Assembly: GCA_945861065.1 (NCBI GenBank)
Contig: CAMASI010000005.1
Coordinates: forward strand, 1 to 64,000
Source of the DNA: Klebsiella pneumoniae
GTDB taxonomy: Bacteria; Myxococcota_A; UBA796; GCA-2862545
Direction: 5' to 3'
Length of the DNA: 64,000 bases
The notes under the pieces were generated by a model. It saw nothing but the letters and a program-made list of their open reading frames with translations, did not search any database and was not told the origin of the DNA. The position numbers and the translations under genes were made by a program. Shown here piece by piece: positions 1 to 64,000 of the stretch (its first letter is position 1; every line of letters starts with the position of its first letter).

Positions 1-2
1 TC

Positions 3-2007
3 GCCATCGCCCTGCTTCTCGGTTGTCCGTCCCGAGAGGTCGTGTGTGACGACGGCTGGGATGGGGACCGGGACGGGCGAATCGACTGCATCGACTCAGA
101 TTGTTTTTGCCATGACGGTTGTTTGTGCGACGCCGATGTGGATGGCGACCTGGCGACCGCTCAGAATGACTGCAACGACAACAACCCCGAGATCAATGCC
201 TCCGCAGACGAGGTGTGCAATGGCGTGGATGACGACTGCGACGGACGGGTAGACGACGAGGACGGGGATACCAAACAGGCACCCTTTTGGTACGAAGACG
301 CTGACGAAGACGGTTTTGGCAACGTCGCGTCCACCCGAACGCTGTGTGAAGCGCAGCCCGGCTGGGTCGCCGATTCGACCGACTGCGACGACGCAAACAG
401 CGAGATTCCAGGTGCCAACGAGACGTGCGAGGTCGGGGACGAGGACTGCGATGGCGCGCTAGGCCTCAACGACCCCGACGTTGGCCCTCTCAACCCTGCC
501 TGGGCCGATGACGACCTCGATGGGTGGGGAGACCCCGCTGTGCCGGCGGTGTTTTGCGAGGCTTTGCCGTCCGGGTTGGCCAGCAATGACCTAGATTGCG
601 ACGACAACAACCCCCAAATGACCATCGGTTGGCACTGGATGCTCGACGAAGATGGCGACGGCTACGGGGTGCTGCCGATCGTGGTCACGACGGCGCGGTG
701 TATTGCCCCCGGAACTGACATGGGTCCGGAAAGCGAAGTCGATTGCGACGATACGCAGGTCGCCATTTCACCGGGGAGCCACGAAATCCCGCACAACGAC
801 GTTGACGACGACTGTGATGGCACCGTGGACGAAAAGATTGTGGACTCGTTGGCCGACTTCGTGGACACAACCTGGACCCTTGACCCAGATTCCGCGAACA
901 CGATCGACATCATCCGCGACCTGGACGGTGATGGCCTCGATGAAGTGCTGGTCGCCAGCCCCTATGCCCTCGACTTCGGCCGGATCGATCGGCTTTCGGC
1001 TGCTGGGGTCGTACCATGGTGGCGCGGAGCCGCGGGCAGAACCGTCGGTGCCGGCCGCCTCGGTGCCGGCGTCGATGCGGATGCCGACGGCGTGTTCGAC
1101 CTCCTGCTCGGCCTCAACGGCGAGTTCGACGGCCCCGGTGGATTTGGCTGGGCGCTGGGTCCCCACGACGCCTTTCCCACTCGCAGCACAACCGAGCTCG
1201 ATTCCGTCGTGTTAGGGGCGATTTACGCGCAGTCCTTCGGGCGCAGGTTGGACGTAGCCGACCTCACCGAGGACGGGCGCGCGGACGTGATCGCCGCCGA
1301 CAAATCCCCCACTTCTTCCGTGTGGCTCTTTGACACCACCTTGCCAGCGGAAGGGTTGAGCGATCTCGCAACGCAATCTGTCTCAAACCTGGGAGACGGC
1401 CCCGACGTCGCCATTCTCGGCGACGTCGATGGAGACGGCGTGAGCGAATGGGCCATTGGCGACCCAACGTCCAGTCGCGTCTTGTTGTTCTCCGGCATCA
1501 CACCGGGCCATACAACCCGCTGGGGACGCCTTGGCCACGATCGTAGGCACCCCGTACAGCGCGTTCGGAACTTGGGTCGTCGCCGTCGGCGACGTGGATG
1601 CCGACGGCCTGCAAGACCTCGCCGCCGCCTCAAACGACCCACTGACGGGGGGCACTGTGTACCTCTTTTCGTTGCCGAGCCCGGTTGCGCCGGTGCAGGT
1701 CGCCGACATCGAGTCAATCATCGCGGATTCGTACTGCGCGAAAAATAGCCTGGGCGCGGTCGGCGACCTTCACGCAGACGGGTACACCGACTTGCTTGTG
1801 ACCTGTGCCCACAACGTCGCCATTTTCCATGGTCCGATTGCCGGATCGATGAACTTCGTCGACGCCGACATCACACTGCTCGAAGAGTTTCCGTCTGGAC
1901 CGAGGGTTCCCAGAGCCAGCGGCGATACCGACGGAGACGGTCTCGACGACGCGTTCATCACGCGCCCCTCCACAGGCGACGTGTGGCGGCTGTCGCCCCC
2001 GCTCTAG
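3..2007 (+). CDS. MopE-repeat / FG-GAP lipoprotein, 5'-partial, frameshifted
   Basis: Surface lipoprotein whose start lies before the window: the first codons read AIALLLGC, the end of a lipoprotein signal with the lipidated Cys at bases 24-26. Four MopE-type repeats follow up to about base 830 (acidic DxDxDG, DCDD/DCND, then DDDCDG closures), a family linked to metal binding at the cell surface. The rest is FG-GAP-like, with repeated DVDGDG / DVDADG segments suggesting a beta-propeller. The frame breaks near 1516-1518 in a CCC run. Upstream coding ends around GITPGHTT, and the propeller resumes in the next frame as AGDALATIVGTPYSAFG, running to the TAG at 2005-2007. Removing one C would restore one protein. 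Whether this is a real pseudogene or a sequence error cannot be told here. Family assignment is firm; function is inferred. Confidence 0.8.
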
Positions 2008-2014
2008 CGAGTGT

Positions 2015-3067
2015 CTAGGGCAGTGTCGGGCCCCAAGGCAGCGGAACCACCTCTACGGACTCGGGCTCTTTGGTCGTTTCCCCGCTGGGCAATTTCGCTC
2101 GGCCCGCAAGCGTCGCGGTCCACAGAATCGCCCACGGCGTACCCGACGTCACTACCGGGTAGATGTGTTCTTGACGTGCCGTGCTCTCGATCCGACCGTC
2201 CAAAGCGACGTTCAACCGCGCTGACGGCCCCATCCAAGCCACAAACCCGACACCCGCGGATCCGAGCACGCCGTCGCCATGCGTCACCGGAATCCGGTGG
2301 CCCGGGTCGAGCGTATTCGGCAACAAGGTGCCGCTCCCAACATCTTCCCAGGTGCGGTAGGTTGCGGCCAAATGCAGGTCCACCGCGAACCGTTCTTCTT
2401 CCTCAGGCACGTCGTGGGCCAGCAACTCCACGCCACCGGCCAATGTCACCGTAGAAGCAGGACGCAACGCCACCTCGGGAGCGACCACAACGCCCTCGTC
2501 GTCCGTGAGGTCGACAACTGCCCCACTTTCGCGGTGCCACACCGCCCGGATCCACGGCGAGCCCGCTTTCCCCGACTTGCTGAACGCTGCGGCCAAGCGG
2601 AAAGCCGAGCCCCCTGGGGCCGCGCCCCGGGAATCCACCGGCCCTGCCCACATCGAGTTCTTGGACCCACCCGTTCGAACCGCGCCTTCCAGCCGCCAAT
2701 CCCCAAGATGGTTGGGGTTGCGGCGCGAAGACCACGGTGCCACCGCGGCGCCCAACCACAGGCCCACAATTCCGCCACCATGCACGGTGTACGGAGAGGA
2801 AGTGTCATCGATCAGGTACGTGCCCGAGCCCGAAACGGGCTCAAAGAGCATGAGCCGTGCGTCGGGAAAATCCACATTCCACGACGGTGTCGTATCGAGC
2901 GCGATGAGCGCCGCGACCCCGTCAATCGGCGAAATCTCGACCGCAAGGCTCACATCATGCCGTACCGAACTGCGCTCACTGATGGCGGTGTCCAACTCGA
3001 CCAACGACGCGTGCGCCGACTCGCCACCCCATATGAGGGCCACGGACCCGCCCTTGGCTGGCGCCAT
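2015..3067 (-). CDS. Probable secreted beta-barrel protein, start unclear
   Basis: Not recognised. About 350 residues with alternating hydrophobic/polar stretches and many Gly and aromatic residues, ending PWGPTLP, as in outer-membrane barrels. The first Met (3067) is not a natural start: just upstream the same frame reads VVLLVVAFAVAAAA, a typical signal-peptide core. That frame has no ATG, GTG or TTG before an in-frame TGA near 3146. An ATG overlapping the 3' end of the upstream regulator gene (about 3179) would give [13 protein letters not shown], a good positively charged leader, but in a different frame. A one-base shift in the GGGGCGG run around 3136-3145 would join the two. The gene therefore probably starts near 3179 with an indel, or uses a non-standard start. 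It follows the NtrC-type gene on the same strand. Confidence 0.55.
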   Translation of the reverse strand: MAPAKGGSVALIWGGESAHASLVELDTAISERSSVRHDVSLAVEISPIDGVAALIALDTTPSWNVDFPDARLMLFEPVSGSGTYLIDDTSSPYTVHGGGIVGLWLGAAVAPWSSRRNPNHLGDWRLEGAVRTGGSKNSMWAGPVDSRGAAPGGSAFRLAAAFSKSGKAGSPWIRAVWHRESGAVVDLTDDEGVVVAPEVALRPASTVTLAGGVELLAHDVPEEEERFAVDLHLAATYRTWEDVGSGTLLPNTLDPGHRIPVTHGDGVLGSAGVGFVAWMGPSARLNVALDGRIESTARQEHIYPVVTSGTPWAILWTATLAGRAKLPSGETTKEPESVEVVPLPWGPTLP

Positions 3068-3165
3068 CTCGGTGACCTCAGCAGCAGCTGCGACGGCGAA
3101 GGCAACGACGAGCAGGACGACCCCCCTCGCGCGTCTAGCCGCCCCTCAGCGGCGTGGCGAGCCGC

Positions 3166-4545
3166 CTACGCTTCCGCATCTTCGATGGGCTCGCGTAAGC
3201 CATACTCCTTCATCTTGACCTGGAGCGACTTCCGGCTGATTCCCAACGCGCGCGCTGCATGTGTGACGTTGCCTTCAACGGCCTCCAACGCCTCCCGGAT
3301 GCGTTGGGTCTCCAACCTTGCGGTATGGACGCGTACATACTCTTTGAGGTCCAAGTCGCCCGCCACGGCCTCGTCCGACTCTCCGACCCAACCCTCCTCT
3401 ACAAGGCCTAGATCACACACAGAGATTTCGTCTCCATCGGCCAGCAGTACACAGCGCTCCACGAGATTTTCCAGCTCTCGAACGTTGCCGGGCCACGTGT
3501 GCGCCCGCAACACGAGCATGGCATCCCGGGTCACACCGTGCAGGCGACGCCCCAAACGTTCCGCGAATCGCTCCAAGAAGTGGTCGATCAACATGGGCAG
3601 GTCGTCCGGCCTCTCGCGCAACGGCGGCATCGCGATGGGGACGACATTGAGGCGGTAATACAGGTCCTCCCGGAACTGTCCAGCGGCGACCGCTGCGCCG
3701 AGATCACGATGGGTCGCGGCGATCACGCGCACATCGACGTCCACTGGTTTGACCCCGCCGACCCGGTCGATCCGCCGCTCCTGAAGCGCCCGAAGCAGCT
3801 TGACCTGCACCTCTTTTGGCAGTTCGCCCACTTCATCGAGAAACAACGAACCGCCCTGCGCCAATTCGAAACGACCCGGTCGCCCCTGGATTGCGCCCGT
3901 GAACGCGCCGCGTTCATGCCCGAACAGCTCACTCTCGAACAAACCCTCCGGGATGGCACCACAGTTCACCACAACAAACGGGCCGGATCGACGGGGAGAC
4001 GCCGCATGAAGCGCGCGTGCAACGAGTTCCTTGCCCGTTCCCGTCTCCCCACGAATCAGCACCGTCGACGGTGACGGTCCTACGCGCGCCACCAACTCGT
4101 GCACTCGCCGCAACGCTGGCGCTGTTCCGATCAGACCCGTTTCGGGCGCGTTCGACTGCAGACGCCGTCGGTTGTGAGCGCCTACGGTCAGCGCCTTACG
4201 CACCACCATGTGCAGGTTTTCCACATCGAAGGGTTTCGCCACGTAGTCGAAGGCGCCTGCCTGCATCGCCTCCACCGCCGTGGACACCGTTGCGTACGCG
4301 GTGACCAGGATCACGGGCACGCCGGGTCGGTTGTGTTGAACCCATTGCAGTAAACCGAGCCCGTCCAGGCAAGGCATCCGCACGTCGCTGACCACAACCG
4401 CGTACGGGACACGGCGCAACGCGATCAACGCCGCGGCTCCGTCAGGTGCCGTGTCCACGTCGACCCCCAACCGGGCCAGGTGGGCCGACAATACGGTTCT
4501 GAGACTGGGTTCGTCGTCCACGACAAGGATACGGTCTCCAGCCAT
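3166..4545 (-). CDS. NtrC-family sigma54-dependent response regulator
   Basis: Activator of sigma54 promoters, 459 residues, the usual length. Receiver domain at residues 5-120 with phospho-acceptor D54 (in SDVRMP), T82 and K104. The AAA+ domain spans about 138-375, with Walker A GETGTGKE (166-173), the sigma54-contacting GAFTGA loop (213-218) intact, Walker B SLFLDEVG and an arginine-finger region [10 protein letters not shown]. The C-terminal Fis-type helix-turn-helix contains [20 protein letters not shown]. All catalytic and contact motifs are present, so it should be functional. No histidine kinase lies next to it in the window. ATG start. The gene is divergent from the thioredoxin gene at 4640, with 94 bases between them. 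Targets unknown; I found no convincing -24/-12 promoter nearby. Confidence 0.95.
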
Positions 4546-4639
4546 GGCGTCGCCTAACGCGCGTTCGTGTCAGTCCCTGTCACGAGTGAATAGCAAGACC
4601 CAAGTCTACGCGTCATAGCGACGCTGCCCGGAGTGCGAC

Positions 4640-5131
4640 ATGACCACGTGGATGATTGCTGCGTTCGTTTTGGTTTGGACGTCCATCGCCCAGGCCGAAC
4701 CTGCCCCCGACTTCACTTTACGGGACATCAACGGCGCCTCCGTTTCGCTAGCGGACTTCAAAGGGAAGGTCGTCGTCATGTCCTTCTGGGCGACGTGGTG
4801 CGGTCCGTGCAAAGAAGAGATGCCGCACCTGCAAGCGATGTACAACGAGAAGAAGGACGCTGGCCTCGTCGTGCTGTCGATTTCCACCGATGACGCGAGG
4901 TCCGCGAGCAAGGTCAAACCCTACATCGCGAAGATGGGCTACAATTTCCCCGTACTTCTCGACAAGGAGAGCACGGTGATTGCGACGAACAACCCGTCGA
5001 AAACCGTTCCCTTCACGGTTGTGGTCGATCGCGCGGGCCAGGTCAACAAGAAGATTAGCGGCTTCAACCCCGGCGACGAGAAGGCACTTGCCACCCTGGT
5101 GGACCAGCTGCTCGCGGTGTCGGCTCTGTGA
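4640..5131 (+). CDS. TlpA-type periplasmic thioredoxin
   Basis: Thiol-disulfide oxidoreductase of the TlpA/ResA class, 163 residues. A signal peptide (MTTWMIAAFVLVWTSIAQA) precedes the redox-domain start PAPDFTLRDINGASVSL. Active site WCGPC at residues 53-57; cis-Pro in KTVPFTVVVD. GGAG seven bases ahead of the ATG supports this start. Its TGA overlaps the GTG start of the next gene (GTGA), so it is translationally coupled to the outer-membrane-like protein at 5128. A role in disulfide handling or cytochrome/envelope maturation is typical of the family; the specific partner is inferred from the coupling only. Confidence 0.92.
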   Translation: MTTWMIAAFVLVWTSIAQAEPAPDFTLRDINGASVSLADFKGKVVVMSFWATWCGPCKEEMPHLQAMYNEKKDAGLVVLSISTDDARSASKVKPYIAKMGYNFPVLLDKESTVIATNNPSKTVPFTVVVDRAGQVNKKISGFNPGDEKALATLVDQLLAVSAL

Positions 5132-6816
5132 TCGCTGCGCTGCTCGCCGGCTACGCTGCTGCAGCCGACGGGGACAAGAGCGAGGTTGGCGCGAGTTTTA
5201 CCGAAGACCTCGAAGTGAGGGTTTGGACGACCGACGACCGCGTCGTGGACAACCCCGATCGCGCCGTACTGAACTACGTCGAGCAGGTCAATCGCTTCAA
5301 CGCCGTCGTTTCCGTCGATTCTTGGGTCTTCGAGGCCCAGATCGATCAAGTCGCCTTGTTCGCCAACCGCTACTTTCTCGACGACGAACTCGTCATCGAA
5401 CACCAACTGCTTGAACCCGGAAAGGCGCCCTTCTTTGATCAGGCCATCGTCAACGTCCTGCCCGGAGACGCCTACCTCAACCTGGAAAAGTTTCGCGCCC
5501 GCTACGAGACGAAGGCCCTGTCTCTTGCGCTCGGGGATGCGTACGTCGCCTTTGGGCGCGGTATCGGTCTTAATCTCAATCGCAACGTAGACATCGACCT
5601 GGACACGAGCGTTCAAGGCGTGAAGACCGTGGTCAGGCCCGGCGCGTGGGACGTCACCCTCGTGCTTGGCCAGATCAACCGCCAACAGGTCGCCCAAGAC
5701 AATCCGAACACGTCCATCACGGGAGACCATCGGCACGCCGTCGTGGCTGCCCGCGCCGAGCGTTTCGGGCTGGGTCCCGCCAACATCGGCGGCCACGTGG
5801 TGGTGATGGATTTCGTCGCGGACCCCGGATGGTCCGCCGGAGCCACGGAGTTGGGTGGCCCAGACGTGGTCGTTGGCGGAACAACCCTAGAACTTCAGGG
5901 GGTGGCCGGTCTCGACATCGGGCTCGAGGGCGACGTGTTCGGCTTCCCCACCGATGAACTTCCCGGCGTGGACGTGAATGGCGAACGGGTTCCCGGCTAC
6001 GCGCTGTACCTGTCCACCGCCGCGTACCCAACGCCCTTCTCCGTCCTGTTCGAAGCAAAACGGTACAGCCGCACCGAACGCATCAACGCCATTGCCGCGG
6101 CAGAAAACTACGAAGTCGCGGTTGCTCCCACGCTCGAGTACGAACGCGCGATCACCGAAGACAGTTCAGCCACCCTCAACTCCGACGACATCTGGGGCGC
6201 ACGTCTCCAGATCGATCTGGCCGCCGTTCCCGGCAAGGTGATTCCCTACGTAGCGACCGCAGTGTTCCGCGACGAAGACCTCGGCGGCCTTCACTTCAAC
6301 GAGGTGCCCGAGACCGTGGTTCACCCAATGATCGGCGTCGAAGTCTTGGCAGACCCGTGGGCCGTGTTGTTCAACAGCGGCGTGCGGTTCGACGACCGCG
6401 ACGGGACCGATGCCGGCGGGGACCGCCAGATCTACGGCGACGTGAGCGTCAAGACCCCGCTACCAGGCCCATTTCACCTCGATGTGTCGAGCCAAGTCCA
6501 ACAATACCATTGGGGCATCAATCCCCTCCAGCAGGCCGATTTCTTCGAAACCAAAAACGCCGTGACGCTCGGCATCGCCGAACCCGTCGCCGTCATCGCG
6601 TACGTGGATCTGTCGGACAACCCGCTTGTCACCAGTGTCGGCAACCTCAGCGAGGACCTGTACGGCGCCGTAGAAGTTCAAGTCAAGCCGACCGGTTCGT
6701 GGACCCTCAAGGCGTTTTATGGCGCCTATGCGGCTGGAATTCGCTGCGCTGGTGGTCAATGCCGAAGGCTGCCTGGATTTGACGGCGCGCGCGTCGCCGC
6801 AACTGGCTCATTCTGA
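5128..6816 (+). CDS. Outer-membrane-like protein coupled to TlpA (possibly DUF6029)
   Basis: 562-residue exported protein with a short signal peptide (MIAALLAGYAAAA) from a GTG start overlapping the stop of the thioredoxin gene by four bases. The body alternates beta strands and short turns (YLNLEKFRARYETKALSLAL, GDAYVAFGRGIGLNLN) and ends in Phe, as barrel proteins do. Near the C terminus is a Cys pair in YAAGIRCAGGQCRRLPGF, which could be the substrate of the neighbouring thioredoxin. It resembles uncharacterised DUF6029-type outer-membrane proteins, but I assign that from memory of overall pattern only. Function unknown. Confidence 0.75.
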   Translation: MIAALLAGYAAAADGDKSEVGASFTEDLEVRVWTTDDRVVDNPDRAVLNYVEQVNRFNAVVSVDSWVFEAQIDQVALFANRYFLDDELVIEHQLLEPGKAPFFDQAIVNVLPGDAYLNLEKFRARYETKALSLALGDAYVAFGRGIGLNLNRNVDIDLDTSVQGVKTVVRPGAWDVTLVLGQINRQQVAQDNPNTSITGDHRHAVVAARAERFGLGPANIGGHVVVMDFVADPGWSAGATELGGPDVVVGGTTLELQGVAGLDIGLEGDVFGFPTDELPGVDVNGERVPGYALYLSTAAYPTPFSVLFEAKRYSRTERINAIAAAENYEVAVAPTLEYERAITEDSSATLNSDDIWGARLQIDLAAVPGKVIPYVATAVFRDEDLGGLHFNEVPETVVHPMIGVEVLADPWAVLFNSGVRFDDRDGTDAGGDRQIYGDVSVKTPLPGPFHLDVSSQVQQYHWGINPLQQADFFETKNAVTLGIAEPVAVIAYVDLSDNPLVTSVGNLSEDLYGAVEVQVKPTGSWTLKAFYGAYAAGIRCAGGQCRRLPGFDGARVAATGSF

Positions 6817-6888
6817 CGGCGACATGAAGAGCAGGCCCTGGCAAAACGATGACGTAGCCGTTGGGCCATCCGGCGTGTAGAATGTTCG

Positions 6889-7935
6889 GTGCGAGGTCTG
6901 CTCATGCGTCGATTGGCCCCCCTATTTCTCATGATCGCCATCGGGTGCAAGGGCGACAACGAGTTCGGAAACCTCGACGGCTACACCGGCTGGACCCAAG
7001 CGCTGAACAACGAGATCGACATCCTGTTCGTCGTGGACAACTCGTGCTCGATGCAGGCGGAACAGGCCGCCTTGGCGCTTGGGTTTCAGAGCTTCATCGA
7101 CGCCATGGACGAAAACAACGATTTCCACGTCGGCGTCGTGTCCACCACGGTGGACTACGGTGACGAAGAAAGTGCCTGGCTCCTCGCCGACGACGAAGGG
7201 AACAGGTGGATAGACAGCCTCACGGAAGACGCGGCAACAAAGTTCTCTCACCTCACCGCGATTGGCACCGGTGGTTCCGACAAAGAAAAGGGATTGGAGC
7301 AGGCGGCGAATGTGCTCGCGGCAGAGATGTCGGTTTCCGGTCCCAATGCGGGTTTTGTTCGTCCGGACTCCAACCTGCTCGTGATCGTCGTGAGCGATGA
7401 GGAAGATTGCTCAGACCTCGCGCTTTTGGAGGGGCAGCCAGCGGAAGCCTGCTACACCAGGAAGGCCGATCTGGCTCCGGTTTCCGTGTTCGTGCAACAG
7501 CTACAAGACACCAAAGACGACGAAGAGGATTTCACCTTCCACGCCATCGTGGGTCCCGAGCAGTCCGACTGCACCGACGCGTACCCGGGGCGGCGCTACA
7601 TGGAAGCCGCCGCCTTGACTGGCGGCCTCGTCGGCAACATCTGTGACGGCGACTGGAGCGACGTACTTTCGGATCTCGGCCTCAATGCCTCCGGCATCGA
7701 GACGTCCTTCCGGTTGGGCGAACCCGCCGTTCCTGACACGCTCCAGGTCTTCGTGGAGGACGTGGAGATCGCCGAGAGCGCCGTCAATGGCTACACTTAC
7801 GATGAGGCGACCTGCTTCGTGACGTTCCACGGCACCGAAGGCGCGTCCATCCCGGTTCGCGACGCCCAACTGCACGCCAAGTACACGAAGGCCTCAGGCA
7901 GCGACACGGCAGATTGCGAGGGGGCAGCCAAGTAG
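6889..7935 (+). CDS. von Willebrand factor A-like lipoprotein
   Basis: 348 residues. GTG at 6889 or, equally likely, ATG at 6904 giving MRRLAPLFLMIAIGC, a lipoprotein signal. Residues 45-240 form a vWA-like domain: strand IDILFVVDNSCSM contains the MIDAS DxSxS-type motif (D-N-S-C-S), then LLVIVVSDEEDCSD supplies the second acidic cluster. Such vWA lipoproteins are common in Myxococcota and are presumed metal-dependent adhesion or protein-interaction modules. The C-terminal 80 residues (after GLNASGIETSFRL) form a small beta domain seen in related proteins. Single gene, followed by convergent aldehyde dehydrogenase 36 bases on. Confidence 0.85.
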   Translation: MRGLLMRRLAPLFLMIAIGCKGDNEFGNLDGYTGWTQALNNEIDILFVVDNSCSMQAEQAALALGFQSFIDAMDENNDFHVGVVSTTVDYGDEESAWLLADDEGNRWIDSLTEDAATKFSHLTAIGTGGSDKEKGLEQAANVLAAEMSVSGPNAGFVRPDSNLLVIVVSDEEDCSDLALLEGQPAEACYTRKADLAPVSVFVQQLQDTKDDEEDFTFHAIVGPEQSDCTDAYPGRRYMEAAALTGGLVGNICDGDWSDVLSDLGLNASGIETSFRLGEPAVPDTLQVFVEDVEIAESAVNGYTYDEATCFVTFHGTEGASIPVRDAQLHAKYTKASGSDTADCEGAAK

Positions 7936-7971
7936 GTCGATTCGGCGGCGGCGCCTCGTTCGGACAGGCGC

Positions 7972-9510
7972 TCAGCGGCCGAGTTCGGTGACGGCGCCAA
8001 CGCGGGCGCGTAAGGCGCGCAGCAGCCGGAACAAGACGGACCACCGGCCAAGCCCCAGCAACGCAACGCCATCGGCCAGCTCGGCGAGATCTGAATTGAC
8101 GGGGAACCAATAGGGCTCCGGCGCGCGGGATCGATCCACGACGACGGTCCGACGACGAACGAACACGCCGTACGCGTGCACACTGCCCGCCACACCGGTT
8201 CCCGTCTCCCCGGTTCCGGTCCACGGCAACCTCGGGATGACACCGGTAAACGAGTGGTTGTTCACCAACGCAACGCCGACGTTGAGCCGTCGAGCCAGCG
8301 CTTCGCCGCGAACCAAATCACCCGTCCATACGCTGCCGTTGAGACCGAAACGACAGGTGTTTGCGAGTTCCAGGGCATGCTCGGCGTCGCGCGCGCGAAG
8401 CACGGCGATCACTGGCCCGAACGTCTCGTCGTCCACCACGGACATGCCGGGTCGGCAGTGATCGAGCAGCGTGGGCGCGAAACCAAAACCGGACCCGACC
8501 GGTTTCCCACCGGTGACCAGGCGCGCGCCGTCCACCACTGCGTCCCGCACATGCCGCGCGACGATGTCCCGCTGGCCAGCGTTCTGCAACGGCGGCACCT
8601 CCGCTTCTGCGCCACCGTCTGCCACGCGAAGCCTGCCCATCGCCCGCGCCAGTCGGTCGACGAGTGCTTCGGCGATGGCGTCCTCGACGATCACCCGTTC
8701 CACACTCGAACAATCCTGTCCGGCATTGTGAAGGGCGCCGAACAGCAAACCAGGCACCGTACGCTCGAGGTCCGCGTCCGCGAGCACGATGGCGGCGTCT
8801 TTGCCCCCGAGTTCGATCGAACAGGGAAGCAGGCGCTCTGCCGCCCGCGTTGCCACCCGACGTCCGGTCTGGACGGAGCCCGTGAACACGATCGCATCGA
8901 TGTCCGCGTCCACCAGCGCCGAGCCCACCGCGCCGTCGCCGACAAGCACAGAAACAAGCGCCTTCGGCAGCACGGTCGCGCACAACTCGCCCAGCCACAG
9001 CGGGGCCCGCGGCGCGTGTTCGCTCGGCTTGATCACCACGGCATTGCCCGCGAGCAGCGCCGGGAACAGCGACTTCCACAGTTGCAGCAACGGGTAATTC
9101 CACGGTGCGATGACCGCTACGACACCGCGCGGAACAGCCTCGACGACCACCCGCTTCCCAGGAAACTCCAGCGGACTCAGCCGAACCCGTTCCGGTGCCA
9201 GCGCCCGCTGCGCCACCGCGATCGCCCCCTCAGCGTAGGCGATCAGCGTGGACACCTCACTGAGCAGGCTGTCTGCGGACGACCTCCCAAGGTCCATGCC
9301 AAGAAGTTCGGCAGCTTCTGTCCGCCGTTCCACGACCGCCCGCGCCAGCGCCCGCACCAATGCGGCCCGCTCGGCGAACGGCCTGGTCGCCCAGCTCCGA
9401 AACGCTGAACGCGCTGCGGCCACAGCGCTCGCCACCTGGTCGGTCGTCGCCCATCCGACGGGTGGGAGGGCAACGCCCGTAGCGGGATGTACCGAACCCG
9501 GTACGGTCAC
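7972..9510 (-). CDS. NAD(P)-dependent aldehyde dehydrogenase with C-terminal extension
   Basis: Oxidises an aldehyde to the acid. 512 residues. Active-site features: oxyanion Asn in PWNYP (N138), cofactor Lys in VIKPSE (K161), general-base Glu in IELGGKDAA (E233), and nucleophile Cys in NAGQDCSSVE (C267). The C-terminal 60 residues containing APEPYWFPVNSDLA extend past the normal ALDH end, as in a subgroup found next to GMC oxidoreductases in Deltaproteobacteria; a GMC oxidoreductase is present in this window but 50 kb away. Substrate unknown. The stop of the upstream lipoprotein gene (9512) is one base from this start, so they form an operon. Confidence 0.93.
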   Translation of the reverse strand: MTVPGSVHPATGVALPPVGWATTDQVASAVAAARSAFRSWATRPFAERAALVRALARAVVERRTEAAELLGMDLGRSSADSLLSEVSTLIAYAEGAIAVAQRALAPERVRLSPLEFPGKRVVVEAVPRGVVAVIAPWNYPLLQLWKSLFPALLAGNAVVIKPSEHAPRAPLWLGELCATVLPKALVSVLVGDGAVGSALVDADIDAIVFTGSVQTGRRVATRAAERLLPCSIELGGKDAAIVLADADLERTVPGLLFGALHNAGQDCSSVERVIVEDAIAEALVDRLARAMGRLRVADGGAEAEVPPLQNAGQRDIVARHVRDAVVDGARLVTGGKPVGSGFGFAPTLLDHCRPGMSVVDDETFGPVIAVLRARDAEHALELANTCRFGLNGSVWTGDLVRGEALARRLNVGVALVNNHSFTGVIPRLPWTGTGETGTGVAGSVHAYGVFVRRRTVVVDRSRAPEPYWFPVNSDLAELADGVALLGLGRWSVLFRLLRALRARVGAVTELGR

Positions 9511-9511
9511 G

Positions 9512-10480
9512 TCAGTTCACGTCCACGGTGGTCAAGAACAACGGCGTGGGGCTCGTGCAGGTGTCGAGCGTGCAGGTCGTGCCGATAAGCCACGTCCCGT
9601 CTGTCGTGAAGCCAGGAAACGCATTGCCGCCAGCGTCGACGGCCGCGCTCAGGTCATCCACGATGACCAGACCGAACACGTCCATCGTATACAATTCCGC
9701 GGCTTCCTCGTACAACCGGACGAACACCGATTCGACGTCTGCGATGTCCGAGGAGTCCACCCGTCCGATCAACAACTCGTCTGCCAACAACACGTCGTAC
9801 GGCGCGCCGGTCGAATCGAGCGTGACCGCACTGAGGTCCAAGGAGTAGGGCGCAGCGCCTGCATCCACGCACGGATTGGTGCCCGAATGTAAGTCAGCCA
9901 CGAAATCAATCGTAGACATGCCGTCCGTGAACTCGCAATAAGAGTCCGTGGCAGCGTCTTCAAATCGGAGAATCTTGGACATCAGGATGTCTGGCCGCGG
10001 ATCCAACTCCATGAGCGTGGCCAGCCACAAGGCATTCGGATCCTCAAATAGCTCGACCTCTGGCACGAGTTTATTCCCCAGCACCTCGAAATCCGAAGCG
10101 AACGCGCAGACGGCGCCAGCGTCATCGACAAAAAACTGGACCTGAGAATCCGACTGATACAAGGTACCGGTTTCGAGTTTCGCGTACAGTTCTTCTTCCG
10201 TTAATAGGAACTTGGCCAGCAGAACCCGATCCACGGTCGCCGGGTCCGGCATCGGGTTCCCCCGGAGCGTGGTCGTCAGGTTGTTCCAACACAGCTCGAA
10301 ATCGGTCTGCGACTTGAGCACCACTTCCGCGAGTTCAATCGTCCCCGTGAACGTGTAATTGTCCGCATCAGTGAGCACGACTTCGCTGCCACACGAGGCG
10401 CCTGTGTCCGTTGCCGCCTTGTCGCCGCAGCCCGCACACACGACCAACCCTACAGCACCCAACAACGTCATGGCTCGCAT
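9512..10480 (-). CDS. Hypothetical lipoprotein upstream of aldehyde dehydrogenase
   Basis: Not recognised. 322 residues with a lipoprotein signal MRAMTLLGAVGLVVCAGC (lipidated Cys 18) and a short Asp/Thr linker. The body is acidic, with about eight scattered Cys that may form disulfides outside the cytoplasm, and ends in a Cys-rich segment CTLDTCTSPTPLFLTTVDVN. It is separated from the aldehyde dehydrogenase start by one base, so both are probably co-transcribed, but a lipoprotein and a cytoplasmic enzyme have no obvious joint job. Confidence 0.7.
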   Translation of the reverse strand: MRAMTLLGAVGLVVCAGCGDKAATDTGASCGSEVVLTDADNYTFTGTIELAEVVLKSQTDFELCWNNLTTTLRGNPMPDPATVDRVLLAKFLLTEEELYAKLETGTLYQSDSQVQFFVDDAGAVCAFASDFEVLGNKLVPEVELFEDPNALWLATLMELDPRPDILMSKILRFEDAATDSYCEFTDGMSTIDFVADLHSGTNPCVDAGAAPYSLDLSAVTLDSTGAPYDVLLADELLIGRVDSSDIADVESVFVRLYEEAAELYTMDVFGLVIVDDLSAAVDAGGNAFPGFTTDGTWLIGTTCTLDTCTSPTPLFLTTVDVN

Positions 10481-10596
10481 GTGGCCTCCATCCGGCTAGG
10501 ATAGCCCGTCACGACGCCGCCTGCCGACACAGGACCGAAACACCGGCTGGCGGTACGCGGACCCCAAGACTATGATGGAAGCATCCGGAGGCCTCC
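10481..10596. promoter_or_regulatory. Divergent intergenic region upstream of cassette 1
   Basis: 116 bases between the lipoprotein at 10480 (minus) and the first gene of cassette 1 (plus). It must hold promoters for both. A TATGAT hexamer at 10571-10576 could be a -10 box, but no matching -35 is seen at the right distance, and the start codon is only 21 bases away. Confidence 0.3.
10587..10591 (+). promoter_or_regulatory. Ribosome binding site of cassette-1 gene A
   Basis: GGAGG five bases ahead of the ATG at 10597, fixing the start of a gene whose signal peptide is unusually short. Confidence 0.7.
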
Positions 10597-12372
10597 ATGA
10601 GTCCGCTCTTGTGGGTGCTCGCTTGTGAGAAAAACGATCCGCCGCAACCCGCGGTAACCACCGACACTGTGCCGTCGATCGACGGCGTCGTGCCGCTCAG
10701 CGACATCGCCCAGCTCAACCGCGCCTCCATGGCCATCCGGGGCATCCGACCCTCCCTGTCCGACATCAGCCTCATCCAGAGCGATCCTGCACAGCTTGAG
10801 GCGCTCGTAGACGCCTGGCTCGACTCGCCGGAATTCTCAGAGACGATCAAGGACATGTACGCCGAGCTGTTGCTGCTCCGCACCGACGTGGCCTACCAGT
10901 TGCCCCAAAAAGGAATCCTGACCGACAAGGGAATCACCCAAGGTGATATTCACCATTCCACGGTGGAATCGCCCCTCATATTCATTGCCGACATTATCAT
11001 GAACGACCGTTCCTACACCGAAGTGTTTACCGCAGACTACATGTGGTCGAACGACGTGCTCGCCGACATTTACGGTCTGGAATACAATTTCGAAGGCCCA
11101 GAATGGCAACAGAGCCATTGGACGGATGGACGCCCACAATCCGGCCTGCTGTCAGATTCCGAAATGTGGCGACGTCACGTGTCCAACGCGGCGAACTACC
11201 ACCGCGGACGAGCCAACTTCGTATCGAAGACATTCTTGTGTTCCGACATTGCCGGCCGCGACGTGGAGGTCGGACAAGGAATCGATCTCGCAGATCCAGA
11301 GGAGGTCGCCAACGCCGTGTCCACGAATACGACCTGTGTGGGGTGTCACGACGTGCTCGACCCACTCGCTGCCAACTGGTGGGGCTACAAGGAACAGCTT
11401 CAGCGCAACGCTGTGGACCAGGCGTACGTGGCTGGCTGTACCTTTGATATTACCGTGGACGAAGAAGTGCGCGGCGTGTATCGCCCCGAACATTTTTGTT
11501 ATCCTCTTCGTTTCTACGACGTGGAAGAACAGGGTCGCTGGGAAGATGAGTTGCTAAAACCACCCGGCTTCTATGGGACCCCGACCGAAGATATGACGGA
11601 CGTGGGCCGCCTCTTGGTCGACGATCCGCGGTTCAGCCAATGCACCGCCGTCTCGTGGTTTGCTTACCTGGCGGAGGTGGAGCGCGAAGCGATTCCGCTC
11701 GACGTCGCCATGAAATACCAGACGGTTCTGGAAGACGCCAATTTTGACATCAAGACGTTGATCGCCGAAATCGTCCTCGATCCGACATTCATGGCAGATC
11801 GTGTCGAAGCCGGATCCGCGGCCTATGTCACCGGCCTGCGTATTATCCGTCCAGAGCAGCTGGACCGAACGTTGGCTGATTTGACCGGTTTTCAATGGTT
11901 GGCCAACGAAGACGACGCAGACTGCGCAGAAGGCACAGACCTGTGCTGGGAAACCGTCAACCTGTCTCGTTCCGACCTGACCGGATTCCGATCCATGATG
12001 GGGGGTGTCGACGGCTACACGGTGACCCACCCCACCCATTCTCCCACACCTACCAAGGTGCTGGCAATGGCGCGACTCGCAGCAGACGCGGCAGGCTGGG
12101 CGGTCGAAACCGACTTCCTCCTTCCCATCGGCGGCCGCAAGCTGTTCAACGACATTGAACTCGTGGACGCGTCAGAAGTCTCGGTGCGCGCGCAGATTGC
12201 CGCGCTCCACACGCGCGTTCTGGGAATCCCCGCGGCGGCCGACGATGCCACCGTCGACCTCCTCTACACGACCCTCTTCCTTCCCGTTTTGGCCTCAGGC
12301 GGAGACGCCGAAGAGGCCTGGAAACTCACCTTGTCGGGTTTGTTACAAGACCCGGCCATGATGTTTTGGTAG
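10597..12372 (+). CDS. Cassette 1 gene A: DUF1588/1592-like lipoprotein with CVGCH
   Basis: 591-residue lipoprotein (MSPLLWVLAC, lipidated Cys 10). It resembles the planctomycete/deltaproteobacterial DUF1588-DUF1592-DUF1585 group: LNRASMAIRGIRPSLSDI near the N terminus, WRRHVSNAANYHRGRANFV, then a single haem-c-like site CVGCH (C247, C250, H251) followed by DPLA. Later blocks are IIRPEQLDRTLADLTGF and DLTGFRSMMGG, with the C terminus LLQDPAMMFW. The role of this family is not established; one covalent haem outside the cytoplasm is likely from the motif. It is followed by a DUF1501 gene, the usual partner. A clear paralog with the same block order lies inverted at 19223-21016. Confidence 0.88.
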   Translation: MSPLLWVLACEKNDPPQPAVTTDTVPSIDGVVPLSDIAQLNRASMAIRGIRPSLSDISLIQSDPAQLEALVDAWLDSPEFSETIKDMYAELLLLRTDVAYQLPQKGILTDKGITQGDIHHSTVESPLIFIADIIMNDRSYTEVFTADYMWSNDVLADIYGLEYNFEGPEWQQSHWTDGRPQSGLLSDSEMWRRHVSNAANYHRGRANFVSKTFLCSDIAGRDVEVGQGIDLADPEEVANAVSTNTTCVGCHDVLDPLAANWWGYKEQLQRNAVDQAYVAGCTFDITVDEEVRGVYRPEHFCYPLRFYDVEEQGRWEDELLKPPGFYGTPTEDMTDVGRLLVDDPRFSQCTAVSWFAYLAEVEREAIPLDVAMKYQTVLEDANFDIKTLIAEIVLDPTFMADRVEAGSAAYVTGLRIIRPEQLDRTLADLTGFQWLANEDDADCAEGTDLCWETVNLSRSDLTGFRSMMGGVDGYTVTHPTHSPTPTKVLAMARLAADAAGWAVETDFLLPIGGRKLFNDIELVDASEVSVRAQIAALHTRVLGIPAAADDATVDLLYTTLFLPVLASGGDAEEAWKLTLSGLLQDPAMMFW

Positions 12373-12375
12373 GAG
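12371..12375 (+). promoter_or_regulatory. Ribosome binding site deciding the DUF1501 start
   Basis: AGGAG overlapping the stop of gene A, five bases before ATG 12381. It favours that ATG, which begins directly with a Tat signal, over the in-frame TTG at 12366. Confidence 0.7.
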
Positions 12376-12380
12376 CAACC

Positions 12381-13724
12381 ATGTGGTCCCGTCGCTCACT
12401 GTTGCGAAACGGCGCTGCTGGCGCCGCGAGCCTGCTCGGCGCGCGCCCTCGCGCCCACGCCCAATCGGCACCCGGCGCCCCCAAACACCTCATCGTCGTA
12501 CTCATTGAAGGCGGTTGGGATGTGACCTATTGCCTCGACCCGAAGGAGGGTTGCCCGGACCTCGATGCTGCTGCAAAGGCCGAGGGTCCATCGTGCGACG
12601 CAGGCACCGCCGAGGGCACGGAAAACATTGAGAAGTTTGGCAACCTCACCGTGGCCACAAACGCCCTTCTCCGTCCCGGCGTCGCGGCATTCTTTGGCGG
12701 CTCGGCCGTTGAGGGGGGGCCAGGACGGTACGAACGCTGCCATATCATCAACGGTATCGAGACCGGCTCCATCGCGCACGACCCCTGTCGAACCCGCATG
12801 CTCACCGGCACGCAGTCGATGACCAATCCCGACATTTCCGTGATCGCCGGTGCTGTGCACGGTGGAAGTCTTCCGCTAGGGTCCGTGGATCTCTCGGGGT
12901 GGAGCGTTTCCGGCAGCCTGGCGGCGACGACCGGACGCATCGGGTATCAGAGCCAGATCAAAGCACTCGTGGATCCGAACACGTTCATGACCGCTCCCCC
13001 AGGGCTGGGCTGGAGCTACCCGTTGTATGACGGGACAACACATGAGGGGAAGCTTTCCGAATATCTTCTCGCCCGCCAAGCCACCTTCCTTGCCCAACAT
13101 GCAGACGGCGGGCACAACGACCTTGTTGTCGGTGCTATGGAAGAATCGCTGGGTCGGGCCGCACTCTTTAAGGCTCAAGGTGCATCCCTGCTGACGGAGT
13201 TGGAGGTCGGCGAAAAGGTCATGTTCTACAACCAGATTAATATCGCGATCAGTCTCATTCAGGCCGGCGTTTGTCACTCCCTTATGCTGGATTCCCGCTA
13301 CGACTGGGACACGCACGAGGTCAATCTGGCTCAACACGACCATTACGAGGGTTTGTTTCGCAACCTCGCCCACTTGTATGACGCGCTGGAAGAAGCCGGT
13401 CTCTTCGAAGACACCGTCGTCGCCGTGATCTCCGAAATGACTCGCACACCGTTGATGAATCTCGCGAACGGGAAGGACCACTGGCCACACACGTCTGCAC
13501 TTCTGTTCGGCGGAGGCGTGAAAGCGAACCAAACGAGCGGTGCAACGGACAGCCAGGTGGAATCCCAAACGGTGGACCTCGCTACGGGTGCCGTCGTTAC
13601 AGAAATCGACGGCGGCGTCCCCCTCAACTACGATAATTTCTGTGCCGGTATCCTCGACCTTGTGGGGGTCAACGCTGCAGATTGGCTTCCAGACGCCGTG
13701 CCCTTCGAGGGATTCAAGGCCTGA
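12381..13724 (+). CDS. Cassette 1 gene B: Tat-exported DUF1501 protein
   Basis: 447 residues from ATG 12381. The N terminus MWSRRSLLRNGAAGAASLL carries a twin-arginine motif (SRRSLL), so it is exported folded, probably with a bound metal. The DUF1501 fold, of the alkaline-phosphatase/sulfatase superfamily, shows in LIVVLIEGGWDVTYCLDP, in GVCHSLMLDSRYDWDTHEVN, in AVISEMTRTPLMNLANGKDHW and in TSALLFGGGVK. DUF1501 enzymes are uncharacterised. It follows gene A within nine bases and runs into gene C with two bases between TGA and ATG, so the three are one operon. Paralog: 17782-19206. Confidence 0.92.
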   Translation: MWSRRSLLRNGAAGAASLLGARPRAHAQSAPGAPKHLIVVLIEGGWDVTYCLDPKEGCPDLDAAAKAEGPSCDAGTAEGTENIEKFGNLTVATNALLRPGVAAFFGGSAVEGGPGRYERCHIINGIETGSIAHDPCRTRMLTGTQSMTNPDISVIAGAVHGGSLPLGSVDLSGWSVSGSLAATTGRIGYQSQIKALVDPNTFMTAPPGLGWSYPLYDGTTHEGKLSEYLLARQATFLAQHADGGHNDLVVGAMEESLGRAALFKAQGASLLTELEVGEKVMFYNQINIAISLIQAGVCHSLMLDSRYDWDTHEVNLAQHDHYEGLFRNLAHLYDALEEAGLFEDTVVAVISEMTRTPLMNLANGKDHWPHTSALLFGGGVKANQTSGATDSQVESQTVDLATGAVVTEIDGGVPLNYDNFCAGILDLVGVNAADWLPDAVPFEGFKA

Positions 13725-13726
13725 CG

Positions 13727-15832
13727 ATGAGCGCGCAAATCCTTTTCACGAAATGCACGATGCTGCTAACGGCGTCGGCACTGCTCAGTGGGTGCAGTTG
13801 CGGCGAAGAGCCGCCAATCGCCACAGATCCACCGCCAACCCAGACGTGCGAAACCCTCATCACCTGGGACGGTTTCGCGCAGGGATTTTTCAGGGATTGG
13901 TGCACAGCTTGTCACTCCTCCGCCTTGGTCGGTGACGCCCGCATTGGTGCCCCCGAGGGCATGAATTTTGACACATATGAGGGCGTCATTCCCTTCCGAG
14001 ATCGCATGCTCGTGCGTGCGGTTGCGGAGGCGAGAGACACGGCGGACACAGGCGCCGAAGACGACGCGGACTTGAGCCCCATGCCCCCGGCGGGCGGCGT
14101 TGCGCCGGAGGATATCACGTATTTCGAAGAATGGCTGACGTGCGGTATGCCCCGCGGTGCCGACACCACGGCAGTGGACCCATGCGCAGTTCTCCATGCC
14201 TACACCGGAGACGTCTTCGCTGCGCAATCGGCCGACCTAGGCGCCACGTACAACCAAATCCTCGGCACGCTGCATGTCGATGCCAACGCCGACCTGAGCT
14301 GGGTGTGCCAAGTAGAGGGCGACGTGCTCGTCAAGCAGGGGCCGACCACGGTAGCGTTGGACAGGCTGACACACGTCACGGGCGACTTCATCGCCAATTC
14401 CGGCACAGGTTTACTGAGCCTATCCGCCCCTGTCCTCGAAACCGTCGACGGGGACCTGCGAATCGAAGGGCAAGACCAGTTAGCCGACTTGGAGCTCGCC
14501 GAGGTAATCACCGTCGGCGGCGACCTTATTGTTACGGACAGCGCTGGTTTCCAGCGCCTTGCGTTCAGCGACCTCCGAACGGTCGGTGGCGACTTTCGGG
14601 TGGAACGGAACTCCGAAATGACGCACTTCGATTGCTCCCGCATCGAATCCATCGGGTTGGACTTCACCATATCGGAAAACAAGTCCATCACGGAGTTCAG
14701 CTGCGGAACCGTGCTGACGGACCTCGGCGGGAGCCTCTCTTTCGACGACAACGAAGCCTTCGCCTCTGATTTCTATACGTTTGACATCCTCACGAACATC
14801 CCGGGCGACCTGTCGATTTCCAGGAACGCAGACATTCGCACCATCGAAGGGTTCTATCTGTTGGAGACCATCGCAGGTTCGGTCGATTTCTCAGAAAACG
14901 CGGCGCTGGAGGTTATCGGAGATTTCGGCTCACTCAACACAATTGGCGGTCATTTCATCATCGAGGACAATGCCTCGCTGATGACCATCCGTGATTTTGC
15001 TCTGCTGCAACATGTGGGCCTGACCGCCGATGCCGGCGAGGGAATTTTCCGCATCGCCAAGAATCCCGTCCTTCAAGGTGGCACGGGCCCGCTCAATAGC
15101 GTCGTCCACGTTCAGGGAATCGAAGTTGTAGAAAACGGCTTTGGTACAAACCCCTTTGACGTCACCTTGATCACGCTGTTTACCAGTCTAACGGACGTGG
15201 ACGCAGACGTTCTCCTGCAAGACAACCCCCACATTCTGGAGCTCGGGGTGTTCAGCAAGCTGAGCCGGGTCAATGGAGACGTGGTGATTTCCGGCAACGA
15301 GGACATGACCAGCTTGACCGGATTCGTTGGCGGGTTCGGCGAAGCCTCGATTGGTGGCGATCTTCAAATCAGCGGAAATCAGTCACTCCTCGGCCTCACG
15401 TTGGGAAACCGATTGGGTGCCGTCATTGGAGAGGTTCGAATCGAACAGAATGCGCAACTAGCGGGAATCTTAGGTCCGGCGAACATTCAATTCGTAGGGA
15501 GCCTTTACGTCGGCGATTCCCCCTCCTTGCTTTCCGTCGGGCAATGGGACTCGCTCACGACGACCGGAGGCGACCTTCACATCAGCAACGCAGATGCCCT
15601 GTTGTCCCTCGCAGGCCTTGAGACCGTTGCGGACGTCGGCGAAAACCTGTGGATCGAAGACAACGCCTCACTGGAATCGCTTCAGGACCTCGCCAGCGTC
15701 GGCTCCGTGGGCAATGACGTCCGCATTGTAGGCAACGCAGCGCTGCCCGATGCCGATGCACAGGAGTTGGTCTTTCGCGTGGGCTTGGAAAACATTGGCG
15801 GAACCGTCGTAATCACCGACAACGGTGGATGA
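13727..15832 (+). CDS. Cassette 1 gene C: cytochrome-c-like / receptor-L repeat lipoprotein
   Basis: 701-residue lipoprotein from ATG 13727 (signal ends SALLSGC, lipidated Cys 23). Residues 40-145 form a minimal cytochrome-c-like domain: haem site CTACH (C59, C62, H63), a candidate axial Met in MPPAGGV (M119), and the closing helix ITYFEEWLTCG. From about residue 170 come some 20 repeats of the type GGDLIVTDSAGFQRL, GDVVISGNEDMTSLTGF, a receptor-L/leucine-rich beta-solenoid. The fusion suggests a surface-anchored redox protein with a long binding scaffold; this is inference. It ends 37 bases from the end of its inverted paralog at 15870-17780. Confidence 0.85.
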   Translation: MSAQILFTKCTMLLTASALLSGCSCGEEPPIATDPPPTQTCETLITWDGFAQGFFRDWCTACHSSALVGDARIGAPEGMNFDTYEGVIPFRDRMLVRAVAEARDTADTGAEDDADLSPMPPAGGVAPEDITYFEEWLTCGMPRGADTTAVDPCAVLHAYTGDVFAAQSADLGATYNQILGTLHVDANADLSWVCQVEGDVLVKQGPTTVALDRLTHVTGDFIANSGTGLLSLSAPVLETVDGDLRIEGQDQLADLELAEVITVGGDLIVTDSAGFQRLAFSDLRTVGGDFRVERNSEMTHFDCSRIESIGLDFTISENKSITEFSCGTVLTDLGGSLSFDDNEAFASDFYTFDILTNIPGDLSISRNADIRTIEGFYLLETIAGSVDFSENAALEVIGDFGSLNTIGGHFIIEDNASLMTIRDFALLQHVGLTADAGEGIFRIAKNPVLQGGTGPLNSVVHVQGIEVVENGFGTNPFDVTLITLFTSLTDVDADVLLQDNPHILELGVFSKLSRVNGDVVISGNEDMTSLTGFVGGFGEASIGGDLQISGNQSLLGLTLGNRLGAVIGEVRIEQNAQLAGILGPANIQFVGSLYVGDSPSLLSVGQWDSLTTTGGDLHISNADALLSLAGLETVADVGENLWIEDNASLESLQDLASVGSVGNDVRIVGNAALPDADAQELVFRVGLENIGGTVVITDNGG

Positions 15833-15869
15833 CCTGGCGACAACGGATCAACGCGCTTGCCCGCCGCTG

Positions 15870-17780
15870 TCAGTCCCCGTTTCCACTCACAACGATGTTC
15901 CCCCCCACGAAGTCCAGCCCATCCACCAGGGCTTCCACATCAGACGTAGGCAAGTCCGGGTTGTCCGTCACGAGGACGTCCAGCCCCACAAACGCCAGGG
16001 ACTCCAGGCTGGTCAGCGAAGAAAGCAGGTCGTTGTCGCTGACCCTAAACGTGCCCGCCACCGCCTCCAAGTCAACAAGGCCCTCCATCTCAACAAGCGC
16101 CGAGTTGCCAACCAATCGAAAGTTACCGCCAACCTCCGTTACCTTCGCAAATGCATCCAACGTGGTCAACGCAGGGTTCTCGCTCACTTCGAGCGTACCG
16201 CCTGTGGACTCCAGGCGGGCGAAGTTCGTGAGACCCGCAAGGACCGAGTTGTCAGCGACGAACAGATCTCCGCCAACGCTGGTCAACAAAGGAAATGCGT
16301 CAATCGCCACCAACTGGGCGTTATCCGTCATCCGCAGGTCGCCGCCAATGTTCGTAAGTGCCCCAAAGTCGGTAAAAATGGTGATTCCGGCGTTGCCTTC
16401 GAAAATAAGGTCATTCCCTACGGATTGGAGTACGCCCATCCCAGCGACATTTTGCATCTGCCGGTTGTCCTCCAACACGAGGTCGCCCTCGATCTCTACA
16501 AGGTTGACGAATCCAGAAACATTTGCCAGATTTCCATTCCCTTGAATCTGGATGTCCGCATGAGCAACCGTCATGGTATCGAAGGCCCGCAAGGACGCTA
16601 GCAGGGCGTTGTTTCGGATAAGAATGTCGTTCTTCCCCTCCAGCAGCAAGGTGAAGCCATCCAACAGCGTGACGATGTCGTTCTCAGAAACGTCTACTCG
16701 GCCGACGATATCCACGACATGAAACATCGCGTCTTGGAGGAGGCTGATGCCGTCTAGGTTTACCAACTCCACGTTGCCCGCCACACGCTCGACGGTATCC
16801 AAGGTTTCCAAATCCGCGAGCACAGGAAGGTCCCGGAACACGAGGTCGCCCTCCACCCAGCGCAAACGAATGACGTCGATGGTGGTCAGCGCAGCCAGAT
16901 TCGACACCTCCATCGAACCGACGACGGTCTCCAACTGAAGCAGCAGCGCTTCTTCGAGCACGGGATTGTTGGTGAGCAAGAACTGCCCCCCTACATAGGC
17001 CAGCTCCGGCATCCACAGTGTGTGGAGCACCGGGTTGTCGGCAAGCATCGCGTCCCCGCCATCGACGGTCGCCAACACGGGCAACGAGACCGACTCCAGG
17101 TGCACCCCGTCCTGTACCGTCAGGTGACCTCCGACAGAGGTCAGACTCTCAAGCGAGACCGACCTGGGGCTGGTGAGGAGTTCTTTCGGTACGCCCAGGT
17201 ACGTAGCACCAGTCTCCACCGCGACGATTTCGAGGTCGCCGCCCACGGAACACAAACACGGGGCGACGATGTCACCGCCCTCGATACGAAGATCGCCCTC
17301 GACCGAATTGTACAGCGCACAGAATGCGTCCGCCCCTGCCTGATCCGTCCAGACCAAATCCTTATGCTCGCTGTCCACAATAGCGGTCGTACATGAGGGC
17401 TCCGTGATGCCCTCCCCCGGAGCACCACACCCCAGCCACTCCTCGAACTGCACCTGGTCGCGCTCGAAGACGCCACCTGCTGGCGGCATGGCCGGATCCG
17501 CACCCGTAGCCCACAACTCGATCTTGGATTTGTACGCCAAGACGTCTTCATAGAGATCGAAGTTCACTGAAATCGGCGCCCCCTGCCGAGCCTCCAAAGG
17601 CACATTGACGCTATGGCACTGCAAACACCACGTACCCACATGCTCTTTTGCGAAGTTGTCCCAAGTCACCACCGTAGTGCACCCGATTCCCTCCGCGACC
17701 GGGTCCGCGTGGGGCAACCACGACACACCATCGCAAGAACAACCCGCCAATTGAATTAGGGCCAGGCGCTGAAACCACAT
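15870..17780 (-). CDS. Cassette 2 gene C': cytochrome-c-like / receptor-L repeat lipoprotein
   Basis: 636 residues from ATG 17780, one base after the stop of gene B'; longer in-frame starts would run into B' and lack a signal. Lipoprotein signal MWFQRLALIQLAGC (Cys 14). Cytochrome-c-like domain with CLQCH (C52, C55, H56) and MPPAGGV (M98), then DQVQFEEWLGCG, matching cassette 1 gene C block by block. Repeats such as VGGDLFVADNSVLAGLTNF and AGTFRVSDNDLLSSLTSL follow to the end (IVVSGNGD, against VVITDNGG in C). It is shorter than C by about 65 residues, probably through repeat loss or gain. Same inferred role as C. Confidence 0.85.
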   Translation of the reverse strand: MWFQRLALIQLAGCSCDGVSWLPHADPVAEGIGCTTVVTWDNFAKEHVGTWCLQCHSVNVPLEARQGAPISVNFDLYEDVLAYKSKIELWATGADPAMPPAGGVFERDQVQFEEWLGCGAPGEGITEPSCTTAIVDSEHKDLVWTDQAGADAFCALYNSVEGDLRIEGGDIVAPCLCSVGGDLEIVAVETGATYLGVPKELLTSPRSVSLESLTSVGGHLTVQDGVHLESVSLPVLATVDGGDAMLADNPVLHTLWMPELAYVGGQFLLTNNPVLEEALLLQLETVVGSMEVSNLAALTTIDVIRLRWVEGDLVFRDLPVLADLETLDTVERVAGNVELVNLDGISLLQDAMFHVVDIVGRVDVSENDIVTLLDGFTLLLEGKNDILIRNNALLASLRAFDTMTVAHADIQIQGNGNLANVSGFVNLVEIEGDLVLEDNRQMQNVAGMGVLQSVGNDLIFEGNAGITIFTDFGALTNIGGDLRMTDNAQLVAIDAFPLLTSVGGDLFVADNSVLAGLTNFARLESTGGTLEVSENPALTTLDAFAKVTEVGGNFRLVGNSALVEMEGLVDLEAVAGTFRVSDNDLLSSLTSLESLAFVGLDVLVTDNPDLPTSDVEALVDGLDFVGGNIVVSGNGD

Positions 17781-17781
17781 G

Positions 17782-19206
17782 TCAAACCGCCGTTGCACCC
17801 GTAAATGGAACCGCGAGTGGCAACCACTTTGCAGCATCAATCCCGGCGGTCTGAAGCACACCGGACACAAAACTGTCGTATTTGAGGAGTTCGCCGCCAT
17901 CGGCCTCGTCGATCAACTCGCCGGTCGTGATGTCTACCGGCATAGACTCCTGGGATTCGTCGGTGGACCCGTAAGTAAAACCGCCCTTGATTCCCGCTCC
18001 GATGAGCAGCTGCGTGGTGTGCCCCCAATGATCCTTGCCGTTTCCGACATTGAGGCGAGGTGTGCGGCCCATCTCCGAAATGACAGCAATAAGCGTGTCC
18101 TTGAGTTGGTCCGTCTCCTGAAGTCGACACATGAGCTTGTCAAGCGTCGTAAACATGGTGTTGTACTTTTCGTGCTGCAAGAAGTTCGCCTTGTGCGTAT
18201 CCCACATCTCGAAGTGTTTGATGGTGACCGCGGAACACAAACCCTTTTCCAATAGGTCCGCCGCCACACAGGCCTGCAGGTCCATGCTTGGCTCCGCACC
18301 CAGCTTGAGATCCGCGACCATGTCGGCACCCTTCTCCAGCAGGTCGGTGCGGCGCTTCATGGCACTCAGCATGTCGTTGAGCATCAGCTCATTGCGCGGT
18401 GCAAACTTGCCCGAGCGCGCATCTCGGAACTCCTCTACCCTTTGCTCAAGCACCTCGCGGACCAGTTTCTCTTCGAGGGAATCCCTTCGGAATATCGGAA
18501 GCGTGTAGTCAGCGTCGGAGGGTGCTGCATACACGGTGGCCGGATCCAGCAGCGTCTTGATCTGCGCATTGAATCCAATTCGGCCCGTGGAGGCCGCAAG
18601 TTGTCCCGAATAACTCAGGCCAGAGAAGTCAAAAGACCCGAGAGGCAGATCCGCGCCGTGCTCGAAGCCGAAAATCGTCGCGAAATCCGCATTGTAGGAC
18701 GCCGTCGTACCCGTCAACATCCGAATTCGGCACGGCTGGTGCACGATAGAACCCGTCCACATCCCGTTGATGACGGCCGTGTCTTGCCACCAGCGCTCGC
18801 AAAAGCGGCTCAATCCTCCGCGTTTGACGAGATTCTCCTTGAAAATAAACCCAGCGCCGGGCGACGCACGCAGGTCATCCGGAACGGGGCGTCCCCACGC
18901 CTGTGTCGTCTCTACGTCTCCTTCGAGTTTCGGATCAAAATCGGCCTCAGGCCCGTCGATATTCGGATTTCCTGTTTTTGGGTCGAAGGCATAGGTCGTG
19001 TCCCATCCGCCATTGGCGATGACCACGATGAGTTTCTTGGGAGCGTTGTAGGCCACCGGCGCACGCTCACACCAATGCACTCCGGCCGGCACATCAAAGT
19101 CGGCCGCACAAACCCCATCGAGGGCGCCGCGCGCGGCACCGGGCACCAACAGGCCCGCGCCGACGAGGCCGGAACGATTGAGAAAAGATCGGCGAGACAG
19201 AGTCAT
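17782..19206 (-). CDS. Cassette 2 gene B': Tat-exported DUF1501 protein
   Basis: 474 residues. Twin-arginine signal MTLSRRSFLNRSGLVGAG (canonical SRRSFL) ending near AARGA. DUF1501 blocks: LIVVIANGGWDTTYAFDPKTG, CSAVTIKHFEMWDTHKANFL, AVISEMGRTPRLNVGNGKDHW, TQLLIGAGIKGG. It shares with B the central STGRIGFNAQIKTLLDP-type segment (B: TTGRIGYQSQIKALVDP) and the end AKWLPLAVPF (B: ADWLPDAVPF). Catalytic function unknown for the family. It sits 16 bases after gene A' and one base before gene C', giving the same gene order as cassette 1 on the opposite strand. Confidence 0.92.
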   Translation of the reverse strand: MTLSRRSFLNRSGLVGAGLLVPGAARGALDGVCAADFDVPAGVHWCERAPVAYNAPKKLIVVIANGGWDTTYAFDPKTGNPNIDGPEADFDPKLEGDVETTQAWGRPVPDDLRASPGAGFIFKENLVKRGGLSRFCERWWQDTAVINGMWTGSIVHQPCRIRMLTGTTASYNADFATIFGFEHGADLPLGSFDFSGLSYSGQLAASTGRIGFNAQIKTLLDPATVYAAPSDADYTLPIFRRDSLEEKLVREVLEQRVEEFRDARSGKFAPRNELMLNDMLSAMKRRTDLLEKGADMVADLKLGAEPSMDLQACVAADLLEKGLCSAVTIKHFEMWDTHKANFLQHEKYNTMFTTLDKLMCRLQETDQLKDTLIAVISEMGRTPRLNVGNGKDHWGHTTQLLIGAGIKGGFTYGSTDESQESMPVDITTGELIDEADGGELLKYDSFVSGVLQTAGIDAAKWLPLAVPFTGATAV

Positions 19207-19222
19207 GTTCGTGCCACTCCGG

Positions 19223-21016
19223 TCAGATGAACATCATGCGAGGATCTTCGAGCAGTGCGGAGAGCACGACGACCCACGCGCCGCGCACGTTTCCGCCATT
19301 GACCGACAGCACATCCGTGAACAACTCGTACGAGATCGACACGTCGTGGTCATCGGCAAGCGCTGGCGCGCCCAAGACCCGACTGTGGATCGCAGCGAGC
19401 TGTTCGCGAACCAGCGCCTCGTCGAGGTCACCGGCCTCGATTCGATCGAAGAGCTTGCGCTGGCTGCGGTCAGGCAGCCCCAGGTCCTGGTCAAATACGT
19501 ACGCCGCCGCATCGGACGCAAGTTGATCGACCACGATGGCCTTCAGCGGCGTCATCGTATGCGTCGGTCGGGTGATGTTGAGGTGATCGAGGCCCCCCAT
19601 CATGGAGCGGTAGCCAAAGAGGTCGCTCTCTGGCAGGTCCACGTTGCCCCAACACTCGGGTCCGTATTTCAGGTCCGGATCGTCACAACCGGGGGTGTCG
19701 GTATTGGCCACCCAACGATATCCAGTGAGGTCGGCCACCAGGTCACCGTACTGCTCCGGCCGAATCGCGCGCAGACCCGCCATTCCATCGTCCACACTGC
19801 CCGCGGCGGGGGCCCACGCCCGGAATGCGTCGGAGAGTACGACCTGAACGGTCAGCTCCTTGGCATTGAAGTCGCTCGATTCCAGCAACAGCTGTAGGCG
19901 CTGGCTTTCTTCGATCGGGACCGACATCACGTCGGTTTCATTGAAGTAAGCAAAAAACTGGCGGGCAGTGCAGGACGCGAACCTCGAATCCTCGGCAATG
20001 ATCTGCCCAACTTCGGTCATGTTGGCAGCTTGTTGACCGTAAAAGAGCGGCGGACGCAAGCCCCATCGCTCCCACCCAATTTCTTCGTCAACCACATACT
20101 GCTTAATTGGGTAGCAAAAGTGTTCAGGCATGTTGTTGGGCCCGTACTCGGGCACCGACCCGTCGCTCCAGTCCCACTCGCAACCCGAACTGATCGCATC
20201 CCCCACGGCATTTCGGTGGATGAGCTGCTTATAGCCCCAAAAATAGGCCGCGATGCCGTCCAGGCTCTGATGGCAGCCGACGCAGGCGGGCTCCACCATC
20301 ACGGCGTTCGCCACTTCGAATTCGTCCGCGATGTCGATTCCGCCCGGCACATACAAATCGCGCGTATCGAAATCCTCACACAGGAAGCGAGACGCCACAA
20401 CGTTGGCGCGACCCCGGTGGAAGTTACTGCCGTCGGATTCCCACCGGCGCCACATCTGCGCACTCGACAACAAACCGGCCGGCGCCCGATAATCCGACCA
20501 CGCCGAAACCTGCCATTCCGGGCCATTCTCGTCGTAGGCGAGGCCATACATTTTCGAAACGACGTCGTTTGTGAGCATGTATTGAGCCGTCACGATTTCC
20601 GTGTACGGCCGGTTGTTGCTGACGATATATTTTACAAGCTCCAGCGGCTCATTCGTATACCCATCGTAAATTTGCTGAAGGTCGTAGCCTGTCAAGGCGC
20701 CTTGCGCGGGAAGGATCAGAAAGATGTCGTCGCGGAGCAGGTACATTTCCGCGTGCATATCTGCAATCGTACTGAGGTATTCTGGGGTTTCGACATAACC
20801 TCGGACAATTCCCTCCAACGCAGCAGGGTCCGCAAGAACGGCGTCTATCTCTGCCAGTGAGGGCCGCCGATTTGTCAACACGATGGACGCCCGATTGAGG
20901 TGCTCCACGGTCGTCAGCAGCCGGTAAGGAACGGGTTCCGCAACGGGGCCAACAACCTCATGCGGGCCGCAGCCAACGACACAAACGAACCCAGCCATCC
21001 ACTTCGAAGTCCTCAT
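19223..21016 (-). CDS. Cassette 2 gene A': DUF1588/1592-like lipoprotein with CVGCH
   Basis: 597 residues from ATG 21016 (MRTSKWMAGFVCVVGC, lipidated Cys 16); a start 31 codons further out would hide this signal. Same blocks as cassette 1 gene A: LNRASIVLTNRRPSLAEI, WRRWESDGSNFHRGRANVV, CVGCHQSLDGIA, AIRPEQYGDLVADLTGYRW, LFGYRSMMGGLDHLNITRPT and the end LLEDPRMMFI. The two differ in much of the sequence between blocks, so the duplication is old. One covalent haem is predicted. Divergent from the TetR-family gene at 21159. Confidence 0.88.
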   Translation of the reverse strand: MRTSKWMAGFVCVVGCGPHEVVGPVAEPVPYRLLTTVEHLNRASIVLTNRRPSLAEIDAVLADPAALEGIVRGYVETPEYLSTIADMHAEMYLLRDDIFLILPAQGALTGYDLQQIYDGYTNEPLELVKYIVSNNRPYTEIVTAQYMLTNDVVSKMYGLAYDENGPEWQVSAWSDYRAPAGLLSSAQMWRRWESDGSNFHRGRANVVASRFLCEDFDTRDLYVPGGIDIADEFEVANAVMVEPACVGCHQSLDGIAAYFWGYKQLIHRNAVGDAISSGCEWDWSDGSVPEYGPNNMPEHFCYPIKQYVVDEEIGWERWGLRPPLFYGQQAANMTEVGQIIAEDSRFASCTARQFFAYFNETDVMSVPIEESQRLQLLLESSDFNAKELTVQVVLSDAFRAWAPAAGSVDDGMAGLRAIRPEQYGDLVADLTGYRWVANTDTPGCDDPDLKYGPECWGNVDLPESDLFGYRSMMGGLDHLNITRPTHTMTPLKAIVVDQLASDAAAYVFDQDLGLPDRSQRKLFDRIEAGDLDEALVREQLAAIHSRVLGAPALADDHDVSISYELFTDVLSVNGGNVRGAWVVVLSALLEDPRMMFI

Positions 21017-21158
21017 CGGACACCCCGGACGGACCCACGTCCCGGCCTTAGGGTAGCATGCGCTTTGCCCGGCTACAAACGAAAAGAAATCAGTGAAGTG
21101 GCCGGTCATTCAGCGCAAGCGCGTCATTGGACGGGGCGCTATGCTAGGTGGGCCAGCC
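21017..21158. promoter_or_regulatory. Divergent control region between cassette 2 and tetR-esterase
   Basis: 142 bases that must hold the promoters of both cassette 2 (minus) and the TetR-family gene (plus). TCATT occurs twice within about 20 bases near 21105-21130 (GTCATTCAGCGC and GTCATTGGACGG), a possible operator repeat, but no clean palindrome is seen. TetR genes usually control their divergent neighbour, so regulation of cassette 2 by this TetR is a testable guess. Confidence 0.3.
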
Positions 21159-21725
21159 ATGGACGAAAGGACACGACGCATCGTAGACACCGCGCTCCTC
21201 CTCGCGGAGCAAAACGGGTTTGGGTCGGTGCGCCTCCGCGACGTCGCGTCTCAGGCAGGTGTGGCGCTTGGAACCGTGTATCGACGCTTCCGCACGAAAG
21301 AAGACATCCTGGTAGCGGCGCTCGAAGGCGAGATGGGAAAGCTGCAGGAGCTCGTCGACGGCTTCCATGGCCGCGGCGCAGATCCGGCGGTCAGATTGAG
21401 CGAAGCATTCGCGTGGATGACTCGTGCGCTGCTCGCGCGCCCCGCCCTCGCCCGAGCGCTGTTGCGCGCGGTCGCTTCGGGCGTGCCGGAGGACACGAGC
21501 CGCGTCGCTCAGTTCCACGGACAGACCACGGCCGCCGTGCAGGCCCTGCTCCATGACCTGCCCGGGTCGGACGCTCACCGCGGTCGTGTGGCCCGGTTAC
21601 TCCAGGATGTGTGGTTCGCGCGCCTCGTCGGGTGGTCCGGTGGACTGACGAACGTAGATGACGTGGTTGTTGCCATGGCGGAGGCGGCGCGTTTGTTGGT
21701 TCGCCCGGAGGTTGAAGGCCTATGA
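21159..21725 (+). CDS. TetR-family transcriptional regulator
   Basis: 188 residues from ATG 21159, chosen because AGGTGGG lies about eight bases upstream and the protein then begins MDERTRRIVDTALLLAEQNG, the usual TetR helix 1. The helix-turn-helix is VRLRDVASQAGVALGTVYRR followed by KEDILVAAL. The C-terminal ligand domain is about 130 residues and gives no hint of the ligand. The stop overlaps the start of the esterase gene (ATGA), so the pair is coupled; the esterase may act on, or be induced by, the same compound. Confidence 0.9.
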   Translation: MDERTRRIVDTALLLAEQNGFGSVRLRDVASQAGVALGTVYRRFRTKEDILVAALEGEMGKLQELVDGFHGRGADPAVRLSEAFAWMTRALLARPALARALLRAVASGVPEDTSRVAQFHGQTTAAVQALLHDLPGSDAHRGRVARLLQDVWFARLVGWSGGLTNVDDVVVAMAEAARLLVRPEVEGL

Positions 21726-22462
21726 ACGCTATTCACGAGATGATTCACAGCCCCGAACTCGGTCGCGCGGTTCACGTCTGGCGCTATGGCCATTTCGGAC
21801 CCACCTTGGTGGTCTTCCCGTCCGCCGCCGGCTTTGCGCACGAGTGGCAACAGCAGGGGATGATCGAAGTGCTGGCGCCGCTGATCGACGCTGGACGCCT
21901 CAAGGTCTGGTGCCCCGAAAGCAACGTGGCCGAAGCCTGGACGCGCAAAGACAGTACGCCGGCCCATCGCCTGGAGCGCCACGCAGCGTACGAACGGTTT
22001 GTTCTCGAGACCCTCGTGCCTCGCATTCGGTCGGACCTACACCAGCCGGACGCCCGGCTCATGACCGCTGGGTGCAGTCTTGGCGCGACCTATGCGGCCA
22101 ACATGGCCTTGAAGCAGCCCGAGATCTTCAACTGGGCGCTCTGCATGTCCGGCCGCTACGACGTCACCCATTTTATGGATGGCCACGTCGCACTCGACCT
22201 GTATTTCAACTGCCCACTCGCCTACGTGCCTGGCCTGCAGGGCGCAGCACTGGAGCGGGTCCGCCGCCAAACCGAGATCACGCTGGTGTGCGGACGCGGG
22301 AAATGGGAGGAGGGCTGCATCGAAGAGACCATCGCCCTGGGCGCCGTGTTTCGCGAACGCCAAATCCCACATCGGCTCGACGTGTGGGGCGAAGACGTGT
22401 CCCACGATTGGGCATGGTGGCGTCGCCAACTCGCACACCACGTGGCGCAACGACTCGGTTGA
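21722..22462 (+). CDS. Esterase of the alpha/beta-hydrolase fold
   Basis: 246 residues, resembling putative esterase-D-type hydrolases (PF00756-like). Nucleophile elbow GCSLGA (Ser in TAGCSLGATYAANMALKQP), an early strand PTLVVFPSAAGFAHEW that supplies the oxyanion hole, and the terminal His in EDVSHDWAWWRRQLAHH. A candidate acid is in the GKWEEGC segment. No signal peptide, so cytoplasmic. Its start overlaps the tetR stop by four bases. Substrate unknown; such proteins act on short acyl esters. Confidence 0.85.
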   Translation: MNAIHEMIHSPELGRAVHVWRYGHFGPTLVVFPSAAGFAHEWQQQGMIEVLAPLIDAGRLKVWCPESNVAEAWTRKDSTPAHRLERHAAYERFVLETLVPRIRSDLHQPDARLMTAGCSLGATYAANMALKQPEIFNWALCMSGRYDVTHFMDGHVALDLYFNCPLAYVPGLQGAALERVRRQTEITLVCGRGKWEEGCIEETIALGAVFRERQIPHRLDVWGEDVSHDWAWWRRQLAHHVAQRLG

Positions 22463-22492
22463 TAAGTGGCTGATCTATCGGAGATTAACCCG

Positions 22493-23494
22493 TCAGTGGG
22501 CGGTCATTCCGAGGGCGAAACGTCCCGCCCGGTTGGCGAGCCCGACCAACTCTTCTGAACCCCACTGACCCCGATCGTGCACGGCTTTGGCCAACGAAGG
22601 CAACCCCTTCACGCCTACCACCGCTCCCGCGAACGCACCGGCAAGGGCCGCAGTCGTGTCCGTGTCGCCGCCCGCAGCGATCGCCGTGCGCACCGAGTCG
22701 CGAAACATCGCCTCCGGTCGCGCGCGAAAGAAGCTGTAAAGCGCCCACAATACCGTCGGAACGACGAAGGGGCTGACCCCGGGCCAGTCCGCCTCATGCA
22801 ACATCGTCGGGAGGCCACGTCGCCCTACGATGGCCGCAGCTTCCTCAGGGGGCAGCGTCATCTGCGGAACCAGCCACACAAGGTGTTCGGCAAACTCCGG
22901 GTCCACACGCTCCACGATTTGGGCGATTGACGGAAGGAATACCAGCGGATCTCGGGTTTCCCCGCGCAGGAGCGCGGCGACGGTCGCGGCGACGGCCACC
23001 GAGCCCGCAAGGCACCGCGGGTCCGTATGGGTGACTCTCGACTGGTCGACGGCCACTTGCACGAGTCTGCGCGGATCGTTGTGGAACATCATCCCCACCG
23101 GCGCCGCACGCATGGCCGAACCATTGCCCGCGTTCGGACCGGCCTGGCCTGACTCCGTCCAGCTCACCCCAGCCGCGAGCCTACGAACCGCACCTTCAAT
23201 CGTTCGCCCACCCCCCACCAGGGCGCCACTCGTCACCTGATGAACGATTCGCCCGGCAAAATCCTCCGGATTGAACCCCCGACACGCGACCAAGCTGAGC
23301 AGCAGTTCTCGGGCGAGTTGTGTGTCGTCGGTGTATTGGAGGGGCGCAAAGCCCGCGCGCACCCGTCGCCCCAGCGCTTCGTGCGCGTAGAGGTGCGCAA
23401 CCTCTGGCGGCTCGCCCTCGACAGGAAAGCCCAACGCATCCCCGAGCGCCTGCCCGACGATGCAGCCCGAAAAGCCCTCCAATGCCGTACGCAA
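22493..23494 (-). CDS. ADP-ribosylglycohydrolase family protein
   Basis: 333 residues. Removes ADP-ribose from proteins or small molecules (DraG/ARH fold). Both metal-site motifs are intact: YTDDT at residues 54-58 and GGDTDT at 275-280, with the middle motif GNGSAMRAAP (123-132). Only TTG codons are available as starts (23494, or the one four codons on) because an in-frame TAA lies ten codons upstream. No DraT or other ADP-ribosyltransferase is nearby. Convergent with the esterase (30 bases apart), divergent from the gene at 23553. Confidence 0.93.
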   Translation of the reverse strand: MRTALEGFSGCIVGQALGDALGFPVEGEPPEVAHLYAHEALGRRVRAGFAPLQYTDDTQLARELLLSLVACRGFNPEDFAGRIVHQVTSGALVGGGRTIEGAVRRLAAGVSWTESGQAGPNAGNGSAMRAAPVGMMFHNDPRRLVQVAVDQSRVTHTDPRCLAGSVAVAATVAALLRGETRDPLVFLPSIAQIVERVDPEFAEHLVWLVPQMTLPPEEAAAIVGRRGLPTMLHEADWPGVSPFVVPTVLWALYSFFRARPEAMFRDSVRTAIAAGGDTDTTAALAGAFAGAVVGVKGLPSLAKAVHDRGQWGSEELVGLANRAGRFALGMTAH

Positions 23495-23552
23495 CCCCGT
23501 CCGCCCCGAGTCCGACGCATGTTAGCGCGGATTTGCGCCATCTGGAGCTATC

Positions 23553-26114
23553 GTGGGTGATGTGCCGCACCGCGGCCCGCCCGGCTGGGCGATTGCACTG
23601 TTCCTGACGGGGTGTGCCTCTTGCGAGGGCCCAATTCGGGACAGTGGCGTCGTCCCAACAGAAACTTCCACGACTACGACCGGGACCGGACGCGATGGCC
23701 TGACGTGGCACCGCCACGTTCGTCCGTTGATCTACTTCCATTGCGGCGGCTGCCACGGCCCCGACGGGGTCGCGTCGGATTCGCCACTCCGCACGTACGA
23801 CGAGGTCGTCGCGCGCCTGGACGCGGTGATTTCCGATTCAAGTAGCGGAAGGATGCCGCCGGACCTGTCGGGCGCAACCGCGGATTGTGAACCGTCGCAA
23901 CCCACAATGTCCAACCGACTCGACGACGAGACGCTTGCGCTCCTAGTCGCGTGGGCCGAAAGCGGCGCAGAGGAGGGAGACCCCGCGTGGGCAGGCATCC
24001 TCATCCCGCCCACCAGCACTTCTCTCCCGTTTTTCTCTCGCGACCTGCAGGCCACGGCGCCGGTGGAATTGCCACCCGGGGAGGGCGAATGGTGCTTCGC
24101 TTTTGACCCCCAGATCACAACGAGGCATTTTGTCACGGGCGTGGAGGTCGTGCCTTCCAACCCGTCCGTCGTGTACGAAGCGGTCGTGTACATCGACAGC
24201 GACTTCGACAACAGCTTCCCCGACGACGGCGCGCCCGCCCCCTGCGACGGATGGCTGCTAGGCCAAGAACTGGCGGTTTGGCACCCAGGCGACGGAGGAA
24301 CGCTCGCCGAATCCGACAGCGCCTGGAAACTCGAACCCGCGGGTCGGGTGTTGCTTCAAGTGCACTACCGTGTCCTGGGTGCGGAGACGGCCCTAGACTC
24401 GCCCGGCGTGCACCTGTTGTGGTCTGAAGAGGTCGCGGAAGAGGTCGTCGATGGCACCCGGGTCGGCACCGACGCCTCCGCTGTGGCCGCCGAAGGCCTG
24501 TTGCCCGACGACGACGACATCTCCGAGTTTCGGGTTCCCGCTGGCGCCATGGACCACCAGGAGGCGTACGTCTACACGGTGTCGGACACAAAGGACCAAG
24601 CCATCTTCGCCGTCTGGCCCGCGATGAATGCCGCTGGCGTTTCGTTCGAGTTGTGGGTCGACCACCTCGAACCGCGTGAAGGCGAGCCCGCCTCCGAGTG
24701 TGTTCTCGCGCTGCCTGACTGGTCGACCCGGCTCAGCCGGCCGTACCGCTTTGATACGACCACGAACGCGGCGCCAATGATGCGCACGGGTGATGTCGTA
24801 CGCGCCCGATGTACCTACGACAACGCCTCCGCCAACGTCGAGCTGACGACCCTCTTGGCGGAAGAGGGTGTGGTCGGACCCATCGACCTCGTCAACAACC
24901 GATTCCTTCCCAGCGAGCGATGTACGGCCCTGCTACAAGCCATCAACGTGACGGGAGAGCAGGGCTGGCCCGAGCCAATCGTCGAACCCACGGGCACGGA
25001 GCCCACGGTTCCCGATGCAGGGCAACCCGAGTTTCTGTTGACGGAAGTGCTGGACCACCGCGAGGTCGGCGTGGTCAAGTACGTGGAGATCACGAATGTC
25101 GGAACGGCGTCGGCACGAATGGACGATTGGACGCTGCATCGCTGGGCCAATGGAAGCGCGATCCCTGAGGTCGTTGCGCTCGATCCCGTCACGATCGGTG
25201 CAGAGGCATCGGCAATCGTCGCCGCTACGGACGGCGTGATCGACCTCATCGATCTCTTCGGCGTGATTCCAGACGCGGACTCGCCATTCGTATCGGGAAA
25301 TGGTGACGACGCGTACGGGCTCGTCGACCCCATGGGCGTCGTCGTGGACGTCTTCGGTGTGCCCGGCGTGGACGGGACAGGCGCCGAGTGGGAGTACCGC
25401 GACAGCGTGGCCACTCGGGTTGGAGGCGTGGCTTCCGGCACGTGGGACGCCGCCTCTTGGATCATCCTGGCCGGCTCCGCCACGGCAACACCCGGCGCTT
25501 ACCTCCCGGATTCCGTCCCGACCCTCGCCGTCGTACAGCCCGAAGACGTGCAAACCGGCTTGATCCCACTGAGCACCGAGGTCATCGTATCGGGACTCGT
25601 CGTATCGGCCATCGCGGACGACGGCCTCTACGCCCAAACGGAGTCGGGCGGGCCGTGGTCAGGCTTGTGGGTTTACCTGGGTGCCCACTTCTCCGACACG
25701 TTGGGCGTGATCAGCCCCGGGGACCAGATCGACATCCGTGGTGTCACTGACGAGTACGCCAGCATCACCGAGGTGGACGTGGTCGGTGCCCCCCATGGCA
25801 CCCTTAGCGTCATCGGCACGCAAGAACGCCCCATCGGTACGGTGCCCATCGCAACCGTGCTCGCGGAGGCAGAGACGTGGGAGTCGGTGTGGGTGTTCGC
25901 CGAAGACATCGTGGCCCGCACGGACTCCGATGCAGAGGGTCGCTTCTCCGTGGACGTGGAGGGTGGACTCCTTCTCGGGGTAGCACCCAACCTCTGGACG
26001 TACCCGCCCGTCACGGCGGGCCAAGGATTCGCGATTCTAGCGGGTCCCCTCACCGAGACCGATGGCCTGTGGACCGTGCTACCCACCCGCAGTGGCGATT
26101 TCGTCCCTTGGTGA
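23553..26114 (+). CDS. Cytochrome c / copper-ligand-less monooxygenase-fold / lamin-tail lipoprotein
   Basis: 853-residue lipoprotein (FLTGCAS, Cys 21). Residues 50-140: cytochrome-c-like domain, CGGCH (64-68) and MPP (101-103). Residues 160-470: fold of copper type II ascorbate-dependent monooxygenases (PHM-like), aligning with the paralog at 42435-45056. The ligand positions are changed: HH becomes Y208-E209, HMH becomes A357-M358-N359, and the Met of DEMC becomes R457 in SERC. Only H271 (LQVHYR) survives. Residues 490-640: lamin-tail domain (LLTEVLDHREVGVVKYVEIT). The end resembles an OB-fold (STEVIVSGLVVSAI). It should bind haem but not the two coppers, so it is probably not a monooxygenase. 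The GTG start may instead be the one at 23562. Confidence 0.82.
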   Translation: MGDVPHRGPPGWAIALFLTGCASCEGPIRDSGVVPTETSTTTTGTGRDGLTWHRHVRPLIYFHCGGCHGPDGVASDSPLRTYDEVVARLDAVISDSSSGRMPPDLSGATADCEPSQPTMSNRLDDETLALLVAWAESGAEEGDPAWAGILIPPTSTSLPFFSRDLQATAPVELPPGEGEWCFAFDPQITTRHFVTGVEVVPSNPSVVYEAVVYIDSDFDNSFPDDGAPAPCDGWLLGQELAVWHPGDGGTLAESDSAWKLEPAGRVLLQVHYRVLGAETALDSPGVHLLWSEEVAEEVVDGTRVGTDASAVAAEGLLPDDDDISEFRVPAGAMDHQEAYVYTVSDTKDQAIFAVWPAMNAAGVSFELWVDHLEPREGEPASECVLALPDWSTRLSRPYRFDTTTNAAPMMRTGDVVRARCTYDNASANVELTTLLAEEGVVGPIDLVNNRFLPSERCTALLQAINVTGEQGWPEPIVEPTGTEPTVPDAGQPEFLLTEVLDHREVGVVKYVEITNVGTASARMDDWTLHRWANGSAIPEVVALDPVTIGAEASAIVAATDGVIDLIDLFGVIPDADSPFVSGNGDDAYGLVDPMGVVVDVFGVPGVDGTGAEWEYRDSVATRVGGVASGTWDAASWIILAGSATATPGAYLPDSVPTLAVVQPEDVQTGLIPLSTEVIVSGLVVSAIADDGLYAQTESGGPWSGLWVYLGAHFSDTLGVISPGDQIDIRGVTDEYASITEVDVVGAPHGTLSVIGTQERPIGTVPIATVLAEAETWESVWVFAEDIVARTDSDAEGRFSVDVEGGLLLGVAPNLWTYPPVTAGQGFAILAGPLTETDGLWTVLPTRSGDFVPW

Positions 26115-26117
26115 TCG

Positions 26118-26795
26118 ATGTCGAGTCGAACAGAGTTTCCAGACACCGTCCACACTTGGCTCGCAGCCACCACGATCCAGGAGCACCCCCAGTTCGCGCT
26201 CCTTCGAGCCGAAACGGATGAGTTGCCGATGGCGCGCATGCGGATCGGACCCGAACAATGTCAACTCATGGGTTGGCTGACGCGGTTGATCGGTGCCCGC
26301 CGCACCCTAGAAGTGGGCACATTCACGGGTTCTTCGGCGCTCGCCGTCGCACTTGCCTTGCCTGAAGACGGCAGCGTCGTGGCGCTAGACCTGTCGGACG
26401 CATGGACGGCCATTGCGCGACGCCATTGGCAGGCTGCCGGCGTTTCAGAAAAAATCGCGCTCCGCCTTGGCCCCGGTGTCGACTCGCTCCAAACCTTGCT
26501 CGACGCAGGAGAAGAAGGACGCTTCGATCTCGCCTTTATCGACGCAGACAAGGGCGGTTACCTCCGCTACTACGAACTGTGCCTTGCGCTGGTTCGGCCC
26601 GGCGGTTTGGTCTTGCTGGACAACGCCCTGTGGGGTGGGCGCGTGGCAGACCCCACGGTCAACGACCCGGACACGGTAGGCATCCGCACAGCCGTACTCC
26701 ATGCCGTCGCCGACCCGCGGGTCGACGCCGTTCTCCTGCCCATGGGAGACGGAATTCTCATCGCGAGAAAGAAGGAGACCCGGGCCGCCAGCTGA
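26118..26795 (+). CDS. Class I SAM-dependent O-methyltransferase
   Basis: 225 residues, the length of the catechol/caffeoyl-CoA O-methyltransferase family (PF01596). SAM-binding motif I is LEVGTFTGSSALAVALAL, followed by GSVVALDLSD. The divalent-metal site is FIDADKGGYLRYYE with DNALWGGRVADP downstream. Acts in the cytoplasm on a catechol-type or other ortho-dihydroxy substrate by family analogy; the substrate is unknown. It begins four bases after the stop of the large lipoprotein gene, so it is in the same transcript, though no functional link is evident. Confidence 0.93.
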   Translation: MSSRTEFPDTVHTWLAATTIQEHPQFALLRAETDELPMARMRIGPEQCQLMGWLTRLIGARRTLEVGTFTGSSALAVALALPEDGSVVALDLSDAWTAIARRHWQAAGVSEKIALRLGPGVDSLQTLLDAGEEGRFDLAFIDADKGGYLRYYELCLALVRPGGLVLLDNALWGGRVADPTVNDPDTVGIRTAVLHAVADPRVDAVLLPMGDGILIARKKETRAAS

Positions 26796-26940
26796 GAAGC
26801 CGACGGCCCAGGGGCGAAAGGGGCCCCCCCCCATTCGCTCCAACATCCTACCATCCCTGTCAGGACTTGCAAGCAGAAGATGCAAAAAATGCATACCGGC
26901 AGCGCGACAGGCTGCCGAGTTACCCGCGCGGGGGGGCGCG

Positions 26941-27366
26941 TTGGACGGCATTCGCGTGCGAACGGGTCGGCGACGCGTGCTGGTCGTCGAAGACGATCCT
27001 GACATCGCGCGCCTCGTAGATGTGTCGCTCAAGCGCGCCATGCCCGACCTCGAGACCGTCCAAACAGACAACGGCCGAGACGCTTTCCGGCTTGCCACAG
27101 AGGGCGAATTCGACCTGGCGGTCTGTGACATCATGCTCCCGGCACTTGATGGTGCCCGCCTCCTGAAGATGTTGGCGCAACATCCCACCGCCCACCGCCT
27201 GCCCATCGTCATCCTGTCAGGTGTCGATCCGGAACGGTTGGTGGAACTCAAGAGCCTTCCCAACGTCGTCGGGCACTGGCACAAACCGGTCGATCTCCCC
27301 GTTTTCGCTCGGGCAGTGAAGCGGATCCTTGCAGACAACGAGCGGCCGAAGCGCACTCAAGGTTAG
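26941..27366 (+). CDS. Stand-alone response-regulator receiver domain
   Basis: About 141 residues if started at TTG 26941, or 136 from GTG 26956. A much longer upstream frame exists but is Arg/Pro-rich non-coding-like sequence overlapping the methyltransferase gene. Receiver motifs: VLVVEDDPDIARLVD (acidic pair), phospho-acceptor Asp in VCDIMLPALDGARLL, VILSGVD, and the conserved Lys in WHKPVDLPVF. There is no output domain, so it acts by protein contact or as a phosphate relay. The 145 bases before it hold a G/C-rich run and no gene. Kinase not in the window. Confidence 0.85.
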   Translation: MDGIRVRTGRRRVLVVEDDPDIARLVDVSLKRAMPDLETVQTDNGRDAFRLATEGEFDLAVCDIMLPALDGARLLKMLAQHPTAHRLPIVILSGVDPERLVELKSLPNVVGHWHKPVDLPVFARAVKRILADNERPKRTQG

Positions 27367-27384
27367 GAACGCGCCGGAGGCAAC

Positions 27385-28101
27385 ATGTGGCTGTTGTCGC
27401 TTGGCGCCTGTGTAGGTCGGTTGTTCGCGGGAAACGGCGACGGGGACGAGCCCTGTGCTTCGGATTGCGGCTCCGATGAGACCGAGGGGATCGGCGAGCC
27501 TGACCCCGACGGCTACACGATCCAACACTTCCCGCTCGATGGCCTCCGTCGGTGGGAGTACACGACCGATGACCCCCTTGTGAGCTGGATTGTTGTGGGG
27601 GCCACGCGCTTTGGTGAGACGGCAGAGGCCGCCGACAGTATCTACCAAGTGGACTACGACACCGATTGTGAAGAAACAGATGTCATCTGCGTCGGCAGCG
27701 CTCGCGTTCGTACCTACGACGTCCAGAACGACGTCGCGGGCGGTCTCGTCATCCACGGCTACAACGAGGCTGGACTGCTCGGGAGCTTCAACCCGCCCTT
27801 GCCAGTGGCTGTGGTCGGCATGGGACCCGGGGATGAACTTCTCAACATCGTCAACGGCGACACGTGGACGACCACACTCGTAGACATCGTGCCTTGCCAA
27901 ACGATTGGGTCCACCGTGGCCCTCGATTGCCTCCATTTCGTCGTGGAGAACCTGTCCGGAACTGGCGACCTACCGGTCCAGGGCGACTGGTGGCTGGCCG
28001 AAGGCGTTGGCCTCGTCGGGCAATGGCTCGACTTGGATGCCGACACGATGTGGGCACTGCAGAGCCACTATTGTCTGACCGAGTGTGACGGAATCTGGTA
28101 G
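27385..28101 (+). CDS. Hypothetical lipoprotein
   Basis: Not recognised. 238 residues. GGAGG at 27376-27380 supports ATG 27385. A very short leader, MWLLSLGAC, gives a possible lipoprotein signal, followed by an Asp/Glu-rich linker. The body is a small beta-rich acidic domain with several Cys (DTDCEETDVICVGSAR, SHYCLTECDGIW at the end). Its last 34 bases overlap the end of the convergent gene at 28068. Confidence 0.65.
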   Translation: MWLLSLGACVGRLFAGNGDGDEPCASDCGSDETEGIGEPDPDGYTIQHFPLDGLRRWEYTTDDPLVSWIVVGATRFGETAEAADSIYQVDYDTDCEETDVICVGSARVRTYDVQNDVAGGLVIHGYNEAGLLGSFNPPLPVAVVGMGPGDELLNIVNGDTWTTTLVDIVPCQTIGSTVALDCLHFVVENLSGTGDLPVQGDWWLAEGVGLVGQWLDLDADTMWALQSHYCLTECDGIW

Positions 28102-28892
28102 TCAGGCGGGTCGTCCACTGTGCCAAGCCACAGGAGTGGTCCCGCAAAGGGTCGATAGTACAACTGATCGACTTCGTGTTGGCGAGACTGCAGATCCGCC
28201 ACGGCTTGCGTCAACGCAACGCCCGTGCTGCTCGCCTCCGCACGTAGGAAACGCCGAGCGGTTTGCCGAGAGTCGTCCGGCCGCAGCGTGTCAATCGCGC
28301 CAGGCAGCGCTGCCAAGAGCGCAGCCGCCTGAACTGCTCGCTCTTGCGCCGTGGCACGGGCGTTCGCGTCCAGCAAGGATTTGAGATCGGCGCCTTCGTC
28401 CGCCACGCTCTCCCCGAGTTTGGCGGCTCGATGAATCAACGCGTCGCGTTCGAACCGGCCGGCGTCCCGAGACGCAATCGCCTCGAGGAGGTCCACACGG
28501 GAGGACTGGATTCCGGCCGCGAGCAGCAGCCCACCCACGACGACAGTTGCGACGGCGCCACCAACCCCAAGTACGACCGTCGTCGCGGAGGCCGTCCTCT
28601 GGCGCACGATCGCCCGTTCCAAGGCAGCGTCGGCTTGCGCATCGAGCGCCCTCTCCCTACTCAGCATCGGCAGAGGCGTACGGTCCCCGCTGCCTACGCT
28701 CTCGTGCTGCACGTGCCAGATGGCCTCTTCTAGAAATCGCGGCTCTTGGTCCTCACCCGCGTCCTGATCGACGGGTGGCAACCCCCGACGGGCGCGTGCG
28801 TCGTTGTGGAGGTCCAGGGCGACCTGCATGATGCGATCAATGTCGGACGCTCGAATGTCTCGACGATTCCCGAGGTAAGTACGAAGGTCCAC
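28068..28892 (-). CDS. Hypothetical single-pass membrane protein
   Basis: Not recognised. 274 residues if started at GTG 28892; a longer frame reaches 29147 but overlaps the divergent lipoprotein gene and is unlike coding sequence there. Residues 1-75 are a polar cytoplasmic-type segment (YLGNRRDIRASDIDRIMQVA). One membrane helix follows (TTVVLGVGGAVATVVVGGLL). The rest is a long Ala/Arg/Glu-rich helical region (DALIHRAAKLGESVADEGAD, AVQAAALLAALPGAI), probably coiled coil in the periplasm. Convergent overlap of 34 bases with the lipoprotein at 27385. Confidence 0.65.
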   Translation of the reverse strand: MDLRTYLGNRRDIRASDIDRIMQVALDLHNDARARRGLPPVDQDAGEDQEPRFLEEAIWHVQHESVGSGDRTPLPMLSRERALDAQADAALERAIVRQRTASATTVVLGVGGAVATVVVGGLLLAAGIQSSRVDLLEAIASRDAGRFERDALIHRAAKLGESVADEGADLKSLLDANARATAQERAVQAAALLAALPGAIDTLRPDDSRQTARRFLRAEASSTGVALTQAVADLQSRQHEVDQLYYRPFAGPLLWLGTVDDPPDYQIPSHSVRQ

Positions 28893-28947
28893 GTCAGCGT
28901 TTACCCTGCGGTCGCCGCCCCGCAACGTTCCGGAGTCCACGGCATTA

Positions 28948-29595
28948 GTGGGACCACAGAGGTGCGTCTTGGTGATTTGGGCATTCGCATGGCTAGCGTG
29001 TGGTGGCGGCGCAATCACGGACACTTCCACCACGGCCGGCGGAATCGGCTCTGGCACGACGTTTTTCGTGGACGCCAAGATTGGACCCCTCCAACTCCGC
29101 GCGGAAAGCAATGCGACCGGGTCCAATTGCAAAGCGTCCCAACTCACTTCGGCGTGGGGAGGTTTCCTCGTCGAAGCGCAGACCTTCGGAATCGGTCTTG
29201 GAGATACTACGCCTCGTTTCGAGATTCAAAACGTCGCGCACTTTGAGGACACCCCCGACGACACCGACCGGTGGCACATCCTCGACGTGGGGACCTACCC
29301 GTACGGAACCCTCATTCAAAATGAGAACGATGACCCAAGCGAGTACCCCGGCGTCAATGTGAAACTGTGGGATCTCGCGGGCGCCTATAGTGACTGCAGT
29401 CGAAGCTCGGGCGACCAAACGTCCAGCTACTTCGAGGTCAGTTCCCACGAAGACTACGCCGGAGCCCCACTGATCGACGGTACGTCGGTTCAAGCCGTCA
29501 CCGAGGGACGTTTCGGTTGCTTGCTGTACGACCTCGCCGGCGTGGAGGTCGGAGAGCTGGAGGGCACCTTCCTCGCACTGACCACGACGTTCTGA
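28948..29595 (+). CDS. Hypothetical lipoprotein
   Basis: Not recognised. 215 residues from GTG 28948 (FAWLACGGG, lipobox LAC); a GTG at 28972 would give a shorter leader. A Thr/Ser/Gly linker is followed by a beta-rich domain (TFFVDAKIGPLQLRAESNA) with a Cys pair that may form a disulfide. It ends directly before the GTG of the MYXO-CTERM protein gene (no spacer), so they form one transcript and both products are exported. Confidence 0.65.
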   Translation: MGPQRCVLVIWAFAWLACGGGAITDTSTTAGGIGSGTTFFVDAKIGPLQLRAESNATGSNCKASQLTSAWGGFLVEAQTFGIGLGDTTPRFEIQNVAHFEDTPDDTDRWHILDVGTYPYGTLIQNENDDPSEYPGVNVKLWDLAGAYSDCSRSSGDQTSSYFEVSSHEDYAGAPLIDGTSVQAVTEGRFGCLLYDLAGVEVGELEGTFLALTTTF

Positions 29596-31320
29596 GTGCA
29601 CCTCGTGAGCCTCTTCTTTTGGTGGACTGCCGCGGCCGCCGCACCGTACTTCGAGGAGGTCACCGAGCAGCTTGGCGCACAACCCTGCGATCCTGTCGGC
29701 TGCTACTCCCACTACGCGCAGATGGCCGATCTGGACGGCGACGGAGATTTGGACTTTCTGTTCGCCTCCGGCGGCGGCTACTACGAACCCGCAGACGCGC
29801 AGCCCCTCCTCCTGTACCGAAACGACGGCGCTAGCTTCGTTCTTGCCTCGGACACGGCATTCGGGGGCCACTCAGGTCGTCATCGTCAGATTTCCATCGG
29901 GGACATTGACGGAGACCTCGACCTCGACGTGATCGCGCCGGATTCCTACGCATTGACGGACGACGCTGTGTTCATCAATGACGGCACCGGAAACTTCGTC
30001 GATGAAGGCGCGGTTCGACTTCCGGTCAGGTCCCGGGCCGGTGGTGCGAGGCTGGGCGATCTGGACGGCGACCTCGACCTCGACCTCGTCCTCACCGACT
30101 GGGGCGACATGCCTCCGTCCTCGGAAGGAACTGCAGTCGTCTGGCTCAACGACGGGTCGGGCAGCTTTCAAGAGTCCCCGGCGGCCGTCCCACAGGACAC
30201 TGCTGGAATCGGCACCGGGCCGATCGACGTCGACCTGCTGGACATCGATGGTGACTGGGACCTCGACCTGCTGCTCGCCTCCCGTGAAGGGGACAGCCTT
30301 CTGTTCCGTAACAATGGCGCCGGAATATTTGTCGACGCCAACGGAGACTTGCCCCAGCAACAGGGTCCGTACGTGTATGGGCCGGACCCGTGCGACGTCG
30401 ATGCTGACCTCGACCTCGACCTTTGGCTCGACAACGCGTCCACGCAGCTGTCCGAACAACTCCTGCTCAACGACGGGGCCGGGAAGTTCACCGATGTGAC
30501 GGTCGCCCAGGTGCAGCCCGTGCCCTTTGCTGACGACAACGAAGTGCAATGCGTCGACATCGACGACGACGGCGACTTCGACGCCATGGTCGCCGCCCTC
30601 GGGGACGAAGAGCGCGTGCTGGAAAACGACGGCCTTGGCGTGTTCAGCCGCCTGCTCGGCGTGTTCCCAACTGGCAATGACAGTACCCTAGGTCTCGACA
30701 TCGGAGACCTAGACGGAGACGGCCGACTCGATGTCATCACCGCACAAGGCGAAAGCGGCGATTTCACCAATCGCGTGTTCCTAGGAACGACGGAACAGGC
30801 CGTCGACAGCCACCCACCTACGTTGCGGGCGATATCGAGCATCGCCGACGGAACCGCGCTTCCGGCGGTGGTTCGTTTCGCGGTATCGGACCGAATGACC
30901 ACCGACACGGGTCCGCGACTCTCCGACGCGTGGGCCGAATGTACTGTGGGAACGACAACATCGGTGTCGGCGGCGCAGTTCGTCGGTGGCGATCTGTTCG
31001 CCGCGGTGCTCACGTTGCCGCCGGGCGCCGGCTTCGAACCGTCCGCGGAATGGCGGGTCTGCGTGACGGACCCCGTTGGGCTTTCGACCTGCAGTGAGGC
31101 TGTTTCGTTTTTATTGCCCGAGGCCTCCGGTTCGGGGGGCTCAGGCACCGGGGCTTCCGGCGGCACAGGCGCCACAGGGGGCACGGGCGGCACCACGGAC
31201 ACGAACGAAGGTTCTGGCGCCAAGGGTTCACAGACCTCGGGTTGTGCCTGTGACCACGCCGCCCCATCGACCTGGGCCTGGGTCGGGCTGCTGCTCCTGG
31301 CGATCCGCCGGCAACGATGA
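29596..31320 (+). CDS. FG-GAP/VCBS repeat protein with MYXO-CTERM-like tail
   Basis: 574 residues. N-terminal signal peptide (LVSLFFWWTAAAAA), then six or more FG-GAP/VCBS repeats with calcium-binding-like loops (DLDGDGDLDFLF, DIDGDLDLDVI, DLDGDLDLDLV, DIDDDGDFDAM, DLDGDGRLDVI), a beta-propeller likely to bind Ca2+. A Gly/Thr-rich linker leads to the C-terminal sorting signal: Gly-Cys-x-Cys, a short hydrophobic helix (WAWVGLLLLAI) and RRQR. This matches the MYXO-CTERM pattern, in which the Cys is processed and the protein anchored at the surface. Its TGA overlaps the ATG of the pseudouridine synthase gene. Confidence 0.88.
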   Translation: MHLVSLFFWWTAAAAAPYFEEVTEQLGAQPCDPVGCYSHYAQMADLDGDGDLDFLFASGGGYYEPADAQPLLLYRNDGASFVLASDTAFGGHSGRHRQISIGDIDGDLDLDVIAPDSYALTDDAVFINDGTGNFVDEGAVRLPVRSRAGGARLGDLDGDLDLDLVLTDWGDMPPSSEGTAVVWLNDGSGSFQESPAAVPQDTAGIGTGPIDVDLLDIDGDWDLDLLLASREGDSLLFRNNGAGIFVDANGDLPQQQGPYVYGPDPCDVDADLDLDLWLDNASTQLSEQLLLNDGAGKFTDVTVAQVQPVPFADDNEVQCVDIDDDGDFDAMVAALGDEERVLENDGLGVFSRLLGVFPTGNDSTLGLDIGDLDGDGRLDVITAQGESGDFTNRVFLGTTEQAVDSHPPTLRAISSIADGTALPAVVRFAVSDRMTTDTGPRLSDAWAECTVGTTTSVSAAQFVGGDLFAAVLTLPPGAGFEPSAEWRVCVTDPVGLSTCSEAVSFLLPEASGSGGSGTGASGGTGATGGTGGTTDTNEGSGAKGSQTSGCACDHAAPSTWAWVGLLLLAIRRQR

Positions 31321-32261
31321 GCGCCGGAAAACAGCGACACATCGTCGTCGCGGACGACAGGCTCGATCGTGTCGTCGCAACGATCGTGGGATCGAGAAAC
31401 AAAGCGAAAGAAACGCTGGCGTCTGGAAAGGTTCGCGTCCAGGGAATCGTTGCGACCGCACCGGGGGAGCTGGTGAAGGCCGGTGTTGTGGTCGAGGTGT
31501 GGTGGAACGAGCCTGGCACTTCCGTGGTTCGCAACGAAGGCAAGGCTGCGTTGGACCGGGCCGGGGTGCGTCTCGTCGAGTGGGCTACCGATTTCGTCGT
31601 CTGCGACAAACCTCCGGGCCTTCTGACCGACGCCGCCACCCAGTCCCAACGAAGGGACGAGGACTCGCTGGTGGGGCTACTTCGCAGGCTGTCGGCCCCT
31701 TCTCACCCGAGAGCTGTGCATCGAATCGACCGCGACACCTCTGGGCTTGTTCTGGTGGCCCGAGGTGACACCGCCTACGAAGCGCTGCGCGCCGAGTTCG
31801 CAGCGCATCGCCCAGCCCGCCGCTACCTCACCCTCCTCCACGGCGACCTAGCCGGAGACCAGGGGACCTGGGAGGACGCCATGCTGTGGGACAGCCGACA
31901 GCTACGCCAACGTGTGCCCCGTCCGGGTGAAGAAACAAGCCTTGCGCGCGCGTCGTGGCAGGTGCTGGTTCGTGGCCGAGCCGTCACGCTTGTGGAGGTC
32001 CGTCTCGACACCGGTCGTCGAAACCAGATCCGCCTTCACGCCTGCTTGCGCGGCCATCCAGTGGTCGGGGAACGACTCTACCTGCCACCGCGTTGGCGAC
32101 GCCCCAGCCTGGAGACCAACCGTCAATGGCTGCACGCAGCGTCCTTGTCGGTTCAACTGCCGGATGGCCGCGTCGGCGCGTGGTCCTCCCCCATTCCCCA
32201 AGACCTCAAGTCCGTGCTCGACAGCAATGGGGTTCGTTGCGGTCCAGACGGGCGCGTGTGA
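31317..32261 (+). CDS. RluA-family RNA pseudouridine synthase
   Basis: 314 residues. Isomerises uridine in rRNA or tRNA. An N-terminal S4-type RNA-binding domain (DDRLDRVVATIVGS through KVRVQGIVATAPGELVKAG) is followed by the RluA catalytic domain with HRIDRDTSG and nucleophile D138, then DTGRRNQIRLH near residue 240. The ATG overlaps the stop of the preceding surface-protein gene by four bases, which ties a housekeeping enzyme to an exported protein. Target position in RNA is unknown. Confidence 0.93.
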   Translation: MSAGKQRHIVVADDRLDRVVATIVGSRNKAKETLASGKVRVQGIVATAPGELVKAGVVVEVWWNEPGTSVVRNEGKAALDRAGVRLVEWATDFVVCDKPPGLLTDAATQSQRRDEDSLVGLLRRLSAPSHPRAVHRIDRDTSGLVLVARGDTAYEALRAEFAAHRPARRYLTLLHGDLAGDQGTWEDAMLWDSRQLRQRVPRPGEETSLARASWQVLVRGRAVTLVEVRLDTGRRNQIRLHACLRGHPVVGERLYLPPRWRRPSLETNRQWLHAASLSVQLPDGRVGAWSSPIPQDLKSVLDSNGVRCGPDGRV

Positions 32262-32271
32262 CGAGGTTGCT

Positions 32272-33159
32272 ATGGGTCACGGGCACGGGCATGGGCACGC
32301 ACACGACAGCGGCAGCGCCGGCCTTCTGCGCTGGGTCCTAGCCGCAAACCTCATCTTTTTCGTCGTCGAGTTGAGCGCCGGCCTGTGGTCCTCCTCGTTG
32401 GCACTCGTGTCGGACGCGGGCCACGCGCTGGGCGACAGCGGAGCGCTGTTCCTAGCATTGGTCGCCGACGTCATTTCGCGCCAGCCTGCGACGCGCAGGG
32501 CCAGCTTCGGCCTGGTTCGAGCGCGTGTATTAGGCGCATTTCTCAATGGACTCGCGCTGGCGGCCATCGGCGGCGGTGTCCTTACCGAGGCGGTCCAACG
32601 CGTGATTCAGGCGCCACCACCCCCGCCAGCCGGAATCGTCATCGGCGTGGGATTGGCTGGCTTGGTGCTCAACCTGGGAAGCGCCGCCCTCCTGGCACGA
32701 GGCCGACGAGACCTCAACATTCGTGGGGCCCTGACCCATGTGCTCGTGGACGCGCTCGGGTCGGCCGCCGCAGTGGCCGCGGGCGTTGCTTTGTCGTTGG
32801 GCTTTACCCGGGCAGACTCGGTCGTGGCCTTGGTCATGGCCGCGTTGGTTTTGCGTGTCGCCTGGCTGCTGCTCCGCGACGCAGCGTCGGTCCTGTTGGA
32901 GGTCGCGCCCTCTGGGGTCGATCCAGACCGCGTTCGCGAGGTCCTGACCGCGGTTCCAGGCGTCCTGGACGTCCATGATCTGCATGTATGGTCCCTCGAC
33001 GGCGAACACGCCCTGGTTTCCGTGCACTTGCGCACGGCCGCGTCGGACGCTTTCGCACCCGTTCAATCCGCAGCGCACCAAGCGCTCGAACGTCTACATG
33101 TCCACCATCGAACGCTACAGGTAGAGGTGGACTGTAGCGGAGGGTGCACGCCCAACTAG
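32272..33159 (+). CDS. Cation diffusion facilitator (Zn/Co/Cd efflux type)
   Basis: 295 residues from ATG 32272, the start that gives the family's His-rich N terminus MGHGHGHGHAH. Six membrane helices. Metal site in helix 2: SDAGHALGDS (D48, H51, D55), with the matching site in helix 5 HVLVDALGSAA. The cytoplasmic C-terminal domain ends VPGVLDVHDLHVWSLDGEH and HVHHRTLQVEVDC, typical of CzcD/ZitB proteins, and carries extra Cys/His. Exports divalent metal by proton antiport. It lies ten bases after the pseudouridine synthase gene. The last codon shares the palindromic CTAG with the convergent ATP-grasp gene. Confidence 0.94.
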   Translation: MGHGHGHGHAHDSGSAGLLRWVLAANLIFFVVELSAGLWSSSLALVSDAGHALGDSGALFLALVADVISRQPATRRASFGLVRARVLGAFLNGLALAAIGGGVLTEAVQRVIQAPPPPPAGIVIGVGLAGLVLNLGSAALLARGRRDLNIRGALTHVLVDALGSAAAVAAGVALSLGFTRADSVVALVMAALVLRVAWLLLRDAASVLLEVAPSGVDPDRVREVLTAVPGVLDVHDLHVWSLDGEHALVSVHLRTAASDAFAPVQSAAHQALERLHVHHRTLQVEVDCSGGCTPN

Positions 33160-34373
33160 TCGTAGTCTACGTGGACCGTTTCGATAAGGAGCCGCACGGC
33201 CTGTTTGAGCACATTCGTGTCCGCGTGCCGCAAGATGACGTAGCCGTCGCCCTCATAGGTATCGGACCGCGGCGCGCCCACGACCGGGAGTTTCGCTTCG
33301 ACCACCAAGCCACCGATGGCGCGTTGGGCTTCGTCAATGCCGCGGACGGCGCGGACGCGGCCAGCCCCGGGCCCTCGAAGGAACGCCACCGCCGTGGCCC
33401 ATCGACGCTCCCAAGGACCGTCGAAGGCCTCGTCCACTACCGCGCGTGCCCAGGCGCGAAACAAATCCGCGTCGTGTGCCAACGACGTCAGCATCATGAT
33501 TTGTGCGCCGGGTGGCCGCATGGCGATTTCACCGATGGCGATGGTACCGTCGGGTCTACGGAACCACTCCATGTGGGTGAAACCGCTGTCCATGCCCAAC
33601 TTTCGGACCGCAGAAAATCCCACCTCACGAGCGACGTCGAATTCAACGCCGCTGATGTCACGAGGCAGCAGACAGACCCACTTCAGGTGGGGGTTCTGCA
33701 TGACTTCTAAGGGTCCCGGAAAGTAGCTGGAAATCGAATGGAACACGGGCGTACCGCGAATGCACAAGGTCTCGAAGCTGTGCTCCGCGCCCGACAGGAA
33801 CTCCTCGGCCAACACTTCCCGACCCGGGGCAGGACGACAATCGGCGAGCGCCTCCTCCAACACCCGGGGATCGTCCACGCGCCACGTGGCCCGACATCCC
33901 GCGCCCGACGGCGGCTTGAGCACGATGGGGTACCCGACCGCACGGGCAAATGCGCGCGCATCGTCGTTGGATCGAATCACGCTATGCGCAGCACAGGGCA
34001 AGCCATGATGGCGCAGCGTACGCTTCATCAGGCTCTTGTCGCGAAATCGCTCCGTGGTTGCAGGGTCCGGCCCAGCGAGATCGAAGTGACCTCGAACCTC
34101 GGCCAGCTGCGTCTGCATGTTTTCCAGGATGCCAAGGATGCGGAAGGGCCTGCCGTATCGAGCCGATAGCTTTTCGATTCCACCGATCAACGACCGTGTG
34201 TCAGTCGCGTCCTGGACCAAAACGACGTCGCGGAAAAGGGCCGCGGACTCCGGATCAGGCGCTGATTGAAACACACCGAATAGCGCCACGTCCGACAGCC
34301 CCGCGAGGGCGCGAGCAAAACGCCGCGTGGTCGCAAACTGAATGAACGGCGCACAGAACACGACGTTGCGCAC
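33156..34373 (-). CDS. ATP-grasp ligase
   Basis: 405 residues. ATP-grasp fold of the carboxylate-amine ligase type: preATP-grasp region to residue 105, then DKSLMKRTLRHHGLPCAAH, the P-loop-like YPIVLKPPSGAGCR with catalytic Lys, EVLAEEFLSGAEHSFETLC, and the Mg2+ site IAIGEIAMRPPGAQIM. Such enzymes join an acid to an amine through an acyl phosphate; members make dipeptides, modify peptides or act in small-molecule pathways. It follows the small membrane-anchored protein gene at 34376 by two bases, so the two are co-translated. Substrate unknown; the partner is a candidate. Confidence 0.9.
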   Translation of the reverse strand: MRNVVFCAPFIQFATTRRFARALAGLSDVALFGVFQSAPDPESAALFRDVVLVQDATDTRSLIGGIEKLSARYGRPFRILGILENMQTQLAEVRGHFDLAGPDPATTERFRDKSLMKRTLRHHGLPCAAHSVIRSNDDARAFARAVGYPIVLKPPSGAGCRATWRVDDPRVLEEALADCRPAPGREVLAEEFLSGAEHSFETLCIRGTPVFHSISSYFPGPLEVMQNPHLKWVCLLPRDISGVEFDVAREVGFSAVRKLGMDSGFTHMEWFRRPDGTIAIGEIAMRPPGAQIMMLTSLAHDADLFRAWARAVVDEAFDGPWERRWATAVAFLRGPGAGRVRAVRGIDEAQRAIGGLVVEAKLPVVGAPRSDTYEGDGYVILRHADTNVLKQAVRLLIETVHVDYD

Positions 34374-34375
34374 GG

Positions 34376-34780
34376 CTATTGGCCAGACCCCGATCCAATC
34401 GGATTCGTACCGCCGTCACTCGCCTTCGGCTTGCCTTGCAACATCGACCCGCCCGTCCCGGATGCGGTCCGCTTCAGGCCCGGTAGCTGCTTTGCTTTGC
34501 CGCCCTTGGCAAACTGATCTCCCCGGGGCGCTTTCGTTCCAGGCTTAGAGCCAACGCCTTTCGTAGGGTCCGAACCGGGGTCGTGGCGCGCATTGGGGTC
34601 CCTCAACCAACCCTTGCGGGTTTGACTCGATTGCACGTTGGGCTCTGTCGCCGACGCACCGTCCCCTTCACCCGCCAGCGGTGCCGCAGCGTACCAAGCG
34701 ACCGTGGACGCCACCAGCAGGAGCGCCATCAAACCGCCCGCCACCGTGGCCCGACTCAACGGGCGTTCGACGTCCGCCAT
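34376..34780 (-). CDS. Small membrane-anchored Gly/Lys-rich protein
   Basis: Not recognised. 134 residues from ATG 34780 with a strong GGGGG site four bases upstream; a much longer frame reaching 35185 is Ser/Arg-rich shadow sequence and is rejected. One N-terminal membrane helix (GGLMALLLVASTVAWYAAA), then a low-complexity basic tail rich in Gly, Lys, Pro, Ser and Thr (GVGSKPGTKAPRGDQFAK, GLKRTASGTGGSMLQGKPK), probably disordered outside the membrane. It is directly coupled to the ATP-grasp gene, two bases on. Divergent from the GAF protein at 34845. Confidence 0.7.
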   Translation of the reverse strand: MADVERPLSRATVAGGLMALLLVASTVAWYAAAPLAGEGDGASATEPNVQSSQTRKGWLRDPNARHDPGSDPTKGVGSKPGTKAPRGDQFAKGGKAKQLPGLKRTASGTGGSMLQGKPKASDGGTNPIGSGSGQ

Positions 34781-34844
34781 TTGTCCCCCTTTCGCAGACA
34801 AGATGCCTCCTTCTTTGCGCAGCGGCAAGTCTTGAAACGCAACG

Positions 34845-36260
34845 ATGCTGATCCGAGAAGAGATCATGCGCGCTGTGCCTCTGCGTCCCGACACCCTCCC
34901 CGCTGCTCTCAGCTGCCTGGCCACGGTGCGGGAAGACGCCGCCAACTGGCATTTCGTGCTCGCGCTAGTGACCGAGCTCCTCCGCCAGGACGACGTGGAG
35001 AAACGGGGCACGCTGCTCGTCGCGCGCCTCCGTAGTCGCACTGGAGACCAGCGGATGGTCGTCCTGACGCTGCAAGGCGACTGCCTTCGTTCGATCGCCG
35101 GGGAGGACCTGCCTGACGGCGCCGAGAACGTCGTCATTCCCGTGGTGGGCACACTGTGTGACCACCTTCGAACCGGTCTGATCATTCATGCCGCGGATGC
35201 ACGCGCCGGCGTGCTGCGCCGACTCGGGGTGTCCACGCTGGTGCCCGCTATCGGCCGCAACGGCCAGATCGTCATGGCCATCGGTGTCTGTGACCAACAC
35301 GTGTCTCTGGACCTGATTCGCGACGTGTGCGGTCACGTCGGCGTCGCCTTCGAAGGCACCCATAGCGCGCGCGCTCTGTACACCCCGGGAATCGACCCGC
35401 GAGACCCGGCGCTTCATGCCCGTCTCGCATCCGCATGGACCACCGACAGCATCGCGCACACACTCGCCCTCGAAGCCTGTGCCGCGGCCGCCGCCCGACG
35501 CGCCACCGTTCTAGTCGCACGGCCGGAGGGCGACGGCCTCGTCGTGCGAGGTGCGACCGGTCTCGGACAGAAGGGCGTCGAGGATCGCCTCCGAAGAGGC
35601 GAAGAGATTGGCATTCGTTTCGGGCGAGGACGAGGCGGGCCGGCCCGAGCTTGGGAGACCGGGCGGTCCACTTGGGACACCGATACGACCCGGCAGATCG
35701 GCGTGTTGTCCGTCCCTCTCATTCATGAGGAACGTGTTGCGGGCGTTCTCACGCTGCACTGGCACGGGCGGGATGTGCCAAGAAGCCCGGACCGGATCCT
35801 TGAAGTGTTGGTTCCAATCCAAATCACGGGCGCCGCTTGTCTGGCACGGGCGATTCGCCTCGACAGTGTTGTTGTCAATGCCAATACAGGCTTGCCGAAC
35901 GAAGCGGTCTGGTCGAATCGGGCGGCCGAGCTTGCGGTTCGGGCGAGCAGGCAGGGAAATGCGCTCGCCATCGCCACATTCGCCTTTCAGGAACCACCCC
36001 AGACGCAGCAGTGGATTCGAGTCGCGTCGCGTCTCAGGGGAGCGCTGTGGGGTATCGCCGAGCTCGGTCAACTCGACGACGGGCGCGTCGCCGCAGTGTT
36101 GCCCGGCCTCAATGCGCGCGAATGTGTCGCCGTCCTCCGGGCAGCGGCGGCCGAGGTGGAAGGCTGGCGCCCGGCGGTCAACCTCGTCGAACTGAAGCCC
36201 GGATTGACATTCTCCGCGGCGTTGGCGAAGCTCAAGACCGCTGGAGTCGCGGGAGGTTAG
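34845..36260 (+). CDS. GAF-type protein with degenerate GGDEF domain
   Basis: 471 residues from ATG 34845 (or ATG 34866). Residues 20-175 and 190-335 look like two GAF-type sensor domains (VVIPVVGTLCDHLRTGLIIH, then IGVLSVPLIHEERVAGVLTLH with GDGLVVRGATGLGQKG). The C-terminal 130 residues match a diguanylate-cyclase fold: NTGLPNEAVWSNRAAELA corresponds to the usual TGLPNR start and LDDGRVAAVLPGLNARE to the GGDEF hairpin, but the signature GGDEF is replaced by LDDGR. No cyclase activity is expected; it may bind nucleotide or act as a scaffold. Divergent from the ATP-grasp operon. Confidence 0.7.
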   Translation: MLIREEIMRAVPLRPDTLPAALSCLATVREDAANWHFVLALVTELLRQDDVEKRGTLLVARLRSRTGDQRMVVLTLQGDCLRSIAGEDLPDGAENVVIPVVGTLCDHLRTGLIIHAADARAGVLRRLGVSTLVPAIGRNGQIVMAIGVCDQHVSLDLIRDVCGHVGVAFEGTHSARALYTPGIDPRDPALHARLASAWTTDSIAHTLALEACAAAAARRATVLVARPEGDGLVVRGATGLGQKGVEDRLRRGEEIGIRFGRGRGGPARAWETGRSTWDTDTTRQIGVLSVPLIHEERVAGVLTLHWHGRDVPRSPDRILEVLVPIQITGAACLARAIRLDSVVVNANTGLPNEAVWSNRAAELAVRASRQGNALAIATFAFQEPPQTQQWIRVASRLRGALWGIAELGQLDDGRVAAVLPGLNARECVAVLRAAAAEVEGWRPAVNLVELKPGLTFSAALAKLKTAGVAGG

Positions 36261-36287
36261 CGGGCTCCCGGTGGGGGATTTCCCGCG

Positions 36288-37424
36288 TTGAATTGTCCCG
36301 ACGAGCCGCTCGTCGCGCTGCAGACGTCGATGTCGGACGTGCTCGCCGCGTATTCGCGTGTGGATGCCGATGGTTTCGATCGCGCAGCCCGCGCCGTCGA
36401 CCAAGCGCTGCCGTGTCAGGTCCTCGTTCTGCCTACCGCCCTAGTCGCCGAATTGCACCGAATGAAGGGCCTGATCGCGTTCACACGCGGCGACGAGGTC
36501 GCAAGTCGCGCTTCCCTCACGGTGGCGCGCTCCTTGGACGCCACGTGGCAACTCGACGAAACGCTTTTTCCAGACGGGCACCCGCTGCGTTCCATCTACC
36601 AGGAAGCGCTGACATCCTTCCGGACCGACGAACTGGACGAATCGCGCGGGCATTGGTTCGTCGACGGCGTGCCGAGTTCAGTCGCTCCGTTGGGCTACCC
36701 CTTCGTTCTTCAGGCCGTGGACGAAGCAGAACTCGTTCGCTTCACCGGCTACATTCCGGACATGACGCAGGTGCCGTCCTTGCCAGACCTCGCGCCCGAC
36801 GCGCGCGACCTGCTGCTGGAGGTGTCGATCGGTGGCCTCGTGCGTCAGGTGACTGGAAGTCAAACCGGCTCCGCGGGTGGCCTCGACTCGGGCCGCGATG
36901 GCGCTTGGACCGGGGGCGCTTTGCTCCGCGTCGAAGTCGATCCGGTGCCGCAAGCGGGGCTGGTCGTGGACCTGGGCCTGCTTGCCAACAGTGACCCGCG
37001 ATTCGGGCAGACCGGCGGCGACGGTCGCGCCCTGCTCGTTGCTGGGCCCGTTTGGTCCCTCCCAAAAGCGGATGTTCAAGTCAGGGGCCGAACCGGTCTC
37101 GCCGTGGACTCTTTGGTGGGTTGGGGGAACGAAACGGCCCTCCCCTACATTGTCCCGTCCTTGTCGATCGGAACCGACCTGCGCGTCTCCATGCATTCTG
37201 CGCGGTTCGCGCTGTCGTTGGACGGCATGCTCGCGTCAGGATTCTTGCCCTTCGGCTGGCGTATCGACGCAAGCACGGGCGCGCGCTTGTCCTCGTCCTT
37301 CGCCGCAACCGGCGGGCTCACGTTCGGGCATCGCGCCCTAGAACTCGTCACCGACGACGCTGGAACCGCGTTGCGCACCGACGACGACCGTCGGCTATGG
37401 GCTGGAATCGCTGTGTGGAGGTAA
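36288..37424 (+). CDS. Hypothetical protein, helical N-domain and barrel-like C-domain
   Basis: Not recognised. 378 residues from TTG 36288 (preceded by GTGGGGG); no better start or signal peptide is visible in frame, although the product looks exported. Residues 1-110 are helical and TPR-like (AYSRVDADGFDRAARAVDQA, ASRASLTVARSLDATWQLDE) with FPDGHPLRSIYQEAL. Residues 110-165 could be a PEGA-like linker (GHWFVDGVPSSVAPLGYPFV). The rest alternates strands as in outer-membrane barrels (LVVDLGLLANSD to the end GIAVWR). This layout is common among uncharacterised Myxococcota envelope proteins. Followed by the gene at 37426. Confidence 0.65.
   Translation: MNCPDEPLVALQTSMSDVLAAYSRVDADGFDRAARAVDQALPCQVLVLPTALVAELHRMKGLIAFTRGDEVASRASLTVARSLDATWQLDETLFPDGHPLRSIYQEALTSFRTDELDESRGHWFVDGVPSSVAPLGYPFVLQAVDEAELVRFTGYIPDMTQVPSLPDLAPDARDLLLEVSIGGLVRQVTGSQTGSAGGLDSGRDGAWTGGALLRVEVDPVPQAGLVVDLGLLANSDPRFGQTGGDGRALLVAGPVWSLPKADVQVRGRTGLAVDSLVGWGNETALPYIVPSLSIGTDLRVSMHSARFALSLDGMLASGFLPFGWRIDASTGARLSSSFAATGGLTFGHRALELVTDDAGTALRTDDDRRLWAGIAVWR
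37417..37421 (+). promoter_or_regulatory. Ribosome binding site supporting a TTG start
   Basis: GGAGG at the end of the preceding gene, four bases before TTG 37426 and ten before TTG 37432. No ATG or GTG is available at this distance, so a TTG start is very likely. Confidence 0.65.
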
Positions 37425-37425
37425 T

Positions 37426-38037
37426 TTGCCGTTGCGAACGCTCGTCCGAGACCCTAGCTACCCCATCGACGTCGTTGCGCACGTGCTCGCCGCCATGCCG
37501 TGGGCCGTTCGACGCGCCGCCTTGTGCACCCTGTCAAATGCCGACCAGGGTCGGTTGTGGAAGAAGGCGGAGGCCGCCGCGCCGATCACACTTGCGGACC
37601 TCGTTCCGGCTGCCGTCTCCGACGACACACCCGTTCATCATTTCGGTCGCAACAGTCTGCCATTGCCCGAGTTCGCACTTCGAAGATTCGAAAAGCGTTT
37701 CCTCCGACCTCACGGCGTTGCTGACCGGCTGTACGGCTACAACCACGGCGTCAGCGAAAGCCTCTTCGGGCCTGGTTATTTCGTGACGCGACCCGCCATC
37801 GACCGTCCCGAGTGGGCAGAACGAGGCGCCATCGTCGTGGACTACTTTCAGGTGCCGGACCGCGGGCATGCAGACTGGCCCACGGTCGTCAGCAACGACA
37901 CACTTCGGCAGCGCTTCATTTTTGGGGGCACCCGCGACTTCATGCGACGGGTTGGGGCAGGCGTGAGCATTGGCGCCGCCTACAAAGGCGAGACGGCACT
38001 AGGAACGTGGTTCTTGTTGCTCGCACCGGATCTGTAG
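37426..38037 (+). CDS. Conserved-looking hypothetical protein
   Basis: Not recognised. 203 residues, cytoplasmic (no signal or membrane segment). Features: RDPSYPIDVVAHVLAAMP, DQGRLWKKAEAA, a His pair in DTPVHHFGRNSLPLP, YGYNHGVSESLFGPGYFV, and RGAIVVDYFQVPDRGHADWP. The regular aromatic/Gly pattern in the second half suggests a compact beta domain that could bind a small molecule. It sits between an envelope protein and a sulfatase-fold lipoprotein with essentially no spacers, so all three share a transcript. Confidence 0.7.
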   Translation: MPLRTLVRDPSYPIDVVAHVLAAMPWAVRRAALCTLSNADQGRLWKKAEAAAPITLADLVPAAVSDDTPVHHFGRNSLPLPEFALRRFEKRFLRPHGVADRLYGYNHGVSESLFGPGYFVTRPAIDRPEWAERGAIVVDYFQVPDRGHADWPTVVSNDTLRQRFIFGGTRDFMRRVGAGVSIGAAYKGETALGTWFLLLAPDL

Positions 38038-39276
38038 TTGGCGTTTCGGCTGCTGCCACTTGCCCTGCTCGGCTGCGAGGACGTCCGCAAAACGCCGCAC
38101 ACACACACCCCGCCGAACGTGGTGTGGATCGTCGTGGACACGCTCCGGGCGGACCACCTGGGCACCTATGGTTATGAACGGAAGACGAGCCCCGCGATCG
38201 ACGCGTTGGCGCGGCGTGGAGCCGTGTTCGAGTCCGCCGTGGCCCACGCGCCATGGACGAAGCCGAGCGTCGCAACGATGCTCACCGGGCTCGAGCCTCG
38301 TGACCACGGCATCACGGACTGGGACGTGCCGATAGACCCGTCGCTCGACACCGTACAGGGCGCTTTTCACGCGGCCGGGTACGCGACCCACGCAGTGGTC
38401 AGCCACCACGCCTTTGACCCGCGCTTCAACAACTTTCATGTCGGTTTCGACACATTCGACGTGTCGGCCCTCGCCGGAGCGACGTCTCCCCATGAAATCG
38501 CGTCTTCCGAAGTCGTGTCCAGCGCAGCGGTGGGTGCCATTCGCGATCTACCGGAACCGTTTTTCCTGTTTCTACATTATTTCGATCCGCACGAGTTCTA
38601 TCTACGTCACGATGAATTCCCCTTCGGCGACAACGCTATGGACCGGTACGACGCCGAAATCGCCTACACGGACCTCGCCATTGGTCAGATCATCGCCTCC
38701 GTCGACTCTCTGGGCTTGTCGGGCCGCACCTACATCGTGCTGACGGCTGACCACGGAGAGGAATTCGGCGATCACGGCGGACGCGTGCACACGCTGACAC
38801 TGTACCAAGAGGCACTCGCAGTGCCGTGGATCGTCGCGGGTCCTGGCATCGCCCCGGACCGCGTCGCCGCCACCGTCGGCCTCGTTCACCAGGGCCCCAC
38901 GATTCTGAACCTCGCGGGCGTGCCCGCGCCGATCGCCATGCGCGGGCGACCCGTGCCACGCGTCAACGGACGATTCGTGCCCTTTCCCGAGCCTGTTTTT
39001 AGCGAGACCCGACGCTATGTGGACCGAAGGTCGGTCGTGGACGGCCGCTACAAACTGATCGTAGACCGTGGCAACGGAGAGACGCTGTTGTTCGACCTTC
39101 GCGAGGACCCGAAGGAGAAAACGAATCTCGCGTCAAACCTTCCCGAAGAAACGCGACGCCTGTCCCGCCTCATCGAGGCCCACGAGGCGGGTCGTGTGGT
39201 GCGCGCGCCGATCCCATTGCCCGACGAATTGGCCGAGTCCCTCAACGCGCTCGGCTACGCGGATCCAACTCAATAA
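38038..39276 (+). CDS. Sulfatase-superfamily lipoprotein lacking the formylglycine residue
   Basis: 412 residues from TTG 38038, directly after the previous stop. Lipoprotein signal MAFRLLPLALLGC (Cys 13). Sulfatase/alkaline-phosphatase fold: metal Asp in VWIVVDTLRADHLGTYGY (D34), later metal motif TADHGEEFGDHGG, and C-terminal GRYKLIVDRGNGETLLFDL with EDPKEKTNL. The active-site segment APWTKPSVATMLTG aligns with C/S-x-P-x-R-x4-TG. The modified Cys/Ser is Thr74 and the Arg is Val78. A Thr nucleophile is used by phosphodiesterases and phosphotransferases of the same superfamily, so phosphoryl chemistry outside the cell is more likely than sulfatase activity. Confidence 0.85.
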   Translation: MAFRLLPLALLGCEDVRKTPHTHTPPNVVWIVVDTLRADHLGTYGYERKTSPAIDALARRGAVFESAVAHAPWTKPSVATMLTGLEPRDHGITDWDVPIDPSLDTVQGAFHAAGYATHAVVSHHAFDPRFNNFHVGFDTFDVSALAGATSPHEIASSEVVSSAAVGAIRDLPEPFFLFLHYFDPHEFYLRHDEFPFGDNAMDRYDAEIAYTDLAIGQIIASVDSLGLSGRTYIVLTADHGEEFGDHGGRVHTLTLYQEALAVPWIVAGPGIAPDRVAATVGLVHQGPTILNLAGVPAPIAMRGRPVPRVNGRFVPFPEPVFSETRRYVDRRSVVDGRYKLIVDRGNGETLLFDLREDPKEKTNLASNLPEETRRLSRLIEAHEAGRVVRAPIPLPDELAESLNALGYADPTQ

Positions 39277-39295
39277 GCGCCAGCGCCGGGGTCGC

Positions 39296-40774
39296 CTACC
39301 GCGCGGTCGGGTCCCAATGGCGGAACACCGTGGTGCGGAGTTCGGTGTAATCTTCGATGGCGCAGCGCGGTCCTTCCCGCCCAAGGCCCGAGTCCCTGAC
39401 CCCGCCATAGGGCATCGCGTCGGCGCGCCATGTTGGAACGTCTCCGACGATTACCCCCCCCACCGCAAGCACGCGTGAAGCGGCCAATGCCCGGTCGAGA
39501 TTGTGCGTCAATACCCCCGCCTGAAGGCCGAAACGACTGGCGTTGGCTTCCGCGAGCGCCTCTTCCCACGTCGCGACGCCACGTAGTGCTGCGACGGGCC
39601 CGAAAGCCTCCTCGGCCCAGACCGCGCAACTCCTTGGTACGTCTTCGAGCAACAAGGGGGAGACGAGATTGCCCTCGCCGGCGGTTGTACCACACAACAG
39701 CGTTGCCCCAGCGGCGACGGCCTCGTTTGCCTCCCGCCTCACCCGTTTCGCCTCCGCCACCGAGATCATGGGCCCCACCACGGTAGCCTCATCGTTTGGG
39801 TCGCCGACAGGCAGGGTCGCAATCGCACGACACAACTCGGCCCGAACACGCTCTAAGGCGCCGCCCACAACGAGGATGCGCTGGACGGAAATGCAGCTTT
39901 GGCCCGCCTGACCGTAGGCCGCCAGCGCGATGAGCCGGGCCGCATCTGAAGGATCCCACGTCTCGTCGACCAAAACCGCCGCGTTGCCCCCGAGTTCGAG
40001 CACGATTTTCTTCCGGCCCGCCCTCGCCTTGAGATCCCAGCCCACCTCCGCGGACCCGGTAAACGACAACACGGCAGGACGAGGGTCCGTGACCAACAGG
40101 TCGGCAACGCTCCTGGCCGCAGGCAAAATGGACCACGAGCCCACCGGAAGGTCAGCCGCTTGCAGGATCTCGCCCAGCAACAGCGCCGACAATGGCGTGC
40201 TGGACGCGGGTTTGAGTACAAACGGACATCCCGCAGCGATCGCAGGCGCCACTTTGTGGGCGACCAAGTTGAGTGGAAAGTTGAACGGGCTGACCAGCGC
40301 AGCCACGCCCGCCGGTACCCGCCGAAGAATGGCCATCGACCCTGCGCCGCGCGCTGTGGAACCGAGATCCACCGCAGTCCCATCGATTCGGGTCGCTTCT
40401 TCGGCGGCGATCCTGAAGGTGTCCACAGCGCGAGCCACTTCGCCCCGGGCATCGCGGATCGGCTTGCCGCCTTCCCGAACCAACGTGCTCGCGAACCGCT
40501 CCGCTTGCGCCCCGATCGCGAGGCTGATCCCAAGAAGTTTCTCCCGCCGGACATGCGGCGCCAATCGGGCCATCGGGACCAAGGCCGCCTCTGCTGCACC
40601 CAACGCCGCAAGCAACGCGGTAGCGTCGGCGGTCACGACCTCGGCGATGACAGCGCCACTCCACTTGTCACGAACCTCTACCCGAGGTCCCGCCTCCCAC
40701 CGCTGACCTGCGAGCCACGCTGGTGTGATGATCACGCGCCCCTCCGCACCGGCAAGACCGCTATCCCTCAACAT
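39296..40774 (-). CDS. NAD(P)-dependent aldehyde dehydrogenase (GapN/lactaldehyde type)
   Basis: 492 residues from ATG 40774; GTG 40735 is also possible and would begin at the usual VIITPAWLAG. Catalytic residues: N165 in SPFNFPLNL, K188 in VLKPASSTP, E260 in LELGGNAAV, C294 in GQAGQSCISVQR. SPFNFPLNLVAHKVAPAIAAG and the C-terminal MPYGGVRDSGLGREG are typical of the non-phosphorylating glyceraldehyde-3-phosphate / lactaldehyde branch, distinct from the aldehyde dehydrogenase at 7972. Cytoplasmic. Substrate not certain. Divergent from the AgmX-like gene with 39 bases between. Confidence 0.93.
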   Translation of the reverse strand: MLRDSGLAGAEGRVIITPAWLAGQRWEAGPRVEVRDKWSGAVIAEVVTADATALLAALGAAEAALVPMARLAPHVRREKLLGISLAIGAQAERFASTLVREGGKPIRDARGEVARAVDTFRIAAEEATRIDGTAVDLGSTARGAGSMAILRRVPAGVAALVSPFNFPLNLVAHKVAPAIAAGCPFVLKPASSTPLSALLLGEILQAADLPVGSWSILPAARSVADLLVTDPRPAVLSFTGSAEVGWDLKARAGRKKIVLELGGNAAVLVDETWDPSDAARLIALAAYGQAGQSCISVQRILVVGGALERVRAELCRAIATLPVGDPNDEATVVGPMISVAEAKRVRREANEAVAAGATLLCGTTAGEGNLVSPLLLEDVPRSCAVWAEEAFGPVAALRGVATWEEALAEANASRFGLQAGVLTHNLDRALAASRVLAVGGVIVGDVPTWRADAMPYGGVRDSGLGREGPRCAIEDYTELRTTVFRHWDPTAR

Positions 40775-40813
40775 CCCCTCCAGGTGCGCCGACAGGCCAA
40801 ATGGGGGTGGGCG

Positions 40814-41701
40814 ATGGACAAAGGGGCCGTATGGTTGGGGCTCGGCGTGTGGGGACTCACGTTGGCCTCCGGTGCCATCCTTGGATTCGGTGCCGGACTC
40901 AACAACGCGTCATCCACGCGAACGCAATGGACAACCACCTTGGGTTGGCGGATCACGGATGAAGTTCTGTTTGGCGACCCGCCGCCGGACCGTGAGCGGC
41001 GCCTCTTGGCTTGGCTTCAGGCCGTCGGACCGGAATCGACCATTCAACATTGGGCAAACGGCGAGCTGTCGAATCTGAGTGATCCCCCGCCGCCGGCTCG
41101 CGAGAAAGAAAGCCAGGCTGACGTGGCCGCAGTCGACGTGACCGAGCTTGGCCCCGTGGAATTTGATCGCAACCCCACCGTCGACGAAGCAGCCTGCGAC
41201 CTTCCGATTGCCGCCGTGGCTTCGACGTCTCCTCAATTACCGCCGCCGCTGGCAATTGCTGCGGTCATCCATCCGCCCGCCGTGGCAATTGTCCCTGCGA
41301 AGGTCGTGATCCCACCGGTCGTCGTACCCATCGTCGCCTTGCCGGAAGTCCCGCCCGAAATCAAGCCCATTCAGGGGCGCCTCGTCGTCGGGGAGGTCGA
41401 CGTGTTTGCCGTCACGGCGCCTTCGGACGCCCGTCGGGAGGTTCTCCGCCGAATTGATGGTTGGAAAAAATGTTACGAAGTCGCCCTAGCTCAGCAGCCC
41501 ACGCTTACGGGGCTGATCGAGCTCAGCTGGCGTGTCGCAGACGGTCTGGTATCCGACGTAACGACGACTTTGGACACCGTCGGAAACGCTGACGTGGCGA
41601 CCTGCGCGAGGGAAAACCTCCTAAGCTGGAGTTTTCCGGCAGACGTGGCAGGGCCGATGAGCGTACCCGTGCACCTACGCCCGGCGCCCATCGGAGGTTA
41701 G
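40814..41701 (+). CDS. Membrane-anchored protein with AgmX/PglI-type C-terminal domain
   Basis: 295 residues from ATG 40814; the open frame further upstream lies antisense to the aldehyde dehydrogenase. One N-terminal membrane helix (WLGLGVWGLTLASGAILGF), a Pro/Val-rich periplasm-spanning stretch (residues 150-205, VIPPVVVPIVALPEVPPE), then a TonB-C-like AgmX/PglI C-terminal domain: IDGWKKCYEVALAQQP, GLIELSWRVADGLVSDV, ATCARENLLSWSFP. In myxobacteria this domain occurs in adventurous-gliding and related envelope proteins. A link to motility is only a family association. Followed ten bases later by RNase HI. Confidence 0.82.
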   Translation: MDKGAVWLGLGVWGLTLASGAILGFGAGLNNASSTRTQWTTTLGWRITDEVLFGDPPPDRERRLLAWLQAVGPESTIQHWANGELSNLSDPPPPAREKESQADVAAVDVTELGPVEFDRNPTVDEAACDLPIAAVASTSPQLPPPLAIAAVIHPPAVAIVPAKVVIPPVVVPIVALPEVPPEIKPIQGRLVVGEVDVFAVTAPSDARREVLRRIDGWKKCYEVALAQQPTLTGLIELSWRVADGLVSDVTTTLDTVGNADVATCARENLLSWSFPADVAGPMSVPVHLRPAPIGG

Positions 41702-41710
41702 CCGCGCCCG

Positions 41711-42223
41711 ATGCCACCAACAGTGATCGCATGGGCGGATGGCGGGTGCCGCGGCAATCCAGGCGGCCCAGGCGGGTGGGGCGCCGTGCTGGTTCACGTC
41801 GCCACCGGCGCGACGTTGGAGTGCCGCGGCGGCGAATTGGACACGACCAACAACCGCATGGAACTGGCCGGAGCGCTGGCCGCACTGACGAATCTGACTT
41901 CCGCGCCAGTGGACGTCGAGGTTCGCAGCGACAGTCGGTACGTGGTGCAAATGGTTGAGGCGTGGATTCCCGGGTGGCGCGCCCGCGGCTGGCGCAAAAA
42001 AGACGGCAAGCCGGTGCTGAACATCGAACTCGTCATGGCGCTCGACACCGCCGCCAGGAACCACAAGACGCGTTTTCGATGGGTGAAAGGTCACGCGAAC
42101 GAACCGGGCAACGTGCGGGCAGACGCCCTGGCCAACGATGCAATGGACGACCTCATGGCGGGACGGGACCCGGCAAATAGTCGAAGGCTCGACCGGCCTG
42201 GGTTTTCGTTCAACTTGGATTAG
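41711..42223 (+). CDS. rnhA: Ribonuclease HI
   Basis: 170 residues. Cuts the RNA strand of RNA-DNA hybrids (R-loops, Okazaki primers). All four catalytic acids are present: D10 (AWADGGCRGNPG), E51 (NNRMELAGAL), D74 (VRSDSRYVVQ) and D138 (NVRADALAN), plus the flexible-loop His128 in VKGHANEPGN. The basic handle helix region IPGWRARGWRKKDGKPV is present, as in the E. coli enzyme. The extra 20 C-terminal residues (DPANSRRLDRPGFSFNLD) are dispensable-looking. Probably co-transcribed with the AgmX-like gene. Confidence 0.97.
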   Translation: MPPTVIAWADGGCRGNPGGPGGWGAVLVHVATGATLECRGGELDTTNNRMELAGALAALTNLTSAPVDVEVRSDSRYVVQMVEAWIPGWRARGWRKKDGKPVLNIELVMALDTAARNHKTRFRWVKGHANEPGNVRADALANDAMDDLMAGRDPANSRRLDRPGFSFNLD

Positions 42224-42251
42224 TCTAGGCCTTGAACAAGCTGTCAGCTGT

Positions 42252-42407
42252 CAGCCGTTAGCGGTTAGCGGTTAGCTCGAACGAACCGTCCCAATGGACT
42301 GCGCGACTGGACGTGGTGTGCGCTTTCAGGTGAAGCGCTCGACTACGCTGCCGCGGCGAATTGTCTAGTTGTCAGGCTAATAGCTAACGGCTAATCGCTA
42401 ACGGCTG
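42252..42407. repeat. Long inverted-repeat element between convergent genes
   Basis: Two 26-base arms, 42252-42277 and 42382-42407, are inverted repeats with 24 of 26 positions matching, separated by 104 bases. Each arm is built of heptamer-like units: GTTAGCG-type in the left arm, CTAACGG-type in the right. Flanking CTGTCAG/GTTGTCAG segments extend the symmetry weakly. It fills the 211-base gap between rnhA and the convergent gene ending at 42435. No open frame and no T-tract. It could be a REP/MITE-like repeat or a bidirectional transcription barrier; copies elsewhere in the genome would decide. Confidence 0.7.
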
Positions 42408-42434
42408 CGCTTGATTAAGGTCTAGGACGGTTTC

Positions 42435-45056
42435 TCAATCCGGGACGACGTCTGTCGGTCCCGTTGGACAAAGGGCCCATTCCCCGGAGTTCGACGACAG
42501 CGGCCCCGCGATTGACTCGAACCCCGTCCCGACCGACCGATCGCCATTGTAATGCCACACCGCGTCGTCCACGCCCACCGTGCCGCCGGCGTTGGCCACA
42601 GTCCACACGCCGTCTATATCCGGGGCTAGGGACACTTCGACCCCTTCAACGACGATGTACACGCCTTCCCACGGCGCCGGATCCACATCGAGTTCTTCTA
42701 GCGTCACAATCTGGGGAACCGCAATTTCCTCCCATCCCGTGACCGTCACTTCGCCGAACGCCGAATTCGGGACATCCACTTCTGTTTGCCCCTCCCATTC
42801 CGAAACCACACCTGAAACTTCGAGAAGGTCTCCAGGCTCAAGGATTCCCCACGTCAATTCGAAGTCGGCACCCAACCACAAAAACACGCCCACATAGGGG
42901 CCCGCTCCGCGCTCTTGGATGAACGCGCCATCGTCGGTGACCCCGATCACCATCACCTTCGACAGTTGGACCTCGCTTCCAATGGGAATAAACTCGTGCT
43001 GGATATCAGAAATCGTTTCCAGACCATCGGTCACGGGATTGACGACGCCGGGAGAGGCCGTGACGGCGCCAGGGTCAATCGCCCATTCGTCGCTTAACCA
43101 CAGGGTTTGACCACAATCGACCGAAGCCCGTCGCGCCGCAACGGAATCCGTGTAATCCCAGGCCAACCCACTACCGTCGATCCCCGCTTCCCCGTACATG
43201 TCCAGCGTCCCGAAATCGTCGACCAATGCGTAGGCGTCATCCCCGTTTCCCGTGACGACCGAACTCGACGCGTCCGGCGGGGCGCCGGTGAGGAATGAAT
43301 ATTCGGCGACACCATCCAGCGACGTGACTACCCAGGGGACACCCGGGTCCAGCAGCACATCCGGAAGCACGACCTCCTCCGCGACCGGACTGCCGTTGGT
43401 CCATTTGAGCAACCTGACGCCGCCCAACGGCGCACTCACGGCGCCCACGTTGAGCAACTCCACGTATTTCAGCGCACCGAGAACAGCGTGGTCCACGACC
43501 TCAGAAATCAGGATCTGCGACCCAAGACATGGGTCATCCACCACGATTGGCCCCGTGTCTACCGGTTCGTCCGTGTCCACGCCCGGGTCGGTGTCCGTGT
43601 CCGTGTCACCCGTTACGGTGGTGTCTCCCGTCGAGTCAGTCGCCCCCGTGTGAGCGTACGTGTCGGTTTCACCAGTGTCGGCAGGCGCCGCTTCTTCGCC
43701 CGGCCAGCGAGTGTCGTGGGTCACGTCGATCATGCCCACGAGCGAAACGCACATCTCATCCAAAATGGATGGCCCAAACACCACGTCGAACGGCGCGGTC
43801 AGACCCTCGTTCGCGAGCAACTCCACGACCCCTTCGTTCGTGAGGCTGTTGTCGAAGGTGCATTCGACCCACAGCGTGTCCCCTCCCCGAACCAGCGGCG
43901 CCGCTACGCTGTCCACGTCGTACTGAAAGGTCTGCTGCCAGGCCGGGTCCCAATCGTCGGTGTCGAGCAGACATTCCGTCGCAGGTTCACCGGGCGCCGG
44001 ATCGGCGTGGTCAATCCACAGGCGCGCTGAAACACCGACCGAATGCATGTGATTTGCCACGACATATACGGCACGTGTGCGATCGTCGGGAACTCGGTAT
44101 TCAAACAACTCAATATGGTTGTTCTCACCTGCAGGAATGCGGAATTTCAAATCACCGGTGTCTCCCGGCGAGAGTCCACCGAAAATCGTCGGGCCGCTGT
44201 CATTGCCGACGCGCAAGAACTCGGGCTCGTGCAAAGGCGCCTGGTCAATCGTACGAAGCCGAACCCGGGTCGAGTCCGGATGCGCCCCGCCGTCCGCGTT
44301 GAAATAGTGAACCTGCACGACAACGACTGAGCCGGGTGGCGCCTCAATGGCGGTATCGGCCGGGAGTTCCATCGGCGCAGCACCCGGTAAGAACCCCCCA
44401 AGGTCGGTGCCATCGATGGCTCCGTAGCACGAGTACCACCCCTCGTCGTTCGCGAGATCCAAGGCAGCGCCCGTCGTGTCCAACCGCACCTGGGCGTGGT
44501 GTACCACCGCAGGATCCTGCGGAATCACCTCGCTGGCTTCAATCCAAGTCGACGTTTCCCCTGGCATCAAGAGCGGAAAACAAATGTGGCTGTCGCCGGG
44601 ACTCGGTGTGTAGCTGACAGGTCGCACCAGTTCGACGGTCCAGTCCGTGAGCGTCCGGTCCGCAGGTGGCTCCGCAGCCACGGCGGCGGCCTCGTCACCC
44701 TCTGGCGCATTGGCATCGGCCCACGCGACGAGGGTCGCAATCGTTTCCTCAGAAAGGCTCGGGTCGTCTAGAAAGCCAAACCTCGGCGTGCAATCTGGCG
44801 ACTTCGAGGAATGAAATGGCGGCATTGTTCGAGCCGCAACACGCGACGCTACAAGGGACGACAGCGGCCGGGCTCCCCCGAAACTATCGAGCGGAAGTCG
44901 TTCGGCGACCTGTCCATCGGAATGGCACCCAGAACAACTCGGCAACAGAATGGGACGCACGTCCTGCCACCACGTAACGGCCGACTGGGTCGAAGGTTCC
45001 GTCCCCGTGAGGTCCACGGGTGGCGGTCCACAGCCCAAAATCAACCGCCAAATCAC
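42435..45056 (-). CDS. Cytochrome c / copper type II monooxygenase / lamin-tail lipoprotein
   Basis: 873 residues; GTG start overlapping the upstream stop (GTGA). Lipobox LILGC (Cys 9). Residues 30-115: cytochrome-c-like domain with CSGCH (41-45) and MPP (78-80). Residues 135-450: copper type II ascorbate-dependent monooxygenase-like (PHM/DBM) domain with the full ligand set: H186-H187 (VVHHAQ) and H250 (VQVHYF) for one copper, H336 and H338 (NHMHSVG) and M435 (DEMC) for the other. An Asp/Thr linker (455-510) leads to a lamin-tail domain (ILISEVVDHAVLGALKYVE) and an OB-like end. Predicted secreted hydroxylase fed by its own haem domain; substrate unknown. Paralog at 23553 lacks the coppers. 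Confidence 0.87.
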   Translation of the reverse strand: MIWRLILGCGPPPVDLTGTEPSTQSAVTWWQDVRPILLPSCSGCHSDGQVAERLPLDSFGGARPLSSLVASRVAARTMPPFHSSKSPDCTPRFGFLDDPSLSEETIATLVAWADANAPEGDEAAAVAAEPPADRTLTDWTVELVRPVSYTPSPGDSHICFPLLMPGETSTWIEASEVIPQDPAVVHHAQVRLDTTGAALDLANDEGWYSCYGAIDGTDLGGFLPGAAPMELPADTAIEAPPGSVVVVQVHYFNADGGAHPDSTRVRLRTIDQAPLHEPEFLRVGNDSGPTIFGGLSPGDTGDLKFRIPAGENNHIELFEYRVPDDRTRAVYVVANHMHSVGVSARLWIDHADPAPGEPATECLLDTDDWDPAWQQTFQYDVDSVAAPLVRGGDTLWVECTFDNSLTNEGVVELLANEGLTAPFDVVFGPSILDEMCVSLVGMIDVTHDTRWPGEEAAPADTGETDTYAHTGATDSTGDTTVTGDTDTDTDPGVDTDEPVDTGPIVVDDPCLGSQILISEVVDHAVLGALKYVELLNVGAVSAPLGGVRLLKWTNGSPVAEEVVLPDVLLDPGVPWVVTSLDGVAEYSFLTGAPPDASSSVVTGNGDDAYALVDDFGTLDMYGEAGIDGSGLAWDYTDSVAARRASVDCGQTLWLSDEWAIDPGAVTASPGVVNPVTDGLETISDIQHEFIPIGSEVQLSKVMVIGVTDDGAFIQERGAGPYVGVFLWLGADFELTWGILEPGDLLEVSGVVSEWEGQTEVDVPNSAFGEVTVTGWEEIAVPQIVTLEELDVDPAPWEGVYIVVEGVEVSLAPDIDGVWTVANAGGTVGVDDAVWHYNGDRSVGTGFESIAGPLSSNSGEWALCPTGPTDVVPD

Positions 45057-46747
45057 GGCTTTTCAACCGTCACCCGACGCCGAACAGGGACGTCGTGAAA
45101 GACCTGCTCTGTGCCGTCTGACCACTGCACCGACAACGTCTCCACAAGGCTTGATGTGCCAACCCCGAAATGCGCCACTGGGGGACCCCCAGAAGCGAAG
45201 TTGAGACCTCCGGCAACCATCCACCGGCGCTGCGCCTCTCCGTCAGCAATCACCTGAATTGTCGCCCCGATGCCAAACGTGTTTTCGCTGCCGGTGTCTG
45301 CCAACTCGACGTCGATCCAGCCAGCGTCACCGCAGCGCGAAATATGAGCGGTATTCGCGCCGAGCAGGTCGCGCTTGACGATATCGAGCCAACCATCGCC
45401 ATTGAAATCAGCGACCGCAAAGCCCCGAGAAACGCCGTCCTGCGCATAGTCGAGCGCGATCGCCTCGTCAGTAAATTGTTGCTGCCCATCATTCACGAAG
45501 ATCGCATCGGGCTGATGCAATGCATTCTTCCACACCGGGTTTTCGTTGTTGACGCTCCCGAACGCAACCGGCGCGTCGTCGTCGCCGTCGTTGTCCACGT
45601 CGATCAACTCCGTGCCCCACGCAACCTTCTGATCAAAAAGGCCATTGGGCTCAATGTTGGAATCCAGAATCTGAAGCCAGTAATCGTCCGACGACTGAAA
45701 CAACCTCATTTTGTTCCATTCGCTGATCAAAATGTCCGGAATGTCGTCGTCGTTCAAATCCGCAATGCCAAGGCCCATTCCTGTGACGTCCAATCCCTGC
45801 AATCCGTTGGATGAAAGCGGATCGTACGCCAATGTCCCGTTGACGTTCGTAATAAACGCGTTGGGAAAGGCGATTCCAAAATCACATACCGTGTACAGGT
45901 CGGGCCAGCCGTCCCCGGTAAAATCAAAAAAGCCACCGGCGTAGTCGTAACAATCGTGAACCTGTACCGGGAGTCGATCCGACTCGTTGCTGAATGTACC
46001 ATCGCCGTTGTTCAACAAAAGTAGATTTGGGTCTGCCGGCAAGAAGTCGGCAGTGGGCGTGCCCGTTTCGTCCACGATTCCGTAGTTGCCAACGTACAGA
46101 TCGAGGTCCCCGTCGTGGTCCATGTCCGCCCAGGAGGACACCATCGACTTGTAGCCCGTGCGGGCATTCACCGTACGCTGAGGGACAACGGAACTATCGA
46201 AGGTCACGTCCACATCGGGTAGCGCCTCAACGCTGACGTCCACCCAGGCACACGAATCGTTGCGGAGTAAGACGTTGGGCTCGTCGTAGCGCGTGTAGAA
46301 CAGGTCGAGGTCACCGTCGCCGTCGTAGTCGGCCACCGACCCGCCGGTGCCCCAAGTCAGGTCCAGCGGTGCAAAAAAAGCCTCATCCTGCTCAAAGCCG
46401 CCGACGCCATCGTTAATTAGGACTGAAGCGCCAAATTCACTTGGCATCACGACGTCTACATGCACGTCACAATTCAGGTCTACGGCGATTGCGCCGCCGC
46501 CCCAAATCCACAAATCCGAGGCCATCGGCACCTCGTAAGTGTCGATGTCCCAAGCCGCGCCGAAACGAAGGCCCGGTTCGAAACAAATGCGCTCTTCTCC
46601 GAGCGTCAGAAGGCTCGGGTCCGTGTCGGCGTCACTGTCGGCATCCGTGTCGGCGTCCGCGTCCGGTTCCGTGTCCGTGTCCCCATCCACGGCGGGTTCC
46701 GGCCCACACGCCATCAGGGCAGCTACGAACATCGATCTGCACACCAC
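45053..46747 (-). CDS. CRTAC1-like FG-GAP protein with ASPIC/UnbV end
   Basis: 564-residue exported protein, lipobox LMAC (GTG 46747, or ATG 46732). After an Asp-Thr/Asp-Ala linker (bases 46606-46690 in reverse) come FG-GAP/VCBS repeats: DYDGDGDLDLFY, DMDHDGDLDLYVGN, DFTGDGWPDLYTVC, DLNDDDIPDILI, DVDNDGDDDAPV, DFNGDGWLDIV. The C-terminal ASPIC/UnbV domain is marked by RRWMVAGGLNFASGGPPVAHFG and VQWSDGTEQVF. This is the bacterial CRTAC1 layout, a Ca2+-binding surface propeller. Translationally coupled to the monooxygenase-like lipoprotein downstream, so both are probably exported together. Confidence 0.9.
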   Translation of the reverse strand: MVCRSMFVAALMACGPEPAVDGDTDTEPDADADTDADSDADTDPSLLTLGEERICFEPGLRFGAAWDIDTYEVPMASDLWIWGGGAIAVDLNCDVHVDVVMPSEFGASVLINDGVGGFEQDEAFFAPLDLTWGTGGSVADYDGDGDLDLFYTRYDEPNVLLRNDSCAWVDVSVEALPDVDVTFDSSVVPQRTVNARTGYKSMVSSWADMDHDGDLDLYVGNYGIVDETGTPTADFLPADPNLLLLNNGDGTFSNESDRLPVQVHDCYDYAGGFFDFTGDGWPDLYTVCDFGIAFPNAFITNVNGTLAYDPLSSNGLQGLDVTGMGLGIADLNDDDIPDILISEWNKMRLFQSSDDYWLQILDSNIEPNGLFDQKVAWGTELIDVDNDGDDDAPVAFGSVNNENPVWKNALHQPDAIFVNDGQQQFTDEAIALDYAQDGVSRGFAVADFNGDGWLDIVKRDLLGANTAHISRCGDAGWIDVELADTGSENTFGIGATIQVIADGEAQRRWMVAGGLNFASGGPPVAHFGVGTSSLVETLSVQWSDGTEQVFHDVPVRRRVTVEKP

Positions 46748-46808
46748 GTGTCCCCTCCGCTCCCAGGCTAGCCTGTGTTTGGGCCTATTGCCCGCCGCGA
46801 ACGCACTC

Positions 46809-46813
46809 GGAGG
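46809..46813 (+). promoter_or_regulatory. Ribosome binding site fixing the start at 46819
   Basis: GGAGG five bases before ATG 46819. It rules out the 126-codon upstream extension of the open frame, which runs antisense to the FG-GAP gene. Confidence 0.75.
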
Positions 46814-46818
46814 TCAGC

Positions 46819-47670
46819 ATGGGAATGGTGCTCGGGTCTGTCATGAGCGTCGCGCTCGCAAGCCAAAGCGAGGTACCTCTGCCACTCGACGCGCCCTTCG
46901 AGCGTTTGTCGGACCCCGGAAGTGACGGCGTGACCTTGGTGCCACGGGTAGACGGCGGTGCCAGCTTGGGCATCCACCCGCTGGCTTCGTCACCCCAACT
47001 GTGGGAAGGCACCGGCGGCGCAGATGTGACCCTCGTCGGTATCGACGACACCGCAGCTGTTGGGGGCCATCTGTGGGTTCAAACCTCCGCGGACGGCGAA
47101 AACGACATCCACTTCCGACTGACTCGTTTGTACTACGACGCAGGACTGGCCTTCGACCGCCGAATCGGCAATCACCAAGCGGTCCGCCTTGGTTATCGCC
47201 ACCGTTGCAGTCATGGCGTGGACGACGTGCCCGGAAGAATTCTCATCCGGTCGGGACCCACGCTGTCTTGGGAGGCCGCGTGGGGCGAAACCACCGTGAT
47301 CCGCACCACGGCGGGGGTGGAGGCTACGCTCATCGGGCAAAACCTGGATTTCGAGTTTCAACCCAGAGCCCTGCTGAACGCCGGCGCAGGTGTTTCCAGG
47401 CCCTGGGGTGAGGGACCCGTCCTCATTGGCGCGGCGGCTGTCGGTCTCTTCGCAGTGGGCACCGGCACCGAGGAGGTGTGGGCCCTGGGCGCGCCTTTCG
47501 GCGAGGTCCGAATGGTGCCGCTCCCATCGGCCGCTGTGGGACTTGGGACCCAGGGCGACGACGCAGCGCGCCTGTTGTTGCACGTGGAGCGCATCCCCGA
47601 CACAGGCCTCGGGCCCGCGGCCCAACCCGTCACGCTTTGGTCCATCCGCGTCGAGTTCGGGGAAGGTTAG
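46819..47670 (+). CDS. Probable outer-membrane protein
   Basis: Not recognised. 283 residues from ATG 46819. Signal peptide MGMVLGSVMSVALASQSE. Alternating strands follow, including AAVGGHLWVQTSADGENDIH, HQAVRLGYRHRCSHGVDD, TLSWEAAWGETTVIRTTAGV and the aromatic-ending LWSIRVEFGEG, consistent with an 8-12-stranded barrel. The Cys-Ser-His within the barrel (RHRCSHGVDD) is conserved-looking. The next gene starts nine bases on. Confidence 0.7.
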   Translation: MGMVLGSVMSVALASQSEVPLPLDAPFERLSDPGSDGVTLVPRVDGGASLGIHPLASSPQLWEGTGGADVTLVGIDDTAAVGGHLWVQTSADGENDIHFRLTRLYYDAGLAFDRRIGNHQAVRLGYRHRCSHGVDDVPGRILIRSGPTLSWEAAWGETTVIRTTAGVEATLIGQNLDFEFQPRALLNAGAGVSRPWGEGPVLIGAAAVGLFAVGTGTEEVWALGAPFGEVRMVPLPSAAVGLGTQGDDAARLLLHVERIPDTGLGPAAQPVTLWSIRVEFGEG

Positions 47671-47679
47671 GGCATCGGC

Positions 47680-48348
47680 ATGTGGCTGGTAGTTTCGGCT
47701 GGATGTGAACAATCAGGCCTCGATTTCGGGGACCCGATTCTTACGCAGGCGCCCGAAACGGCCCCGCCGACCGCGCCATCAAGCACGCCGAACGAACCGG
47801 AAGGGGACGCCGACACCGATTCTGACGCAGACGCAGACGCAGACGCAGATGCAGATGCAGATGCAGATGCAGATGCCGACATGGACGCCGACGCAGACGC
47901 AGACGCAGATTCCGACGGAGACACCGACCTGGACACGGGTTTCCCCGTCGGGCCGCCCGTCGCCGGTACCTACGCCGGCGAGATCGTCATCGATTACGAG
48001 ATGACTGTTCCATTTTTCGGGGGCAGCTCGGTCTGCACGGGTCCCATCGTCGTCGAATACGATCCGTCCGCGTTGGACCCGCTCCTAGGCTCGATGAGCT
48101 GCGAATGGCCCCTCTTCGACCTGTGGGCCGCGGTGTGGCTCAGCAGCGCAATGGGAACCCTGCGGGGCGATGGAACTTTTCCCGTCGTCAATGGCGACTT
48201 TTCGGGCTCCGACGGAACTGGAACGTTTGAGTGGAGCGACCCATGGACCGGTGCAATGGCGGGCACACGTTTCATTGGCGCGTTCAGCGGCGGTTCGTTT
48301 CTCGTCGATGCCTACAGCGCGAGCTGGGATATCGAGTGGGTTCCGTGA
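47680..48348 (+). CDS. Lipoprotein with long Asp-Ala repeat linker
   Basis: Not recognised. 222 residues. Lipobox VSAGC (Cys 9 of MWLVVSAGC). A Pro/Thr segment is followed by a run of about 20 Asp-x pairs, mostly Asp-Ala (residues 42-85), encoded by a hexamer repeat, then a small beta domain (GTYAGEIVIDYEMTVPFFG to DAYSASWDIEWVP). The linker is a negatively charged spacer of a type frequent in this genome's lipoproteins and may vary in length between strains. Likely co-transcribed with the barrel protein upstream. Convergent with the endopeptidase at 48364. Confidence 0.75.
   Translation: MWLVVSAGCEQSGLDFGDPILTQAPETAPPTAPSSTPNEPEGDADTDSDADADADADADADADADADMDADADADADSDGDTDLDTGFPVGPPVAGTYAGEIVIDYEMTVPFFGGSSVCTGPIVVEYDPSALDPLLGSMSCEWPLFDLWAAVWLSSAMGTLRGDGTFPVVNGDFSGSDGTGTFEWSDPWTGAMAGTRFIGAFSGGSFLVDAYSASWDIEWVP
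47824..47907 (+). repeat. Hexamer tandem repeat encoding Asp-Ala
   Basis: Fourteen consecutive 6-base units, mostly GACGCA or GATGCA, with one GACATG interruption and two ending GCC. Units with GAC cluster at both ends and GAT in the middle, which suggests local slippage or unequal exchange. Being a multiple of three, gain or loss of units keeps the frame. Confidence 0.85.
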
Positions 48349-48363
48349 ACCCCAGCCACGCAA

Positions 48364-49011
48364 TTAAGGCTGGCAACTGACCTGCACATGCAGGTGATCC
48401 GCGTGACGACCCGCGGCACGCAGTACGCCTGGAATATTTCCGCTCCCAAAAAGCCACCGCAGGTCGCCTGCCGCAAGAAGGTCGTTGTGCACGACGTAGT
48501 CCTTGACCGCACGAATGAGGCGTTGATCGAGCAACAACAGGGACACCCGGCCGGTTTCGATCAACCCCTCGATGAAAAGCCAGGTTAATTCCAGGTCGAG
48601 GGTGGAGGGGGTCATGGCGCGAAAACTGTCCCCCTGACGCCCGCCCAATTGCCACAACGCGACGTCAGCGTCTCGCCCGACCTGGTGAAGGACATGCGGA
48701 GGGAGAGCGCCGCCCCGCGCCGCAGACAAGTCCCCGATGTGCACGGGGTCCGCTTCGGGAACCTGCGTTTGTACATGCCGGGCCGCATGCGCGAGTGCGT
48801 CCGCCAGCCAAGTGGTACCCCAAGCGCGATCCGGGCGAAGCAGCTCAAAGGCGTCGTCGTAGGCGGGTAGCTGGACGAATGCTGCGGCGTCGAGCGCCCG
48901 ACACGAAGGTGCCTCCCCCCGCGGAAGCGCTACCGAAGGCGGCAAATCCGCGAGGTCATCTGGCCAGGGCCCCGGTTCGGCGCCCGCCGCAGCGAAAAGA
49001 AGCGTCCACAT
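48364..49011 (-). CDS. MepA-type (M74) murein endopeptidase-like protein
   Basis: 215 residues from ATG 49011, giving a short signal peptide (MWTLLFAAAGAEP); the longer frame upstream is Arg/Pro-rich shadow. Motifs of penicillin-insensitive murein endopeptidase: VHIGDLSAARGGALPPHVLHQVGRD in outline (GD-S-GG-H-x2-HQ-GRD-AD), with zinc ligands His and Asp in HVLHQVGRDAD, and the C-terminal HADHLHVQVSC carrying the third ligand. Expected to cut D-Ala-mDAP crosslinks in peptidoglycan in the periplasm. Shorter than the E. coli enzyme (about 275). Divergent from the AlkB-fold gene at 49110. Confidence 0.8.
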   Translation of the reverse strand: MWTLLFAAAGAEPGPWPDDLADLPPSVALPRGEAPSCRALDAAAFVQLPAYDDAFELLRPDRAWGTTWLADALAHAARHVQTQVPEADPVHIGDLSAARGGALPPHVLHQVGRDADVALWQLGGRQGDSFRAMTPSTLDLELTWLFIEGLIETGRVSLLLLDQRLIRAVKDYVVHNDLLAAGDLRWLFGSGNIPGVLRAAGRHADHLHVQVSCQP

Positions 49012-49109
49012 CAGCGAGACACCTAACGGATCTGGAGGCCGATCGGCAAGCCCATCCGAGATACCCGTCCAACGACCCCGCAGGGGACAGGCTCGGAGAG
49101 AGATCGCCC

Positions 49110-49907
49110 ATGGCGGACGGCGCAACGATCCATGACGACTTCGTGACACGAGAGGAGCGTGTTGTGGTCAAGGCGTGGCTCAGCTCCACCCACCCGGTGT
49201 GGGAAAAACGATGGCTCGCAACGTCGGGCGACCCAATTCTACATCAATTGCCACGTCCAATCTTGTGGCTAGGAAGCTGGCAATTCGCCGCACTTTTCGA
49301 CAATCGGCCGTCCCGAGCCGCTGTGGCAACCGCGATTCGCGCCGAGCCCTTCCCCCCCGTGCTGGCGGGGTGGGTGGCGCGAATCGAATCGCGTGTCCGA
49401 GCTCGCACGGTTCTCGCAGACCTACCCACCGGCTGGGCGCTCACCGCGTGCCTCGTTCATTTGTGCGGCGATCGGGTCGAGCCGGATGGCCGCCGCGAAG
49501 ATCGGGCCCCCGTTCAGGCACACCGAGCCCGCGAGCAAGGCCCCGTCGCTTCTGTCAGCCTCGGCGAGCGGGCACTTCTAGAGTTCATTGACAAGGGGGG
49601 CCGTGTCACCCAACAGTCGTGGCTGAACGACGGGGACCTTGCCGTGTTCGACGGACCCCGTCACAACGAAGATGCCAGGCACCGAATTGCCAATGTCGAA
49701 CGGCGCAGCGGCCATCGTTTCCCGGTGGGGATGGACGACTTCGACACACGAAGGGTGGAGTTCACCTTTCGGTTCGTACCGGCTGCGCACGTCACGCCGT
49801 GGTGGACCCTACCGGAGGCCGATCGGGAGCTCATCATCCCGTACATCGACGCATTGGCAGAAGGGAACGCTTGGTGGCGCCAAGAACGCGACGCGGGCAA
49901 CCGCTGA
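49110..49907 (+). CDS. AlkB-like 2-oxoglutarate oxygenase fold, iron site incomplete
   Basis: 265 residues from ATG 49110. The core resembles AlkB-type Fe(II)/2-oxoglutarate dioxygenases: QGPVASVSLGERALLEF, then WLNDGDLAVFDGPRHN, the distal His in ARHRIANVERR and the 2OG-binding Arg in RRVEFTFRFVP. The first iron pair, normally His-x-Asp just before the SLG strand, reads AHRAREQGP, so the Asp is Ala. If the alignment is right, the enzyme lacks one iron ligand. N-terminal 90 residues are unassigned. Cytoplasmic. Function (nucleic acid or protein demethylation) uncertain; identification is by motif pattern only. Confidence 0.55.
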   Translation: MADGATIHDDFVTREERVVVKAWLSSTHPVWEKRWLATSGDPILHQLPRPILWLGSWQFAALFDNRPSRAAVATAIRAEPFPPVLAGWVARIESRVRARTVLADLPTGWALTACLVHLCGDRVEPDGRREDRAPVQAHRAREQGPVASVSLGERALLEFIDKGGRVTQQSWLNDGDLAVFDGPRHNEDARHRIANVERRSGHRFPVGMDDFDTRRVEFTFRFVPAAHVTPWWTLPEADRELIIPYIDALAEGNAWWRQERDAGNR

Positions 49908-49934
49908 CGGCGGCCCGCGTCGCAAAGGCACAGG

Positions 49935-50294
49935 TTAGCTGCAGACGCCGCCGCCGTCCGGGCCCGCGTGCGGGCAGTGGGTGGCTGCGTCGGCCGCTGC
50001 TGCGCCGAGGTGGTAGTTGCGACACTCCCAGCTGTCTCCGCCGGTCTCGTCGACACAACCCACGGGCCACGTGGCGCACTCGGTCGCGCAGTCGGCTTCG
50101 ACCGGGTACTCGGTCGGGCAGGTGGCAACGGCGGTCGCGCAGAACGCGGCGCAGTCTGCAACGGCGTCCACGCAGGTGGTTCCGCCGGTGCCGGCAGTGC
50201 CTGTGGTGTCCGTGTCCGAGTCCGTCGATGCGTCATCGCCGCAAGCAACGGCAGTGACGAGGGCGAGGGTCGCCAGAAATCTGTTCAGCGTCAT
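49935..50294 (-). CDS. Small Cys-rich lipoprotein, HAGP family
   Basis: 119 residues. Lipoprotein signal MTLNRFLATLALVTAVAC (Cys 18), a Thr/Asp/Gly linker, then a compact 75-residue domain with ten Cys: CVDAVADCAAFCATAVATC, ADCATECATW, ECRNYHLGAAAADAATHC and PHAGPDGGGVC. The YH...HCPHAGP ending is shared by a set of uncharacterised Myxococcota lipoproteins. The Cys pairs probably form disulfides, and the two His near the end could bind metal or haem. No functional partner nearby. Confidence 0.8.
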   Translation of the reverse strand: MTLNRFLATLALVTAVACGDDASTDSDTDTTGTAGTGGTTCVDAVADCAAFCATAVATCPTEYPVEADCATECATWPVGCVDETGGDSWECRNYHLGAAAADAATHCPHAGPDGGGVCS

Positions 50295-50400
50295 GAATCC
50301 TCCATGCTCCGCGGGCTGCGGGCGGCTGGTTTACAACACGTTTTACGCCGCTTGTCAATCGTCGACTGAATGAGCTATGTCCGCATACGTCTTGGGTTGT

Positions 50401-50405
50401 GGAGG
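50401..50405 (+). promoter_or_regulatory. Ribosome binding site for the gene at 50415
   Basis: GGAGG nine bases before ATG 50415, with an A-rich spacer. It excludes the longer in-frame start at 50370, which has no signal peptide. Confidence 0.7.
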
Positions 50406-50414
50406 ACAAAAAAA

Positions 50415-51092
50415 ATGCGTCATTTCGTAGTATCGGCAGTCGTTGCCTGTTGGGCCAATTCGGCTCGCGCGGAGGACGTGCCCGTTCAACCCGTCGAGGG
50501 ACCGGTCGTTGCGGCCCCCGAGGAAGGCGGCGGGCTCACTGCCGACCAGCGCGCGGAACGGCAACAGGCGCTCAAGGCCAGCGTGAAGTTGGAGCTGGCG
50601 GCGTTTCAGCAGATGTTGCAGCAGACGTCCGCCTTGGTCGCTTCCGAAGGTGCGTCGATGCCGCCAGAAGTCAAAAGCGCCCACGATGCGGGCTCAGCCA
50701 AGGCCAAGGAGGCCCAAGAGCAGGTAGCCGCCGGTCAGTACGCCGGTGCTTGGCGCTCGCTACATGAAGCGTGGGCCGCGAACGCGCCGGCCCTTCGTTT
50801 CGTGTTCAGCAAAGTGGACATGAAACAGCTCGAACCGCTTGTCACCACGTTTATCGATGCCCTGTCCGCAAGAAACACGGACCTCGCAACCCTGGTAGGC
50901 ACCGGTCCCGCAGAAGCCAAAACCCACTACGACGCCGGCGCCGCCTTGCTCGACCAGGCAAAAGCGAGCCAAGCTGCTGGCGACTCAAAAGGCGCATTCG
51001 CCAAAGCGCGTGAGGCGATGACCGAATTCGATCTGAGCGTCCGCGCCCTGTTCAAAGGTGCGAGAGAGGACCAGAAACGCCGCAAGAACTGA
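50415..51092 (+). CDS. Exported helical protein
   Basis: Not recognised. 225 residues from ATG 50415. Signal peptide MRHFVVSAVVACWANSARA. After a Pro/Val/Glu-rich stretch the protein is almost wholly helical, Ala/Lys/Glu-rich: LTADQRAERQQALKASVKLE, SAHDAGSAKAKEAQEQVAAG, ALLDQAKASQAAGDSKGAFA. The repeated DAG...AQ...A.GQ..A / DAG...LL.QAK...A.GD...A pattern suggests two tetratricopeptide-like hairpins. It ends in a basic tail (GAREDQKRRKN). Periplasmic scaffold is a plausible role, nothing more. Convergent with the RCC1 gene eight bases on. Confidence 0.72.
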   Translation: MRHFVVSAVVACWANSARAEDVPVQPVEGPVVAAPEEGGGLTADQRAERQQALKASVKLELAAFQQMLQQTSALVASEGASMPPEVKSAHDAGSAKAKEAQEQVAAGQYAGAWRSLHEAWAANAPALRFVFSKVDMKQLEPLVTTFIDALSARNTDLATLVGTGPAEAKTHYDAGAALLDQAKASQAAGDSKGAFAKAREAMTEFDLSVRALFKGAREDQKRRKN

Positions 51093-51100
51093 GCGCCGCT

Positions 51101-52063
51101 CTACATGGGGCCGTCGGCTTCACCGTAGTCATTGCGCCCCCAGCAACTCACCCGTTCTGGGGGCGTCGTGATCGCACACGTGTGAAACCAGCCTGAGCTC
51201 ACTTGTTGGTAGAAGCCGGGCAGTGGCGCTGCCTGGCCAAAGTCGCCGGTGCCCCAACACTGGGCCTGCAAGTCCCTGCGAAGGGCACAGTTGTGCGTGT
51301 TGCCAGAACTGAGGTGGTGGAAGAAGTCGAACAGAGGCTCCTGTGTCTGGTTGGCCGAGTCGTTGCCCCAACACCGCGGCTTGCCGTCTTCGCCCAAACC
51401 GCAGCTGTGGTACACGCCAGAACTCGCTTGGACATAGGTCGTCTGCTCGTCAGGGGACGCCTGACCAAAGGTATTGAGGCCCCAACAAACCATGGACGCG
51501 TTCGCCGCACTGACGCCACAGGCGTGTCCAAAACCACAATCCAGGCTCAACAACGCTCCTGGCGGCGGCAAGGTCCTATTATCGGTCTCGGCACCCCAAC
51601 AATGCGCCAAGCCAGCGGGATCGAGGGCACAACAGAAGTTGCTCCCACAATCGAGCTGCGTGAACGTGCCCACCGGCGCTGACGTCTGCCCGAACTCGTC
51701 GCTCCCCCAACAGGTGATGCTTCCGTCGTCGGCCATCGCGCATGAGGAGTCGATGCCTACGGCCACCGAGGTAAACACACCGCTCGTCGGTGCGTCGGTG
51801 ACTTTGCCGTCGGTATCGTCACCCCAACAGGCCACCTCACCGGCCTCAGACACCCAGCAGGAATGCGTCTCACCAGCGCTGATTCGCTGAACATACACGC
51901 CAGGCCATTCCCAAGGGGCAGGCGGCGGAGGCACGTAGGGATCGGTCGGCCCGGTGTCGGTCGGTTCATCGGTCGTCGTTGGCGGTTCGGTGGGTACGGT
52001 GTCCGTCTCGATCGGTGCCCCGGAACAACCCACAACCGCGAACCAGCACGTCCTGAACATCAT
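51101..52063 (-). CDS. RCC1-repeat lipoprotein (last gene of envelope operon)
   Basis: 320 residues from ATG 52063 (or the adjacent ATG 52060), giving MMFRTCWFAVVGC, lipidated Cys 13; a longer frame to 52165 would hide the signal. Pro/Thr linker, then seven RCC1-type beta-propeller blades, nearly all with a His/Ser-x-Cys near the start and a Cys-Trp-Gly strand (SAGETHSCWVSEAGEVACWG, SSGVYHSCGLGEDGKPRCWG, SSGNTHNCALRRDLQAQCWG). Paired Cys in each blade imply one disulfide per blade, apt for an extracellular propeller. Located 46 bases after a second RCC1 gene in the same operon. Confidence 0.88.
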   Translation of the reverse strand: MMFRTCWFAVVGCSGAPIETDTVPTEPPTTTDEPTDTGPTDPYVPPPPAPWEWPGVYVQRISAGETHSCWVSEAGEVACWGDDTDGKVTDAPTSGVFTSVAVGIDSSCAMADDGSITCWGSDEFGQTSAPVGTFTQLDCGSNFCCALDPAGLAHCWGAETDNRTLPPPGALLSLDCGFGHACGVSAANASMVCWGLNTFGQASPDEQTTYVQASSGVYHSCGLGEDGKPRCWGNDSANQTQEPLFDFFHHLSSGNTHNCALRRDLQAQCWGTGDFGQAAPLPGFYQQVSSGWFHTCAITTPPERVSCWGRNDYGEADGPM

Positions 52064-52109
52064 GACCTCGCGGCCGCCCCTAACTTCAGCCGCGTCCCCT
52101 CGAGCGACC

Positions 52110-53060
52110 TCAATCCGGCCAACGGTAGCTGGGGCGAGCCAACGGGCGCAACGCGACAAGATCATTCACCCAGCACAACGGGTGCGACAGCGCGTCCAGC
52201 CCACAGGCGTGGTCGCCACCCAACGCGAGGGCCACCAGTCCCTGAGGCGCATCACCCGCTGGCGTGTTGAAGGCCCAACAACGCGTTTCTGGCCCGCGCC
52301 GGGCGCAGAATCGTTCGGCCCCCACGTAGGTCGCGCCCGCGGAGAGCTCCTCCCATCCCTCGTCGGACGGAGCGGACCCGTTCCCCGGATGTTCTGGTTT
52401 GCCCCAGCACACCACGACGCCCTTGGGATCGAGCCCACAGGCGGCCGCGCGACCGAGCGCTAAGCCCTGCAGCGGAACCGCTGGTGCCTCCAACTGGCCG
52501 TGGCGCCCCAGTCCCCAACAAACCGGAAGGCTCTTCTCGTCTAAGCCACAAGTGAAATCGAGCCCTGCTTCCAAACCGTGCAACGCAAACATCGGAGCCA
52601 GCGTCTGGCCATAACGGTTGTCGCCAATGCACTGGACGTGGCCATCGAGGTCGCCCAGGCAGGTGTGCCGGCCTCCCGCCGCGATCTCGACGACGCCAGC
52701 TGGCCCAAAACCGAGGTCCGTCACGTCTCCTGCGCTGGCCCGTGTGCCCGCCACAAGGCCCAACGGACCGAGCCGACGCTCCCCCTCCTCATAGCCCCAG
52801 CACAACACGCCTCCGTCGGAACGACGACCGCACGCATGATGGAGACCCACACTCATCCCATCCAGGCTTCCTTCTGGGGGATCTGGGTCGAGCATGTGGT
52901 TGCGCCAGCCCCAACACCACACCGCTCCAGAGCCGTCAAGGCCGCACAATCGGCCCTCGCCTGCATCCAGGTGGGAAAGCGCAGGCAATGAAGGCTCTGG
53001 GGGTGGCACGAAGTCACAGCCCGCGAGCCATTGAACAACTGCAAGACCCGCGCGGTTCAG
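52110..53060 (-). CDS. RCC1-repeat lipoprotein, probable CTG start
   Basis: 316 residues if started at CTG 53060. The usual-codon start (GTG 53009) gives a protein without a signal, yet the same frame upstream encodes LNRAGLAVVQWLAGC, a clear lipoprotein signal. No ATG, GTG or TTG occurs in frame for over 40 codons upstream, while CTG overlaps the previous stop as CTGA, mirroring the ATGA and GTGA couplings seen elsewhere here. RCC1-type blades: GEGRLCGLDGSGAVWCWG, GLHHACGRRSDGGVLCWG, GLDFTCGLDEKSLPVCWG, GGDHACGLDALSHPLCW. Same paired-Cys blade design as its neighbour, so the two probably arose by duplication. Confidence 0.78.
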   Translation of the reverse strand: MNRAGLAVVQWLAGCDFVPPPEPSLPALSHLDAGEGRLCGLDGSGAVWCWGWRNHMLDPDPPEGSLDGMSVGLHHACGRRSDGGVLCWGYEEGERRLGPLGLVAGTRASAGDVTDLGFGPAGVVEIAAGGRHTCLGDLDGHVQCIGDNRYGQTLAPMFALHGLEAGLDFTCGLDEKSLPVCWGLGRHGQLEAPAVPLQGLALGRAAACGLDPKGVVVCWGKPEHPGNGSAPSDEGWEELSAGATYVGAERFCARRGPETRCWAFNTPAGDAPQGLVALALGGDHACGLDALSHPLCWVNDLVALRPLARPSYRWPD

Positions 53061-54730
53061 AACGCCAACCCAGCGCGCGTAAACGCGAAGGATCCACCGG
53101 CCGCCGGGTCGCCGAATCGCGTGTACGGCTCGCCCGACTGCACGAGAGCACCCACCGCCACGTCGAAGCCTCCCCCCACGTTGTACGAGAGCTCCGGGTA
53201 GAAGATCATCGACCGCCCTTCGGGTGTCAGCGCTCCGAATCGAACCTCAGAACGTTCCGCAGTTCCGGGGTCCGGTGTGTCGATTCGAATGCCCGTCAGG
53301 TCGACAATCGTGAACAAACGCAATAAACCCCGTTGGGACCGAAAGTTGATGTCCATGCCCAACACGAGCAGGTCGGACTGACGGGCACGTTTCACTTCCT
53401 GCGCACACGCTGTGCCGTCTTGCGCCAGCGCACAGATGGCAGGCACGCTGCCCTCCACCATGGACGCATCGCGTAAGGCCTCACCCTCCTGCAGGAGGTT
53501 GTCGCCCGCACCGAGCTCGTCGAACATGCCATGCACCCACTGAGCATTCGCATACACATGTCCGCCAAAGGTATAGTCAACTCCAATCACCCATTTCGGG
53601 TAAGGCGTCGCTTCCAACACAAGCGGCGCCTTTCCCGAGGGGTAGGCATACTCCCCGGCTGGCGTCATAATCCCGAGCAAAGAAATGTCGTCGTTCGTGA
53701 TGGTGGACAACACTTCGACCGGCGCGACGACCGCGACTTCCGTTCGCCAGCCTAATGCCGGCAACTTCGCCGGTAGGGGAATCTCGCCTGCCGCATTGAC
53801 GCCGGCCACGCGGATTCTCGGGTAGCGGAGCGTGACGTCGTTCATCAGCAATCCGTCGACACACGCTACCGGATGGTCCGGGTCGCAAATCTCCCCCACG
53901 GACTGGGTCGTATGGGTGGCGGTCGCTACGGGCGTGTCGGCAAAGCCCTGGTAGTAGGACATTCCGATGTCCTGGGAGCCCAAGGTGCTTCCCACGCGCA
54001 GCATCCACTGCATGTTGGACAGGCTCGGGGCCGGCGGCTCCGCATGCGCACTGCCCACCACCGTGGGATACCCAAAGCCTTCGGCCGAGCCCTTCTCGGA
54101 GAGCAGTCGCCAACGAAGGTCCGGGTCAAGGAATGGGAGGCGATCGACGTCGCTGAGCCCTAAAGAAGCTGACGTCGGCACCAGCGCAGGCTTGAACACC
54201 GGCACAAGTACACCGGTCAATGTCGACAATCCCCGAGTCACGTCGGCACGAACCATGAGGTTTGCGGCTTGCTCGCCAAATCGGAGGGGATCCTCCACGT
54301 CATTGGAATTCACGGTATTTGTCGGATTGAACTGATCACCGACGCCAAACTGAACGAGTTGTTGGCCTACACGGAGGTCCATGCCTTTCCACAACAGGTC
54401 CCTCGCATCGACGTACAGCGAGTCGACCTCGATGCGGACCGGATCGACTACCCCAGGGTCGGACAAATCGAGCAGGCTGTCCATCGGGGCGGACACACCG
54501 AGCAGAATTCCCTCTACATCGCCCACGGCCCGGAATCGGCCCTGCTTGGCGTACCCATTGAGCCTCAGCGTCGTCCGGCTCCATTGGATCTGAGGGGACT
54601 GAACGAGTTCAGGCACGTAAAACTCGGCTTCAGGCGCGGCATCGGTGCGCAAACGAAGGTCGGTCGTGATCGAGCCGCCCACGGCCACGTCTTGGGCGAC
54701 CGCAACGTTCATGAAAATACGAAGCAACAC
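53057..54730 (-). CDS. DUF1302-like outer-membrane barrel of MMPL operon
   Basis: 557 residues from GTG 54730, one base after the previous stop, giving signal peptide MLLRIFMNVAVAQ; a start 13 codons earlier lies inside the upstream gene. DUF1302-like features: LRLRTDAAPEAEFYVPELVQ, LYVDARDLLWKGMDLRVGQQ then VQFGVGDQFNPTNTVNSND, LTGVLVPVFKPALVPTSASL, VIGVDYTFGGHVYANAQWVH, and a C terminus ending in Phe (FTRAGLAF). Proteins of this type accompany RND/MMPL exporters with a LolA-like periplasmic protein and probably form the outer-membrane part. It overlaps the RCC1 gene by four bases. Confidence 0.82.
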   Translation of the reverse strand: MLLRIFMNVAVAQDVAVGGSITTDLRLRTDAAPEAEFYVPELVQSPQIQWSRTTLRLNGYAKQGRFRAVGDVEGILLGVSAPMDSLLDLSDPGVVDPVRIEVDSLYVDARDLLWKGMDLRVGQQLVQFGVGDQFNPTNTVNSNDVEDPLRFGEQAANLMVRADVTRGLSTLTGVLVPVFKPALVPTSASLGLSDVDRLPFLDPDLRWRLLSEKGSAEGFGYPTVVGSAHAEPPAPSLSNMQWMLRVGSTLGSQDIGMSYYQGFADTPVATATHTTQSVGEICDPDHPVACVDGLLMNDVTLRYPRIRVAGVNAAGEIPLPAKLPALGWRTEVAVVAPVEVLSTITNDDISLLGIMTPAGEYAYPSGKAPLVLEATPYPKWVIGVDYTFGGHVYANAQWVHGMFDELGAGDNLLQEGEALRDASMVEGSVPAICALAQDGTACAQEVKRARQSDLLVLGMDINFRSQRGLLRLFTIVDLTGIRIDTPDPGTAERSEVRFGALTPEGRSMIFYPELSYNVGGGFDVAVGALVQSGEPYTRFGDPAAGGSFAFTRAGLAF

Positions 54731-54731
54731 G

Positions 54732-55451
54732 TCAGATGCCCATCTGGAGCGTTCGGACGGTAAACACATCCTCGCCGATACCCGTGTCCGCTTCCCATGC
54801 GGTTCTTCGCAATTCTGTCCACGCGCCGGGCCGGGTCAGGTCATCGATCCGCATCACCCCAGGGAGGCAGATGGCACCGCGACACTCGTACCCTGAGCGG
54901 GTCTCGGTCTTGATGTGGGACCCCGTCGCGTTGAAATACTTGATCTGCGTCGGAAGGTGATCGGCAGCGCCAACCGTGAGCTGAACGCGCGGGTACGGGA
55001 CCAGGGCGCCCGGTTTGGGCGTGAGCTCCAGCGTGACCGAAGCCGGGGTCTCGGCTGAGACCGTCGCAGCGTACACGTCGCCAAACCGCGACGCGTTCAT
55101 GTCGTCTTGGCTGTAGCTTGTGCCCATAAAGGACTGCTGCGTCACGTGGCTCGCAATGCGCCGTACCTTGGCGTAGGCGGGCAGCCAGATCCACATCTGG
55201 TCCCGAGCCAGGACCAACACGCGTGTCCCTCGCTGATCGGCCGGTTGTTCGAAGAACGTCAGGCTCTTTCCGTCCTTGACCATCACCGTGAAAGCCAGCG
55301 CCCGCGTGTTCTTGGCCCCAGGCTCCTGATCCACCACGCTCCAATGAATGGTGAGGTCCTTGGCGCGATTCATTGCCTCGTCCGCCAACGCAAGAACAGC
55401 GTTGCCATCGGCGGCCCAGGCGGCGGCAAACCACGCAATCAGCAACGTCAT
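54732..55451 (-). CDS. LolA-like outer-membrane lipoprotein-sorting-type protein
   Basis: 239 residues. Signal peptide MTLLIAWFAAAWA. LolA-like half-barrel: DLTIHWSVVDQEPGAKNTRALAF-type strands, SLTFFEQPADQRGTRVLVL, MWIWLPAYAKVRRIASHV (a hallmark of this subgroup), SFMGTSYSQDDM, and PTQIKYFNATGSHIKTE. It is a candidate periplasmic carrier of a hydrophobic cargo between the MMPL pump and the outer membrane. The ATG overlaps the MMPL stop (ATGA) and its own stop is one base from the barrel gene's start, so the three are stoichiometrically linked. Confidence 0.9.
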   Translation of the reverse strand: MTLLIAWFAAAWAADGNAVLALADEAMNRAKDLTIHWSVVDQEPGAKNTRALAFTVMVKDGKSLTFFEQPADQRGTRVLVLARDQMWIWLPAYAKVRRIASHVTQQSFMGTSYSQDDMNASRFGDVYAATVSAETPASVTLELTPKPGALVPYPRVQLTVGAADHLPTQIKYFNATGSHIKTETRSGYECRGAICLPGVMRIDDLTRPGAWTELRRTAWEADTGIGEDVFTVRTLQMGI

Positions 55452-58135
55452 GTCGACTCCGATTTTGGTGAGCTACCCGTCCACAGGCCCGACAGCCATG
55501 GGATGACGCTGAAGGTGGCGAGAGCGGACGTCAGAATGGCGATCGCGGTCAGACTGCCCACGTTTCTCAACGGGACCGCATCTCCCAACGTGAGAACAAG
55601 AAAGCCCCCTGATACCATCCATGCATTTACCCAAATTCCGGGCGCCCGCTCTCGGATTCCGCGAGCGATGTCCGAACCAGGGTCGCCGCGCATGGCCCAC
55701 AAAACGTGCATGGAAAAATCGACGCCGGCACCCACCGCAATCGAACCAAGCATGGAAGTACCGACGTCCAGGCGCACGCCCAGGGCACCCATCAACCCAA
55801 AGGTACATGCGACGCAGAACAGCGTTGGAACGGTCGCCAGCACGGTCTCGCGCACGGTCCGAAACAGCAACAGGTTGAGTATTGCACAGACCCAAAGCGA
55901 CCCCTGCAGACTCGCTCCAAGGTTGTGCAACACGGCGCGGGACAGGGCCGTGTACACCGCTGGTGTGCCGGTCACGCGGGTTTGCACGGCGACGTCGCCT
56001 CCCGGATCCGGCACAAGGTACCCGGCGTGCTCGTCCCGCAGCGCGCCCGCCACCGCCGCCCTGTCGCCAGTTCCGAGACGCGCGACCAACGCGTCCGCCC
56101 AAGCGCGGGCGTTGGCGTGCGCTACGATGTCTTCAAACACGGTGTCGATCGCGACGACGACGTCGTCCGGCGACGCCGACGCCACGACGGAAACGAGTGT
56201 CGCTGCGTTTCGTTGCTCTACGGGTGCGCCGACCCAAACGACGGCGACCGCCTGCGCAACCTCCGGCACCAGCGGCACGAAACACTCTTCACTGCCGAGA
56301 AACTTGGCCAAAGCCGCTACGACAGTTCCGGAATCCGCGCCCACGCGAGTCTCGTCAAAGGCTTGGCCGACCGCGTCCGTCGGCTTCCCCACGAGGTGGG
56401 CAATTCGCCCGATCATGGCGGTCCTGGCCACGACGGGATCCACCCGCGCGGAAAACGTCCCGGCGGCTTCTCCTGCCAGCGCCCGCGCCGCGGAGACAAC
56501 GGCCTCAAGGGTGGCCGGGTCGTCAGAGCTGATTCTCGCATGCAGCAGCGTGGCATCCTGGGCGCGCGTCACGAGCGCGTCCACCGCCCGGCGGCCGGCC
56601 AGGAATCCGTACAAGGCCTCCATCTGAGCCTGCGTGTCTGGGATCCTGCGCGCGTCCGTGAAGGCCTCGTTGGCCCTTGCCACCACATCGGTGACGCTGT
56701 CTACGCGCGACACACCCGCCACATCCGAAAGCCGATCGGCAAGCCCGGCGACATGCCGCAACACCGCGGGATCCTTGAGGTTTCCCGAGACCTCGATTTG
56801 AGCAACTTGCGTGCCCCCAAACTGCCGATCGAGAAAGTCAGAAGCAAGGGACGGAGGGCTTCCTGCAGGCAAGAAGCTACGGAGATCCACCCTTGCGTCC
56901 ACCGTTCGTGCGCTGACAACGGCCAGCACGACGAGACCGGTCCATGACAACCCGACCGCAAGGGGATGGTCCCGCCCAAGGCGCGCGAATCGGCTGGTAA
57001 AGGAGGTAGGTCGTCCTGACGACGGCGCCGTGCCACGCATTTGCAGCAACCCGATCAGCGCCGGAACTAGCGTGAGCGACAAAACCAGCGTCGTGAGAAT
57101 CCCGATCGACGTGAACGCCCCAAACATGCGCATGGGCCGAATGTTCATGGCGATACAGGAACCTAAGCCAGCGGCCGTAGACAGCCCGCTGAAAAGCACG
57201 GTCGGCGCAACGTCTTTGTAGGCCCGACGCAAGGCGGCATGCGGCGCGAGTCCATCCGCCAACACCGTGTAGTACCGGGCCAGAATGTGCACCGAGAACG
57301 CCGTACCCAACGCGAAGAGGATGACCGGCATGGCGGCAAGGACCAGCGTGAATGGCTCTCCGGAGGCGCCCATCGCCGCCCGAGTCGCCAACACACCGAG
57401 CGACGTCGTCGCCAACGGCAACACGACGCCCCACACATTGCGGAAGGAGAGCACCGCGATGCCTACGATCAACAGAAGCGCCCACGGCGTCAACCGGCTC
57501 AGGTCGCGTTCGGTGCTTTCGTAAATCCACGCCGATATCGCTGGCGCACCGCCTGACTTTGCCGTGTCGCCAAACACCGCCTGGGCCCGCCGATCAATTT
57601 CGGTGGCGCCCGCACGCGTATCGGCACCAATACCATGGAAGGCGTAGATGACGGCGCCGCGACCGTCGCGTGACACGAGGTTTCCGAGAATCCACGGAGA
57701 GGCTTCAACCCGATTGCGAAGCGCCCTAGACGCCTCCGCATCCAAGGGAATCGTGTCCACCAATAGCGCAGCGACGATTCCACCCGTCGGGGCCGTTCGG
57801 AAGTCGTCCACCGACGTCAACGACAGCGCGAAGTCGACGCCTTCGACGTCCTCAATCGCTGTGGTCGTGTTCCTCAATCGCTGCAAAAACGCGCCATCAT
57901 AAGCGTCGGGCGTGTCGATCCCGACGATGGTGACATCCAGACCTCCGAAACGAAGCGATACCTCCCGGAATGCGGTCACATCGGGGTCTTTCGCCGGGAG
58001 GAACGCGAGCAAGTCATCGTCGCGTGTCACCTGAAGTGCAAGCGGAACACCGGCCGCGGCCAAGAGGGTCACGATGACAAGAAGCAGCCACGCAACACGG
58101 CGGTTGAGAAGCAGGTCCAACAAATTGTCCGCCAT
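55448..58135 (-). CDS. MMPL/RND-family transporter
   Basis: 895 residues from ATG 58135 (MADNLLDLLLNRRVAWLLL); the longer frame upstream crosses into the divergent gene's control region. RND layout in duplicate: helix, large periplasmic loop with DDDLLAFLPAKDPDVTAFRE, five helices (AMPVILFALGTAFSVHILAR with VLFSGLSTAAGLGSCI), a second helix and loop (DLRSFLPAGSPPSLASDF), and five more helices (SIAVGAGVDFSMHVLW). Proton-driven export of a hydrophobic substrate such as a lipid or hopanoid is typical of the family. First gene of the operon MMPL, LolA-like, DUF1302-like, RCC1, RCC1. Confidence 0.93.
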   Translation of the reverse strand: MADNLLDLLLNRRVAWLLLVIVTLLAAAGVPLALQVTRDDDLLAFLPAKDPDVTAFREVSLRFGGLDVTIVGIDTPDAYDGAFLQRLRNTTTAIEDVEGVDFALSLTSVDDFRTAPTGGIVAALLVDTIPLDAEASRALRNRVEASPWILGNLVSRDGRGAVIYAFHGIGADTRAGATEIDRRAQAVFGDTAKSGGAPAISAWIYESTERDLSRLTPWALLLIVGIAVLSFRNVWGVVLPLATTSLGVLATRAAMGASGEPFTLVLAAMPVILFALGTAFSVHILARYYTVLADGLAPHAALRRAYKDVAPTVLFSGLSTAAGLGSCIAMNIRPMRMFGAFTSIGILTTLVLSLTLVPALIGLLQMRGTAPSSGRPTSFTSRFARLGRDHPLAVGLSWTGLVVLAVVSARTVDARVDLRSFLPAGSPPSLASDFLDRQFGGTQVAQIEVSGNLKDPAVLRHVAGLADRLSDVAGVSRVDSVTDVVARANEAFTDARRIPDTQAQMEALYGFLAGRRAVDALVTRAQDATLLHARISSDDPATLEAVVSAARALAGEAAGTFSARVDPVVARTAMIGRIAHLVGKPTDAVGQAFDETRVGADSGTVVAALAKFLGSEECFVPLVPEVAQAVAVVWVGAPVEQRNAATLVSVVASASPDDVVVAIDTVFEDIVAHANARAWADALVARLGTGDRAAVAGALRDEHAGYLVPDPGGDVAVQTRVTGTPAVYTALSRAVLHNLGASLQGSLWVCAILNLLLFRTVRETVLATVPTLFCVACTFGLMGALGVRLDVGTSMLGSIAVGAGVDFSMHVLWAMRGDPGSDIARGIRERAPGIWVNAWMVSGGFLVLTLGDAVPLRNVGSLTAIAILTSALATFSVIPWLSGLWTGSSPKSEST

Positions 58136-58206
58136 GACACCTTCGAAGGCCGGTGCGCTATCACTTGGCGCCCGGACAGCGTAGACTGCGCGGGGTAGGA
58201 GCGGGC

Positions 58207-59217
58207 ATGGGTCGAGGTCCATTCGACGAGCCCCCGCTTCGGACACCGCCGCCGGTGCGCCGAATCGTTGGCCCACGCTCGGTTCCCGTGCGGCTCGACG
58301 CCGTTCGCCACGATCTGGACGACGGATTCGACCTGTTGGGTGAGTTGGACCCTGATGAAGAAAAAATCGACGTCGAAAGCGCCGACGGCGCTGAGCTGGA
58401 CGTCATGGTGGCGGAGGTCGCGAGCAGCCGAACTCCGACCCGCACGCCGCTTCCGGAACCCGAGGTGATGCCAGACAACATCGGGGAGGGCCTGTTGCCG
58501 CATGCCGCCCCGCAGCCGGGCCCCGTGTCCTTGGTCATCGGCCGCAGGCCGGTCGCGGCGCCCATCGCACCGCCCATCGTACCGGCGGGACCCTTGGTCA
58601 CGTCCCGCGCGCTCTCCACCCGCATCCCCTCTCCGCCGCATCCCCCGCCAATGCCGGAGTTCGAGGAGCTCGACGACGAAGCGGACGAAGAGGGTTTCGA
58701 CACCGAAGCGATGGGCACGACCGAGGGTCCGGCCGCGTTGAAAGGCACGTCGCCCATCGTCTGCCAGCTTGCCCTGTGCATCGCGGCGGAAGAAGTCGCT
58801 TGCGAAGCTGGGATGATCCTCATCGAATGTGGGGGACGACTGGTGGTCGTAGCCGCGACTGGGGCTGGCGCCAATCAGTCCGTGGGTCGGACTTTTCCAT
58901 CGCGTGAGGGCATCCATGGCGACGTGTTCCACACCGGCTGCCTCGTCTCGGCCCCCGTCGCCAGCCAAGTCCCGTCCTACTCCGAGGCTTTCGACCGAGA
59001 AACGGGCTTTCACACCCGCTCCATCCTTTGCGTACCGATCCAATCGGGCGGGCGGGCACGTGGTGTCCTTCAGCTCCTGAACCGCACCGGCCCCCAGGGT
59101 TTCACCAACGACGATATCGACATGCTCGCTTCGGTCGCCGACGTGCTGGGCGCCGACCTGAAATGGGGGGTCGTCGAGGCAGAACTACTGCCGTTAGTGG
59201 AATCGTCTCGACACTGA
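58207..59217 (+). CDS. GAF-domain protein with acidic/proline-rich N-terminal half
   Basis: 336 residues from ATG 58207 (AGGAG seven bases upstream). Residues 1-175 are low-complexity, alternately acidic and Pro-rich (GELDPDEEKIDVESADGAEL, PPHPPPMPEFEELDDEADEE), probably disordered. Residues 185-330 form a GAF domain: QLALCIAAEEVACEAGMILI, REGIHGDVFHTG, ETGFHTRSILCVPI, GVLQLLNRTGPQGFTNDDID. There is no output domain, so it signals through protein contact. Ligand unknown. Divergent from the MMPL operon; convergent with the GMC oxidoreductase. Confidence 0.85.
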   Translation: MGRGPFDEPPLRTPPPVRRIVGPRSVPVRLDAVRHDLDDGFDLLGELDPDEEKIDVESADGAELDVMVAEVASSRTPTRTPLPEPEVMPDNIGEGLLPHAAPQPGPVSLVIGRRPVAAPIAPPIVPAGPLVTSRALSTRIPSPPHPPPMPEFEELDDEADEEGFDTEAMGTTEGPAALKGTSPIVCQLALCIAAEEVACEAGMILIECGGRLVVVAATGAGANQSVGRTFPSREGIHGDVFHTGCLVSAPVASQVPSYSEAFDRETGFHTRSILCVPIQSGGRARGVLQLLNRTGPQGFTNDDIDMLASVADVLGADLKWGVVEAELLPLVESSRH

Positions 59218-59231
59218 CCGCCGCGATGCGG

Positions 59232-60785
59232 TCACCGGCTCCGAGCCGCCAGTTCCACGCCGATTCGATACGCGAGCGCCATTCCCGTGAGCATCGGATT
59301 GACACCGGGACTGTCCGGGAACAAGCCGGTGTCCACCACATGAACATCCTGCCAACCGTAGGGCTGCCCCCACGAGTCCACCGCGCCCAAGCCCTGAGCG
59401 CCCATCGGCGTCGCACCAAATACGTGGTTGGAGGCCGTCGGTAGGTCCGTCGCCTGGACCCGAGCCGCCCGGATCAATTCCGGCGCCGTCGCAGCATCCA
59501 TGACCGGTGGCAGTCCGCGCATGCCCGGGAGGACCTCTTTGGCCCCGGCCGCCCGAAACATCTCGGCAAGTAGCGCGTTGGTTTCCACCAAGCCTTTGAG
59601 GTCCCGGGGGCCGAGCGACCAGGTCAGGTCGAGCCTCGGACCCACTTGGCGAACAGCCCCTTGGCTGTCGTCCCCACTCGTCCACCCGTCCCACACAGCG
59701 ATGGAAGGCCACTTCGCCATATAGGATTGGAACGCCACGGCCTCCGCTGGGAAACGAATGGAGAATACCGCGGGGTCGGCCCACAGCGCTTCCAGCTTGA
59801 TCCCGCGCTCCAGGAACTCGGTTGAATGCGCGCCCTGCGTCGCGCCCCGCCACGGTTCAATCAGCCGGTCGAAGACGCCCACGACATAGGTGGACGGGTG
59901 GAACCGTAAGTTGTCCCCAACCCCAGGATGACGGATTCCGCTCGCCCTCAAGAGCACAGGCGTCGCAATCGTCCCTGCGGCAAGCACGGTCGTTCGAGCC
60001 GTGAAACGAAAGCGCCGCGAAGTGTCTCGACCAGCGCGATCGGTGAGCGTACCGGCGACACCCCGAATTCGGGTTCCTTGCGTCAGCAGCCGGTCGACCC
60101 GTGCCGACGCGTACAGGCGCCCCCCGAGGTCAAGCACTTCCGGAACGCCCCGACGATCCGTGGAGAGTTTGGCCTCAGCCCGGCAGCCGAGAATGCACTC
60201 GCCGGAGCCGACGCAGCCCTTCTCGTTGCGCAGAATTGGGCCCGCCGCCCAGCCCAGTGTTTGGGCCGCCTGCAAGAACAAACGATTCCTTGTGCCCTGA
60301 ACGGCGTCGTCCACAGGTTTGACGCCCATGAACGCTTCCACGGCGTCAAAATGCGGCGCCAGTTCATCGACGCTGCATCCCTCGACCCCATAGGTGCCCG
60401 CCCAACGTGACAGCGCGGAGGGCAGCGCGCGCATGCAGATCGCCGAATTGAAAACGGAACCGCCGCCGACGCACCGCGCCTGCAATGTGGGCATCAGCAC
60501 GTTCCCGCGGGCCACACGAACGCCGCCGCTCCAAAAGTGCTCGGCCAACGTTCGACCGATGTCCCGATGAAAGTCTGCAGGCGTCAATTGCCGCCCGGCC
60601 TCGACGAAAATCACCGACTTGCCGCGTTCGGCCAGCGCCAAAGCCGCCATCGCACCCGCCGGGCCCGTGCCAACCACGACAACGTCTGCATCGTCGCGAA
60701 TATCCGCAGTGTAGTCCTCGGCGTCCCACAGGTTCTTGTCCCGCGCTCGGCTAGGCGGTTCCGGGACTTCCACATCGGTGCGCAA
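59232..60785 (-). CDS. GMC-family FAD oxidoreductase
   Basis: 517 residues. FAD-binding Rossmann motif VVVVGTGPAGAMAALALAER (GTGPAG 39-44) with FVEAG; GMC-like ARCVGGGSVFNSAICMRA; four closely spaced Cys in GCVGSGECILGCRAE that could hold a metal or disulfide; and the C-terminal catalytic region SNHVFGATPMG with VVDTGLFPDSPGVNPML. Oxidises an alcohol or sterol-like substrate. No signal peptide, but the upstream partner (60800) resembles the Tat-associated small subunit of gluconate dehydrogenase, so assembly as a two-subunit dehydrogenase is likely. Substrate unknown. Confidence 0.92.
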   Translation of the reverse strand: MRTDVEVPEPPSRARDKNLWDAEDYTADIRDDADVVVVGTGPAGAMAALALAERGKSVIFVEAGRQLTPADFHRDIGRTLAEHFWSGGVRVARGNVLMPTLQARCVGGGSVFNSAICMRALPSALSRWAGTYGVEGCSVDELAPHFDAVEAFMGVKPVDDAVQGTRNRLFLQAAQTLGWAAGPILRNEKGCVGSGECILGCRAEAKLSTDRRGVPEVLDLGGRLYASARVDRLLTQGTRIRGVAGTLTDRAGRDTSRRFRFTARTTVLAAGTIATPVLLRASGIRHPGVGDNLRFHPSTYVVGVFDRLIEPWRGATQGAHSTEFLERGIKLEALWADPAVFSIRFPAEAVAFQSYMAKWPSIAVWDGWTSGDDSQGAVRQVGPRLDLTWSLGPRDLKGLVETNALLAEMFRAAGAKEVLPGMRGLPPVMDAATAPELIRAARVQATDLPTASNHVFGATPMGAQGLGAVDSWGQPYGWQDVHVVDTGLFPDSPGVNPMLTGMALAYRIGVELAARSR

Positions 60786-60799
60786 GAGCGGTGGGAGCG

Positions 60800-61201
60800 T
60801 CAGAGGGACTCCATGCCGATGGCGCGGCGAACCGACGGCTGTGAGGCCCAGGCAAACATCAGCACGGTCCTGAGACCCTCAAACAACATGCGTTGGGTGT
60901 AGGTGGAGGCAGCACCCCAACCCTGCAAGTAGGCCTGCTGGGCCTCTTCGGGCGCATCGATGAACGGCAGGCTCGAACGAGAGGCCGCAGAATAGCCGCG
61001 ATCGACCAGCTGAAGTAGCCCGCGCAGCTGAAGGCGTTCCGCCCTCGGCAACCGACCGGCGTACTCGTTCAGATATTCGCCGACGTGCGCAGGGCCGTCG
61101 ACAATGCCCATTGGCCCGTCCGGAGGAAACAACAATCGAGCAACGGTGACGGCAATGACGACTTCCCTCGCCGTGAGCCCGGGGGACACTGTCGCTGACA
61201 T
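60800..61201 (-). CDS. Gluconate dehydrogenase subunit 3-like partner of GMC enzyme
   Basis: 133 residues from ATG 61201. Helical; LTAREVVIAVTVARLLFPPD at the N terminus is the pattern of gluconate 2-dehydrogenase subunit 3-type proteins, followed by VGEYLNEYAGRLPRAERLQL and LFEGLRTVLMFAWASQPSVR. No clear Tat motif is present, unlike classical members. Encoded 14 bases before the GMC oxidoreductase, in the same direction. Assignment rests on length, neighbour and this motif, so it is moderate. Confidence 0.65.
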   Translation of the reverse strand: MSATVSPGLTAREVVIAVTVARLLFPPDGPMGIVDGPAHVGEYLNEYAGRLPRAERLQLRGLLQLVDRGYSAASRSSLPFIDAPEEAQQAYLQGWGAASTYTQRMLFEGLRTVLMFAWASQPSVRRAIGMESL

Positions 61202-61910
61202 GGGAACGCCCAGGAGGACGCGGCCGCTAACCAAAGGCGCCCGCTTGCGCCGCTCGCACGGCTTGACGCGCGCGCCCGGAGACTGTACCCACCGTGCCCC
61301 ACTGGCGCATTCGGAGGCTGACTCGCAGGCACCCTACCTTTACACGGACCGGGACACGGCCATCGGACGCTTGAAACGGTTGGGCCTCGACTACGACGAA
61401 CGGCTCGACCTCGACGTGGACGTGCCACGCATCGGCAAGCTGGATCGGTACTTTGCGCTGTTGGGCAACGTGTTCGACGCGCGTCGCAAGGCGACCGACA
61501 GCGTGCTCGTGGAGCACCTAATCGGGTTGTTGGAGGATCCCGACAACGCGAAACTGCGGGACCGCCTTCGAACCGGCGACCTCGGCTTCACGCCGCTCAA
61601 CAAACATGTCGTTCAGGCACTCGCTGCCCCGCTTGCTCAGGCCGGAGTTCATCTACCTTGGGCCTTCCGCCCCATGAACTTCGACCTCGGCGCCCGCCTG
61701 GCCACCCTGCACCGCAAGGCCCCCTTCCCCTTCAGCGTTTTCTACAACCAGAACGTGACGTTCTCCGACCTTCAAGAAGCCACACCCGGGAGAGTGTTCT
61801 CGCTGCCAGTCGCGTCGGATCCACGCGGAACGTGGGATCAGACCATCTACGACCACCTGTTGGACGAGGACGTGGGCATGCTGATCGAGGTCAACGTCAT
61901 TCACGCCTGA
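61200..61910 (+). CDS. Hypothetical protein, start uncertain
   Basis: Not recognised. 236 residues from ATG 61200, but that ATG overlaps the ATG of the opposite gene (bases 61199-61202 read CATG), leaving no promoter. The first 45 residues are Arg-rich and unlike the rest, so TTG 61245, 61263 or a later codon may be the real start. The conserved-looking part begins APYLYTDRDTAIGRLKRLGL and includes KLDRYFALLGNVFDARRKAT, VEHLIGLLEDPDNAKLRDRL, LPWAFRPMNFDLGARLATL and YNQNVTFSDLQEATPG. No signal or membrane segment. Confidence 0.65.
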   Translation: MGTPRRTRPLTKGARLRRSHGLTRAPGDCTHRAPLAHSEADSQAPYLYTDRDTAIGRLKRLGLDYDERLDLDVDVPRIGKLDRYFALLGNVFDARRKATDSVLVEHLIGLLEDPDNAKLRDRLRTGDLGFTPLNKHVVQALAAPLAQAGVHLPWAFRPMNFDLGARLATLHRKAPFPFSVFYNQNVTFSDLQEATPGRVFSLPVASDPRGTWDQTIYDHLLDEDVGMLIEVNVIHA

Positions 61911-61915
61911 CCCCT

Positions 61916-62052
61916 AGAGCGGTGACCGAGCAGGTTGAAGCAAGGAGCGGAGTCGAGCACCGCAGGGAGCGGGCTGCATCGCCCGGACCCGGTCCGGAGG
62001 ACCGAGGAGCGCAGGCCCGCGACACCGCATCAGCCTGCTCGGACGCCGCTCT
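61916..62052. ncRNA. Candidate structured RNA or long inverted-repeat element
   Basis: 137 bases in the 160-base gap between two convergent genes. The ends 61916-61934 and 62034-62052 pair as a 19-base stem with one G-U wobble and one A-A mismatch. Inside are two further hairpins: CGGTCC-GGA-GGACCG at 61990-62004 and CGGGC-TGCATC-GCCCG at 61970-61985. The left half is purine-rich. A closed multi-branch shape with a wobble pair fits an RNA, but no known family is recognised and there is no T-run. A repeat element or a factor-dependent terminator is equally possible. Confidence 0.45.
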
Positions 62053-62070
62053 AAGCCCCGGTGTCGGTCG

Positions 62071-63441
62071 TCACAGGCGGGGGTAGACCGCCCGAATCTC
62101 GGCAGGCCGAGCCACGAGAAAGTCTTTGAAGCACTGGTTCTGATCGTAGAAGTCCTGAACCGTATACGCCTTCTTCGTGTCTTCTTGCACGTACGGGTCT
62201 AGAAGTGCGACCACCTCATCGATCTGCGCCCCCCAATCCGCGGCCGAAGCATCGACAAGCACATTGATCTCTTCCAGACCCGCCAACACCTCGGCGATGC
62301 AGTCCTCGTCGTTGCGACAATCGGAAGCCACCATTCCGTAGCTGTATTCGCTGATGTCTGTCGCATACGTGTGGCAGCTCGGGGGGTCGCCGGGCGTGCG
62401 CGGACCGGCCCAGCCGAAGGACAGGTCGGTGGACCACGGCATCATGAAGAATTTGTCGAGATCAGGCTCGTGGTAGAGACGGAAGTTGTTGAGGTTCCAC
62501 GAGTAGCTGTCCCAGTGTGCAACCCAGGCCTCCGCCGCCAAAGCACGCGTAAGCGCATGCCAGTCCATGGACTCTTTCATGGCTTCGTTCCACGCCGCGC
62601 CGCTGAGCAGCACATTGTCACACAACGCACCGAGGGCGTCGTGGTTTCCCTCGTCGTCGATGTCCACTTCGAAACAGTTGCAACAATCCATGTCGTGGCC
62701 GAACCCTTCGTACAGGTTGCCCTTGTCGTTGACGAACCACTCATCCATCATCTGTCCGTCGTAGTTCTCGATCAGGGAGTACAAACCGTACAGCTGTTCG
62801 TTGACCACCAACCGGGCATGGCTCGTACGGGGCGCGGCCAGGCCCATGTCGCGGTAGAGCCGATAGGCGTTGGCCTCCGCCGTAAACGAACCATCCCACG
62901 TGAGGTTGTGGAGGTTGAATCGTTTGAGTCCGTCCCACCGAACCGTCTCATCGAAAAAGTCCATCTTGATCTTGAACGAGGGCTTGTCCGTGATTCCTTG
63001 AAAGCTGGATTGGCCCGTCAACTTGATGCCGACCTCCGAAGTGACGCCGTCGGGCGTCGTGAGGTACGCCCCGACATACTCCCCACCGCCCCAAGACTGG
63101 TCGAGAAGAACATCCCAAGAGCCGTCCGGAATCTCCAGCACCAGTTCGTGAACCGTCTGGGTGAAGACGAAATCGCCATCGCCGCCGCCGCCGCCGCCGC
63201 CAGAAGACGTTCCGTCGATCGTCTCGGTATAGACGCCATCCGCGACTTCAGTGGTACCCGTGCCCGGTGTGGTTCCCCCACCGCCGGTGGTGCCTCCGCC
63301 CTGACCTCCCGCTCCGAGGGTCGGATCGGGGAAGCCGCCCGCAGGTTGGCCGATCTGCTGGGGGGCCGGCGCCGAGCATGCCGTGGTCAACGACAGGACA
63401 ACGCATCGCAACACGACCACCTCTGCCCCATTGTATCGCAA
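62071..63441 (-). CDS. CotH-kinase-family lipoprotein
   Basis: 456 residues. Lipoprotein signal ending LTTAC (Cys 22), then a Gly/Thr-rich linker with a run of seven Gly. CotH-type atypical kinase domain from about residue 90: VHELVLEIPDGSWDVLL, IKLTGQSSFQGITDKPSFKI (the conserved G-x-S...KxSFKI), RFNLHNLTWDGSF, RTSHARLVVNEQLYGLYSLI, and the catalytic region HWDSYSWNLNNFRLYHEPD with PWSTDLSFGW. Bacterial CotH proteins phosphorylate secreted proteins using ATP, but here the protein is outside the cytoplasm, so activity depends on an external ATP source. A short CDCC-type Cys cluster (DMDCCNCF) may bind metal. Confidence 0.9.
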   Translation of the reverse strand: MRYNGAEVVVLRCVVLSLTTACSAPAPQQIGQPAGGFPDPTLGAGGQGGGTTGGGGTTPGTGTTEVADGVYTETIDGTSSGGGGGGGDGDFVFTQTVHELVLEIPDGSWDVLLDQSWGGGEYVGAYLTTPDGVTSEVGIKLTGQSSFQGITDKPSFKIKMDFFDETVRWDGLKRFNLHNLTWDGSFTAEANAYRLYRDMGLAAPRTSHARLVVNEQLYGLYSLIENYDGQMMDEWFVNDKGNLYEGFGHDMDCCNCFEVDIDDEGNHDALGALCDNVLLSGAAWNEAMKESMDWHALTRALAAEAWVAHWDSYSWNLNNFRLYHEPDLDKFFMMPWSTDLSFGWAGPRTPGDPPSCHTYATDISEYSYGMVASDCRNDEDCIAEVLAGLEEINVLVDASAADWGAQIDEVVALLDPYVQEDTKKAYTVQDFYDQNQCFKDFLVARPAEIRAVYPRL

Positions 63442-63467
63442 CGTCAGCCGTTTGCGTCAGGCGTAGG

Positions 63468-64000
63468 TCAGGGCGAGTAGGAGATCTCGCTCACACACAG
63501 GTCGTTGAAATCCGACCCGGCACGGACCGTCGTAAACGTCAGCCGGACCCACTCGGTCGCACGCGGCGTGAAACTCACTTTTTGGGGAAGCACAAAGTCT
63601 TTGAGCACGACATCCTGCTTGGACCCGTCGGAGAACGACAGCGATCCGGCAGTCGCCACGCTGCCCTTCTTGTGGATGACACCGCTGCTGCCCATCCCGT
63701 TGAGTAAGTTCAGCGTGCCAACGGTCTGTTTCTTATCAAATCGGACTTCCAGCCACTCGTTGGCGCCGTCCCCCGACTTGTTGCCCTCACACCAGAACGT
63801 GTCTTTGATCCCATCGCCGGCCGTGGGCGCGTCGTAAGCGGAACCATCGTCGCTCGTGAACGTCGAAGACGCCAAAATGGACGCTGCCTTGGCCCATTTG
63901 TCCGGCCCGTCGTCAAACACCTGGATTTCGCTAATCCCGGTGTCGTGAAACACCGTACCGTTGAAAATCTGTTTGATCTGCAATGCGACGCTAGACGTCT
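63468..64000 (-). CDS. Discoidin-like glycan-binding domain protein, 5'-partial
   Basis: At least 177 residues; the frame is open to the window edge (TSSVALQIKQIFNGTVFHD), so the start lies beyond base 64000. The sequence resembles the NADase-type glycan-binding / F5/8-type discoidin fold: GISEIQVFDDGP, AYDAPTAGDGIKDTFWCEG, GANEWLEVRFDKKQTVGTLN, GSLSFSDGSKQDVVLKDF, EWVRLTFTTVRAGSDFNDLC and VSEISYS at the end. Probably an extracellular carbohydrate-binding module, possibly the tail of a larger exported protein. The CotH gene follows 26 bases downstream. Confidence 0.75.
   Translation of the reverse strand, partial: TSSVALQIKQIFNGTVFHDTGISEIQVFDDGPDKWAKAASILASSTFTSDDGSAYDAPTAGDGIKDTFWCEGNKSGDGANEWLEVRFDKKQTVGTLNLLNGMGSSGVIHKKGSVATAGSLSFSDGSKQDVVLKDFVLPQKVSFTPRATEWVRLTFTTVRAGSDFNDLCVSEISYSP

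Follow-up and report, generated by a model that had tools for sequence, protein, structure and literature searches.

The window analysed here, a stretch of 64,000 nucleotides from an uncultured myxococcal lineage, contains two three-gene cassettes that converge tail to tail. On the plus strand, gene A (10597 to 12372) is an open reading frame for a lipoprotein of the DUF1592/DUF1588/DUF1585 type with one haem motif, CVGCH, at residues 247 to 251. It is followed by the open reading frame of gene B (12366 to 13724), for a Tat-type DUF1501 protein with a predicted sulfatase/alkaline-phosphatase fold (modelled on its paralogue B'), and by gene C (13727 to 15832), encoding a lipoprotein with an N-terminal mono-haem cytochrome module (WCTACHS...MPP) and then a Receptor-L solenoid some 560 residues long. 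The open reading frame of gene C opens at 13682, and the ATG at 13727, 2 nt past the B stop, is its likely start. On the minus strand lie gene A' (19223 to 21016), which also has CVGCH, and the open reading frames of gene B' (17782 to 19206), a DUF1501 protein, and gene C' (15870 to 17900), a second haem-solenoid protein. The A' frame is open to 21109, a lipoprotein start near 21016, the coordinate given in the sequence-only reading, being judged better; the true start of C' is probably inside its open reading frame, near the B' stop at 17782, by analogy with 34 relatives in which the start of C and the stop of B share 4 nt. Between the stop codons of the two cassettes is a gap of 37 bp (15833 to 15869), in which no terminator-like hairpin was found. 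By BLASTP, A and A' are 46% identical over 567 aa (E 1e-168), B and B' 39% (E 3e-106), and C and C' 28% (E 2e-58), values that rule out chance likeness. The convergent arrangement described in the earlier sequence-only reading is thus borne out, as are the Tat motif (RRS), the CVGCH and the lipobox, all parts being exported.

Pfam matches on A and A' are to DUF1592 (PSD4) and DUF1588 (PSCyt3), several of them under the curated cut-off, and A' additionally matches DUF1585 (PSD2). Among 58 relatives of A, PSD4 was found in 42, PSCyt3 in 39 and PSD2 in 40 (E<=0.01); the family has the domain order PSD4-PSCyt3-PSD2 around one CXXCH, with the window's gene A itself matching weakly, and over its whole length A has a profile match to distant PSCyt3 proteins at E 1.6e-62. 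Similarity to DUF1800 was seen in 10 of the 58 (best 1.9e-5), the window's gene A not being among them. Exactly one CXXCH is present in all 94 A proteins, which are without a fused N-terminal cytochrome domain, and two are carried by each of seven distant relatives that are without gene C. The haem motif and lipobox Cys are invariant across A relatives, as are Arg 42, 179, 193 and 203 and Cys 215 and 349, and no non-haem His or Met reaches 80% conservation. The AlphaFold2 model of A (pLDDT 93) is all-helical, and a search of the PDB found no fold match for it; the missing conserved His/Met distal ligand suggests that the haem of A may be reactive.

Gene B matches PF07394 (DUF1501) at 9.9e-23, the profile scores of B and B' being 81.3 and 110.7 bits against a curated cut-off of 27. 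The twin Arg of the Tat motif is invariant in its relatives, and CXXCH is absent from all 93 B proteins. A sequence search of the PDB with B found nothing useful. When the model of B' (pLDDT 90) was compared with the PDB using Foldseek, the probability was ~1.0, with 6fny the best match (E 3.7e-6) and TM-scores of 0.3-0.4, and all of the PDB matches listed are sulfatases or relatives in the alkaline-phosphatase superfamily. From the modelled paralogue, B is therefore predicted to have this fold. Invariant in B are D69, H156, D336, H338, S377, R381, N386 and H393, and E378 is conserved alongside D69, D336, H338 and H393. His156 is at the candidate nucleophile position, and because a Cys, Ser or Thr nucleophile might be expected there, B may be no hydrolase.

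Exactly one CXXCH is likewise found in each of 76 C proteins. In an alignment of 32 C modules, C35xxC38-H39 and M95-P96 are invariant, as are two further Cys that flank the domain; 29 of the 32 match Cytochrome_CBB3, and the PDB matches are mono-haem cytochromes. The module is accordingly assigned, by its motifs, as a class I mono-haem cytochrome c with CXXCH and a distal Met and a predicted haem. Receptor-L (PF01030) was matched by C at 2.6e-11 (44.1 bits) and by C' at 1.3e-10 (41.9 bits), against a cut-off of 21.8 bits. The designation of C as a haem-solenoid protein, made in the sequence-only reading, holds for this locus but not for its ancestry: ancestral C is a single small mono-haem cytochrome lipoprotein present across Myxococcota, and the Receptor-L solenoid was gained later, in the window's family alone. 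Kofleriaceae are among the groups that have short-C cassettes (L177 and L178). An origin of C by separation of the N-terminal haem domain from a fused PSCyt protein is no more than suggested, the fused domain having a conserved His and no conserved Met; an hhalign probability of 46% between the two domains is only suggestive of homology.

Several findings show that A, B and C belong together. A genome-collection scan used a 16-row alignment as query, a single-protein query having given no match. The order A-B-C is the rule among cassettes; 44 of 49 C-module matches adjoin A or B, rather than lying apart from them, and a C accompanies 67 of the 84 A genes that could be assessed, in agreement with the earlier proposal of a fixed third gene. 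The other 17 of the 84 have no C nearby, and C may for that reason be dispensable for some paralogues. Mantel correlations were 0.78 for A and B, 0.59 for A and the solenoid and 0.41 for A and the module (0 of 999 permutations each); the agreement of the A and B trees shows inheritance as units and not separate acquisition. In two species of genus g10, an A'-type locus is without B and each genome has a free-standing B (L103 and L104), and these fill the exact missing place in the B tree (a nine-row clade, support 98). Similarly, for two genomes of genus g8 in which A-B lacks C (a contig end truncates one of these loci), there are sister free-standing C genes (L097 and L098). The three genes are retained together even where the operon is split, and the co-location and split cassettes rule out C as a mere passenger.

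The survey of neighbouring genes found no conserved carbohydrate-active gene beside Myxococcota cassettes, and no widely recurring neighbour except an upstream lipoprotein, X, and a cytochrome protein with a lamin-tail domain. The latter, a lipoprotein on the plus strand of the window (23553 to 26114, from Pfam and the neighbour survey), has relatives near some cassettes in three other genomes, making four in all; it is loosely associated and outside the A-B-C unit. Lipoprotein X has 47 members, three of which were scanned and matched no Pfam family, and adjoins nearly all short-C cassettes and none of the assessable solenoid cassettes. Replacement of X by the solenoid was rejected: X had already disappeared by the time the solenoid was gained, five short-C cassettes within or beside the clade being without it, and a test by independent pairs had 0 informative pairs, hence no causal claim is made.

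What had been taken for a two-copy system proved to be one pair among five cassettes in the source genome (at least four with a solenoid, the window pair included, and one with a short C), and in relatives the number reaches about a dozen at most. A and A' belong to separate, old clades of orthologues, which lie apart from each other in other genera, so that the age earlier ascribed to the copies stands, and a recent inverted duplication is ruled out. The window thus contains two of these old paralogues, of which each genome has several.

The best reading is that the cassette is a new form of the known DUF1501/PSCyt pairing, in which the new part is the third gene, solenoid-bearing in the window's family. 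As to function, the reading we hold foremost, though tentatively, is that each cassette provides one exported three-part complex or pathway. Lipoprotein A would hold a single, reactive c-type haem in an all-helical fold lacking a solved counterpart; B, exported pre-folded via Tat, would bind or process an oxyanion-bearing substrate; and C, whose His/Met mono-haem module most likely exchanges electrons with the haem of A, would most likely select a target or ligand by its solenoid. The three proteins may form a physical complex, each paralogous cassette probably being tuned to a different extracellular substrate, probably oxyanion-bearing (e.g., sulfated). A bolder version, in which this is a new extracellular oxidative complex that combines the unsolved fold of A and the His-for-nucleophile B with a cytochrome retargetable by its solenoid to polymers or prey surfaces, as a small repertoire per genome, is speculative and seems unlikely. 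The surface redox or degradation role put forward in the sequence-only reading is still conjectural.

In the principal competing explanation catalysis falls to B, as a metal-dependent hydrolase or transferase of the alkaline-phosphatase superfamily whose target is a glycan on the surface or outside the cell, and A and C form its haem-containing sensor or scaffold, redox state gating the activity. The sulfatase-like fold and metal-site-like invariants of B are consistent with such a role, as are a sulfatase gene once found beside an A-B pair here (L124) and, in Verrucomicrobia, sulfatase genes beside PSCyt genes (PMC5615132). However, the canonical nucleophile is replaced by His156, the correspondence to sulfatase motifs is weak by sequence (hhalign probability 2.7%), and the most conserved unusual features, haem included, belong to A, so this explanation is possible but rather doubtful. 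Construction or modification of the cell's own envelope polysaccharide, with paralogues serving different envelope structures, would fit the relation of some A proteins to DUF1800 and a finding from proteobacteria (PMC5122149), where DUF1800-DUF1501 pairs occur together with genes for chitin synthase, an epimerase and an aminotransferase. Against this, neither glycosyltransferase genes nor other biosynthetic genes are repeatedly found next to Myxococcota cassettes, and rapid evolution of a solenoid is more usual where a varied outside target is recognised; we consider this explanation quite improbable.

That fast evolution has itself two interpretations. In five of five close pairs the solenoid has the highest dN/dS of the cassette (0.30-0.83 against 0.12-0.41 elsewhere, at comparable dS) and diverges more rapidly than the other parts, A, B and the haem module, and the earlier suggestion of different substrates is favoured by this divergence while still being conjectural. 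Yet dN/dS is below 1 everywhere, and solenoid lengths differ between cassettes; the change could reflect relaxed constraint and not selection for new targets, and the solenoids and many paralogues could simply be loosely constrained surface proteins that drift with no specific recognition role. This is judged unlikely, as scaffold Gly/Asn positions of the solenoid are kept (mismatch 0.09 and 0.26) while the remainder mostly reach 0.4-0.8, A, B and the haem module of the same cassettes stay constrained, and paralogues are kept across genera. The least probable proposal, which we regard as very unlikely, is that the two convergent cassettes function as a unit and cooperate, hence their tail-to-tail placement. 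Both species sampled from the genus have retained the arrangement, with 37 bp between C stops here and 6 bp in the sister species (L050), but it is common to these two genomes only, and by contig position orthologues of both cassettes are unlinked in genera g10 and g12. Nothing in the placement of A and A' suggests that the copies work as a pair, one of two options raised in the sequence-only reading.

In the three-part reading, the combination of DUF1501 with PSCyt or DUF1800 partners, a much-copied and uncharacterised exported pair of environmental bacteria, becomes a trio whose roles can be sorted by gene into haem electron transfer, a sulfatase fold and a fold without known counterpart, and whose recognition-like domain changes fast while the rest of the cassette stays put. 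Function is thereby made testable, by asking in which direction reduction runs between the partners and what ligand the solenoid has.

Di-haem cytochrome c peroxidases and MauG, which have one electron-transfer haem and one possibly open haem, serve as a functional analogy only; here the haems are on separate proteins, and A has neither the known fold, with no solved match, nor two haems per chain. The alkaline-phosphatase superfamily (sulfatases, phosphonate monoester hydrolases, YejM/PbgA) shares the predicted fold of B', but sequence similarity of B to PDB members is below detection and His156 occupies the candidate nucleophile place. Class I mono-haem cytochromes c (c5, c551, c6, cbb3-type) have the CXXCH and conserved Met-Pro of the C module, to which C adds the invariant flanking Cys pair and, in the window's family, the solenoid. 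The DUF1800-DUF1501 operon of proteobacteria (PMC5122149) has the B family with its Tat motif in common, and DUF1800 itself is resembled by the 10 of 58 A proteins; no haem third gene is reported there, and the association is with chitin synthase. Closest are the DUF1501 genomic clusters with PSCyt/PSD proteins in Planctomycetes and Verrucomicrobia (PMC4452313, citing Kamneva 2012; PMC5615132). There, as here, the gene for an exported DUF1501 protein lies beside one for a haem protein that carries DUF1588/1592/1585 or DUF1549/1553 domains, in many copies per genome; some of the PSCyt proteins are fused to binding modules, and the available portions of these sources describe no third haem gene of the C type. 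Unlike those clusters, the cassette has a single-haem A and a separate gene C that brings a second mono-haem module and, in the window's family, the Receptor-L solenoid.

Genes A (a CVGCH haem lipoprotein, 10597-12372), B (a DUF1501 protein, 12366-13724) and C (a haem module plus Receptor-L solenoid, 13727-15832) on the plus strand, and C' (15870-17900), B' (17782-19206) and A' (19223 to about 21016) on the minus strand, are all real, and the sequence-only reading had described the six accurately. Overlapping or nearly touching neighbours within each cassette point to two operons, with 37 bp between the C and C' stops and no terminator-like site seen in that gap. Identity of the paired copies (A/A' 46%, B/B' 39%, C/C' 28%) is far above chance. 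Divergent from gene A is a 322-residue lipoprotein without any Pfam match (9512-10480, minus strand). Exported proteins are abundant in the window, examples being an FG-GAP/ASPIC-UnbV lipoprotein (45053-46747), a lipoprotein sulfatase (38038-39276) and a CotH-kinase protein (62071-63441). Several genomes have cytochrome lipoproteins close to DUF1501 cassettes (window 23553-26114 and 42435-45056; L050:17976-20000; L052:9128-10561; L060:4237-5928; L074:9824-12463), with a lamin-tail-domain match in both window proteins and that of L050, a sister-species locus of the same genus; the middle part of these lipoproteins has no domain assignment.

The pair is present as first described, but its cassettes are not the sole copies in the genome: additional A-B-C cassettes occur on contigs C113 and C54 of the host draft (4.4 Mb in 147 contigs), and C127 has a less closely related one with a short C (the mono-haem module without solenoid). 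Relatives in the host family have up to about a dozen cassettes each. The A tree (94 proteins) joins window A to the sister-species A, then to genera g12 and g10, and groups A' with the sister-species A', then with g12, g8 and g10, bearing out the claim that the copies are old. In the other genera A-type and A'-type cassettes are on separate contigs, and most have enough sequence past the end of C to see that no second cassette adjoins. The tail-to-tail pair is retained in the sister species with 6 bp between C stops. Recent inverted duplication is ruled out by this separate clustering and by the sister-species pair; the cassettes are two old paralogues, which in the genomes sampled stand tail to tail only in this genus. 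Tandem or divergent A-B cassette pairs occur in other genomes (L123, L129, L135, L138, L068), so adjoining cassettes are not rare; within the sample, no other genus has the tail-to-tail form at 6-37 bp.

Solenoid-type cassettes came from 8 genomes in 5 genera of a single family. By named records, genomes with these cassettes are uncultured myxococcal bins. The lineage is probably the Myxococcota class UBA796, members of which were treated as predators in one survey (PMC11937823). Myxococcal cassettes also appear in public bins L156, L181, L186 (CAMCWU01), L191 (CALQBK02) and L150/L160/L169 (JAACDH01), whose titles (Klebsiella pneumoniae, Bifidobacterium breve, Rhodobacterales) look wrong.

Gene C had been proposed as a fixed member of the unit, and this held. 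When 38 relatives were searched with C only, 44 of the 49 listed matches that include its N-terminal module adjoin A or B, so that C does not lie mostly apart from them. C is present at 67 of 84 A genes with enough flanking sequence (32 solenoid, 27 short downstream, 8 short upstream) and at 15 of 17 loci beyond the main set (Kofleriaceae, other named myxococcal and proteobacterial bins); in 34 cassettes C begins within the last 4 nt of B. Mantel distance correlations were 0.78 for A-B, 0.59 for A-solenoid and 0.41 for A-C module (0/999 permutations each), the first speaking against separate acquisition of A/A' and B/B'. C genes overlapping the B stop have lipoprotein signals down to 7-9 residues before the Cys (e.g. 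VIALLLAC, VIFLLAAC; L125:8204-8539, L143:4734-5096, L120:7979-8302, L121:7883-8215 and others), unusually short for bacterial lipoproteins and mostly without positive charge; several such ORFs have no earlier start codon.

The strongest test of the unit is provided by split cassettes. In two g10 species B is missing from the A'-type locus, leaving A-C (L056, L057), and each genome has a free-standing B (L104, L103). These two fall within a 9-row B-tree clade (support 98), and its remaining seven rows come from precisely the cassettes that supply the other seven rows of the corresponding 9-row A clade. In two g8 genomes C is missing from an A-B locus (L054, and L087, truncated at a contig end); each genome has a C standing alone (L097, L098), and these two are mutual sisters. 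Retention of the parts despite a broken operon argues for joint function.

A single A-tree clade (46 rows, support 99) takes in all solenoid cassettes, and its sisters are short-C cassettes; most simply, C would have been short at first and gained the solenoid later. Upstream of most other short-C cassettes, usually overlapping A, is gene X (47 members, none with a Pfam family), exported, often lipoprotein-like and about 300-440 residues long (e.g. L125:4293-5318, L131:2323-3378, L118:3741-4949). X never occurs together with the solenoid in assessable loci; X was lost before the solenoid arose, and their exclusion represents only a few events. Seven distant relatives (Gammaproteobacteria, Burkholderiales, Planctomycetaceae, one Myxococcales bin and one further bin) lack gene C. 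The core of their A proteins aligns with A from end to end (E 1.6e-62), and at the N-terminus these proteins have one more domain with a CXXCH. A system with two haems, on one protein or on two, is thus a recurring plan; the extra domain, a weak match to the C module (probability 46%), may share descent with it.

Judged by their signals, A, B and C are all exported and two are lipid-anchored. Protein A has a conserved lipobox Cys, exactly one CXXCH in 94/94 sequences, and invariant Arg 42, 179, 193 and 203 and Cys 215 and 349; its predicted structure (pLDDT 93) had no significant match among 350,542 PDB chains. Apart from the haem His, no His or Met is shared by 80% or more of A proteins, which suggests that the haem lacks a normal distal ligand and could bind or react. 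B has an invariant twin arginine and no haem motif, and its predicted structure matches sulfatases, phosphonate monoester hydrolases and YejM. Its invariant residues (D69, H156, D336, H338, S377, R381, N386, H393) have what we take to be the spacing of the alkaline-phosphatase/sulfatase superfamily metal site, and motif order, rather than superposition, suggests that His156 might stand where the nucleophile would be. The C module, a mono-haem cytochrome by profile, has invariant CXXCH, Met-Pro and two further Cys, and is followed in the host family by the solenoid.

The solenoid is the fastest-changing part. In the close pair L060/L062, identity is 80% for A, 81% for B, 76% for the haem module and 51% for the solenoid; dS is similar across parts (0.75-1.23), and dN/dS is 0.52 for the solenoid versus 0.12-0.16 elsewhere, ratios that are rough since dS is near or above 1. 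The other four close pairs show the same direction. Within the repeat the fold-holding Gly and Asn are least changed (mismatch 0.09 and 0.26), most other positions reaching 0.4-0.8. The fast change fits a recognition surface that would differ between paralogues, with relaxed constraint as the rival account.

Past the anatomy, we infer every mechanistic step: the His/Met cytochrome C would donate electrons to the haem of A or accept them from it; B, being exported in folded form, may take its metal along and would bind or process a group bearing an oxyanion; and the solenoid would steer the apparatus to its target. Gene neighbourhoods in other bacteria point to polysaccharides, PSCyt genes being found with sulfatases and carbohydrate-binding modules (PMC5615132), and DUF1800-DUF1501 with chitin synthase (PMC5122149). 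The open-licence literature searched yielded no description of gene C as a third member, of a second haem on a protein of its own, of the solenoid-bearing form or of X; the A-B pair itself is already known.
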